A DNA stretch of 42,298 nt from the IMG/VR virus record IMGVR_UViG_3300031950_000002, positions 1 through 42,298 of that record; one strand, given 5' to 3'. Below, in pieces: positions 1 to 42,298 of the stretch. The notes beneath the pieces were generated by a model. It worked only from the letters and a program-made list of their open reading frames with translations, was not told the DNA's origin and did not search any database. The stretch comes from a virus. Position 1 is the first letter of the stretch, and each line of letters opens with the position of its first letter. A program made the translations under genes and the position numbers.

Positions 1-8
1 TTCTAAAA

Positions 9-1625
9 ATGCCGACGGGAAAAAAGATTGATAGCAACTTCATAACAGTAGAGTGTTTATTGGCATTTGACAAAGATGAGGATAAGGGGCGGGTATTAAG
101 CACAATACGTAAGTTCTCATCGATGGTCAGGTCAGCATACAAAAGACTGATGGAGGAAGCGGAAAGAAAAGAGCTGAAAAAACTACTATCCCGAAAGTAT
201 GGAATAAACACCCGATATTCGGATGACGCAATTCTCCTGGCAAAGCAAACTCTAGAATCTTGCCTAGAAAGAGAGCAAAATCCCAAAAAGATTGTTTTTG
301 GCTCAAGGGAACTGTTTGAACAGCTAAAGAAAAAACACTTAACAGGTAAGAGAAGAGACGAACTAAGACAAAAATGGGAGGAAAGAAGATACGGCATTTT
401 GTATTCAAGAGGAGACAGAGCAAAAGAGGGCAATCTAAACCTCAGACTTGTGGATCTGAACGATCAATGGCATCTCCGGATTAATCTAGGAAACGGCGAG
501 TACGTATGGGCAAGGGTGATTCGGTCGGCAAAAAGAAAAACCGACAAGTGGTTAGACTTTATAAGCAGTATAGAGCACGCCGAGAAGACAGGCGACTGGT
601 TCCCCTACACAGTACGACTCAAGCTAAGAAACGGGAAGATCTACGCACAGTTCAGCAGAGAAGAGAAGCTCCCAGAAGTGACTATCACAAAAGACAATGG
701 TGTCATAAGGCTTGACATCAACGCTTACCCTTTTCATCTAGCACTAGTTCATACGACAAAAGATGGTAATTTAGAAAAGCATGAGCGGATCAGTTTAGAC
801 AAGCTATTAGAAAGCAGTTCGGACAAAAGAGAGTACTTGAGCTGGCAAGCTGCTCATCAGGTAGTAGAGATTGCTAAAAGAGAAAGAAAAGCGATCGTTG
901 TAGAAAACTTGGAGAAGCTCCCAAAAGGTAAGAGAGGCGATGGACTGCCAAAGTTGAGACAAAAACTACAAAAGTGGCTGTACAAAGCGTTGCTGCAGAA
1001 GATTGAGATTGTAGCAAAACGAAATGGCATTCAGGTCATCAAAGTCAATCCAGCCTACACGTCAATCATTGGCAAGTTGAAGTATGCACCACTATACAAC
1101 ATAGACAAAGACACGGCGGGTGCTTACGTGATAGCAAGACGTGGTCTTGGATTCAAAGAAAGATTACCTAAGAATTACCGAAAGCTTTTGAAAGATAAGG
1201 AGTTTTTGTCTTACTCAGTGGCAAAGATGGAAGATAGGATTGCTAAACTTAGGAAGGAGATAGGAGAAGAGAAAAACGAATATAAAAAGAATAAGCTAAG
1301 AAGTGATTTGAGAAGACTGAAAGGTGAGTTGAAACTTTTACTTAGGTCTTTGCTAGACAGCGGGGAGAGCGAGTCAGCTGCCCAACAAACCGTCAACCGC
1401 AAGATGGAACGGGTGCGGGGTAGGGTGCAAGCCCTACAAAAAAGCTGGCAAGTTCTCTCCGTAGCCCTCGCCCTCTCCTGCCTTGAGAGTCTCAGAGACC
1501 TCTCTCCCTTGAAGAGGGTAATCCTCGTAAGGGATTGGGTAGGAGCGGCGAAACGGGCTAGTTCCTCCCTACCTGGTCAGGGGACGAGTGTACTAAATAT
1601 GTACAGTTTTGTACAGTTTGTGTGA
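9..1625 (+). CDS. tnpB: TnpB-like RNA-guided nuclease homologue, family 1 (no zinc ribbon)
   Basis: Homologue of IS605 OrfB/TnpB of the subgroup lacking the C-terminal zinc ribbon. The RuvC-like acids are visible as D236 (in IRLDINAYP), E299 (in IVVENLEKL) and D368 (in KDTAGAYVIARRG). No CxxC pair is present. Known TnpB proteins are RNA-guided DNA nucleases that favour retention of their transposon; activity here is inferred. The recognisable protein ends near residue 390. The last ~130 codons run through sequence shared at DNA level with three other copies in the window, so this part probably serves as guide-RNA scaffold and element end. The stop codon lies inside the terminal palindrome. 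The ATG at 9 is only the first in the window: the related copy near 11.4 kb has about 30 extra in-frame residues upstream, so the true start may lie left of the edge. No TnpA transposase is seen. Confidence 0.85.
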   Translation: MPTGKKIDSNFITVECLLAFDKDEDKGRVLSTIRKFSSMVRSAYKRLMEEAERKELKKLLSRKYGINTRYSDDAILLAKQTLESCLEREQNPKKIVFGSRELFEQLKKKHLTGKRRDELRQKWEERRYGILYSRGDRAKEGNLNLRLVDLNDQWHLRINLGNGEYVWARVIRSAKRKTDKWLDFISSIEHAEKTGDWFPYTVRLKLRNGKIYAQFSREEKLPEVTITKDNGVIRLDINAYPFHLALVHTTKDGNLEKHERISLDKLLESSSDKREYLSWQAAHQVVEIAKRERKAIVVENLEKLPKGKRGDGLPKLRQKLQKWLYKALLQKIEIVAKRNGIQVIKVNPAYTSIIGKLKYAPLYNIDKDTAGAYVIARRGLGFKERLPKNYRKLLKDKEFLSYSVAKMEDRIAKLRKEIGEEKNEYKKNKLRSDLRRLKGELKLLLRSLLDSGESESAAQQTVNRKMERVRGRVQALQKSWQVLSVALALSCLESLRDLSPLKRVILVRDWVGAAKRASSSLPGQGTSVLNMYSFVQFV

Positions 1626-1632
1626 CCAGGGG
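1403..1632 (+). ncRNA. putative omega RNA scaffold and right end of TnpB element family 1
   Basis: This stretch is strongly conserved, at nucleotide level, with the reverse strand of 42036-42298 and of 10951-11155, more than the protein reading frame requires. It contains several potential stems, for example GGTAGG pairing with CCTACC around 1540-1575. At the end CCTGGTCA (1572-1579) can pair with TGACCAGG (1623-1630), enclosing a second small palindrome, TGTACA at 1600-1605 and 1610-1615. TnpB guide RNAs are known to come from the 3' end of the gene and the element's right end. The exact RNA ends cannot be fixed by eye. Confidence 0.45.
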
Positions 1633-1643
1633 TACCTAGTACT

Positions 1644-2807
1644 ATGGGCGGTGAGCTACTTGAAAAATCAGCTATAGCTTTGGCTGAAGAATTAAAGAAG
1701 ATAGAACATAATCGCAGTGTGTACAGACATGATTATGGTAAAAGTAATAGACCATTCTCTTCTATCAAAAACTTCAGTAAACTTACTACGGCAATAGCTA
1801 TGATTCCAACATTTCTTATTACACTATTAGGTGGCAAGTTAAATGCGGCTGAAGTTATATCCCACATGGCAAATAACCCAACAGCCGTAGAAATGGCTAT
1901 TGAGAAAACTATACTAGAAAATATAACGCCTAAAGATAGTATAATCAGATATCGTATAGACGTGAAGCCTGAAAAATCACTTATAGAAAAGATAAGACCT
2001 GCTTTGGACGAGATAAAAAAAGCTGGTGGTACTAGTTTATACGAAAAATACAAACGTTTCACAGATGCTGGAGCCCTTATGCCGCTATCTAAAAAAGATA
2101 CTCTAGACCCTGACACCAGAATAGCTTTTAGATTATATAAAAGTGCCCAAATTATATATAATAAATTCAGGGGTAAAGGCGCAGTGTCATTTGATACACT
2201 ATTATCGGACGAAAAAACTGAAATGGCAACACAACATATTGTGTTCGCAGCCATATCATATAATATTCTATGTCAGTTAAATTACGAAGCACATGGGTTA
2301 ACTCCCGAACAAATAGAGCAGTTGAAACAGGAACTGCGCTCTGGTAAATATGAAGTAAAATTTAAAAATCCTGATAGGAGATCACCAGAAAAATCGTTTA
2401 GAAGACAAATGATCATTAATACGCTGAATGATACACTTGATCTAGAATTTGTTCTCATCCTATACGATATAAAAGTTGTTGGACTCGACCACGCTCAAAA
2501 AATATTAAGCCAAAGTCAATACTATGATATGGCAATAAAAAACATTGCTACTTATAAAAGCACCATCGTACCATCAGAAGGTAATATACCATACGATATT
2601 TATGTAGTATTACCAGTAGTTGTTACGGAAGGCGCCATGTATCCTATCCACCAAGTGGCATTTAGAATAACGTGTTCACTAGAAGTATACCGATACCAAA
2701 AAGATGGTTCTATTTATCCCATAGCAGGTCATAATACAGAAATGTCGCGACTTCATGCTAAGAATACACGATTATTCAGACGAAAAAGGAAATACGACTG
2801 GATGTAA
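1644..2807 (+). CDS. phage protein of unknown function, 387 aa
   Basis: No family is recognised. The protein is mixed charged, with one hydrophobic stretch at about residues 47-64 (TAIAMIPTFLITLLGG) that could be a membrane segment or a buried helix. It ends in a basic tail (RLFRRKRKYDW). It begins 12 bases after the right-end palindrome of the TnpB element, so any promoter must lie in or be supplied by the element. TACAGTTTG at 1612-1620 resembles a Bacteroidota -7 box. No Shine-Dalgarno is visible before the ATG. It converges on the next gene with a 15-base gap. Real gene likely from length and codon pattern; function open. Confidence 0.7.
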   Translation: MGGELLEKSAIALAEELKKIEHNRSVYRHDYGKSNRPFSSIKNFSKLTTAIAMIPTFLITLLGGKLNAAEVISHMANNPTAVEMAIEKTILENITPKDSIIRYRIDVKPEKSLIEKIRPALDEIKKAGGTSLYEKYKRFTDAGALMPLSKKDTLDPDTRIAFRLYKSAQIIYNKFRGKGAVSFDTLLSDEKTEMATQHIVFAAISYNILCQLNYEAHGLTPEQIEQLKQELRSGKYEVKFKNPDRRSPEKSFRRQMIINTLNDTLDLEFVLILYDIKVVGLDHAQKILSQSQYYDMAIKNIATYKSTIVPSEGNIPYDIYVVLPVVVTEGAMYPIHQVAFRITCSLEVYRYQKDGSIYPIAGHNTEMSRLHAKNTRLFRRKRKYDWM

Positions 2808-2822
2808 AATCTGGGTGTGAAA

Positions 2823-3281
2823 TTAGGGATTCTGCCGCATCATAATACTAAAAATAACCTTAGCTAATATCCTATCAGCTATTATCTTACTATTCATAAC
2901 CATTTGATACATAATAGTAGGTTCGTTTTCTAACTCCTCCTTCACAGTTTCTTTGACTTTATCTAAGATGCTGAAAATGTCAAACTTAGGCCATTTCTGT
3001 GATACTTCTTCTATTGTTTTGTTTGATAGGCGAGCTACTTCAAAAATGACAGGTTGGTAGAGGTGCTTGTTGGTGTGTGAATCTTTAGCTCCGTAGTGTC
3101 TGTATAACTCTCGGACGATCTCGGACGATAGTTCAGAAGCTTTCGTATCTATATCATTATCTGTTTTACTACTCGGTGCATTTCCTTTAATCTCCTGAGG
3201 CTTCTGAGGTATTTGCTCTGACTTGGCCTGTTCTTTGTCATTACTGAACTCTGTAATAGTATTAGCTTTCTTTTTAGGCAT
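2823..3281 (-). CDS. hypothetical protein, about 152 aa
   Basis: No family is recognised. The start is placed at 3281 (MPKKKANTITEF) rather than at the in-frame ATG at 3317, because TAAATTTAC lies three bases upstream of it and matches the near-leaderless promoter pattern seen at other genes here. The first ~60 residues are polar, Lys/Gln/Ser-rich and probably disordered. The rest is predicted helical (EIVRELYRHYG, then a region rich in Lys/Glu, then a hydrophobic C-terminal helix AKVIFSIMMRQ). Transcribed divergently from the small gene at 3333. Could be a small structural or regulatory protein; nothing decides. Confidence 0.55.
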   Translation of the reverse strand: MPKKKANTITEFSNDKEQAKSEQIPQKPQEIKGNAPSSKTDNDIDTKASELSSEIVRELYRHYGAKDSHTNKHLYQPVIFEVARLSNKTIEEVSQKWPKFDIFSILDKVKETVKEELENEPTIMYQMVMNSKIIADRILAKVIFSIMMRQNP

Positions 3282-3332
3282 AAGTAAATTTACAGAATTC
3301 AGAAAAACTCTGACCATTTAGTATTTTTAGTA

Positions 3333-3596
3333 ATGCACGATAATCGTTACATCCGCAATTTAATCAGGATGTACCAAGCTTCAATAGCAGAAAAAGAAAG
3401 TATTGACAGAGCAAAGTTAGCACAGAAACCAAAAAACTGGGAAGATTGTAAAGAATATTTCAAATTATGGGTCACATATAATTTTTTCCTCGATAGAGAA
3501 GTGGGCGAATTCATAAGCTATACTGGAAGGACTAAACCTGCCTTATTATCTTCATATTTACTGGATTTGATGCGTAAAAAGTTAGATGAGACATGA
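3333..3596 (+). CDS. small hypothetical protein, 87 aa
   Basis: No family is recognised. Basic, helical, with several aromatic residues (YFKLWVTYNFFLDREVGEF). It starts 52 bases from the divergent neighbour, with TATTTTTAGTAATG before the start, a weaker version of the local promoter pattern. No membrane segment. It is followed by about 300 bases with no convincing gene. Confidence 0.5.
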   Translation: MHDNRYIRNLIRMYQASIAEKESIDRAKLAQKPKNWEDCKEYFKLWVTYNFFLDREVGEFISYTGRTKPALLSSYLLDLMRKKLDET

Positions 3597-3684
3597 AATG
3601 ACTGTATTGGCTTGATGTGGTGATTTATTATCATATTGTTTTGTATACTTTTAACACTGATTTCTAAACTTATCTTTACCTTTT

Positions 3685-3783
3685 ATGAATGAAAAATTAA
3701 TTGCGAAAAATTTGACAAGATTCTTATTTGCTGCTACACGCAAAGATATAAAATTTTATAATAATGCTCAATTCCGAGTATAG
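3685..3783 (+). CDS. possible 32-aa peptide
   Basis: Short open frame from ATG at 3685 (MNEKLIAKNLTRFLFAATRK) to TAG at 3781-3783. Composition is plausible for a small basic peptide, but there is no ribosome-binding site or promoter box and no family to compare with. It overlaps in antisense the degenerate duplicate at 3724-3879. The rest of 3597-3908 holds no other gene I can support. Confidence 0.15.
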   Translation: MNEKLIAKNLTRFLFAATRKDIKFYNNAQFRV

Positions 3784-3879
3784 GCATTTTATATTCAATA
3801 TTGTGTCATCTAACATCGCTAAATACCTTAAGAGATTATATATATCTAAACCTTCTGATTCACCCGATTTTGTGCCCAT
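3724..3879 (-). pseudogene. degenerate duplicate of part of the neighbouring membrane protein gene
   Basis: A 51-codon minus-strand frame whose start (GTKSGESEGLDIYNLLRYLAM) resembles the segment right after the repeat array of the gene at 3909-5447 (PGESEGYRYRLLPKIFSN). At DNA level CGGGTGAATCAGAAGGTT is identical in both places, and similarity continues to about 40 further bases with gaps. This points to an old partial duplication downstream of the gene. It may be a non-functional relic or an alternative 3' cassette. Confidence 0.4.
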
Positions 3880-3908
3880 TGCACCCCATATCTCTGGGCT
3901 ATTTGTGT

Positions 3909-5447
3909 TTATTTTAACAATGGTTGTTCTTTTATCAGTTTATCGTAATTTTTTACATATAATCCAACAAAAACTTCGATTTTTTTATCAGTTATATTGC
4001 CATACTTTTTAAAATATTCTGAGGCATTAAATTCTATTTTATGTGATGAAGCATCGGTTTCTATATTAAAGGTTATACTAGGTGATGTTATAACAGCGAG
4101 CATTTGTAATATATTAGGTAAATTTTTAGATTGTCCCGATTTACTTGATAATGTTATGGTCTCGGGAACATGAAATCTTTCTCCACCGTTTTCTCTTATT
4201 AATTGCGCAAGTTGGCTGCTTACTTCACAACTAATACTTATTTTAGCTTTTTCATTATTTTTTAGTCTTTGTATTATTTCTAATACATCGTCTGATCCTT
4301 CAACCCGATGGAAGTAGTCTCTCAATTTGGAATTCTCAATTTTACTCAAAAGACCCTTAAAAAAGCTCGCTAATTGGCTAGAATTCTCGGACATCATATG
4401 TTGAGCAAAAGTAGCGATTAATTGGTTTGTGTCATTTATGTTCTTGACTTGCATATCTTGCGGAAGTACAGGCGCAAGTGCCTTTATGGCGCCAAAGACA
4501 ATATCTTGGCCATGTCCATATACTGCTGTCAATATCGGGCTCGTTGGAATCTTTACGTCTTTACATTTATCATTTTTCTCAAGTGCAGTCGCACCTATAA
4601 GAAAGACTCCGCCGGCAATGATAAGGCCGAATGCAAGCCCTGTAACCAAAGCGGGCCATGTTGTCGTAGGATCAGCTTTTACCATCCGAGCACTTTCAGC
4701 AGTCCAAGTCCCCAACTTTACAAGCCATTTTTGATCTAAAAATTTAGCCGATAACCAGGAAAGCAAGCCCCCCGCTCCTGTCAAAATCATTGTGATAAAG
4801 GCGGATAGCTCTCCTTTAACAAGAAATTTACAGCAAGCAACCCTAACTCGGTCCCAAGCTTCTTTTAATTTAGCTAAGAATGAAAAATACATGACTCTCC
4901 CTAACTCCATATACATGTTATGTATTAAGTAATTAGCTGATAGTCGGCCATTTCTAGTTAAGTGGCGCATTCTTCTACTATAGCCTCTGTGTCGCATTCT
5001 TTCTTTTCTCCTATTTTTAATATAATACTGTATAAGTTGTCTTCTAAGCTTAGGACTGCTATATATTTCCCTAACATTGCTGAATATTTTAGGCAATAAT
5101 CTATATCTATAACCTTCTGATTCACCCGGTGCTGTATCTACTTCATCCCATCCTTCTGGAACTTTGCGGTCGTCTGTACTCGTATCTACTTCATCCCATC
5201 CTTCTGGAACTTTGCGGTCGTCTGTACTCGTATCTACTTCATCCCATCCTTCTGGAACTTTGCGGTCGTCTGTACTCGTATCTACTTCATCCCACCCCTC
5301 TGGCGCTTGTTTCAATAGCTCTATCAGTTCCAGCGTTGGCTCGACAACGTTTACGCTGTAATAAGACTTTCTAAAATCGCGACCATAATGTGTTCTTCTA
5401 GAATCGCGACTGCTATTTTGAATTAATCTGTCGAGTGCTCTGCTCAT
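3909..5447 (-). CDS. repeat-containing protein with two membrane segments, 512 aa
   Basis: No family is recognised. The start is set at 5447 (MSRALDRLIQNSS) because TTAGTATATTTA, the local near-leaderless promoter motif, ends three bases upstream; a longer frame opens at 5492. Residues 48-105 hold tandem 16-residue units (VPEGWDEVDTSTDDRK), three and a half copies. A very basic stretch follows (residues 144-168, rich in Arg). Hydrophobic segments at about 214-236 (FITMILTGAGGLL) and 264-288 (LVTGLAFGLIIAGGVFLIGA) look like membrane helices. The C-terminal ~220 residues are soluble and mixed charged. Possible roles include a membrane-associated virion or host-takeover protein; neither is shown. 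Confidence 0.7.
   Translation of the reverse strand: MSRALDRLIQNSSRDSRRTHYGRDFRKSYYSVNVVEPTLELIELLKQAPEGWDEVDTSTDDRKVPEGWDEVDTSTDDRKVPEGWDEVDTSTDDRKVPEGWDEVDTAPGESEGYRYRLLPKIFSNVREIYSSPKLRRQLIQYYIKNRRKERMRHRGYSRRMRHLTRNGRLSANYLIHNMYMELGRVMYFSFLAKLKEAWDRVRVACCKFLVKGELSAFITMILTGAGGLLSWLSAKFLDQKWLVKLGTWTAESARMVKADPTTTWPALVTGLAFGLIIAGGVFLIGATALEKNDKCKDVKIPTSPILTAVYGHGQDIVFGAIKALAPVLPQDMQVKNINDTNQLIATFAQHMMSENSSQLASFFKGLLSKIENSKLRDYFHRVEGSDDVLEIIQRLKNNEKAKISISCEVSSQLAQLIRENGGERFHVPETITLSSKSGQSKNLPNILQMLAVITSPSITFNIETDASSHKIEFNASEYFKKYGNITDKKIEVFVGLYVKNYDKLIKEQPLLK
5134..5309. repeat. 48-bp in-frame tandem repeat, three full units plus a partial
   Basis: Three identical 48-bp units start at 5134, 5182 and 5230, followed by a diverged partial unit from 5278 to about 5309. 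The period is a multiple of three, so copy-number change keeps the reading frame of the surrounding minus-strand gene. Perfect identity of the three units indicates recent expansion. Confidence 0.9.
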
Positions 5448-5450
5448 GGC

Positions 5451-5462
5451 TAAATATACTAA
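5451..5462 (-). promoter_or_regulatory. near-leaderless phage promoter motif
   Basis: On the minus strand this reads TTAGTATATTTA, three bases before the ATG at 5447. It resembles the Bacteroidota -7 consensus TAnnTTTG and recurs before the genes starting at 13388 and 39234. Transcription would begin at or next to the start codon. Confidence 0.5.
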
Positions 5463-5564
5463 GTTTTTATTTTTTTTACGCTTACACAGCAATTACAACA
5501 ACCATCTAGACCATCTCCTGATAGACCGACTGGGATAATTAAGTAAAAAGTTATCTTTATTGAG

Positions 5565-5572
5565 TACATTTA
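5565..5572 (+). promoter_or_regulatory. promoter-like box before the tail sheath gene
   Basis: TACATTTA ends three bases before the sheath ATG, matching the same box-to-start spacing as other genes in the window. No Shine-Dalgarno is present. Confidence 0.4.
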
Positions 5573-5575
5573 CTC

Positions 5576-7747
5576 ATGACCACAATTAGAGAACCTTATG
5601 TTGAGATAGATTTGACGGTACAATACAGTAGCATTGACTTAAGACCTGAGCCTAATACACCTATCGTAGGTATTGTTCTACGTTCTGATTATTATGCGGA
5701 TTATTATTATAGTCTTCCTGAGAGGGAGCGTGTGGTTAATAGGAAGGCTATTGAGATCAACTCTAAGCGGGATTACCTGACCAAGATTGTAAGAGGCAAT
5801 TATATACTACCCTCTGACCATTTATCTCTCAAGAATGGCTATTATCTTGCAGGTAGTGTGCGGTTGTATGTAGCGCCGGAGATACCTACGCCTCAGTATG
5901 CTAATCAAGCATGGGGTCTTGATACACCTTATCCCCGTGTGCGTTTCGCTGCTACTTTTTTCACTGCTACTGTTTATAATAAAGCTGGCACATTGTCGCA
6001 AGAAATCATGGGTTTCTGGATTAATAACAATGGCAATATCAGCACATGGTTCAGCTCACCTATCTTTAGAGGTGAATTTATAGGCAATCTCAATATAACA
6101 AACATAATAGGTATTCCCCACAAACTACGAGTAACAATAGGCTCAAATAGCCACGATATAGCTTTTATAGGCATAAATGACAATGTCTATCCAATACGTA
6201 CAGTTGCTTTTGTGGACTTCCATACTAACCCTACCCTATTTGCCGAAAACCCACATGTATTAGTCATGACAGACCAATATCTATTTTTCTTCCAATTAAC
6301 TAATAGTACAACGAACAGGTATAATGTATATGTATTTGCACAAATGAATCCAGACCTATCACAACTAAGAGATACAATGACGAGTATTCAAAACATTAAA
6401 TTCTATAAAGACACAAATCCTGACACTGTGACGCCTATAGACACAGGTATCAGTATAACATTTTCGCCTATTAATAGCACTTCACTAACCAGTTTCAATA
6501 ACATGTTTTCTTTACCTTCGAGTGATTATTATTATTACGCAAGTTATATAGTTGCTCAAGACAGCGGTGGGGAATATTTTTATAACACTTTTATATATGG
6601 GTATAACTATTCTTATGCTAATGTTAATTACGCGTTAGACCATGTTAGTGCCGTTGTCATTAAGGATTCTTCTGGTGTGTTATGGACTGTACAGGCCTAT
6701 GACTATGACACATCCTCTACCAATTTTATAACAATTAACAATAACGATATTACCGATTGCGGTCGTATTCCTTCATCTGGTAGTATAAGTCATAATGTTA
6801 CTTTATCCAATATCAGAGGGGCATGTGATGTAAATGTGAATGGTGCAAGTATAATCAATTTAGAATTTAGCGCTGCTATTGCAAGAGTTAAGCAACTTTT
6901 AAACTATAAGATAGGTTACAGTTACAATATATATAGTTTTCAAGAAGCGTTAGAGTTACTGAATATGGTTGATATGATAACCGATAATGGTTATTGTGCT
7001 AGTCGTGCTGATTATAATATGTATGCTGATAGTATCGCTATTTTTGCTTCTAAGATAGATGTAGATAAGGTACCTGCTTTGGCAGTTATAAACTTGCCCT
7101 TTAATATGGGAGCTTCTGTAGCTGCCAATATCATATCGGATACTGCACGCTCCAGCAGTTTCCTATGCGCTGGCTATTTCAGAAATGAAGGGTTAGGGTA
7201 TCCTACTATGCTCCCCGTATCTTCGCTTTACGTACAGCGTGTAGTTAGTATGTACAGCATACTAAATGCTTTTTCGCCTATTTATAACCGACCTCTTATG
7301 CCTATATCACCGATAGACAGAATATATAGTGAGAGAGAAAGGGAAATGCTACTATCTAAACGGATAAACAGCCTGAAACCTTATGAAGGAGCATGGGTAT
7401 TCAATAACAATCTGACTGCAACTATGGATAATTCAATCTTCAAAGAGGAGAACATTCGTCGGTTAGCTAATACCGTCGCACGCGAACTTATGCAACTACT
7501 CAAAAAGTTCTTAGGGATGCAAAACACCGATAAGACCCGTGCCCAAGTCGTGTCCCTGATCAAACGCATGAAAGAAGTCATTATTGACCCCCACGAGTAT
7601 AAGCCAGACGAGTTCATTATCGTATGCGACGAGACCAATAACAGAGATTTCGATAGATACCTCTACGTAACTATCATAGTTAGAATGCCTTTAAGCATCA
7701 AGTATATAGAACTTGTTACAGTAGCAATGGATTTAGAAGCGGCCTAA
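5576..7747 (+). CDS. contractile tail sheath protein
   Basis: Forms the contractile outer tube that drives genome delivery. The identification rests on the C-terminal ~120 residues, which follow the sheath pattern: YEGAWVFNNNLTAT, then ENIRRLANTVARELMQLLKKFLG, TRAQVVSLIKRMK, and the final CDETNN followed by a beta strand ending in IKYIELVTVAMD. This corresponds to the conserved handshake and inner domain of T4 gp18, Mu and P2-type sheaths. At 723 residues it is longer than many sheaths; residues ~60-480 are Tyr/Asn-rich beta-type sequence, probably an inserted outer domain. It is followed by a 261-aa gene after 13 bases. The matching tube gene lies 28 kb away rather than next to it, which is unusual. 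Confidence 0.8.
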   Translation: MTTIREPYVEIDLTVQYSSIDLRPEPNTPIVGIVLRSDYYADYYYSLPERERVVNRKAIEINSKRDYLTKIVRGNYILPSDHLSLKNGYYLAGSVRLYVAPEIPTPQYANQAWGLDTPYPRVRFAATFFTATVYNKAGTLSQEIMGFWINNNGNISTWFSSPIFRGEFIGNLNITNIIGIPHKLRVTIGSNSHDIAFIGINDNVYPIRTVAFVDFHTNPTLFAENPHVLVMTDQYLFFFQLTNSTTNRYNVYVFAQMNPDLSQLRDTMTSIQNIKFYKDTNPDTVTPIDTGISITFSPINSTSLTSFNNMFSLPSSDYYYYASYIVAQDSGGEYFYNTFIYGYNYSYANVNYALDHVSAVVIKDSSGVLWTVQAYDYDTSSTNFITINNNDITDCGRIPSSGSISHNVTLSNIRGACDVNVNGASIINLEFSAAIARVKQLLNYKIGYSYNIYSFQEALELLNMVDMITDNGYCASRADYNMYADSIAIFASKIDVDKVPALAVINLPFNMGASVAANIISDTARSSSFLCAGYFRNEGLGYPTMLPVSSLYVQRVVSMYSILNAFSPIYNRPLMPISPIDRIYSEREREMLLSKRINSLKPYEGAWVFNNNLTATMDNSIFKEENIRRLANTVARELMQLLKKFLGMQNTDKTRAQVVSLIKRMKEVIIDPHEYKPDEFIIVCDETNNRDFDRYLYVTIIVRMPLSIKYIELVTVAMDLEAA

Positions 7748-7760
7748 AACCTTAACTCAT

Positions 7761-8546
7761 ATGAGCTTGTTACTAGAGAGTATAGAAGCTAAACCACAGT
7801 TGAATCGCAATGTTGTTACAGACCTTATCATTATCACCGATTCAGAAGAAGTATTTAGACTTGCCAGGCTAAAACCCCCTACAGTCCTATATATAAACCA
7901 GTCAATGACCGACGTTCATATTATATTTGATTATCTGAGATTTAGTTACACAGTCATGCTCAGCATAACAAACCAAAACTTAATGATGAACTATATATTA
8001 CCTATATGTGCTGCTTACATTATACAAATGGAATCACAAGATATATATATAACATTATACAAAGACATACCAAGTCTAAATGATGTGTATCAAGAGGTTA
8101 AAGACTATGTGCGCTCTGGCTTGTTTGCCAATCCAGAAGATACAAGAAAGTATGTTTCTAAGACTTATTTAGAATACTGTGGTAGTTTTTTAGTTAGATA
8201 TGTTTCACATATGGCTACTAACTTTTATCCAGTCATGCACCCGCAAATTGTTAATAATCCTAACTATAATGATGATATAAATAAATGGCGTTCTTACTAT
8301 GAAGTCTTGTTAAGTGATAAATACAAAACAAGTAATGAATTTAGAGAGATAATCAATAGTATTAATTACAAACGTTATATTGAAACTCCAAAATTTGTAT
8401 TTTTTAGACCATTGCTTGTGTATATTATTTGGTTATTAGATTCTCTTAATGAATTGCCTGATACGCTAAGTGAACGTTTTATAGAGTTTCTATATCATGT
8501 TAGTTATTATTTGCAAATTCGCAAAGGTCTGCATGATGGTATTTAG
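7761..8546 (+). CDS. hypothetical protein, 261 aa, sheath-linked
   Basis: No family is recognised. It starts 13 bases after the sheath stop, without a promoter box of its own, so it is probably co-transcribed and may be a tail completion or terminator protein. That role is inferred only from position. The N-terminal part alternates strand-like sequences (VVTDLIIITDSEEVF, PTVLYINQSM); the C-terminal part is helical and rich in Tyr and hydrophobics (VFFRPLLVYIIWLLDSL). Its stop codon overlaps the stop of the convergent 796-aa gene by four bases. Confidence 0.65.
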   Translation: MSLLLESIEAKPQLNRNVVTDLIIITDSEEVFRLARLKPPTVLYINQSMTDVHIIFDYLRFSYTVMLSITNQNLMMNYILPICAAYIIQMESQDIYITLYKDIPSLNDVYQEVKDYVRSGLFANPEDTRKYVSKTYLEYCGSFLVRYVSHMATNFYPVMHPQIVNNPNYNDDINKWRSYYEVLLSDKYKTSNEFREIINSINYKRYIETPKFVFFRPLLVYIIWLLDSLNELPDTLSERFIEFLYHVSYYLQIRKGLHDGI

Positions 8547-10933
8547 ATAGCCCTACAATTTTGCATAATCTTGCTAACTTCTTGTCTTGCCACACCCTTG
8601 CCTATATTCCTCACAATACTATCCGAACTACTCGAAATACCGCCACTAATAGTCCCTCCCTCTGCGATATTCAGTAGTTTTATTAGATTCTCTAATCCCA
8701 GGAAGTTACCATATAGAAATACCCACGTGTTGATAGGTGCGAATTCTATCTTCATTTCTAACCATGTAGGATAGCTAAATTCCCCATATCTTTCTGGATT
8801 TGACGAATATGTAAAATGAGACGATGAAGTTAAGTTTATTCTTGTAGGCACCATGTAAAAAATTCCATTTCTTGAAGCGTCATTTACAGGGTAGGTACGC
8901 ATTCTGTCTATGTTGCGGAATAGTATGCCGTAGTGTCCAACATAATATGTGATACCTTCGCCTGTTTCTTCGTCACTACTAGAAGAAAGTTGGATACATG
9001 GTTTGTTATTATAAAGCGCAGAAACTAAGGCTGGAAAATTGGGTATGAAGTTATACCCACCAGGTGGGAAGAGTTGTACGAAGTTTAAGGCCGCTAGCAC
9101 TTTATGTAATGTCTCGCCAGCTTGCTCCATAAAGTTTACTGGTCTAGAAATATTTAAGAGACTCTCGTAGTTAGCAAAAGCAGATCGGCTAATCTGTCTG
9201 ACGTACTTAGAGATGTAATCTAACGCTTCTGCTTTTATACGAGCTTTTTCGGGGCTATTAGGCGAAAAAGGTGCTTGCGAAATCCAAATATCGTACCATG
9301 TGCGATAGAAGTTAGATACACCATTGTAGCCGTGTGGTAAATAAACATCGGCTAGTTCATTCAACTCACTATGTGCTTGTTCGACGCTGCGTGTCACGCC
9401 TAATGACTGAACATACTGCATGGGGTCAGGCATAATTTTCACGCTTGCGGTAAAAACAGCATGGATAAAAACATCGTGCATGAAATCTTCAAACTTCTTC
9501 CTATTGTTTTGATCAAAATCTGGTAGTGTATCTCTTTTGAGCCGACTTAGTGGGGTTTCCGCTGATAGCCTCTCTATGGCCCTCGATATATCCTCTTGTA
9601 TCTTATTTTTTTTAGGACCTTTATCACTAGTTTTTTTTAACTCAAACTGCGCTATGCGTTCCACAATGCTTTTTATACTTACGTCTGTACCATCCTTAGG
9701 GATTTTAAAGTTATCTAAAAGGAAAAGCAGAAAGTAAAGCCCGACTGCCTCCTCGTTAAGATTGCCGATAAATGCAGCTAGTTCCATCTCGCTCCTGTAG
9801 CCCGAGAAAGCACCACCAATTATGTTCTTAACTTGCGATTTTATCCAATCCGCCGAAAACTTTCCATTGAGTTTCAATAGGTCATCTAACGCCATTTCAT
9901 AGTCATAGTCGCCGAAGCTTGTACTGAGTGTATCATCAGTAGAAAAAATGTAACGGTTAGCATACGAATCGGCGTCAGTAATATCAGGTGCAAAATTAGC
10001 TAGATGTACGCCCACAGTAAAGGTATATGCTTCGTATAGCGTGGCTTCTATGGTATTGGGTAGTTCTATGCGGGATTGTGCTTGTGAGCCTAAGACAGCA
10101 TTTTTATAATCTGTAGATACGAGCGGCAAAGATAAATCAGGAATATGCGTAACCGAGTTTAGTATCTGCCCACCACCGGATGCAACAGACAAACGCCTAT
10201 ACACCTTATTGTCGCTTTCCTGTTTGTACTTACCTACTAAAAACTTCGGTAATAAGTCTAAAACTACCATTTCATTGATAGCCATATTTATGGAAGAAAA
10301 ATTAGGATCATCAGTAAGTGTAATGTATATCTTCTTAACTTCCAAATCTTGTGTTTTTATATCAAATCCATCAAATATAGCGAACTCTTTCTCGGGTAAA
10401 ACGACCTTCCCTTGTGTTATCAAGTGCAAAATACCTTTTATAGCATTCTGAAAATTATTGGGTTGAACACCTAAAATAGGAAGTAAGAATTTGGTAATGC
10501 TTTCTACAAAGTCCCCCATGGCCATTGTAATGTTAATGTCAGCTCGCGCAATTTCATCTAAAACAGAAGCTATCATGTCCTTTACGTTACCAAAGACACC
10601 TGATGTGCTTTGCTTATTCCACTTATAGTCAATAGCGAAGTTTAATATATCCCTGTCCGCTTGAAAGCCGTGTACTACGTTGGCCGCAAATCCCTCCGAG
10701 CAATCTACGCTTAGCCCATTAATAGGGTCTATAATCTTTTTCGGGCCTATGGCCAGAACACTACATGCAAACGGGCTCATTCTATCAGTAACTGACAGCA
10801 TTTGAACCCTTCCTCCATCCACTGTACTACTATGTCTATAACGAAGACTAGAAGTATCAACCATTGGATTGTTACTATTAGATAAGTAAGAATACAAAGT
10901 GTGCCGATGACGATTGCGATCTATTAGCGGCAT
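8543..10933 (-). CDS. large phage protein of unknown function, 796 aa
   Basis: No family is recognised with confidence. Size, mixed alpha/beta composition, absence of membrane segments and position next to the tail sheath suggest a virion or baseplate component. The central part contains charged helical stretches (around IVERIAQFELKKTSDKG); the C-terminus is Gly/Ser-rich then ends in EVSKIMQNCRAI. The ATG at 10933 lies about 18 bases beyond the right end of the deleted TnpB element at 10951; upstream is TATATTTTAGG on the minus strand, a candidate -7 box. As with the gene at 1644, expression may now depend on element-derived sequence. Confidence 0.7.
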   Translation of the reverse strand: MPLIDRNRHRHTLYSYLSNSNNPMVDTSSLRYRHSSTVDGGRVQMLSVTDRMSPFACSVLAIGPKKIIDPINGLSVDCSEGFAANVVHGFQADRDILNFAIDYKWNKQSTSGVFGNVKDMIASVLDEIARADINITMAMGDFVESITKFLLPILGVQPNNFQNAIKGILHLITQGKVVLPEKEFAIFDGFDIKTQDLEVKKIYITLTDDPNFSSINMAINEMVVLDLLPKFLVGKYKQESDNKVYRRLSVASGGGQILNSVTHIPDLSLPLVSTDYKNAVLGSQAQSRIELPNTIEATLYEAYTFTVGVHLANFAPDITDADSYANRYIFSTDDTLSTSFGDYDYEMALDDLLKLNGKFSADWIKSQVKNIIGGAFSGYRSEMELAAFIGNLNEEAVGLYFLLFLLDNFKIPKDGTDVSIKSIVERIAQFELKKTSDKGPKKNKIQEDISRAIERLSAETPLSRLKRDTLPDFDQNNRKKFEDFMHDVFIHAVFTASVKIMPDPMQYVQSLGVTRSVEQAHSELNELADVYLPHGYNGVSNFYRTWYDIWISQAPFSPNSPEKARIKAEALDYISKYVRQISRSAFANYESLLNISRPVNFMEQAGETLHKVLAALNFVQLFPPGGYNFIPNFPALVSALYNNKPCIQLSSSSDEETGEGITYYVGHYGILFRNIDRMRTYPVNDASRNGIFYMVPTRINLTSSSHFTYSSNPERYGEFSYPTWLEMKIEFAPINTWVFLYGNFLGLENLIKLLNIAEGGTISGGISSSSDSIVRNIGKGVARQEVSKIMQNCRAI

Positions 10934-10979
10934 ATTCTTCTAATTCCTTTTCACCTAAAATATACAAAACTGTACATAT

Positions 10980-11472
10980 TTAGTCTAGTCGTCCCCTGAC
11001 CAGGTAGAGAGGGACTATCCCGTTTCGTTTCACCGCTCCTACCCAGTCCCTTGTGAAGAACACCCTCTTCAAGGGAGAGAGGTCTCTGAAACTCTCAATG
11101 CAGGAGAAAGCAATAGCTACGGAGAGAACTTGCCAGCTTTTTTGTTCCACCTGTGAAGAATCGCATCGTCCGAATATCGGGTGTTTATTCCATACTTTCG
11201 GGATAGTAGTTTTTTCAGTCTTTTCTTTCCGCTCCATGCAATAGCCTTTTGTAGGCAAACCTGACCATTGACGAAAACTTACGCATTGTGCTTAACACCC
11301 GCTCTTTGTCCTCATCTTTGTCAAATGCCAATAAACACTCTACTGTTACTAAGTTGCTGTTACTTTTCTTTTCTGTCATGGGCTTTATCGGCCCTTTTTT
11401 CTCGTAGTTTATCAACGCCATCCTACTCAAGTCATATGTTCCTTTACACTCTTTTACATCTCGAAACTTCAT
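10980..11472 (-). pseudogene. TnpB gene remnant (5' and 3' parts only, frameshifted)
   Basis: From ATG at 11472 the frame encodes an extended TnpB N-terminus (MKFRDVKECKGTYDLSRMAL, then VTVECLLAFDKDED). It stops at 11215 because one base is missing relative to the intact copy (GACTG against GAGCTG). Beyond the deletion joint near 11155 the 3' part continues in another frame, with RNA-scaffold sequence conserved to the right end. It cannot make an active nuclease. The extended N-terminus suggests where the full-length gene starts. Confidence 0.8.
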
Positions 11473-11509
11473 GGCGATGATATGTTATAAATATGCAAAT
11501 TTGTACAGT

Positions 11510-11540
11510 AATTAGCAACTGTTGCCAGCCTCCTCACTTT
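11510..11540 (-). repeat. putative left-end palindrome of the TnpB element (copy A)
   Basis: On the minus strand: AGTGAGGAG, seven bases, then GCAACAGTTGC, able to form a short hairpin. Similar blocks occur at 13215-13240 and 13290-13315, each near TnpB-derived sequence. Subterminal hairpins are the known recognition sites of IS200/IS605 transposases, which fits an element end. The rest of 11473-11692 holds no gene I can support. Confidence 0.4.
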
Positions 11541-11692
11541 GTATATTTATACATACTATTTACACAAATTAAAATCCCTAATCTCCAATGTAAAGTAGCC
11601 AAGTTCAGATGCGTATAAACCACTACCATTTGAATTACATGAATATTATAATGTGCATGCTTATAATTTTTACTTAATGAAATTTGTTCAGA

Positions 11693-12646
11693 TTATTGTT
11701 TTTTTGTTTGTGTTTTATTTTTATTTTCTTCTTTTTGTATGTTGAAATTTATATAAAGCGTTTCACATCTAGATGCATGTAATTTCAGATTTCCAACTCC
11801 TCTTGTTTTACTACCTCTATTCTTACCTGCCATATGACATACGGTATTTATAGTTATTTTTTGCCATCCAGCCCTCAACAAAGGACGATAAGTTGGATGA
11901 TCGTAACAAGAAAAGACAACCTTACCTTTGACTGATAATAAGGTACCTACAAGCTTTTCATGGTATGATAAGTCAAGCTCTTTCTTATAAATAGAACGAC
12001 TTTTTCGTGTATCCAATATGTAAGGTGGATCTAGATAAAACACAGTATCTAATGTATCCCATTGTTTTATGCATTGTATAGCATCTATATTATATATATG
12101 TACTCCCCTAAGCCTTTCATGCCAAAAGTAGAGTGTCTTCAATCTACTTCTCCACTGGCTGACATTCTTAGCCATATCTTTATTTGTACAATATAACGCA
12201 CGTGACCAGTTAGATTCAGTAAGTCCAAAACCACTAAAACCCTGATTCTGTCTAACAAAAAATGCCCATGCTCTATCTATATCATTGAGATCAGGATTCT
12301 TAAGTATTTGGATTGCCCGCCCGAATTCTGATCTAGCATAGGGAGTATAAACTATATTATGGAATAGTATTTCAAATTTATCCCTGTCTTTGAGAACCTT
12401 ATACATATTTATAACATCGGTATCTATATCGTTCAGTACTTCCACAGCAAATGGTTTAGGCAGATGCCAAAATATAGAAGCAGCACCAGCAAACGGTTCT
12501 ACATATGTATGTCCATGAGGGATGTACTGCACTATCCATTTTGCCAAATTTCCTTTCCCACCCGGCCACTTAAATGGCGCCATGACTCTTGGCGGCTCTT
12601 TTATACCCGACAAAAACTCTTTTTTTATCAGCTCGCCAAGCCTCAT
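11693..12646 (-). CDS. dam: DNA adenine N6-methyltransferase, D12/Dam class
   Basis: Methylates adenine in DNA using S-adenosylmethionine. Motifs are in the alpha-class order: PFKWPGGKG at residues 24-32, EPFAGAAS at 50-57 (cofactor pocket), NDID at 72-75, and the catalytic DPPY at 206-209. The D12-type NQGFSG segment is present near residue 134. The length of 317 is normal; the final 20 residues are a Lys/Gln-rich tail. The start codon overlaps the stop of the 122-aa gene upstream, so the two are translationally coupled. A likely role is protection against host restriction or marking of phage DNA. A broken paralogue lies 2 kb away. The recognition sequence cannot be read from the protein. 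Confidence 0.9.
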   Translation of the reverse strand: MRLGELIKKEFLSGIKEPPRVMAPFKWPGGKGNLAKWIVQYIPHGHTYVEPFAGAASIFWHLPKPFAVEVLNDIDTDVINMYKVLKDRDKFEILFHNIVYTPYARSEFGRAIQILKNPDLNDIDRAWAFFVRQNQGFSGFGLTESNWSRALYCTNKDMAKNVSQWRSRLKTLYFWHERLRGVHIYNIDAIQCIKQWDTLDTVFYLDPPYILDTRKSRSIYKKELDLSYHEKLVGTLLSVKGKVVFSCYDHPTYRPLLRAGWQKITINTVCHMAGKNRGSKTRGVGNLKLHASRCETLYINFNIQKEENKNKTQTKKQ

Positions 12647-13011
12647 GTATGTGTGCTTTGGTTTATACCTTCAAAGTCAGTGCTCAGCTGAATCCAACCC
12701 TTTTTGTTGACAAGTAAAGGCAGTAATTCGCTCTCCGCAGCATTCAAACGCTCAATGAATGATTCATCATATTCACTAAGTCTAATGTACAGAACAGGGT
12801 AACTATCTTTTATCTCGGGATCTACGTATAAGTCAAGAACTATTTTTGCTTCTGGGAAATGTTTTCTGACTATGCTTACTGCTATCGGTAGCAAGTCTAT
12901 CAAGTCTATGAAACGAGATAGATAATGTCTAATATGTTGTGGATCACTAATCTCAACTTGATTGTCTAATTCGTTTATGATTTTATCAATATAATAATTT
13001 CTCATATCCAT
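12643..13011 (-). CDS. hypothetical protein, 122 aa, coupled to Dam
   Basis: No family is recognised. Acidic and helical with a central alternating stretch (EAKIVLDLYVDPEIKDSYPVLY), giving the look of a small alpha/beta protein. It overlaps the methylase start by four bases, so both are made from one transcript. The start is near the relic of a TnpB element ending at 13061, which again lies just upstream and points into it. Start at 13011 (MDMRNYYIDKI) is assumed; ATG at 13005 is also possible. Confidence 0.6.
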   Translation of the reverse strand: MDMRNYYIDKIINELDNQVEISDPQHIRHYLSRFIDLIDLLPIAVSIVRKHFPEAKIVLDLYVDPEIKDSYPVLYIRLSEYDESFIERLNAAESELLPLLVNKKGWIQLSTDFEGINQSTHT

Positions 13012-13060
13012 AAGCTCAATTATATTTACATCGAAATGATATGCAAGATAGTATTATGAA

Positions 13061-13310
13061 TAGTGCAGTCGTCTCTTGACCAGATAGGGATGGACTAGTC
13101 CTACTCCCACCCAATCCCTTAAGAGAAGCACCCTCTTCAATCTCATAGTTGACGGGCTGTTGGTTAGCTGTCGCGCTCTCCCCACTGCATATGAATATAC
13201 AAAATCAGACAAAAATTTGCAGCTGTTGCGCACCTCACTATTCCCGACCGTATTTAGGAGTTTATGCTATAGATATACACTTTTATATAGAAGTTAGCAA
13301 CTGTTGCTCA
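13061..13310 (-). mobile_element. heavily reduced relic of a family-1 TnpB element
   Basis: On the minus strand 13188-13061 matches two separated blocks of the TnpB 3' region. One corresponds to the AGTCAGCTGCCCAACAAACC region of the intact copy, the other to CTTAAGGGATTGGGT onward, ending in GACGACTGCACTA. About 110 bases between them are lost, and the protein-coding part is gone. Outward lie two palindromes of left-end type, at 13215-13240 and 13290-13315, suggesting nested or repeated insertion. No gene is supported in 13012-13387. Confidence 0.55.
13215..13240 (-). repeat. putative left-end palindrome (copy B)
   Basis: Minus strand AGTGAGGTG, then GCAACAGCTGC; one mismatch to the palindrome of copy A and similar flank. 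Lies 30 bases outside the TnpB-derived relic. Confidence 0.35.
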
Positions 13311-13315
13311 CTCCT
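13290..13315 (-). repeat. putative left-end palindrome (copy C)
   Basis: Minus strand AAAGTAGGAGTGA, then GCAACAGTTGCT. The palindrome is identical to copy A. It stands 75 bases before the second tnpB gene, but its flank matches copies A and B in minus orientation, so it more likely belongs to family 1. Confidence 0.35.
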
Positions 13316-13369
13316 ACTTTGGCGCACGGCGATTTTCAAGTAGCCTTTGCACACCATTTTTCGACAAAC

Positions 13370-13381
13370 TTAGTATATTTA
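13370..13381 (+). promoter_or_regulatory. promoter motif before the family-2 tnpB gene
   Basis: TTAGTATATTTA ends six bases before the ATG at 13388. The same 12 bases precede the phage genes starting at 5447 and 39234 (minus strand), so this transposon gene carries or has captured the phage-type promoter. Confidence 0.5.
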
Positions 13382-13387
13382 CATAGC

Positions 13388-14605
13388 ATGCGACGCGCAT
13401 TGCCACTAAAAGCGTACAAGTATCGTATTTATCCTACTGATGCGCAAATGGATTTCTTTGCTAAGACCTTCGGATGCTGTAGGCTCGTCTGGAACAAAAT
13501 GCTGGACAAGAAACTGCATGCTTACAAGAAGAAAGAACGCATCCCACGACCTACACCCGCCAAATACAAAGAAGAATTCCCATTCCTAAAAGAAGTAGAC
13601 AGCTTGGCGCTTTGCAATGTGCAACTACAACTTGAGAAAGCTTTCCGAGACCACTTCAGAAACCGTAAGCAATTCAAACTGCCAAAGTTCAAAAATAAAA
13701 AAGATAAGCAGTCCTACACTACAAACAATGTACAAAACTCAATAAGAGTAGATTTTGAGAAAAGTTTGTTGTATCTGCCAAAAATAAGAGAAGGGATAAA
13801 GATTGAGCCACACAGGAGATTTGATGGTAAGATCAAATCCGTTACTGTAAGCAGAACGAATGATGGCAAGTACTACGCTTCTATTTTGGTAGAAACTGAG
13901 AATCGAAGAAACAAAGTTGTAGAGCCTAAAAGCAAAGCCTGCGGGATAGATTTAGGGCTGGCTCACTTTGTTATCGTTACTAATGACTTTAGGAGTTACA
14001 AAGTTGAACACCCAAAGTATCTCCGTCGCGGCGAAGAAAGATTAAAGAGACTTCATAAGTCTTTCTCAAAGAAGCAAAAAGGTTCAAAAAATAGCGGAAA
14101 GGCGAGATTGAGGCTTGCTAAGCAGCACGCGTACATCACTAACGCTCGTAATGACTTTTTACACAAACTGTCCAAAGCCATCATTGACGAAAACCAAGTC
14201 GTGGTGGTAGAGGACATCAACGTGAAAGGCCTGCTGAAATCAAGACTTTCCAAGTCTATTGCTGACAGTGGGTGGTCAAAGTTTCTGTCCTACCTTAAGT
14301 ACAAAGCCGAATGGTATGGGAGGACTTTCATTCAGATAGACCGCTTCTTCCCCTCCTCAAAGCTTTGCCACCGATGCGGACACAAAAATGAAGACTTGGC
14401 ACTACATGACAGAAGGTGGTGCTGCCCTGAGTGCGGTGAAACGCACGACAGAGACATCAACGCGTCTATAAATCTATACTTCGTAGGGCTAGGACGGCCC
14501 GAAGTTACGTACTTTGAGCAGGCTCTGGTGGATGACCGTAGCCCCGACGGGCTATCTAAAAAGCCATCCTGCGATGAAGCAGGAAGCTCAACTGTAAAAG
14601 ATTGA
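13388..14605 (+). CDS. tnpB: TnpB RNA-guided nuclease, family 2 (zinc-ribbon type)
   Basis: Canonical 405-residue IS605-family TnpB. The RuvC acids are D188 (GIDLG), E275 (VVEDINVKGL) and D356 (DRDINASINL). The zinc ribbon is C327-x2-C330 and C346-x2-C349. All are intact, so it should be an active guide-RNA-directed nuclease; this is inferred from the family (ISDra2 TnpB). The start at 13388 (MRRALPLKAYKYRIYP) is chosen over the upstream ATG at 13304 because TnpB proteins begin this way and a promoter box ends six bases before it. The C-terminal codons overlap the presumed omega RNA. The element's right end sits inside the 3' part of a Dam paralogue on the other strand. No TnpA accompanies it. 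Confidence 0.92.
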   Translation: MRRALPLKAYKYRIYPTDAQMDFFAKTFGCCRLVWNKMLDKKLHAYKKKERIPRPTPAKYKEEFPFLKEVDSLALCNVQLQLEKAFRDHFRNRKQFKLPKFKNKKDKQSYTTNNVQNSIRVDFEKSLLYLPKIREGIKIEPHRRFDGKIKSVTVSRTNDGKYYASILVETENRRNKVVEPKSKACGIDLGLAHFVIVTNDFRSYKVEHPKYLRRGEERLKRLHKSFSKKQKGSKNSGKARLRLAKQHAYITNARNDFLHKLSKAIIDENQVVVVEDINVKGLLKSRLSKSIADSGWSKFLSYLKYKAEWYGRTFIQIDRFFPSSKLCHRCGHKNEDLALHDRRWCCPECGETHDRDINASINLYFVGLGRPEVTYFEQALVDDRSPDGLSKKPSCDEAGSSTVKD

Positions 14606-14614
14606 GCAGTCCGC
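14484..14614 (+). ncRNA. putative omega RNA scaffold of family-2 TnpB
   Basis: This 131-base segment is nearly identical to 33401-33530, which has no TnpB. Three stems are kept in both: GTAGCCC/GGGCTAT, CCTGC/GCAGG, and the terminal GCTCAA/TTGAGC. It ends with AGTCCGC, taken as the element's right end, so the guide would begin at 14615 with AAGTAATTCGTTATTG, inside the interrupted methylase gene. Location at the tnpB 3' end agrees with known omega RNAs. Confidence 0.6.
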
Positions 14615-15301
14615 AAGTAATTCGTTATTGGGTAATTTTTGCCAGCCAGCGTCTACGAGATTTTTATAGGCTGGTTGCTCGTAACCGAACAAGAGAACTT
14701 TACCCTTAACTGATAGCAAGACGTCTACGAGACTTTTATAGAATTCTGTATCTAAATCGTATGGCGGGTCTATGTAAAACACAGTATCTGGTGTATCCCA
14801 GTACTTGATACATTTTATGGCATCCACGCAGTCTATTTGTACTCTGCTTAGTCTATCACGCCAGTAAACAAAGATTTTTAGTCGCAAAGGCAGATCATTA
14901 GACATGTTATTTAAGAACTTTTCAAATACAGAATTGTATTTTTTAATCTTAATAAGATACTCGCTATGTATAACGAAAAATGCCCAAGTTTTGTTTACAA
15001 CATCAACATTGGGGTCTTTAATTATTCTGACTGCTCGATTGAATTCTTCTTCTGAAAATTGTGTTTTAGCCAATTTGTCTATTATAATTTCATAATTGTC
15101 TATATCTTGTAATACACGATATATGCCGACCATATCTCCGTATAGATCGTTTATTACTTCTACTGGGAATGGGTTAGATAGATACCAAAAAAGAGACATA
15201 CCATTAGCAAAAGGCTCTACATAGATGTATCCTTTAGGCACATGATGTACAAGTTGTTTTCGTAGCTCTTCGTCCCTGTCTATGCATTGGAACATACACA
15301 T
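14588..15301 (-). pseudogene. Dam-type methylase paralogue, truncated at both ends
   Basis: Related to the Dam protein at 11693-12646 over about 200 residues (YVEPFANGMSLFWYLSNPF; WDTPDTVFYIDPPY; AGWQK). The catalytic DPPY is at residues 178-181. The N-terminal cofactor motif PFxWPGGKG is missing, with an in-frame stop just upstream. The pocket loop reads FANG instead of FAGA. The D12 NQGFSG segment is absent. The last residues (ADCSIFYS) are read from the right end of the family-2 TnpB element, which removed roughly 40-50 C-terminal residues. An active enzyme is unlikely. It follows the baseplate gene by 16 bases on the same strand. Confidence 0.8.
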
Positions 15302-15317
15302 AGTGGGGAATGGACTT

Positions 15318-15542
15318 CTAGCTTAGGTGTTTAATTCCCTCTTCGTTCAGTATAATTCGTTCTTTACCTTCTTCTCTTAGTTGTTGTTTAACTAGTTGTT
15401 CGTACTTGTGATTGTACAGTAGTATCATCTCTGGCAGTGTCAGTGGCATCGGGTCTATATTCGGTATTGTTTCCGCCCAGCTCCCGAGAAACTGCATCAA
15501 ATTCTCTATTGTCGAGGAAGACAAGAAAAAAGTCGCGTTCAA
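15318..15542 (-). CDS. overlapping +1-frame extension of the gp26-like gene
   Basis: A 74-codon frame that overlaps the end of the 291-aa gene upstream by 155 bases. Its sequence (PMPLTLPEMILLYNHKYEQL, then a charged helix ending EEGIKHLS) is more protein-like than the polar tail of the zero-frame product. At 15531-15525 the minus strand has TTT TTT C: a +1 slip there would join the first 246 residues of the upstream gene to about 68 residues of this frame. Independent start at the ATG at 15542 is the alternative, and a sequencing or natural frameshift a third. Confidence 0.45.
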   Translation of the reverse strand: MNATFFLSSSTIENLMQFLGSWAETIPNIDPMPLTLPEMILLYNHKYEQLVKQQLREEGKERIILNEEGIKHLS

Positions 15543-16263
15543 GAATGTATTGTATAGGTATCTCTTTTGTAGAACCGCATTGTGGGTTTTGACAAGTATG
15601 TACTACAGGTATTATAGGATGCGTGATATAGTAATAATAATCCAGAAGCTGATAAGCTGTATCGTGTGTAGCTTCTTTGATAAACTGTTCGGCCGCCATA
15701 GGATTTTGATCGTATAACTCTAATGACATCATGAGGACGGCGACATCGAAGGGCAGTATGAACGATCTAGCTCTGTTCACATAATCTGAAATTTTCTTTT
15801 CCATTTCTGCGCCGCGTCTAAACCAACCTTTGAGCTGGCCATTAGGTGTATCTATGATAAACCCAGGTCCCCCGTAAGGTTTGAACGCGATGTCTTCCAG
15901 TCCTATTCTCAATTTATTGCTGTGACGGCAACTATTGCAGGTATAGCTTATATTTATGCCGAAGTCAGCACTAACAGAAAGTGCCCACATAAGGTAATTC
16001 ACGTATAGCAAGTCTGGCCATAATAACTGACCACTTTGAGGCACCTTCCGCCGCATGAGCTGCATGTTATACATGAAAAACTCATACTCAGCTATAATAC
16101 CACTACTACTAGGTCTATTTCTAACGTAATCTATAATATCTACAAATGTAAGTGGATAAACATCCACAAAACCAAAGTCATATATCTGGCTTACCGATGG
16201 CGTCCCACCTAATGGTAGAGAACTTACAGCTATCTTCCTGCCTGTTCCTTCTAAGTTAGACAC
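15388..16263 (-). CDS. probable baseplate hub assembly chaperone, T4 gp26-like
   Basis: The layout agrees with the T4-type baseplate hub chaperone family: an N-terminal VYPLTFVDI segment, a WPDLLYVNYLMWALS helix, then a cysteine pair CNSC (109-112) and a second pair C224/C229 followed by a hydrophobic ERDFFLVFL. Such proteins help build the central baseplate of contractile tails. It lies between a methylase and the broken Dam gene and two genes from the spike, within one minus-strand run. The last ~45 residues are polar and low-complexity (TARDDTTVQSQVRTT), in contrast with the alternative +1 frame. The call is from memory of the family pattern, so moderate. Confidence 0.5.
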   Translation of the reverse strand: MSNLEGTGRKIAVSSLPLGGTPSVSQIYDFGFVDVYPLTFVDIIDYVRNRPSSSGIIAEYEFFMYNMQLMRRKVPQSGQLLWPDLLYVNYLMWALSVSADFGINISYTCNSCRHSNKLRIGLEDIAFKPYGGPGFIIDTPNGQLKGWFRRGAEMEKKISDYVNRARSFILPFDVAVLMMSLELYDQNPMAAEQFIKEATHDTAYQLLDYYYYITHPIIPVVHTCQNPQCGSTKEIPIQYILERDFFLVFLDNREFDAVSRELGGNNTEYRPDATDTARDDTTVQSQVRTTS

Positions 16264-16283
16264 AAAACAATTTTCTATCGAAA

Positions 16284-17015
16284 CTAAAATAGTCTTAGTT
16301 GTGTACTAGTTCGATCTATATTTTTTTGTCCTATCTCGATGTATTTCTGATTTATGTCTATGCATATATAATTATGGTTATTTTCTTTAGCTATAACTCC
16401 AATTGTACATATCCCCGCGAATGGGTCTAGTATAGTTAGAGGCCTTCTGGGTATTAGGGATTCCGATATTGTGAAGAGCCTTTTGACGATTTCTAGTGTG
16501 AAAGGGGCTGGATGTTCGGTTTTGTTTTCATCGGGTCTCATAGCCCAGACACCCTTCCAGCTGGCTATATAAAGTGGCAGCTCGGGTGGAGGTTGCTTGA
16601 CGAGCCAATAGATTCGTTCGTCAGTCTGGTATAAACGCCATCCACGAATATTGATTGCTATCATCTTGTCCCAAACAATCTCCTGCCAGATAATAAAAGA
16701 AGATTTAGTTAAGAACGACACAGGATGATACATCTGTTTTTTATAGTATCTTACTTTGTGATTATAAAACACTTGACCATCGATCTTAACTACGCGATAT
16801 AATTCATTCAAAACCTGAATCTGCCATTTCGCATAATCCTCTTCTGGCATGTTATCCTTATGAACTTCGTAATCTATGGGTTTAACTAATTTACCGCCCG
16901 CATAGTGCTTATTGTAAGGTGGAGAAGTGATTACTACGTCAATGCTTTCGTCTGGTAGTTTTCTTAGAACTTCCAAGCAGTCACCAGTAATAAGAGTATT
17001 TAGGTAATTTTCCAT
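16284..17015 (-). CDS. DNA methyltransferase, beta class (N4-cytosine or N6-adenine)
   Basis: Transfers a methyl group to an exocyclic amino group of a DNA base. The catalytic motif IV TSPPYN is at residues 30-35, and the cofactor motif DPFAG at 197-201 comes after it, defining the beta class. EHPAPFTLEIVKRL near residue 168 is also typical. The length of 243 is slightly short but complete. TSPPY is compatible with either base, so the target cannot be named. The gene begins directly after the stop of the spike gene and belongs to the same minus-strand transcript. No restriction enzyme is nearby, so an orphan protective methylase is the natural reading. Confidence 0.9.
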   Translation of the reverse strand: MENYLNTLITGDCLEVLRKLPDESIDVVITSPPYNKHYAGGKLVKPIDYEVHKDNMPEEDYAKWQIQVLNELYRVVKIDGQVFYNHKVRYYKKQMYHPVSFLTKSSFIIWQEIVWDKMIAINIRGWRLYQTDERIYWLVKQPPPELPLYIASWKGVWAMRPDENKTEHPAPFTLEIVKRLFTISESLIPRRPLTILDPFAGICTIGVIAKENNHNYICIDINQKYIEIGQKNIDRTSTQLRLF

Positions 17016-17564
17016 CTATGAAGTATTATTCATCGTATCGGTTGTATGCACGACGCCCGTGAAGGGGCAGAAAGGGATTCTGGAAAAGCCGCCCTTAGGT
17101 TCCGCATTACTGGTATCTGGAAGTCCAGGCACATATATTTTATGCCCAGCTACTATGTTAATCTCCTTACTCTCGTAATCAGCTTTATCTTGTGTGAATT
17201 TGATAAAAGTATTTTGTTTATAAGATATTTCTAGTCTTTCCTCTGTCATGTGTATTGAGGCATCCTTATGTTTTATGCTTATATCATTTTCTGTAATATC
17301 TATCATGCTTTCTGGTGTAAAGTGTAGTTTTATTTTGTTTAGTCCATGTTCTGTTTTATCAGATAGTGGGATAAAATAAGCGTTTGTAATAGCGATGTTG
17401 GCTGGGATTAGTATTATTACCTTGTCTTCCACTTCTATGTTATGTGGTGTGAATAGGAGGGTACCTGTGAATGTACCGTGCCCATAGTCGGATGTGGCTG
17501 TTATAATCCTTTTTTCAGCATCTACTATGGAAGTTACAGTGCCTTTTAGTATCATCACACTCAT
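17016..17564 (-). CDS. probable baseplate spike protein (gpV/gp45-like)
   Basis: 182 residues in the order expected for a membrane-piercing spike. An OB-fold-like N-terminal part comes first (GTVTSIVDAEKRIITATSDYG...DKVIILIPAN). A run of short alternating strands follows (IDITENDISIKHKDASIHMT), suitable for a triple-stranded beta helix. The C-terminal tip PFCPFTGVVHTTDTM has Cys and His that could bind metal, as the His cluster does in P2 gpV. No sequence family was matched directly, so this is a structural inference. It overlaps the sliding clamp stop by four bases (ATGA) and abuts the methylase. Confidence 0.5.
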   Translation of the reverse strand: MSVMILKGTVTSIVDAEKRIITATSDYGHGTFTGTLLFTPHNIEVEDKVIILIPANIAITNAYFIPLSDKTEHGLNKIKLHFTPESMIDITENDISIKHKDASIHMTEERLEISYKQNTFIKFTQDKADYESKEINIVAGHKIYVPGLPDTSNAEPKGGFSRIPFCPFTGVVHTTDTMNNTS

Positions 17565-18775
17565 TGAATCACCGGCATTACAAGTACCTGGACATGCGAG
17601 CGGTTATCCTCATCCTCGTAGAAAAAGGCTATAGGACGGTTAGGGTTCTGTATTCCAATTCTAATTTCTTCAACAGCAGTAATATTGCTAAGTATCTCAG
17701 AAATCCTATTAACGGACAATGCTAAGTCCATTTCACCACCTGACCACCCTTCTATCTCGATAACCTCCCTACCTTCACCAAAACTATAAGAATTTTGTAT
17801 CAATGTCATTTTATTGTCTTTGATGCTGATTTTAAAAGACTGTTCTTTACTGTCAGATATTTTTTGAAATCTTTTGATTACTTCCATGATTTTTGTTTTA
17901 TTTACAACTAATATGTTATACTCATTTTCTGGTTTTATTATGCCATCTATCGGAGGGAACGGATAGTTTATAACATAGCTGTCAATAGAATTTTTATCGT
18001 CTGAAAAAACTACTATTCTAAGTTGCTCGTCTTTGTCGTAAATCAATTTTATTTTGATTAGATTTTGCTCCTTAATGCTAAAGAAGTTTTTTATAGTTTC
18101 TACTGTATCGTTAGGCAATGTAAAAGAAACTGACTTAGGTATAGATGTATCTATATGGTCTATGATACACATAGCCAATGTGACGGCATCAGTTCCGATA
18201 AGTCTGATTTTGTTATCGCTGATATTAAAGTTGATGCCGTTTATACTCTCTCTGGGGTCTTCTTTTGCGGCAGCAAAGGCAACCTTTTGTATGCCAGAAA
18301 TAAGTAAAGGGGACGGTATGAAGAATTCTAGATTCGCGCCATCTACTTTTGTATCTAATGCGATCCACTCCTCTAGGAATCCACATTTTATACTATACTT
18401 GGATGTGTCATTAGATTGTATCAGTAGCTGTCCGTTGTATTGTTCTGTTTGTGTGTGAATTCCGCTCGTATCGGATGTTTTAACATGGCTAAACGATAGA
18501 ATACTATCGTCGTTATATGTACTGATAAGGTCTTTTAGAGCTTTTTTAGGTGTTAGGATTTGTAATTCACCTCCGTTGGGTATCGGTAATACCGAAAGAC
18601 GGCTGGTAATATATACGTTGCCAGTACGTGCTTCCAAAATAGCCGTATCGTTATCTTGCCTTATACTCATGTGGTTTTGCAGAATATCAGGCATTAGTGC
18701 CCTGCGGTCTCCACCATTGTGTGCAATGGCTTTTACAATACGCTTGATGTCACCTGCTCTTACTGTGAACGCCAT
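17561..18775 (-). CDS. dnaN: sliding clamp, DNA polymerase III beta subunit type
   Basis: Ring-shaped processivity factor for DNA polymerase. Features of bacterial beta clamps are present: ISGIQKVAFAAAKEDPRESINGINFN followed by IRLIGTDAVTLA (domain 2), YPFPPIDGIIKP (domain 3), and the C-terminal PNRPIAFFYEDED...VLVMPV. At 404 residues it is full length. A phage-encoded beta-type clamp is less common than the T4 gp45 type; it could replace the host clamp or serve a phage polymerase not in this window. It is the first gene of a minus-strand run and divergent from the spanin gene 48 bases away. It is followed by a structural gene, mixing replication and tail functions. Confidence 0.87.
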   Translation of the reverse strand: MAFTVRAGDIKRIVKAIAHNGGDRRALMPDILQNHMSIRQDNDTAILEARTGNVYITSRLSVLPIPNGGELQILTPKKALKDLISTYNDDSILSFSHVKTSDTSGIHTQTEQYNGQLLIQSNDTSKYSIKCGFLEEWIALDTKVDGANLEFFIPSPLLISGIQKVAFAAAKEDPRESINGINFNISDNKIRLIGTDAVTLAMCIIDHIDTSIPKSVSFTLPNDTVETIKNFFSIKEQNLIKIKLIYDKDEQLRIVVFSDDKNSIDSYVINYPFPPIDGIIKPENEYNILVVNKTKIMEVIKRFQKISDSKEQSFKISIKDNKMTLIQNSYSFGEGREVIEIEGWSGGEMDLALSVNRISEILSNITAVEEIRIGIQNPNRPIAFFYEDEDNRSHVQVLVMPVIQ

Positions 18776-18807
18776 ATCCCACCATGCATCGAAACCATTT
18801 ATTTTCG

Positions 18808-18815
18808 TATATTTG
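18808..18815 (+). promoter_or_regulatory. Bacteroidota-type -7 box (TATATTTG) before the spanin
   Basis: TATATTTG matches TAnnTTTG exactly and ends eight bases before the spanin ATG at 18824. It is the best match to the Bacteroidota consensus in the window and probably starts the spanin-giant protein-primase transcript. Confidence 0.55.
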
Positions 18816-18823
18816 CACTAACT

Positions 18824-19345
18824 ATGTGGCTATCCAGAATCAAAACCGCAATCATCGTATTATTGACAACCTTATTACTTTCCTGCAGTGGAGAAAAACG
18901 AGCGGTCAAGAAAATCAGCAAAGCTGTAGAATTAACTAACCCAGAATTCGTGTACAGTTACTTAGTAAATACATATAAGCTGCCCGAAATGCCATACGAT
19001 AGCTCTGAAACACTAACCATAATTCGCGATAGCATAAGATTAGATACTATAATCCGTATAGATACTCTAAAAAAGATAGATACTGTACAAGTTAGAAACG
19101 ACAGAATGCAGATTAAAATAATTAGGCATCACGATACAATGTATGTCAAAGGCGATTGCGTTACAGATACAATAATAAGAGAAAAGATAGTGTACGTAAC
19201 AAAATACACAGAGTCGCGAAATTCTTTTGATAAAAGTAGATTTTATGATGATTTTGTTAGCATAGCATTCATAATATTTGTCGTAATATTTCTTGTAATT
19301 GCTATGGTAAGAGGCATCAAAAGTTATATCAAAAATAACTTATGA
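18824..19345 (+). CDS. unimolecular spanin (lysis lipoprotein)
   Basis: In Gram-negative hosts, spanins fuse inner and outer membranes in the last step of lysis. This 173-residue protein has a lipoprotein signal with lipobox LLSC and lipidated C21. Its periplasmic domain is rich in short DTI-type strands (IRDSIRLDTIIRIDTLKKID; MYVKGDCVTDTII). A C-terminal membrane helix lies at about 145-162 (VSIAFIIFVVIFLVIAMV). One chain with both anchors is the u-spanin design known from phage T1 gp11. The start at 18824 is chosen because the signal peptide begins there and a TATATTTG box lies just upstream. Its stop overlaps the giant gene's start (ATGA). No endolysin or holin is recognised nearby. Confidence 0.75.
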   Translation: MWLSRIKTAIIVLLTTLLLSCSGEKRAVKKISKAVELTNPEFVYSYLVNTYKLPEMPYDSSETLTIIRDSIRLDTIIRIDTLKKIDTVQVRNDRMQIKIIRHHDTMYVKGDCVTDTIIREKIVYVTKYTESRNSFDKSRFYDDFVSIAFIIFVVIFLVIAMVRGIKSYIKNNL

Positions 19346-22300
19346 AGAGAATACTTGAAGCAGTAGTACTACTTATATTACTATCGCTTTTGTTTTTATG
19401 CATAGAAACGCATCACATATTCCTTTTAGCACCTGTCTCATTTGTGTCCACAAGACAGATATTGTTGTTATGGAACAGTTTGAAAAATCGCAAGTACGAT
19501 GGCACTGGTGTAAACGCAAGTAACGAGTTTTCAGATCAGTTTGATGCTAACATAGTAGAACTGGTTGGTAAAGTAAAAGCTCTAGTCAATGATTACATCA
19601 ATAAGAAGAAAGTCGGAGCACCAAAACGTAGTCATTTTGTAAGCCTCAATAATCCAACTAAAAGCCAACTTAGGTCGCTATCTGATGGCAAATACCTGTG
19701 CATTGACTTAAGTAGGTATATCAATTCTGGCAAACTCGTTACGGAACAACTAAATAATGCGTTTTTGGTAATAAAAGGGAAATACTCCAATAGATTCAAG
19801 AGGAGCCATAGTTACAGTCAATTGGCTAATGATTACAAAACCTATGAGTTTTCTATATGGCGTCAAAAGCTGGTAGTTGATACCCACGAAGTTGGTTTTG
19901 GTAGCACGGGCGCTCTTGACGCCTTCCTACATAGTTACGATCTAACGAACCAATATGAGTACTACGCTTTTGATTATTCATCTAGCGAACCCGACCACTA
20001 CTTCAACACAAACGAGCTTAATACGTACGGCCTAAGCGCTAATAGTTATTGGTTTACGGATAACTTGTGCATAGATAGTTACTTAGCTAACGAAAGGACT
20101 AAACATGTCAAATCCTCCGAGGTAGCTAACATACCTTTTATCCCAGACCCTAACAAAAGAGCTTTTGCGTATCATAAACTCATTAAAGAGGGTACTATAG
20201 ATAACATAAGGTTTTACGATTACAATGTCATAACTATTAAGATACTACGTGCAGCTGAGCATATAGAATTCGGGAATGTCAATCAGGATAACTATCGTAG
20301 GGTTTTTATGGATTTACTTTATAGTAGTATGCCGACTAAAACGGAAACTATTTCAGGAAGTGATTATAAAAGATATATGTACCCGTATTTTTACGTTCCT
20401 ATTGTGTTCTATTACGAATCTCTCAATTTAGATGATCACAACAGCGCTTTTAGTTTTCAGCATAATGCTAATGGGTACGGTTATCTTGACCCGTTAGTGA
20501 ATCACAATACCTTCCAAAACATGAAGACATACGGTTATTTTTATCCCATGCGTTATAATTATAATAATTCTACTTGGGTTACTATAAATCCTAACTTAAA
20601 TTCTACATACGATCTATTTGGTTATACATTTTTGATGCCAGGGCCGGAGGGTGGTACGACGTTTAATCACGCTGGTTTTGGAGGTTCTTTCAGTTATGGT
20701 ATGTCATTGAAGTACTTGCCCGATTCAAAATATCGTTATGGAACTTATTTCACACCCTATTATACCTCCGATTACATTGTTTCTGGTTATGCTTCTGCGG
20801 CGATGATGCACTTTTATGCTTCCCAAGATTTTGTAAGATTTACCGAAAGGAGTCGCAAGACATACATGGAAAATAAGCTCAACATAAATGGGAAAGACTT
20901 TGTGAGTCATAAAACTACAACAATCCCAACTGGCCTTATGCCGATGTACCAAGAGTTTTATCCTATTTATCTCATAGATTCGTATTGTTTTGTAGAGAAT
21001 AAGAAGGAAGCTATATTGCTGAAACCTCCTACATTCAGTAGATATACCCTAACTCCCAGACAATATAACTTTCACTTTAGGATACCTTTTGGTATACAGG
21101 AAAACGAACGTAGGGACAATACGGTTTTGAAAGCTTATGCTCAGGCTAATAGCTATTATCACATTAATCCCTCTACTAATTTTTCTGAAATAACACCGAC
21201 TTACGCTTACTTTACAGCACTTTCTGATTATCATACTATGCTTCCTCCGTTCAATAGACAAATGGCTTTTCTATCAATAAGGGCAGTACAAAATATGAAT
21301 AATACAATACGATCTGTAAATATATTATCCAATTCATTTTTGGGGAGGCAACTTATAAGTGGTAGAACGCAAAACGCTATACTTACCAACTTCTGTAATT
21401 GGGTTAACTATCCAGGTACTTATACACCCTTTATGAATGAGAATCAGATACGAGATAATTATTTATTTGCTACTTCGCCTACTAATATTAGAGGGTTGTT
21501 ATGGAGTAATGTATATTTTAGAAAGTTGATAGACCCAGGGGTTGCTCATGAGTTAGGATTTAATGATTTAAATATGACTGTAGATAGTGATAGTGTAGAC
21601 CAGCGTTTACGTCGTGTGATACCTTTTATTCAACCCTTTGGGATTACTAATGTTCCCGTAAGGGTAGGCTCAGGTGAAAATGTTGTAGAAACGCCTAGAA
21701 GACTATGGCGGATGAATGTTTATAGCGGTACCATGAGTGGTACTTACATAGGTTTCAATCCTAATGAAAGTTTTTTCCAAAAGCGAGCAATAGCGTTGGC
21801 TTTAATGAGTTATACATTAGCCGTTCCCGACTATCCTAATTCTTCCCCTAATATACCTTGGTGTTGGCAGTCTTTTGATAGTATGCTTTCTTATGCTCCA
21901 GAATTCGGCGCAGAAGCCAGTAAATACGGGCTTGGGTATGAGTTCCGATTCGCTTACTTCCATAACGACATACATCCAATACCGAACATGCGATTATCGT
22001 TGGGTAATATAGATAGTAACTTATACAGATTACCACTTCTTACTTATAATCATTTATCACCATTGTTTTTTGTCGTATTGACTGACAGAAATGGATATTG
22101 GCAGCACGGCCATCTGGACGATTTTTCGGCTGATACTGCGATGAATACGATAAACACCGAACTTACTTATCTGTATATTGTGCCACCAGATTACATATAT
22201 AATTTTAAACTTCCCGGTCCTATTAGAAGTATCAGTACCCATAGATTTACAAGTGAATCGTTGAGCGATATTTATACAGTCGCGCGTTATGAGTTTTTTG

Positions 22301-25300
22301 CGCCCTACTTACCATTGTATCCATACCGAGATTTAAATACTATATTGCCAAGATTTGATATAAAACCACATCTGAAAGCTTTCAATATTTATCGCGATAT
22401 ACTTCCGACAGACAATATCATTGAAAGTCTACAAGAATCAGAAGGCTATCGCATAAACAATCCTAATAGTACTCAACCCTACGAAATTCTTAGTTTGAGA
22501 CAATACGGCTATTACAATAGTTTTTTAGGTTACTTCTTTGTTGACGTAGGCGGTAGCTTTACAACCATAGAACGTATTGATAAACTATTCAATAGCGGGT
22601 ACGAGACCCGAACAATTAGATACTTAGTAATCCCCAGCCCTGGTAGTTCCGGTAGCTATAGTAGAATATTGGTAGATACTAGCGATCCACTTTTAGGCAC
22701 TGATTTTAACCCGTTTTACATGGACGCAGGCTCTGTGTTCCTAACCTCCGAGGTTAGATACGATGCCATAAGAAATAGGCCAACTGATACGCTAACTAAC
22801 CTGCCAACTGAGATGCAAGGTTACGTTATAACAATGAATGGATTAACTAATCTTATGTTTACTTATAACAATACTTTCTGGAATAATGGTGCTAAACTAT
22901 GGTCTACTTTTGATGATTTTAGAAGCTATTACATAAGCTATTATGACATTTTGAAGTGGCCAGCCCATTCTTCACAGAATGCTATGTATGCTGTGTATGA
23001 CCTTCAAAAAAGATTCTTCGCTTATAGTGTATTACGTACTATAGCCTTGACGAATAGGATATTTTTCCCTAATGTGAGGATTAGACCATTATTAAGTATG
23101 AATGTTAGCTTTGAAGAGGGGAATAATACCGAAAATGATATAGCGAGGCGACACATAGCTTATTATAAAATATATGATGACATAGTAACCAAAAGCAGTT
23201 ACTATCAGACTGATTTGTTAACACCTATGTATATAACTTACAACCCGCTCGGAGCATATGTTATGGTACACGAGAAAGATAGGGATTACATTCGTAGTCT
23301 CATGAACACTAATGTTTTGCCTTCTACGGGTGATCCCAATCCTGTACCTCTTAATGCTAGTTTTAATAGTGAAGGTTTTTACAACGCCATATATGAGAAT
23401 TACGAACTTATAGGGCCATGGAACTTTCATAATCTATTATTCCCGACTTTTTCCACGGGCGAGGTGCGGCAGCCGCAAGCGTGGGCATTCTCGCATCCCA
23501 GAATATGGCCTAGACCAATCATGGCTTATTATTACCCTAGCCGTGTAACTCCTAACCCAGCCTACTACCTGTCAGGCATAATACAATACGAAGAAAAAAC
23601 TTACTCAGGAAGAAGACCTTATCACGTTTTGGATTACAGTAATATCAAAGACTTTGTCGTAGTTATTAGACTTTATAAATTGAATAACGAAATTGTAGCT
23701 GAAAGTTTGAATAATGATTTTGTGGCTATTTATCACAGTAATAAAGTTTACTTGCGCACCAAAACTCAGTTTATAGAACCTATAGTACCTAGAACATTAA
23801 AAGGCACGGGTAGAGTAAGACATAGTCTGACTGACTTAGTAAGTAATGTAAGCAGCCACTTAGGGAAATTTGAAGCTATAGTAGGTGGTAAAGTTTTAGC
23901 TGATTTGGTTAGCGATAAATCTGTCGTCGGAGAAAACTATATTACCAAAGACTATCTACATCCTATTGAAGATGGTGTTAGTGCTGGTAGTGCCTACTAT
24001 ATTGTTAACGAGTCTACTATTATAAATTGCTTTGGTGATATTCATCAGGTAAGTAACAGCGAGTTGGCTTTCTGTGATAGGACAACCTACCCATATGATA
24101 AAGACGAGCAGGACATTGAGATTGTGGTACCCGATGATTACGATTACGAAACCACAACCTTTGGGTGGAGCGAGGCTGTTTACGTGAAGTTTAAAACAGA
24201 AGACGTTTTCAATAAAGCTGCTGGTAAGGATTTTGAAGTCAATAAATATAAAGGCAAGATAAACATCGTCCAAGAGCATCCGATATCTTATGGTATAATA
24301 GACAACGTAAACATATTAAAAAAGCAAAGGGATTATATAACAATGATGCTAGATATAAATTATCTTTCTAATGATAAAGTAGGCAGTGCTAATACTATAA
24401 CGCCTATTAGAAAGGCTGAACATCTTAGTCTAATATCAAATAGATTTGATAATCTATCTGGTTCTAATGTGGTTTATAATTTGCCGAGACCCGCTAGTGG
24501 CGACGAGTTCCCTACATATTATCAACGGCTTATTTTTGAGATAGACTTGCCAGCCCAAACACTTCAATATAGCCAATTAAGTGATGCACTACGATACGGT
24601 AGAAGTGATGCCAATACAAGTCTCGTCAGCACAACAGATGGACTTAGTCTGTATAACGATAAGGATTTGGGGAATGTAATGCTCCATGAGACTGAAAGAT
24701 TTGACGAGCCTATGATAGTATATGATAATCCTTACAATCCTAAAAACGTTATATTCATGTTTATAGATAACTTAATTGCTGAACGAGCTAATGCAGATGT
24801 TCTAAATGGCAATCCACTAGGTGTTATATTGACCGATGAGGAGAGCAATATAGTTCGCGAAAATGTTATCAATGTTGGGCCTAATCCTTTTTCAGGTTTT
24901 TGGCATATGGAGTATGTTGGTTTCATCACAGACTATGCATGGAACAAGTGGTCGGCTGGATTGAATGCTGAACCTAGACAGGGAATACTAAAAAACATGA
25001 ATACGCTATATGAAGGTTTTAGTAAAGTGTATTTTTATAAAGTTGAACTCACAAATTCCGATATATACGGCAGACACCTAATAACTAATAAGTCGTCTGT
25101 AACTTTTGCACAAGATGGTGTTACGTTAGCTGATTATATAAAGCTTCACAAATTCGCAATATCTGCTTTATCACTAAACGCCTTTGCGCCATTCTTAGAC
25201 TTCACTATATATAATAATTACTTCGGTGGTACTCCTAAGACCGTATATTACTCGGATGATTATACACCCAATAACTTATATTTACCATCATCGTATTATA

Positions 25301-28300
25301 GGAACAACTATCCTGGTAGTCTAAATATTACTGAAATACGTAACTCACTTTATAGATTTAGAGTTGAGGATATAGCCATACAAGATCAAAATCAAAAGTT
25401 TCTATTCCCAGCCAAAGATATAGTTACGCGTCTGTTTAGCTTCAAATTACCTGTTGTTACTAAAGTGGTTTTTGTAAAAGATGAAATGCCAAGATATAGG
25501 ATATATCCAACATCTACATTGCATCCTAATAACCATGATAATGTATATGATAAGGGATTTTATAAAGTACTTTATGATTATAGCTTAGGCAATGTAACTA
25601 AGTGGAATAGGTTTTCTGGTACTTCAGCTTTAGGAAGGTTTTACGGAAGTAATCAGTCATACTTTTACTACAACGTGATAACACCCTCCACCAATATACA
25701 AAATACCCTAAGATCCCAATTTAATACCAATAGTACCGGTTATGGTACAGCGGAATATAATTATGATCCATTAGTTACCTCTGTAGGTTTTAGTTGGTCT
25801 AGTGACCCATCTAAAAGGAAGCGGTTAGTTTACGTTGTGCCGCCAAAACCTTTTGATGGTAATTACGATGTCTTTTATCGTATAGGTAATCTTTTCGCTT
25901 GGCCTTATGATTTGATAGGTGCTAATGTGCAGGCCGAGTGTTATTATAAAAACGATACATTTTTTGACTATAATCTGAAAGCTTGGTATTGGCCATACAT
26001 TGGCCGTTATGCTGAAAATCTCATGCACTTAAATGCTCAAAGGGCAGCCTTTTCGCCATTCACAGGATACGGCTACTGGATGCGATACTCTGACAGTCAG
26101 CATATTATATCGCCCATGATGGCGTTTTGGTTCAACCCCAATAATTTTATAAGCCCAGATGAAGTTAGACCTACTTTGACTCAAATTAAATTCAGCGTTA
26201 ACTCCGAGTACGGTTATAGTTATGGTCGTGTAGTGAATCCGTATAAAGATTTTATCGCTTATGAAAGACCCTATGGAGGGGAAATTGCTTATGGCGATAT
26301 TAATAATTCATTAATACTTAATAAGTACACAAGAAAATTCCCTAACAGTACTAACCCTACACAATTATCAGTTGTTAGTGATGTGTATCGTGATAATGTG
26401 TTTCATACGATGACGCTGATTACTTCGGCAGCGATTGAGATACCTCAGAATTTTATCTATAATATGCTTATTAGTAATTACCATCCACCTGTTCCCTTAT
26501 TTGCCGTTCATGGTATTCGTACTGTGTTCTCATTGGATAGTCGTGTTATTTATGACAGTTATAAGGTTCCTGCGCATAGACTAAGAGCAGAAGGTATGTG
26601 GCTGAATAGGACAAACTATGGGCTTTGGGCATCAAGCTGGGCATTATATACTGGTAACATTGTCTGCTTTGATACGCCGCCTTATGGAACACCACTAGGC
26701 GGGTCTTTCTACTTACAACAATACATGTTGTCTAATATACCCTTATACTATTATTATAATGATGGTAATACAAATTATAGATTATTTAATATAGTACATT
26801 TTAACCAAGAGTTAGCGCTCAAACATTTCATACCGCCTGAATTGTATTATCTTGTCTCTTATCCTATTTTCTTAACTAACGAACAGGTTGCGGATACTAA
26901 CTTGGACTTGAATTATCAGTACGAACCCTTTTACATGTCCACAGCCAAGCTAAACTTAGTATATGTAGGCACACAGAAGTTTTATCCGCTTGTATCATAT
27001 GGAATGCCTTATGTGAAACTATTCTATCCCTTCACTGAATTAATGGTGGAATATAATGAGAAGTCAATAAACGAAAAATTTTCACCTGATATTATAAGGT
27101 ATTCTAAAACATTGTATAAGTATCCTCTTGAAAATTTTGGTTTCAAAAACAGAGGTATGCCAATATATAGCATCTACATTGATGGGCAATACGACTTTAA
27201 CCATACCCCGTCAGATGTAAGTGGTAACATGGCTATAAGTCAATCGGCTATGTTATCGTATTTACGTAAAGATGATATTAATTACGATGACCCAGTCTAT
27301 AAACCAAGTGGGAATAGTATTCATGATCCTGATTTTTATAAATTTTTTGCTTACCATGATGCCACTATTGTAAGGGAAGATACTCAGTTCATGTCTTTTT
27401 TGGAGAATAATCGTTCTGCTTTGGCTATGGCTGGAGCTATGAATTTCTTGGCTGGAACTAGCCCAAATCTCAAGACATCAGAACTGGTGCTACGAAAACT
27501 TTACGACTATTACAGAACCGACACAATGGCATACGACATGATGATGTTTTACTTCCATGCTCACGATGAGGAACATACAAGTTACCGCTTGGACAGAATA
27601 GGCGTATTAGGTCATCCCAAAGACCAAAACACAAAAGTTACAACTAACTTCTTGAATACACTTAAGTACTCTCCTAATACAATTAGCGGTATTAATAAAC
27701 TAAACAACCCTCCTAATACCTATGCAACTGATTATTATAATCTAAGTGGTTCCTATGCTAGTACTAAAATGATTTTAGAACGGGATATAATCAAACGGCC
27801 ACTGAGTTCTACTTTTAGGAATCTCTCTAATAACGTACTCACGCAATTAGGCACTGATATTCGCTTACATTTTTATATGACTAGTAGACTTATTTACGAA
27901 GACCTTCTTCTACAATCTTATCACTATCGTTCGTATGTTCCATTACCTAACGAAGGCATTTATATACCTAATACCCATATAGAATTCAATCTTATGCTTA
28001 ACCAAAGCATCTCAGCAAAAGCATTGTTTTTTGTGGGCAATCCTTATTATATTAGGTCTGAATTAGCTAACAAGGCGAATATTTACTTTGTATATAATGA
28101 TTATAAAGTCTTGTCTCAGTTTTACAAGAGGGTCAAACGGTATCGGTATCGTGTTAGGATGCCGATGGTGAAGGGGTTTAAGGTAAGTGTTGGTGTGATG
28201 CCTTTAGGATATAATGCTACGCATGCGTATAGTGTAGGCCCTGCAGGTGCGGTCGGCGCAAGAAACTACTCACAATATACCGATCGTCAGTTCGGTGAGT

Positions 28301-31300
28301 ATCACTTACCAGCACGCGAAACAACTAACTTTTCGTCTATGGGCAGTATGCCATTAAGTAGTAGCCGTGACGTTCAGGTAAATGTAAATAACGTAATGCG
28401 GAACGTCAATATTAGTTTACAACCTACAAAGTATTTTCAATCGCCTAAATCTTTATTCCATACCATAACCAATATTAGACGAGAAGAAAGGGTTATATCC
28501 TGGGCTAGGAATCCGTACTTGATAGATGTACTAACTATATATCCTAAACCACTAATTATAGATCCAGTATCTATATATCAGAAAGAAGCTTTAAGTTGTG
28601 CGTCTTTGTACTTGAGTGATCATCTTGCTTATGCTCCATATGGCGCCTTAGGCACTAATAGTCCAAAAGCAATTTCTTCCACTTATGCCAGTATTGGTAT
28701 CTATCCTGACCGTTATAGCGGATTTATTAATAGTTCTGTATGGCCAAATGCCGTTATAGATGCTGGCATGGTGGGCGATCTGGTTATTACGAGTAATCAG
28801 CTACCATTTTATCTGCCCTATAATGTGGGTAGTGGGACAACCATAAGTTTACCATTGACGTTTTCTTTCCCGGTGGGTGCTGTTGTTGAAGCTAGCGGCT
28901 TGGGCTACGATAAATGGTCGTATCAAGAGTGGATCGTCAGCTACTGGCTTGGCGACACTTTCAGTGGCGCGCAACATTTGCCTGTACCGCGCCGCTGGCT
29001 AAACCACATGGCTATGTACACCAACACTTTGCCGATGCTTACGCAGACTACAGAAAGGCGCTATAATCGAGTTCTTAACAACTATTCATATATCACACCA
29101 ATCATGCAGCTGCATAACCCTCAAACTTTCTTTCTAAGCATGTATAGTAACCCTACTCATACTATGTTATACCTGTCTCATGTTCTAGGCTCATCGGCTT
29201 ACAATAACAAAGTCGTCTACGAAATGAGATTTGATATGGATCTGTTGCATGACTTGCCTGATACTGTAACGTACAACAACTACTGGCCACACATGCAGCA
29301 CACGGAGGTAAACATGAGGGAAGAAAATAAAAACATCAAAAAGTTCTTGATTTCACCACATCATTACTATACTGTCAAGGCTTTACTAGAACAGAAATAT
29401 TACGACCTATATGCATTAAATGCTGAAACACTGATTAACTACAATAAATATAATAATTCAGGTGGTTTATTTCATGGTTTAAACACACTTTCTACGATTC
29501 TCGGTTTACTCTCTGGCACTATTACGAATTTTCAAAGTCTATACTGGACTAAAAGGGATTTGATATTCACAACTACGTATAACATAATTGACCATGCTTA
29601 TAATACAAGTGTGGGCACTTATCCGTTCTATGCTATTGAATCGGTTAGCGGTACGATGCCTTCCTACGGGTACGATTGGCTCGGAGGCTTATACTTTTTA
29701 CTTAACAGCGATAATTATATCATCAATCATAGCGTCCCGTTCGCACAAGTAAATGATGCAAGAGTACAACCCAGAATACTCATACCAGAAGCGACCCATG
29801 TGCCGGTATTCTACACCTTCAATACTAGTCTATCTACACGGCGATTATCGCTATATAGGACTTCTATATTTGCGAGTGATATAGAACCACTGCCTGTGTT
29901 CCACTATAAGGGTGAAAGCGCAATTTTTGATAACACCAGCAGTCATACTAGACTAGAATCAGATATACAGATCGCTAACTCAATATTCACTAATAGTGTT
30001 TATAATATAGAGTTGGATAATGTTATAGTTAGTAATAGAATGCAGACTCCATTTAATGACATGTACAGAAGAGGTTATGCATTTGATTTATTTTACAATA
30101 CATCGCCTAATGCTAGTTTCAGATTTAATTACAATATCCCCGATGTTGATTTATTCTACTTAGAGTTTAATGGTTTTGGGAGGTTTGAGTATAATATGAA
30201 TTATGCTGATTTATTGATTCGTAATCCTGCGCCATGGTCTGTTTTTGTTTACCCAGTTTACCGGCCTATAAATAAGTTTCGCATAGGGGATCAAGATTAT
30301 AAAATGAGCGCACTCAAACTTTTAGGCGATGATGTTAATATGCTATTCCGCTTTCCGAAAGAAATGAGTATCATCATTACAGGTAGTAGTCATGGTGAAG
30401 CTGTAGGTAATTTGTTGTCTTTGAGTGTGCCACCACTATTTGTAGAACATCACGCCATGTGGAGAGGGAATGCCAGTGGCTTTTTTAGCATAGCAGTAGA
30501 TGCATTTAGTCAAATGAGTTACGTAGATGTAGCTAACATGTTAGATGCATCTGGTCAATTAAGGCAAAGTAATAATGTAAAACATAACATATTAGGTGTA
30601 ACATCGTCTGGCTTACTACCCGGAGCATTCAATATGACTTACAATACAAGAGGATACAATATATGGAACTTTACGCATCGGATAGATTACTTCTGGTTCG
30701 CTTGGGTTTTTGGTTATAGTAACGCACGCTCACATGCATCTATGTTCAGAACCCCATACGAGTTTTGGACTATCAACGATCGTGTGACTATCAAGCAACC
30801 TGTTTTGCGAGCCAATACGCTCTCGCACTACATGTACGATCCGCTTTACTTAGACACTGGGCGTGTTTTCATTAGACCTCGTCTTTATCCAGATAGTCAA
30901 CTGAGGCGAAACGTTACTAATCCTGTATCTGTTGAAGCGACAGCTAATATGCCACTTTTTGTGATTGCAGACGCTATATATATGAATGACCCAGCTCGTT
31001 ATTTAGGAGGAGACGTAACAAGAGACTGGATTAACGAGTTATATAGTTTTGACCATTTAGGTGGTAATCCGCCAACGTCTGTGGAGTTTTACTATACGAA
31101 CAGTGGTTTTAGTGTTGGTGATGGTGGTAATTGGGAAGGTGTTGGAATCCCATCTGGATATCGTGCTGGTTCCAATGTGATGACGAGGCCGTATGGCGGA
31201 TACGATCAAGCGATCATAAAGCAGGGTACTGGTGCTTCTGTAGCCAACTTCTACCACCTTGTAGAGGCAGAGCCGTCTATGACCCGCCTTTGGAGCATCC

Positions 31301-31926
31301 AATGTGGTCTGAATACATCGCCTCTTACAAGAACTGGAGACGAACTGACGCACGAGTACGGTGTTCCCGTAAGTAATAACCACATGGTGACGTCACATGG
31401 ACTACACTACGAAGCCACAATAACAGATTACTTCTTAGGTAACATGTTCTTGTATAAAGAGGATGATGCAAAATTATATGAGGGGCATCCGTTACCTCAT
31501 CCTAACTTCATCATCTTTGGCAAGTCTGATAATATTTACAAGTTTCTTGATAATCCTGTGCCGGAAGTCACATATAGTGCCCCGCCAATGTCTTATACGA
31601 TAGAGATAGGTCTTAGACTTTATACGGATTTAAATAATAGCGATGGTACAATAAATAGTAAGCAGTACCAAGATATTGTCATTAGGCCATATCAGAAGCA
31701 CCTGTCATTTTCGACTGATGAATCCGTAGAGTCACCTCATAGATATAGTTATGAACATCTACTGCAGAATAGCTGCTTTGCTCAACATGCATTCCCTGCT
31801 ATGGTGAGGAATAAACATGATATAGACTACCACCACCAGGCGGAATATGTGTTCAGTAATGGTGGTATCTTCGCGAACATCGCTTCAAGTTATATGAAAG
31901 CTGTTGCACAAAATCCGCCTTCTTAA
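19342..31926 (+). CDS. giant protein of unknown function, 4194 aa
   Basis: One uninterrupted frame of 12.6 kb, predicted near 480 kDa. The N-terminus has one or two hydrophobic helices (about residues 6-22, EAVVLLILLSLLFLC, and 27-47), then a basic linker. The rest is strikingly rich in Tyr, Asn, Ser, Pro and Phe, with short strand-like segments and few long helices; no internal repeat, coiled coil or catalytic motif stands out by eye. I looked for the DxDxD metal motif of phage RNA polymerases and did not find it. It is coupled to the spanin by ATGA overlap and followed by the primase after five bases. Candidates are a giant virion protein, adhesin or fibre; none can be shown. Coding character is uniform, so this is a real gene. 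Confidence 0.85.
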   Translation: MKRILEAVVLLILLSLLFLCIETHHIFLLAPVSFVSTRQILLLWNSLKNRKYDGTGVNASNEFSDQFDANIVELVGKVKALVNDYINKKKVGAPKRSHFVSLNNPTKSQLRSLSDGKYLCIDLSRYINSGKLVTEQLNNAFLVIKGKYSNRFKRSHSYSQLANDYKTYEFSIWRQKLVVDTHEVGFGSTGALDAFLHSYDLTNQYEYYAFDYSSSEPDHYFNTNELNTYGLSANSYWFTDNLCIDSYLANERTKHVKSSEVANIPFIPDPNKRAFAYHKLIKEGTIDNIRFYDYNVITIKILRAAEHIEFGNVNQDNYRRVFMDLLYSSMPTKTETISGSDYKRYMYPYFYVPIVFYYESLNLDDHNSAFSFQHNANGYGYLDPLVNHNTFQNMKTYGYFYPMRYNYNNSTWVTINPNLNSTYDLFGYTFLMPGPEGGTTFNHAGFGGSFSYGMSLKYLPDSKYRYGTYFTPYYTSDYIVSGYASAAMMHFYASQDFVRFTERSRKTYMENKLNINGKDFVSHKTTTIPTGLMPMYQEFYPIYLIDSYCFVENKKEAILLKPPTFSRYTLTPRQYNFHFRIPFGIQENERRDNTVLKAYAQANSYYHINPSTNFSEITPTYAYFTALSDYHTMLPPFNRQMAFLSIRAVQNMNNTIRSVNILSNSFLGRQLISGRTQNAILTNFCNWVNYPGTYTPFMNENQIRDNYLFATSPTNIRGLLWSNVYFRKLIDPGVAHELGFNDLNMTVDSDSVDQRLRRVIPFIQPFGITNVPVRVGSGENVVETPRRLWRMNVYSGTMSGTYIGFNPNESFFQKRAIALALMSYTLAVPDYPNSSPNIPWCWQSFDSMLSYAPEFGAEASKYGLGYEFRFAYFHNDIHPIPNMRLSLGNIDSNLYRLPLLTYNHLSPLFFVVLTDRNGYWQHGHLDDFSADTAMNTINTELTYLYIVPPDYIYNFKLPGPIRSISTHRFTSESLSDIYTVARYEFFAPYLPLYPYRDLNTILPRFDIKPHLKAFNIYRDILPTDNIIESLQESEGYRINNPNSTQPYEILSLRQYGYYNSFLGYFFVDVGGSFTTIERIDKLFNSGYETRTIRYLVIPSPGSSGSYSRILVDTSDPLLGTDFNPFYMDAGSVFLTSEVRYDAIRNRPTDTLTNLPTEMQGYVITMNGLTNLMFTYNNTFWNNGAKLWSTFDDFRSYYISYYDILKWPAHSSQNAMYAVYDLQKRFFAYSVLRTIALTNRIFFPNVRIRPLLSMNVSFEEGNNTENDIARRHIAYYKIYDDIVTKSSYYQTDLLTPMYITYNPLGAYVMVHEKDRDYIRSLMNTNVLPSTGDPNPVPLNASFNSEGFYNAIYENYELIGPWNFHNLLFPTFSTGEVRQPQAWAFSHPRIWPRPIMAYYYPSRVTPNPAYYLSGIIQYEEKTYSGRRPYHVLDYSNIKDFVVVIRLYKLNNEIVAESLNNDFVAIYHSNKVYLRTKTQFIEPIVPRTLKGTGRVRHSLTDLVSNVSSHLGKFEAIVGGKVLADLVSDKSVVGENYITKDYLHPIEDGVSAGSAYYIVNESTIINCFGDIHQVSNSELAFCDRTTYPYDKDEQDIEIVVPDDYDYETTTFGWSEAVYVKFKTEDVFNKAAGKDFEVNKYKGKINIVQEHPISYGIIDNVNILKKQRDYITMMLDINYLSNDKVGSANTITPIRKAEHLSLISNRFDNLSGSNVVYNLPRPASGDEFPTYYQRLIFEIDLPAQTLQYSQLSDALRYGRSDANTSLVSTTDGLSLYNDKDLGNVMLHETERFDEPMIVYDNPYNPKNVIFMFIDNLIAERANADVLNGNPLGVILTDEESNIVRENVINVGPNPFSGFWHMEYVGFITDYAWNKWSAGLNAEPRQGILKNMNTLYEGFSKVYFYKVELTNSDIYGRHLITNKSSVTFAQDGVTLADYIKLHKFAISALSLNAFAPFLDFTIYNNYFGGTPKTVYYSDDYTPNNLYLPSSYYRNNYPGSLNITEIRNSLYRFRVEDIAIQDQNQKFLFPAKDIVTRLFSFKLPVVTKVVFVKDEMPRYRIYPTSTLHPNNHDNVYDKGFYKVLYDYSLGNVTKWNRFSGTSALGRFYGSNQSYFYYNVITPSTNIQNTLRSQFNTNSTGYGTAEYNYDPLVTSVGFSWSSDPSKRKRLVYVVPPKPFDGNYDVFYRIGNLFAWPYDLIGANVQAECYYKNDTFFDYNLKAWYWPYIGRYAENLMHLNAQRAAFSPFTGYGYWMRYSDSQHIISPMMAFWFNPNNFISPDEVRPTLTQIKFSVNSEYGYSYGRVVNPYKDFIAYERPYGGEIAYGDINNSLILNKYTRKFPNSTNPTQLSVVSDVYRDNVFHTMTLITSAAIEIPQNFIYNMLISNYHPPVPLFAVHGIRTVFSLDSRVIYDSYKVPAHRLRAEGMWLNRTNYGLWASSWALYTGNIVCFDTPPYGTPLGGSFYLQQYMLSNIPLYYYYNDGNTNYRLFNIVHFNQELALKHFIPPELYYLVSYPIFLTNEQVADTNLDLNYQYEPFYMSTAKLNLVYVGTQKFYPLVSYGMPYVKLFYPFTELMVEYNEKSINEKFSPDIIRYSKTLYKYPLENFGFKNRGMPIYSIYIDGQYDFNHTPSDVSGNMAISQSAMLSYLRKDDINYDDPVYKPSGNSIHDPDFYKFFAYHDATIVREDTQFMSFLENNRSALAMAGAMNFLAGTSPNLKTSELVLRKLYDYYRTDTMAYDMMMFYFHAHDEEHTSYRLDRIGVLGHPKDQNTKVTTNFLNTLKYSPNTISGINKLNNPPNTYATDYYNLSGSYASTKMILERDIIKRPLSSTFRNLSNNVLTQLGTDIRLHFYMTSRLIYEDLLLQSYHYRSYVPLPNEGIYIPNTHIEFNLMLNQSISAKALFFVGNPYYIRSELANKANIYFVYNDYKVLSQFYKRVKRYRYRVRMPMVKGFKVSVGVMPLGYNATHAYSVGPAGAVGARNYSQYTDRQFGEYHLPARETTNFSSMGSMPLSSSRDVQVNVNNVMRNVNISLQPTKYFQSPKSLFHTITNIRREERVISWARNPYLIDVLTIYPKPLIIDPVSIYQKEALSCASLYLSDHLAYAPYGALGTNSPKAISSTYASIGIYPDRYSGFINSSVWPNAVIDAGMVGDLVITSNQLPFYLPYNVGSGTTISLPLTFSFPVGAVVEASGLGYDKWSYQEWIVSYWLGDTFSGAQHLPVPRRWLNHMAMYTNTLPMLTQTTERRYNRVLNNYSYITPIMQLHNPQTFFLSMYSNPTHTMLYLSHVLGSSAYNNKVVYEMRFDMDLLHDLPDTVTYNNYWPHMQHTEVNMREENKNIKKFLISPHHYYTVKALLEQKYYDLYALNAETLINYNKYNNSGGLFHGLNTLSTILGLLSGTITNFQSLYWTKRDLIFTTTYNIIDHAYNTSVGTYPFYAIESVSGTMPSYGYDWLGGLYFLLNSDNYIINHSVPFAQVNDARVQPRILIPEATHVPVFYTFNTSLSTRRLSLYRTSIFASDIEPLPVFHYKGESAIFDNTSSHTRLESDIQIANSIFTNSVYNIELDNVIVSNRMQTPFNDMYRRGYAFDLFYNTSPNASFRFNYNIPDVDLFYLEFNGFGRFEYNMNYADLLIRNPAPWSVFVYPVYRPINKFRIGDQDYKMSALKLLGDDVNMLFRFPKEMSIIITGSSHGEAVGNLLSLSVPPLFVEHHAMWRGNASGFFSIAVDAFSQMSYVDVANMLDASGQLRQSNNVKHNILGVTSSGLLPGAFNMTYNTRGYNIWNFTHRIDYFWFAWVFGYSNARSHASMFRTPYEFWTINDRVTIKQPVLRANTLSHYMYDPLYLDTGRVFIRPRLYPDSQLRRNVTNPVSVEATANMPLFVIADAIYMNDPARYLGGDVTRDWINELYSFDHLGGNPPTSVEFYYTNSGFSVGDGGNWEGVGIPSGYRAGSNVMTRPYGGYDQAIIKQGTGASVANFYHLVEAEPSMTRLWSIQCGLNTSPLTRTGDELTHEYGVPVSNNHMVTSHGLHYEATITDYFLGNMFLYKEDDAKLYEGHPLPHPNFIIFGKSDNIYKFLDNPVPEVTYSAPPMSYTIEIGLRLYTDLNNSDGTINSKQYQDIVIRPYQKHLSFSTDESVESPHRYSYEHLLQNSCFAQHAFPAMVRNKHDIDYHHQAEYVFSNGGIFANIASSYMKAVAQNPPS

Positions 31927-31931
31927 TAGAA

Positions 31932-33308
31932 ATGGATTTTGAGAAGATACGAAATAGTATCTCTATAGTCGATGTTGTACAGTCTTACGGTATTGTTCTT
32001 AAGAAAGTGGGCCGTCAATATATGAGCTTATCACCATTTAAACGCGAAACTAAGCCATCTTTTTTTGTTTTACCTGACAAAAACATATTCAAATGTTTTT
32101 CCTCTGGGCATGGTGGTGATGTTATCAAATTTGTAGCTCTGATGGAACAAGTCTCATACTCAGAAGCTGCTAAAATCTTATGCGATAGGTATAACATCCA
32201 GATTGACGAAGATAATAAGTCTAAAAATAACCCCTTGTACTTCAAGCGGCAAATAGCCAGCTATCTCTCTAAAGCATTACTCAAAAATACAGATTCTACT
32301 TGTTTTCATTATCTTAAAAAGAGATTTTCTTTTTTAGAACAAGAAACTATAACTTCTATTATAAACAAGTTCATAATTGGCATGTGGGATTCTCAGATGT
32401 ATAATGAACTCGTTACTCTTTATGGTGAACAAAGGATTAAACGCATGCGCTTCCCTAAAACAGACAAAAATATTTTCATCGTACTCCCCATTATAGAAAA
32501 CAATAAGGTTATAACATTTATGTTTCGAACACTTAGTGATAATTCAGAATACAAGTATATATACTCTGCAGAGCCTAATAAATCGCTTGTTGATGTCGTT
32601 TATAACTACAACCCTTACGACAGAAATAACGAGATTTATGTAACTGAGGGTATCCTTGACGCTATCGCACTCTATGGTATAGGTATAACAAATGTGGTTT
32701 CTCTGCTAGGATTGAATATAAATGATAAAAAGCTGTCTAAACTGAATAAATACAATATAATAAATCTAGCTTTGGACACTGATCGTTCTGGGTATAGAGC
32801 CTCACTAAAATTAGCACAATACTTCATGCGTCAAAATAAAATCGTATATATACTACTAAATACACCTTATAAAGATGTAGATGAGGCTATAAAAGCAGGA
32901 GTTTACAATAAAGAAACGATAAAACATAAAAAACAGCTAATAACTACACATATATATATTAGAAAGTATAAATCTATTGATTCAGAAGCGCAATATAAGC
33001 AGTGGATTAAGAAAGTAATTAGTGGTATAAAAGATAGTGATATAAGATACTTATATAACAAAAGTATTTACGAAGCCATTAAGCAAAAACCTCTGGATAA
33101 TAAAGAAAGTTTGGGTATAAACAAACTACTAGAAACACTAACTACTCCGTCACTTAGGCTAGCGTTAGCCTATATAGTAGATGCGATAGATGAAAGAGAG
33201 AGGTACAATATGTTACAAAACATGCGAACAGATAAAAAAGAGGACATAATAGATGACAGGCTTATTAATATAATAGTAGATAGTTTATTTTGCAGTCAAT
33301 CCAAATGA
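31932..33308 (+). CDS. dnaG: DnaG-type DNA primase with degenerate zinc finger
   Basis: Synthesises RNA primers for DNA replication. The N-terminal CHC2-like module keeps its frame (LSPFKRETKPSF, then IFKCFSSGHGGDVIKFV). Three of the four zinc ligands are replaced: S34 for Cys, K37 for His, S58 for Cys; only C55 remains. The same loss is known in many Bacteroidota DnaG proteins. The TOPRIM domain is complete, with E239 (VTEGILDA), D282/D284 (LALDTDRSG) and D315/D317 (KDVDEAIKAG). The C-terminal ~130 residues are helical, in the place of the helicase-binding domain; no replicative helicase is recognised here apart from the SNF2 protein. It follows the giant gene with five bases between. Confidence 0.88.
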   Translation: MDFEKIRNSISIVDVVQSYGIVLKKVGRQYMSLSPFKRETKPSFFVLPDKNIFKCFSSGHGGDVIKFVALMEQVSYSEAAKILCDRYNIQIDEDNKSKNNPLYFKRQIASYLSKALLKNTDSTCFHYLKKRFSFLEQETITSIINKFIIGMWDSQMYNELVTLYGEQRIKRMRFPKTDKNIFIVLPIIENNKVITFMFRTLSDNSEYKYIYSAEPNKSLVDVVYNYNPYDRNNEIYVTEGILDAIALYGIGITNVVSLLGLNINDKKLSKLNKYNIINLALDTDRSGYRASLKLAQYFMRQNKIVYILLNTPYKDVDEAIKAGVYNKETIKHKKQLITTHIYIRKYKSIDSEAQYKQWIKKVISGIKDSDIRYLYNKSIYEAIKQKPLDNKESLGINKLLETLTTPSLRLALAYIVDAIDERERYNMLQNMRTDKKEDIIDDRLINIIVDSLFCSQSK

Positions 33309-33342
33309 TTGCATGTTCTGTATTATAGACACTTAAGACACT

Positions 33343-33356
33343 AATTGAATGCAATT
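33343..33356 (+). terminator. weak terminator-like hairpin after the primase
   Basis: AATTG-AATG-CAATT followed by TTG, about 35 bases after the primase stop. The stem is short and AT-rich, so this is only a suggestion. Confidence 0.2.
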
Positions 33357-33400
33357 TTGTATATTTTGATAGTATTTTGCTTAGGTGAGAACCAAGCCTC

Positions 33401-33530
33401 TAGGGTTAGGACGACCCGAAGTGAAGCCTGTGGAGCAGGCTCTGGTGGATGACCGTAGTCCCTACGGGCTACCTAAAAAGCTATCCTGCGACGAAGCAGG
33501 AAGCTCAACAGCAGGAGTTGAGCAGTCCGC
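33401..33530 (+). ncRNA. orphan omega-RNA-like segment (family-2 right end without TnpB)
   Basis: 130 bases closely matching 14484-14614 at the 3' end of the family-2 tnpB gene, but with no tnpB before it. The stems are preserved, with GTAGTCC/GGGCTAC using a wobble in place of a standard pair, CCTGC/GCAGG unchanged, and terminal GCTCAAC/GTTGAGC around a different loop. The end AGTCCGC is identical. The following 33531 onward (TGATTTGACATAGTATG) would be the guide. TATTTTG at about 33373-33379 could act as a promoter box. It lies at the 3' end of a minus-strand gene it has truncated. Confidence 0.6.
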
Positions 33531-33816
33531 TGATTTGACATAGTATGTTTTGTAGAATCGGGTCGCTTTTAGTACAGTCGCCGTTTATTGCTTCATTTAA
33601 TAGAATACCGAACTTGTTTAGTGTATCGTTATCATTAATACTTAGGGCGCTTTTGATCCATATTTGAGCAATGTTTTTTATCGGCCACTTGTAGTATAGG
33701 CTTACGACATCGTCTATGTGGCCGGCAAAAGACATCATATAATATCGTCCTTTACCTTGATCTAGGTAATCAAATAAATTAGTACATAGATTGTACAGCT
33801 CCATAATTTCCTTCAT
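33505..33816 (-). CDS. hypothetical protein, 103 aa, 3' end replaced by element sequence
   Basis: No family is recognised. Helical, with a well-formed N-terminal part (MELYNLCTNLFDYLDQGKGR) and a second part (IWIKSALSINDNDTLNKFG). The last eight codons (GLLNSCC and the stop) are read from the orphan omega-RNA-like segment, so the original gene was longer or differently ended. A promoter-like TAAATTTA at 33822-33829 lies a few bases before the ATG, in the usual spacing. It is divergent from the tail tube gene. It may still be functional if only the tail was lost. Confidence 0.5.
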   Translation of the reverse strand: MKEIMELYNLCTNLFDYLDQGKGRYYMMSFAGHIDDVVSLYYKWPIKNIAQIWIKSALSINDNDTLNKFGILLNEAINGDCTKSDPILQNILCQISGLLNSCC

Positions 33817-33868
33817 AGTTGTAAATTTATCGAAATGTACCTGTGTGATAAAATATAGTAATAGTTGG

Positions 33869-33876
33869 TATATTTA
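33869..33876 (+). promoter_or_regulatory. promoter-like box before the tail tube gene
   Basis: TATATTTA ends three bases before the ATG at 33880; same box and spacing as other phage genes here. It favours 33880 over the in-frame ATG at 33865 as the start. Confidence 0.5.
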
Positions 33877-33879
33877 TTC

Positions 33880-34491
33880 ATGGCTAACTTTGTTGATTTC
33901 GCGCAGCTTGGGGTTACACAGGGTTATTTGGGTTTTGTTGAGTACCCTAGGCTTTCTGGCGGTGGCAAAGAGTTTTTATGGCAGCACATGTGGGATATTG
34001 ATATCCCTGTTAAGCCAAGAGCAGTATATTGGCCTGGTTTAGATGTAATAAAACACAGGATGAAAACCCTTTCTCTGGACGTTAAGAAAGATTTAGTCGG
34101 CAATGCCGATGTTAATATTCGGGGTATACATATCAAGCAGCATGGTGGTTACGAAAGTGATGGGACTGTCAATTGGGAAATGATTGACTTTGAAGACCAA
34201 ACGATTTATGCTATGGCATTATCTTTTATGAGTGCTGGGGGGGCTAATCGATACAAGTTTCAGCTCAGAAAGGAAGATGTGCTGATACCTGTTTTCCAAG
34301 TATTCTTCCTCAACTCTAGTCGCAAACCCGTTAAGAGAATCGACTTTTACACTCTACAATTTACGAGTTATGACTATAGTTACGAAACTCCCACTGAACC
34401 CTCTGGTGTGCGTGAAACCGTGACGTTAAACTTCAGCTATGAACATCACGATAAGACTCTTTTGAACGTAGTTCCAGCATTTACTTTCTAA
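33880..34491 (+). CDS. probable tail tube protein, T4 gp19-like
   Basis: The inner tube of contractile tails. The 203-residue protein follows the gp19-type order. There is an N-terminal strand region with WDIDIPV, a central segment ADVNIRGIHIKQHGG followed by NWEMIDFED (compare the gp19 pattern of a beta strand, then DDWTVTV and ND), and a C-terminal FYTLQFTSYDYSYE followed by ETVTLNFSYEHHD. Start at 33880 (MANFVDFAQLG) rather than 33865, because of the promoter box. It leads a plus-strand run with the DNA-binding protein and terminase. It is far from the sheath gene at 5.6 kb, to which it must bind. Recognised from the overall pattern, so moderate. Confidence 0.6.
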   Translation: MANFVDFAQLGVTQGYLGFVEYPRLSGGGKEFLWQHMWDIDIPVKPRAVYWPGLDVIKHRMKTLSLDVKKDLVGNADVNIRGIHIKQHGGYESDGTVNWEMIDFEDQTIYAMALSFMSAGGANRYKFQLRKEDVLIPVFQVFFLNSSRKPVKRIDFYTLQFTSYDYSYETPTEPSGVRETVTLNFSYEHHDKTLLNVVPAFTF

Positions 34492-34492
34492 T

Positions 34493-34702
34493 ATGGAGAC
34501 GATACAAAACGATAAAAGATATATCACTAATTATGAAGCGTCAGGTATCTTAGGTATTCCAACCTACAAGATAGATACAGTTATTAGAGCATACAGCGTT
34601 CCACATTACCGATCTGGCAGCACTATATTTATTAGAAAAGATGTTTTGCCACATATTAAGGCATTTGTTGAGCTGTTAGAGCAAAGTGGATATGTATTTT
34701 GA
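34493..34702 (+). CDS. small helix-turn-helix DNA-binding protein, possible small terminase subunit
   Basis: 69 residues resembling excisionase/MerR-type winged helix proteins: an ITNYEASGILGIPTYKIDTV helix-turn-helix, then a wing with VPHYRSGSTIFIRKDVLPHI. It begins one base after the tube stop and overlaps the terminase start by 17 bases, so it is co-translated with the large subunit. That position is where small terminase subunits, which bind packaging sites, usually lie. A regulator or excisionase-like factor is the alternative; no integrase is present. Confidence 0.6.
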   Translation: METIQNDKRYITNYEASGILGIPTYKIDTVIRAYSVPHYRSGSTIFIRKDVLPHIKAFVELLEQSGYVF

Positions 34703-36386
34703 TGAGGCTTTAGTTAATAAAGCTAAACGAGCGGGTTTTTTTATCATGCCGCTTACAATTGATGAGTTTGTAACACGTTTGGGTTTGGAAGGGTCTATCT
34801 ATCCTGCGTGGATGAAACACCTGCGCGAGCTTTTTCCCGACCCGATACACACTGCCCATAATTATATCCTACTAACTGGTGCTATTGGCACTGGCAAATC
34901 TACTGTCTCAAAAATCGCAGCGTTATATACCGCATATAAGATACTCTGCCTAAAAGATTTTAAAGCATTCAATTTATTTATAACTAAGCCTATTCAGTTC
35001 GTTTTCTTTCATGTTAAGATAGAAAAATCTCGTATCGAGTTTTTGGAGTATGTTAAGGATGTATTTGAGAATCACGATTTGTTCCAAGAGATTAGAGAAC
35101 TACGATTAGAACAAGATTTGAAGCCTATTCCTATAGATTTTCAAGCCGATGGTTCCAAGAGTAACTCTTCCATAGGAGGCGATGTGATCTTTTATGTTTT
35201 TTCAGAGGCTAACTTTGTTAACGAAGGTGTAATAAGATTTAAGTTGGAACAGGCTTATAATCGTTTCAAGTCCAGATTTTTAGCTGCTAAGGACTATTTG
35301 GGTAATATCATTATAGACACTTCTGCTTCTTATGAGGGGAGTGTTGTAGATTTTTTGGGTTATAGAGCTGAGGACTTTTATACAGTTCGTATGTCGCAGT
35401 GGGAAGCCAAAGCACACACAGGGCTATTCTTTAAGAAAGGTGCTATTTGGGTCTATACAGGCGGTATTTTAGGAGAGCCTAAGATAATAGGCGATAAGGA
35501 GGATGTGACGCCTGAGGAGCTAAGTAAGTACGAACCCGAACGTATCATAGAAGTGCCCAAAGAATTTGAGAAAGAGTTTAGTACTAATATTTACGAAGCG
35601 CTGATATCGTTAGCTGGGGTTAGCGTAAGGCCTCCAAACTCACTTTTCACACGCGAGATGGTTAGCGCAGTTATGAATCTCCCTCGTATCACTAGCGATT
35701 TATTAAGTATTATGCATATGGACACCATACTGGAACCTATACTTTCAGCACTACCTATTGATAGGACATTAGCCATTCATATAGACACATCTATACGTGG
35801 TGATAATACGGGCATTGCAATAGGTTACTGGTACGACGATAATATTATCTATGTGCCCGTAGCTTTCGGTATCCACAACGAAGGTGACGACATACCTATG
35901 CACCTCATAGAGGGTTTAATAATACAAATAGCCCAGCAAAGGCAAATATCTATTGTAACGGCAGATACATATCAATCCTATAAACTTCTTCAAGATATTG
36001 CTATAAAAACTAGAATCAAAACCCAAACAATATCTATAGACCAGAATCCAAGTATATATTTTAGTTTAAAGAAAGCTATTATAGACAGGACAATAAACAT
36101 AACTAAGAATCAGCTTTTGATAGACGAGCTTTCTAATTTACGTTATAAGGTCGTAGGAGCTAGTTTCAAACCAAAGATAGACCATTCTCCAAATTCCTCC
36201 AAAGACATAGCCGATGCCGTGGCTTCTGTCCATTATGTTTTGCGAGACTTAGTCGCTAAAGGAAAAGCTGTAAATTCTACAATCGCACAGGAAATACAAA
36301 ACTATAAAAATAAGCTATACCAGCAGCTGAACATAAACCGTCCGATAATAACTACGAGTATGGCAATAAAACCATCTAACTTTTAG
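34686..36386 (+). CDS. terL: terminase large subunit
   Basis: ATP-driven motor and nuclease that packages DNA into the prohead. Residues 65-73 are the Walker A motif GAIGTGKST. A hydrophobic strand VIFYVFSEA at 167-175 serves as Walker B with E174 as catalytic acid. The RNase H-like nuclease domain shows D367 (LAIHIDTSIRGDNTG), D427 (VTADTYQS) and D507/D510 (KDIADAVAS). At 566 residues it is a typical length. A second ATG at 34692 is an alternative start. The frame overlaps the small DNA-binding gene upstream, and a 482-aa gene follows after five bases. No portal gene is recognised downstream, where one would be expected. Confidence 0.87.
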   Translation: MDMYFDEALVNKAKRAGFFIMPLTIDEFVTRLGLEGSIYPAWMKHLRELFPDPIHTAHNYILLTGAIGTGKSTVSKIAALYTAYKILCLKDFKAFNLFITKPIQFVFFHVKIEKSRIEFLEYVKDVFENHDLFQEIRELRLEQDLKPIPIDFQADGSKSNSSIGGDVIFYVFSEANFVNEGVIRFKLEQAYNRFKSRFLAAKDYLGNIIIDTSASYEGSVVDFLGYRAEDFYTVRMSQWEAKAHTGLFFKKGAIWVYTGGILGEPKIIGDKEDVTPEELSKYEPERIIEVPKEFEKEFSTNIYEALISLAGVSVRPPNSLFTREMVSAVMNLPRITSDLLSIMHMDTILEPILSALPIDRTLAIHIDTSIRGDNTGIAIGYWYDDNIIYVPVAFGIHNEGDDIPMHLIEGLIIQIAQQRQISIVTADTYQSYKLLQDIAIKTRIKTQTISIDQNPSIYFSLKKAIIDRTINITKNQLLIDELSNLRYKVVGASFKPKIDHSPNSSKDIADAVASVHYVLRDLVAKGKAVNSTIAQEIQNYKNKLYQQLNINRPIITTSMAIKPSNF

Positions 36387-36391
36387 CCTTT

Positions 36392-37840
36392 ATGACACCG
36401 ACCCATTACTGGTTAGAAAAGGTGGCTATAAGCAATGGTACTTATAATAATGAACGCAAGCCCGTAGTAATTACTTATAATGTTTATAAGACATATGATT
36501 GTAAACAACTTGGCGTATTTGTAGGGGCTGATCTGCTATGGAGTAAGGATACTGTACTCTATTTGAAACCAGAGAATGATGGTAATAATAGCTCACCTAT
36601 AAGCATCAAGGTTAGCGATCTGTTCTTCGCACCTAAAGCTGATTTCTTTCTTGTAACAGATATGAATAAAGCTCGTGGGGCAACAAAAAGAGGACAAAAT
36701 ATAAGTTTCACATCAAGAGAGCCGTATTATTGTGATAAAAAATATGCTGTCAAATCAGAGTTGATACGGGGTATTAATCTTGTAGAACAAGCGCCCGAAG
36801 CAAACCCAATCACTTATTTACTGGACAACGAAGGAGCTGTAAAACAAGTAATAGATTATGTTTTTTCTAAGCCACCTCTGCTTTTTTCGGTAGGTGCGAT
36901 TCTGCGTAATGAAGACGGTGATCAACATCTTTTCGCCGATGCCGGAAACGCCCCACACCCTGACCAGCTTAAAATAAATATGGAACGAAACAGACGAGAC
37001 TACGACAAAAAACTTCATTCTGGTACTCGCTTTGGTATAGCATCGTACTTTTTGTATGCTAAGAGAATATACAAAAGTGTTTTCAAACTGAATATAGGCG
37101 ACTACATTGTTATATCTATTGCTTACTATCCAGTAGTTAACCCACCAGAGACAAAAGATGTGGAAATAAATAATATAACGGGTTATTATAATAATCTAAT
37201 AGGAAACTCAGAAAACTATAAATGTTCTATCTATTCCTTTCATTTGTGGCGTCATGCCCTGTACGGTGGTTTTGCGGGCGTAGCTGGTGGCGACTATCGC
37301 AATAACGGTTATACACTAAAACCTGAGTGCGCTTGTAGAGCGTTTAAATTGCTGCTTGACGCTCAGACTCAGCCAGAGTACAAAAGGTCTTGGTATCATG
37401 TGTTATATTACCCAACTGCTTTCTACTTACTTTTACTATATTTAGCTACAACAAAATCGGATAAAATTCATAATGAACAAGAAACAAACAATGCTATTAA
37501 TGATTTAATGCATATATTCAAAACCAGTAGTGATATAGAAAAACAAATACAAAACGATGCCTATAAGAAGATTGTTAGAAGGTTTACTGACGAGATAGGT
37601 GAGAAGCACCTGAAAATCATAATGCAAGAAGGATTAGGTGATGTTAGGGCAAACAGTAATGCAGTAAAAAAGTACGATAACCCAATACAGATGCTATGGA
37701 AGTATTGTATGGAAAAAATAGTTACGAAAGTACAACCAAGAAACAATACCATAGAAGGATACTTAAATAACAAAATAAAAGATACTGATAGAATATACAG
37801 ACAAATACTACAAAGAGAAATACAATTTTTTAACACTTAG
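36392..37840 (+). CDS. hypothetical protein downstream of terminase, 482 aa
   Basis: No family is recognised. The N-terminal half is strand-rich with Tyr/Asn (KPVVITYNVYKTYDCKQLG). The centre has a short Gly-rich region (GGFAGVAGGDYRNNGY) and a Cys pair CAC; the C-terminal 150 residues are helical and charged. A portal would be expected here by position, but the helical wing and stem pattern of portals is not evident, so I do not call it one. It ends in a palindrome shared with the convergent gene. Confidence 0.65.
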   Translation: MTPTHYWLEKVAISNGTYNNERKPVVITYNVYKTYDCKQLGVFVGADLLWSKDTVLYLKPENDGNNSSPISIKVSDLFFAPKADFFLVTDMNKARGATKRGQNISFTSREPYYCDKKYAVKSELIRGINLVEQAPEANPITYLLDNEGAVKQVIDYVFSKPPLLFSVGAILRNEDGDQHLFADAGNAPHPDQLKINMERNRRDYDKKLHSGTRFGIASYFLYAKRIYKSVFKLNIGDYIVISIAYYPVVNPPETKDVEINNITGYYNNLIGNSENYKCSIYSFHLWRHALYGGFAGVAGGDYRNNGYTLKPECACRAFKLLLDAQTQPEYKRSWYHVLYYPTAFYLLLLYLATTKSDKIHNEQETNNAINDLMHIFKTSSDIEKQIQNDAYKKIVRRFTDEIGEKHLKIIMQEGLGDVRANSNAVKKYDNPIQMLWKYCMEKIVTKVQPRNNTIEGYLNNKIKDTDRIYRQILQREIQFFNT

Positions 37841-37859
37841 CTTTTATTCTAAGTTTTTG
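37835..37859. terminator. bidirectional terminator-like hairpin between convergent genes
   Basis: ACTTAG (37835-37840), an eight-base loop, CTAAGT (37849-37854), then TTTTG; in the other direction the stem is followed by GTT and a run of A/T. Both stop codons lie in or next to it. The stem is only six pairs, but its position between converging genes supports the call. Confidence 0.5.
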
Positions 37860-38509
37860 TATACATCTAAACCTATCAATGTTTCCACTTTTTTGCCCAT
37901 ATCTAGTAGTATTTTATAAGATAGCGATTGTACTATAAAAGCTATAGCTAGTGCTTTATCGTACTTTGCTATTTTATTTAGAGCATCTTGGCTACCCATA
38001 CCTATCAACTTTTTAACATCCATAAACTCATCTACTTCTTTTATGATGTAGGGGTTAACTTTTCTGACACTACTAATAAGTTGATTGATTTCCATTGCAT
38101 TTACTATACTCTTCCTTATATCTACTATTGCGCTACTTATATTAGGCCAGAATAGGAGTGCCTCCTCTAAACCAACATTATATTTTAGGAGTGTGGATGC
38201 GTGCGGTATAACATAATATTTACGATAGTAATAGTTAACAAAAAGAGTCATGAATATGTAGTACAATCCTGTTTTGTATCCATATAATTTTCTAGATAAT
38301 TGTTCCGCTGTGATATTGTCAGCATATTCTAAGTTGAAGTACTCGGCCAGAAAATTATATATATCTGTATCTAGTGACTTCGCAAATTGCGTTGTTATGC
38401 TTTGTTTTGATTTAAGTAAGTGACCCAAGTCTTTTAACCGATAAAGTATTATAAATTCGTCTGAGTCTACGAATTTTTTGAATAGTTCTTCTACAGATAG
38501 TGTAATCAT
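37844..38509 (-). CDS. hypothetical helical protein, 221 aa
   Basis: No family is recognised. Almost entirely helical and hydrophobic-amphipathic (AEYFNLEYADNITAEQLSRK; IAFIVQSLSYKILLDMGKK), without a clear membrane segment. The start overlaps the stop of the 242-aa gene upstream by four bases, so the two are coupled and may act together. No catalytic motif is visible. Confidence 0.6.
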   Translation of the reverse strand: MITLSVEELFKKFVDSDEFIILYRLKDLGHLLKSKQSITTQFAKSLDTDIYNFLAEYFNLEYADNITAEQLSRKLYGYKTGLYYIFMTLFVNYYYRKYYVIPHASTLLKYNVGLEEALLFWPNISSAIVDIRKSIVNAMEINQLISSVRKVNPYIIKEVDEFMDVKKLIGMGSQDALNKIAKYDKALAIAFIVQSLSYKILLDMGKKVETLIGLDVYKNLE

Positions 38510-39234
38510 AGCTTGATTTGGGTAACTAATGCACTTGGGTCGTAGTAGGTGTCTAACCAGTAGAGTCCGACTGCCTTAGGGAGAATATTGAGCAAGTAAT
38601 AGCGATAAAAGTTTTCTATAAGCATGTGGAAGTTATCTATTTCGCCGCGTACTCCGTACCATATATAGTATTCATACACGTCGTATAACATGTCGTAAAG
38701 CAGGTCATAGTCTTTGATAGGCACTTCTATCTTCAGTTTTTGAGATGCCCTGTCTAAGAAGAATTTCAGCATTTCGACCGCATCTACATCCCGTTCGGCC
38801 AAAAATCCAAGCAGCTCCTTACCAGCCTTGCTACTTTCTAAAAATACAACCTCAGACTTGTCTAATGTTATTTTGTCTAACTTCTTGTTTAATTCTTCTA
38901 TTCTTATTTTTTGTTTGACTAGTTTAGTACCAATGTAGTGCCATGGAATACGAGATTGGCTATATTGATGTAGTTCATCTTTCTGATAATAGATTACTTT
39001 TATTTTTTCTGGTTCTACATTCTGCGTTTTTAGTTGTTGTTTGATTTTATTTGTAATGTCGTAGTGAGGATTAGAGACTAAACCTTCTATATATAAGAAT
39101 GGAACGATGCCAAAGTCTGTAACTCGCTCATAAGTAATAACACTGGTAGGCTTTGAATCTCGTAACACCTCATTCAAGTTAGGTAATTGAATCTTCGGAG
39201 TTTGCCTATGATAGTAAAATAGATAACCCGGCAT
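38506..39234 (-). CDS. hypothetical protein, 242 aa
   Basis: No family is recognised. The N-terminal 90 residues are strand-rich (TSVITYERVTDFGIVPFLYI); a charged helix follows (KLVKQKIRIEELNKKLDKITL, possible short coiled coil), and the C-terminal third is aromatic and helical (YDMLYDVYEYYIWYGVRGE). First gene of a coupled pair, with the TTAGTATATTTA promoter motif five bases before its ATG at 39234. Structural or scaffold roles are possible but unsupported. Confidence 0.6.
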   Translation of the reverse strand: MPGYLFYYHRQTPKIQLPNLNEVLRDSKPTSVITYERVTDFGIVPFLYIEGLVSNPHYDITNKIKQQLKTQNVEPEKIKVIYYQKDELHQYSQSRIPWHYIGTKLVKQKIRIEELNKKLDKITLDKSEVVFLESSKAGKELLGFLAERDVDAVEMLKFFLDRASQKLKIEVPIKDYDLLYDMLYDVYEYYIWYGVRGEIDNFHMLIENFYRYYLLNILPKAVGLYWLDTYYDPSALVTQIKL

Positions 39235-39238
39235 ATCA

Positions 39239-39250
39239 TAAATATACTAA
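39239..39250 (-). promoter_or_regulatory. near-leaderless phage promoter motif
   Basis: Minus strand TTAGTATATTTA, identical over 12 bases to the motifs before the genes starting at 5447 and 13388, and placed four bases before the ATG at 39234. Confidence 0.5.
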
Positions 39251-39256
39251 CCTTTG

Positions 39257-40135
39257 TCAAACTATCACATGGTCATAAACGAAGAATACAGGAGTTACAA
39301 CTTGTTGGCGACCACACACTATATTATGAATGTTGAGCGAATATTTATATGTTACAAATGCTTGACCTGCAGCATTTAGGCGATAAAACTCTACACCACC
39401 TATTTCTTTTTTATCTAACATACCATTAATAAATAGATGTGTAAATACATTTGAGCTTATCGATCTAACATTTAACCAAAAACGTAAACGATTATATCCA
39501 TATAATGCTTCCACGAAATTATTACTACCCAGTCGCATGCGACCAGCTAAAGGACGATATGGCATATGCAATGAATGAATAATATTAGTTACTAAGTCTA
39601 AGTAGAAGTTGTCGTTGTATTCTTTATCGTAATTTATCCCCATAGAACTGAGGAATTGCATCATGGCCTTCTTGTTCAATTCTACAGGCTTTTCAGAACT
39701 TGACCTTATAAGTTGTTCGTATTGACCAGAAGTGTCTGCTATTGCGGGTTGGGATTTCTTATGTATCTCGTGATATTTATTTATATGTTGCTCTATGTAG
39801 GTAGTTAAGGTCGTATCTATACAAGTCTTTAGTATTCCATATAAAATAAGATATTCTATACTTAATTTAAGTGCAAAAGGTGTGAGCTTGATATTGTTAT
39901 TATTTATCTCTATCAAAGATATATCTAAATACTTTTTTAGTATTTGCTCCGATACCCCACTTGGCCAGTAGTTGTTTATAATAGCATATATATTAACCAG
40001 ATCGTAATAGCTAAAGTTTTTATGTATATCCAAAAAATTCTTTAATTTTTCTTCTGATAATAACTTAGTTTTTATGGGCCTTGATAGATTTATGTTTTTC
40101 TTTTTTATGACTTTGATTGCGAGTTGAGAAATCAT
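39257..40135 (-). CDS. hypothetical protein, 292 aa, helicase-linked
   Basis: No family is recognised. Basic N-terminus (MISQLAIKVIKKKNINLSRP) followed by helical segments reminiscent of winged-helix modules (SGVSEQILKKYLDISLIEIN). The C-terminal part has another possible winged-helix unit (FTHLFINGMLDKKEIGGVEF). It starts one base after the helicase stop, so it is probably translated from the same transcript; a DNA-binding partner of the helicase is a reasonable guess only. Confidence 0.6.
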   Translation of the reverse strand: MISQLAIKVIKKKNINLSRPIKTKLLSEEKLKNFLDIHKNFSYYDLVNIYAIINNYWPSGVSEQILKKYLDISLIEINNNNIKLTPFALKLSIEYLILYGILKTCIDTTLTTYIEQHINKYHEIHKKSQPAIADTSGQYEQLIRSSSEKPVELNKKAMMQFLSSMGINYDKEYNDNFYLDLVTNIIHSLHMPYRPLAGRMRLGSNNFVEALYGYNRLRFWLNVRSISSNVFTHLFINGMLDKKEIGGVEFYRLNAAGQAFVTYKYSLNIHNIVCGRQQVVTPVFFVYDHVIV

Positions 40136-40136
40136 A

Positions 40137-42056
40137 TTATTGTGTATTTATATATTTTAGGTATCGTTCTTTTTGTCGGAGAACGTTGTAAATATACTGG
40201 TCTAGTGTTCCGATGGCGATGATGTAGTGATAGACGCACTTATCGGATTGCTGGGAAATTCGGTGGATTCGGTCTTCGGCTTGTAGCATAGTAGCTGGCA
40301 CCCAGTCTGTTTCAGCAAAGACGATTTCGTCTGTAGCAGTGAGAGTCAGCCCCTCCGAAGCTACAGCTAAGGAAGCGATGATAATGGCTTTCTCAACCTC
40401 TTGGGACTGGAAAGCTGCTACAGCCCTAGCTCGTTCGTTCTTAGAAACACGACCGTCAACAACATAAATCTCATATTCAGACCACATTTCGGACAATTTA
40501 TTTTTAATGTAGTCTATGACTTCGTTATGATGTGCGTATATAATAAACTTATTCTTACCTTCTAACTTATTTTGCACGTAACTGACAACCCATCGAGCTT
40601 TTTCTATTCCTATAAGACGACGGTAAGTAGAGATACGCATAGCTATATCTTTCGGAAGCTTAAGGTTAGCCTCTAACATGCTTCTAATCTTAGCTTCTTC
40701 GCTGATAGCCTCCATAAGGTGCATATCAGATGGATTAGTGATATCTATGTTGACAAAGATACGGCTTTTAGCTGGTAGTTCGGCAAGCACATCCTTTTTT
40801 AATCTTCTGATATATTGCTGCGTACTTTTAAGATAAGTTACAAGATTAGCAGCTTTCTCGGCCTCTATAGTAGTATAATAACGAGCATGATTGCTTGTCC
40901 TGTAATAATATGCTGCCGTCTCACCCTCAAAATTCCTAATGAACTTTACTACATCGGTTATACCATTAGGTAACATGTCAAGCAAACGAAGTATATTATA
41001 CGCTTCTACTGGTCTATTCTTCACAAGTGTTCCAGTAAGACCAAGTATAAATCTGGCCTTACTAGTCAAAGGTATGACATTCTTAACACGCTTAGATTTA
41101 AGACTTTTTAAATTTTGTATCTCATCAAATACAATGATTTCTGGCTCAAGTGATAGAAGTGAATGTAGTTTGTTCTTAGCTGTGAGTGTGGCGTAGTTAA
41201 CGATATTTATTCTTTGAGGTGTAGGACTCTTCAGTGTTACACGCGGAAGTAAAAACCGTTGTGTATCAAACTCAACAATTCTATCATACCATTCTTGTAA
41301 CATCACATCAGGAGCCATAATGATAACAGTCATGCCCTTACGATATGTTGCTAATAAAAATGCGATAGTTTGCACAGTCTTACCTAATCCCTGCTCGTCA
41401 CATAGTAAAAAACCCTTCTTGCCACTACCATAAGTCAGTAGCATACTTCGTATCCCGTCTATCTGATAATCCCGCAGACTAGGTACTAGCCCCTTAAGCA
41501 TCTCTAAATCTTTGTTGACAGACTTAGCAATGTTATCAGGAACAATTATCTCTAAACCTTTATCTGTAGATGTATCTAAGGTAGATGTATCTAAAGCCTG
41601 CAGCTTTTCATTAACAATATCTATATACCTGTTTTTAGCACCTAGTGTATAAGCCAGAATGCGAGCTTCAACACCGAGATATTCAAAATACTGTGATGCA
41701 AAAAGTGCAAACTGCCGTCTATCTCCGCGCCAAGCGTTCTCAGGCATCGGGCTATACTTAAAACCATACTTCTTAAGTGCATCCTTTATATTTATAAAAT
41801 CTTGTGTATTAGCATTATGTACATAGGGTAGCTTAATAGAACATACACTATCTTGTAATTTTACTGTCAAATATAATGGCTTGTTTTGATAGTAGTTAAC
41901 GGCCTTGACGGGTATTTTCGAGAATGCTTGCCGTAGCAGGTCGGCTTTGGAATCGTCCATGCCGCTCATAAGCTCAAATGTGCAGTCTGAGCGCAAGGTA
42001 AAGAGAACTGGCCAAAGCGCGACATGACCTACTAGCTGGTCACCCAAAGTGTACAA
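40137..42056 (-). CDS. SNF2-family DNA helicase/translocase
   Basis: ATP-driven double-stranded DNA translocase, close in plan to SMARCAL1-like phage proteins. Counting from the TTG at 42056, LRDYQIDGI is at ~194-202, Walker A DEQGLGKTVQ around 220-229, DEIQ in place of DEAH at 311-314 and LTGT at 340-343. The C-terminal lobe ends with QAEDRIHRISQQ (motif VI), so all helicase motifs are intact. No nuclease domain is seen. The start is uncertain: the first six or seven codons (MYTLGDQ) come from the right end of the TnpB element, ending near 42036. ATG codons at residues 30 and 33 are alternatives, but residues 12-40 already look like folded protein. A short repeat (DTSTLDTSTD) lies in the linker. 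Confidence 0.85.
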   Translation of the reverse strand: MYTLGDQLVGHVALWPVLFTLRSDCTFELMSGMDDSKADLLRQAFSKIPVKAVNYYQNKPLYLTVKLQDSVCSIKLPYVHNANTQDFINIKDALKKYGFKYSPMPENAWRGDRRQFALFASQYFEYLGVEARILAYTLGAKNRYIDIVNEKLQALDTSTLDTSTDKGLEIIVPDNIAKSVNKDLEMLKGLVPSLRDYQIDGIRSMLLTYGSGKKGFLLCDEQGLGKTVQTIAFLLATYRKGMTVIIMAPDVMLQEWYDRIVEFDTQRFLLPRVTLKSPTPQRINIVNYATLTAKNKLHSLLSLEPEIIVFDEIQNLKSLKSKRVKNVIPLTSKARFILGLTGTLVKNRPVEAYNILRLLDMLPNGITDVVKFIRNFEGETAAYYYRTSNHARYYTTIEAEKAANLVTYLKSTQQYIRRLKKDVLAELPAKSRIFVNIDITNPSDMHLMEAISEEAKIRSMLEANLKLPKDIAMRISTYRRLIGIEKARWVVSYVQNKLEGKNKFIIYAHHNEVIDYIKNKLSEMWSEYEIYVVDGRVSKNERARAVAAFQSQEVEKAIIIASLAVASEGLTLTATDEIVFAETDWVPATMLQAEDRIHRISQQSDKCVYHYIIAIGTLDQYIYNVLRQKERYLKYINTQ

Positions 42057-42298
42057 AACTGCACATATTTAGTGCAGTCGTCCCCTGACCAGGTAGGGAG
42101 GAACTAGCCCTTTTCGTTTCGCCGCTCCTACCCAATCCCTTAAGAGGAGCACCCTCTTCAAGGGAGAGAAGTCTCTGAAACTCTCAAGGCAGGAGAAGGC
42201 GAGGGCTACGGAGAGAACTTGCCAGCTTTTTTGTCCCACCTGCGTGGAACCCCTCACCCGTTCCATCTTACGGTCGACGGTTTGTTGGGTAGCTGACT
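42036..42298 (-). mobile_element. right end of a third family-1 TnpB element, cut by the window edge
   Basis: On the minus strand this matches 1370-1632 closely (for example AAAAAAGCTGGCAAGTTCTC and CCTTGAAGAGGG). The terminal palindrome is kept, TGACCAG at 42086-42092 with CTGGTCA at 42036-42042. The partial TnpB frame includes SWQVLSVALAFSCLESFRDF and stops at 42069. The rest of the gene lies beyond the right edge. Orientation is opposite to the copy at the left edge. Confidence 0.8.

Follow-up and report, generated by a model that had tools for sequence, protein, structure and literature searches.

A probable ends-only IS200/IS605 derivative with a preserved omega-RNA scaffold in a phage genome

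We analysed a viral stretch of 42,298 nucleotides (IMG/VR record IMGVR_UViG_3300031950_000002, further referred to as the window) and found that the segment 33401–33530 on its plus strand is, with a probability of about 0.7, the right part of an ends-only (PATE-like) IS200/IS605 derivative of approximately 205 bases, related to the tnpB2 element of the same genome. Deletion of the tnpB coding region would have fused the left end of that element to its omega-RNA scaffold, the latter doubling as the right end, and the ends-only unit would then have moved to several sites in the phage lineage. In the window it would have entered the space separating dnaG from a small, convergent ORF on the minus strand. 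Such movement would presumably have needed TnpA supplied in trans. We count against this reading the lack of TnpA, of a target motif and of a promoter match, the weak homology of the left ends, the decay of copies, and the lack of an intact TnpB2 in the other long records, all described below. Copies of the unit are referred to as orphans.

The segment aligns with positions 14484–14614 (plus strand), where the full tnpB2 element has its scaffold and right end, with 85.5% identity over 131 columns (E = 2.5e-35), and both sequences terminate in AGTCCGC; the original prediction had stated this tnpB-less match and the identical element end, and both are confirmed. The scaffold of the tnpB2 element overlaps the tnpB2 gene and ends at the element end, and the orphan matches it throughout. 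Upstream of the orphan scaffold there is no tnpB; to the left of the insertion lies dnaG (31932–33308, plus strand; Pfam), encoding a DnaG-type primase. On the right, an ORF of 103 amino acids (33505–33816, minus strand), convergent with dnaG, has its 3'-end and stop codon inside the element, and in the empty allele this ORF stops at its own TAA at the insertion point. The element contains no protein gene and is too short for a transposase. The sole open frame in the orphan is the C-terminal frame of tnpB; its start codon is not conserved and it is frame-shifted in the L043 copy, so that a small orphan-encoded protein was ruled out. The Rfam search at the gathering threshold yielded no family.

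The limits 33401–33530 proposed originally are too short. The left end (33326–33400, plus strand) is common to all orphan copies at three sites and travels with the scaffold (33401–33530, plus strand, including the right end), and the left limit was therefore revised to approximately 33326. The whole element, 33326–33530 on the plus strand, was delimited by empty sites in the related contigs L024/L025 and L026 and by copies elsewhere in the same contigs; its left edge is uncertain within 33318–33326, with 33326 as the best estimate. The left end carries the palindrome AATTG-AATG-CAATT (33343–33356), which has the form AAATTG-AAAG-CAATTT in L043 and is weak in L022 and L024, and the right-end hairpin H5 is clear. 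Comparison with the empty alleles revealed no target-site duplication at the window site. The similarity between the orphan left ends and the sequence preceding the tnpB start is weak, with P from 0.007 (best pair) to 0.09 for most pairs. To the left of the copies of this family, no clear target motif shared by the three sites compared was found, and three sites are too few to fix the motif of TnpB2.

The comparison set consisted of related IMG/VR contigs, L018 and L026 belonging to one contig. Four records (the window, L022, L023 and G007, the record behind L038) have the element at the window site, and in three the site is empty, namely L024 and L025, with the sequences GATTGCATGTTTTAT/TGATTTGGAATAG, and L026, with GATTACATGTTTTTT/TGATTTGACATAG. 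The orphan unit occupies a second site in L024/L025 and a third one in L026, and copies at all three sites have the same fusion of the left end to the scaffold, AACCAA(G/A)CCT-TA(G/T)GGTTAGG. One junction at three sites argues for a single deletion followed by movement rather than for three separate deletions. Orphan copies are present in seven separate records, and an assembly artefact was ruled out on this basis.

The same right flank is preceded by a full tnpB element in L003 (941–1071) and by an orphan in L024/L025 (around L024 2168–2374), these phages being 98.5–99.1% identical over 937 bases. Between the scaffolds of L024 and L003 there are three differing columns, and two of these form the orphan-type pair of hairpin 1; L024 is thus a mosaic of orphan-type and L003-type sequence, and the copies seem to recombine with each other. 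Approximately 70 bases of the right flank in L024/L025 recur, diverged, on the other side of the element. Elsewhere in the records G002, G005, G006 and G007, decaying or partial copies were found. The 60.6-kb record G005, which is the contig of L025, contains decaying TnpB2 scaffolds at 620–752, 3479–3591, 24482–24590 and 29621–29701 and looks like a graveyard of old insertions.

The predicted fold of the orphan scaffold comprises five hairpins on the plus strand, H1 (33403–33417), H2 (33425–33441), H3 (33455–33472), H4 (33484–33501) and H5 (33503–33523). The stems are kept, as had been proposed, but the hairpins number five, not three. All 31 of the 31 pairs are formed in the window orphan and in L024, 30 of 31 in L022 and 28 of 31 in L043, compared with only 26 of 31 in the tnpB2 copy of the window, where hairpin 2 is broken. 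The original prediction described base changes that preserve pairing by wobble or fall in the loop; one change, in hairpin 1, is truly compensatory, with GGGC..GCCC in the tnpB-bearing copies and GGGT..ACCC in the orphans. Covariation is modest: both sides have changed in three pairs only, and shuffles often reach two of the five measures. For this reason we do not claim strong covariation as evidence, and base the structure on homology and on the pairs that have been kept. The covariance model built from the window family, a check suggested together with the original prediction, detects scaffolds in Thermus phages with E from 4e-6 to 3e-7, and decaying copies were seen in relatives. Decay without stem conservation in related phages had been named as a sign against function; the outcome is mixed, since orthologues at the same site keep the stems, whereas copies at other sites decay.

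These data have to be weighed against a rival explanation to which we give somewhat less than an even chance, that is, an inert remnant: an ends-only copy without any RNA function whose fold is intact merely through youth or through refreshment by recombination. The many decaying copies and the mosaic scaffold of L024 agree with it, as does the substitution-matched test of stem preservation, which is marginal for the window orphan (uncorrected P = 0.047) and without significance for the other copies. On the other hand, all 31 pairs are kept, including the compensatory change that required two events. The divergence between the window and L022 bears on both sides. It amounts to 4.6% in the scaffold, 12% in the left end and 52% at fourfold sites of the two flanking genes, and so low a value in the scaffold relative to its neighbours speaks against a remnant. 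However, the two records do not differ at all in the 76 bases that follow the element on its right, coding positions included, while the rest of the ORF containing them differs by 17%. Such a tract is what recent recombination would leave, and recombination over this stretch suffices to explain the low divergence of the scaffold. Hence conservation of the scaffold is not separable from recent recombination, and we do not claim selection on the orphan, given that the conserved tract takes in the 76 identical flanking bases.

The presumed guide, TGATTTGACATAGTATG (33531–33547, plus strand), is flanking DNA outside the element; the prediction of an orphan with its own guide was borne out. Over 16 bases the guide is identical to the empty site of L026, whereas the empty site of L024/L025 differs from it at two positions. 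The 16-base guide matches 30 stretches in viral contigs, a number that we judge to be close to what chance would give in a collection of such size, and only the element's own locus shows extended similarity. Thus, in the viral contigs, the guide appears to have one meaningful match, its own empty site in sister phages, and not a new target; this is the outcome of the guide search in rival phages that had been advised. A domesticated stand-alone guide RNA directed at a gene of the host or of a rival phage, as envisaged in the original prediction, would account for guide and scaffold being identical or nearly so at one site in four records. We nevertheless hold it to be very improbable, since only the own locus recurs with extended similarity among the viral matches and the flank is identical over 76 bases, far longer than a guide. 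Instead of an RNA heading to a new function, the observations describe a mobile, two-ended element present at several sites and often decaying.

A guide equal to the element's own empty site reads as an instruction to cut phages lacking the element at this position, which is the role in element retention or gene drive already known for TnpB. The ends-only derivative may exercise this ordinary role with TnpB2 acting in trans: the unit would be transcribed, its RNA bound by TnpB2, and the complex would cut the element-free allele of co-infecting sister phages, favouring the element bearers. We regard this chain of events as possible, though somewhat doubtful. A stronger version, homing by a trans-acting gene drive, in which the empty allele is cut and repaired from the filled one with little transposition, is unlikely in our opinion. 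It would fit the presence of the element in four records and its absence from three at one and the same site, and the lack of differences in the guide-side flank (0 of 76 bases, against 17% in the rest of the ORF) is as expected from co-conversion; recombination centred on the guide side would also be expected from repair after TnpB cleavage, and the tract may be a hint of it. Ordinary recombination, however, yields an identical pattern, three different insertion sites are left unexplained, and the 12% difference between the left ends of the window and L022 means that the whole element was not recently passed on as one piece. A TnpB gene drive has been demonstrated for plasmids, where an IS200/IS605 TnpB guided by the flank cuts copies that lack the element, to the advantage of those that carry it (PMC11870625). 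The plasmid element carries its own tnpB, whereas the window guide RNA would have to act in trans.

A possible partner is encoded in the orphan's own genome. The intact gene tnpB2 (13388–14605, plus strand; 405 amino acids) has OrfB_IS605 and Cas12f1-like TNB domains, and alignment to solved TnpB-type chains shows that the product retains the GIDLG, VEDIN and DRDIN motifs and the zinc ribbon; the catalytic motifs thus look intact, and the original prediction had proposed this TnpB as the partner in trans. None of the other long records, possibly fragments, yielded an intact TnpB2. Neither Y1 TnpA (PF01797) nor a serine recombinase was found in the seven records searched, all of them possibly fragments. 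Paralogous D12-class adenine methyltransferase genes flank tnpB2 (11693–12646 and 14588–15301, both on the minus strand), and the frame of the second one ends inside the tnpB2 element. A TnpB 79% identical to TnpB2 is encoded at 2501–3281 of L048, a 3.8-kb contig assigned to a Candidatus Parcubacteria MAG (RFKD01000043.1), which may be a misbinned phage contig.

The window also encodes a second, divergent TnpB-like family (9–1625, plus strand; 538 amino acids, weak TNB domain) with derivatives at 11376–10957, 42296–42046 and 13187–13061, all on the minus strand. One derivative fuses residues 3–76 to 474–537, and two others retain 3' parts only. The pattern of gene loss is repeated in an unrelated TnpB-like family of the same phage. 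An ORF of 4194 residues (19342–31926, plus strand) takes up 30% of the window and has no Pfam match.

Transcription signals were considered in the window as well. The motif TAnnTTT[A/G] is located 3–6 bases before the start codon of six of the 23 window genes (at 3333, 5576, 13388 and 33880 on the plus strand and at 33816 and 39234 on the minus strand), compared with approximately 0.8 expected. This suggests leaderless mRNAs and a −7 promoter box resembling that of Bacteroidota. It does not occur in 33319–33400, nor was a sigma-70-like site found there on the plus strand, so that the −7-like box reported upstream of the scaffold in the original prediction is weak. The missing promoter match in the left end is in line with an inert remnant.

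The best parallel to the window element is provided by cultured Thermus phages. The orphan had no match when the phage collection was searched for similar DNA, and these relatives were reached by a TnpB protein search: the nearest annotated phage TnpB (59%) is encoded in Thermus phage YS40_Isch within an IS200/IS605 element with tnpA. Unannotated ends-only copies with an intact omega scaffold are located in Thermus phage TMA (AP011617, 84542–84724) and in YS40_Isch (MK257744, about 39964–40196), and an element fragment is present at 89656–89681 of the latter. In the TMA unit, a stretch of approximately 94 bases covering left flank and left end (92.6%) is fused to 105 bases of the right end (97.1%). 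Phage phiYS40 holds the empty counterpart of the TMA site, TTTTAA followed by TCAGAATGTTTTAGCAATAA, and shares with TMA, without any difference, the 20 bases that follow the element on its right. TTTTAAC precedes all three Thermus copies and the empty site has TTTTAAT; a single base thus differs or has been lost. In total, YS40_Isch has the full element and an orphan, TMA has an orphan only, and in phiYS40 the TMA site is empty.

The TMA and YS40_Isch copies, like the window element, join a left end to an omega scaffold without tnpA or tnpB. Unlike it, the Thermus copies have a clear left TTTTAAC and a left-end hairpin, a full element with tnpA exists, and TMA has a near-consensus promoter-like sequence, TTGAAA-16-TATAAT (11 of 12 matches), directly before the scaffold; in the full Thermus element this sequence lies before tnpA. 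Gene-less copies that keep the scaffold thus recur in phages. The independent origin of a scaffold-retaining form in Thermus phages, in one case behind such a promoter, is a further point against the inert remnant.

Ends-only IS605 elements have been described before from bacteria and archaea, and the window element belongs among them. Altae-Tran 2021 and Meers 2023 may treat trans-acting or gene-less forms. In Halanaerobium hydrogeniformans, a PATE-like element of approximately 271 bases lacks tnpA and has kept its right end completely, its left end in part and of tnpB the last 58 bases; its movement is thought to be due to a transposase in trans (PMC7290912). It is a single bacterial copy whose description makes no reference to an omega RNA, whereas the present element occupies several phage sites and its fold has been examined. 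PATEs of Haloquadratum walsbyi are short and transposase-free, produce no target duplication, and have near-terminal palindromes as in IS605-type elements; they reside in archaeal chromosomes, and many of them are not simple deletion products (PMC3119063). Compared to them, the left palindrome of the window element is short and not kept in every copy. The phage-encoded TnpB-like repressors TldR are RNA-guided transcription factors acting on host flagellin (PMC13418256). Both TldR and the present system are TnpB-derived RNA-guided systems carried by phages, but TnpB2 keeps the nuclease motifs whose loss would be expected of a TldR-like partner, and the orphan guide matches its own insertion site. 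To the known elements our analysis apparently adds an omega scaffold that is complete and has kept its pairing; it occurs in phages, at several sites and beside a TnpB that looks usable, although an earlier description may exist.

Should the RNA be produced and bound by the enzyme, one TnpB per phage could handle several guides from dispersed gene-less elements, and a transposon could live on with the borrowed nuclease of a relative. YS40_Isch, TMA and phiYS40 are cultured on laboratory strains of Thermus, which makes the question of guides acting in trans directly testable. More generally, the TnpBs of phages might be served in trans by gene-less guides, with one TnpB per phage and several scattered copies, each directing the nuclease to the empty form of its own site in rival sister phages; we offer this as a speculation that is rather improbable at present. 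If it is true, transposon remnants would constitute multi-locus RNA-guided marker exclusion for phages, and the event that deletes the genes could bring an element promoter directly in front of the guide RNA, a possibility suggested by the TMA copy.
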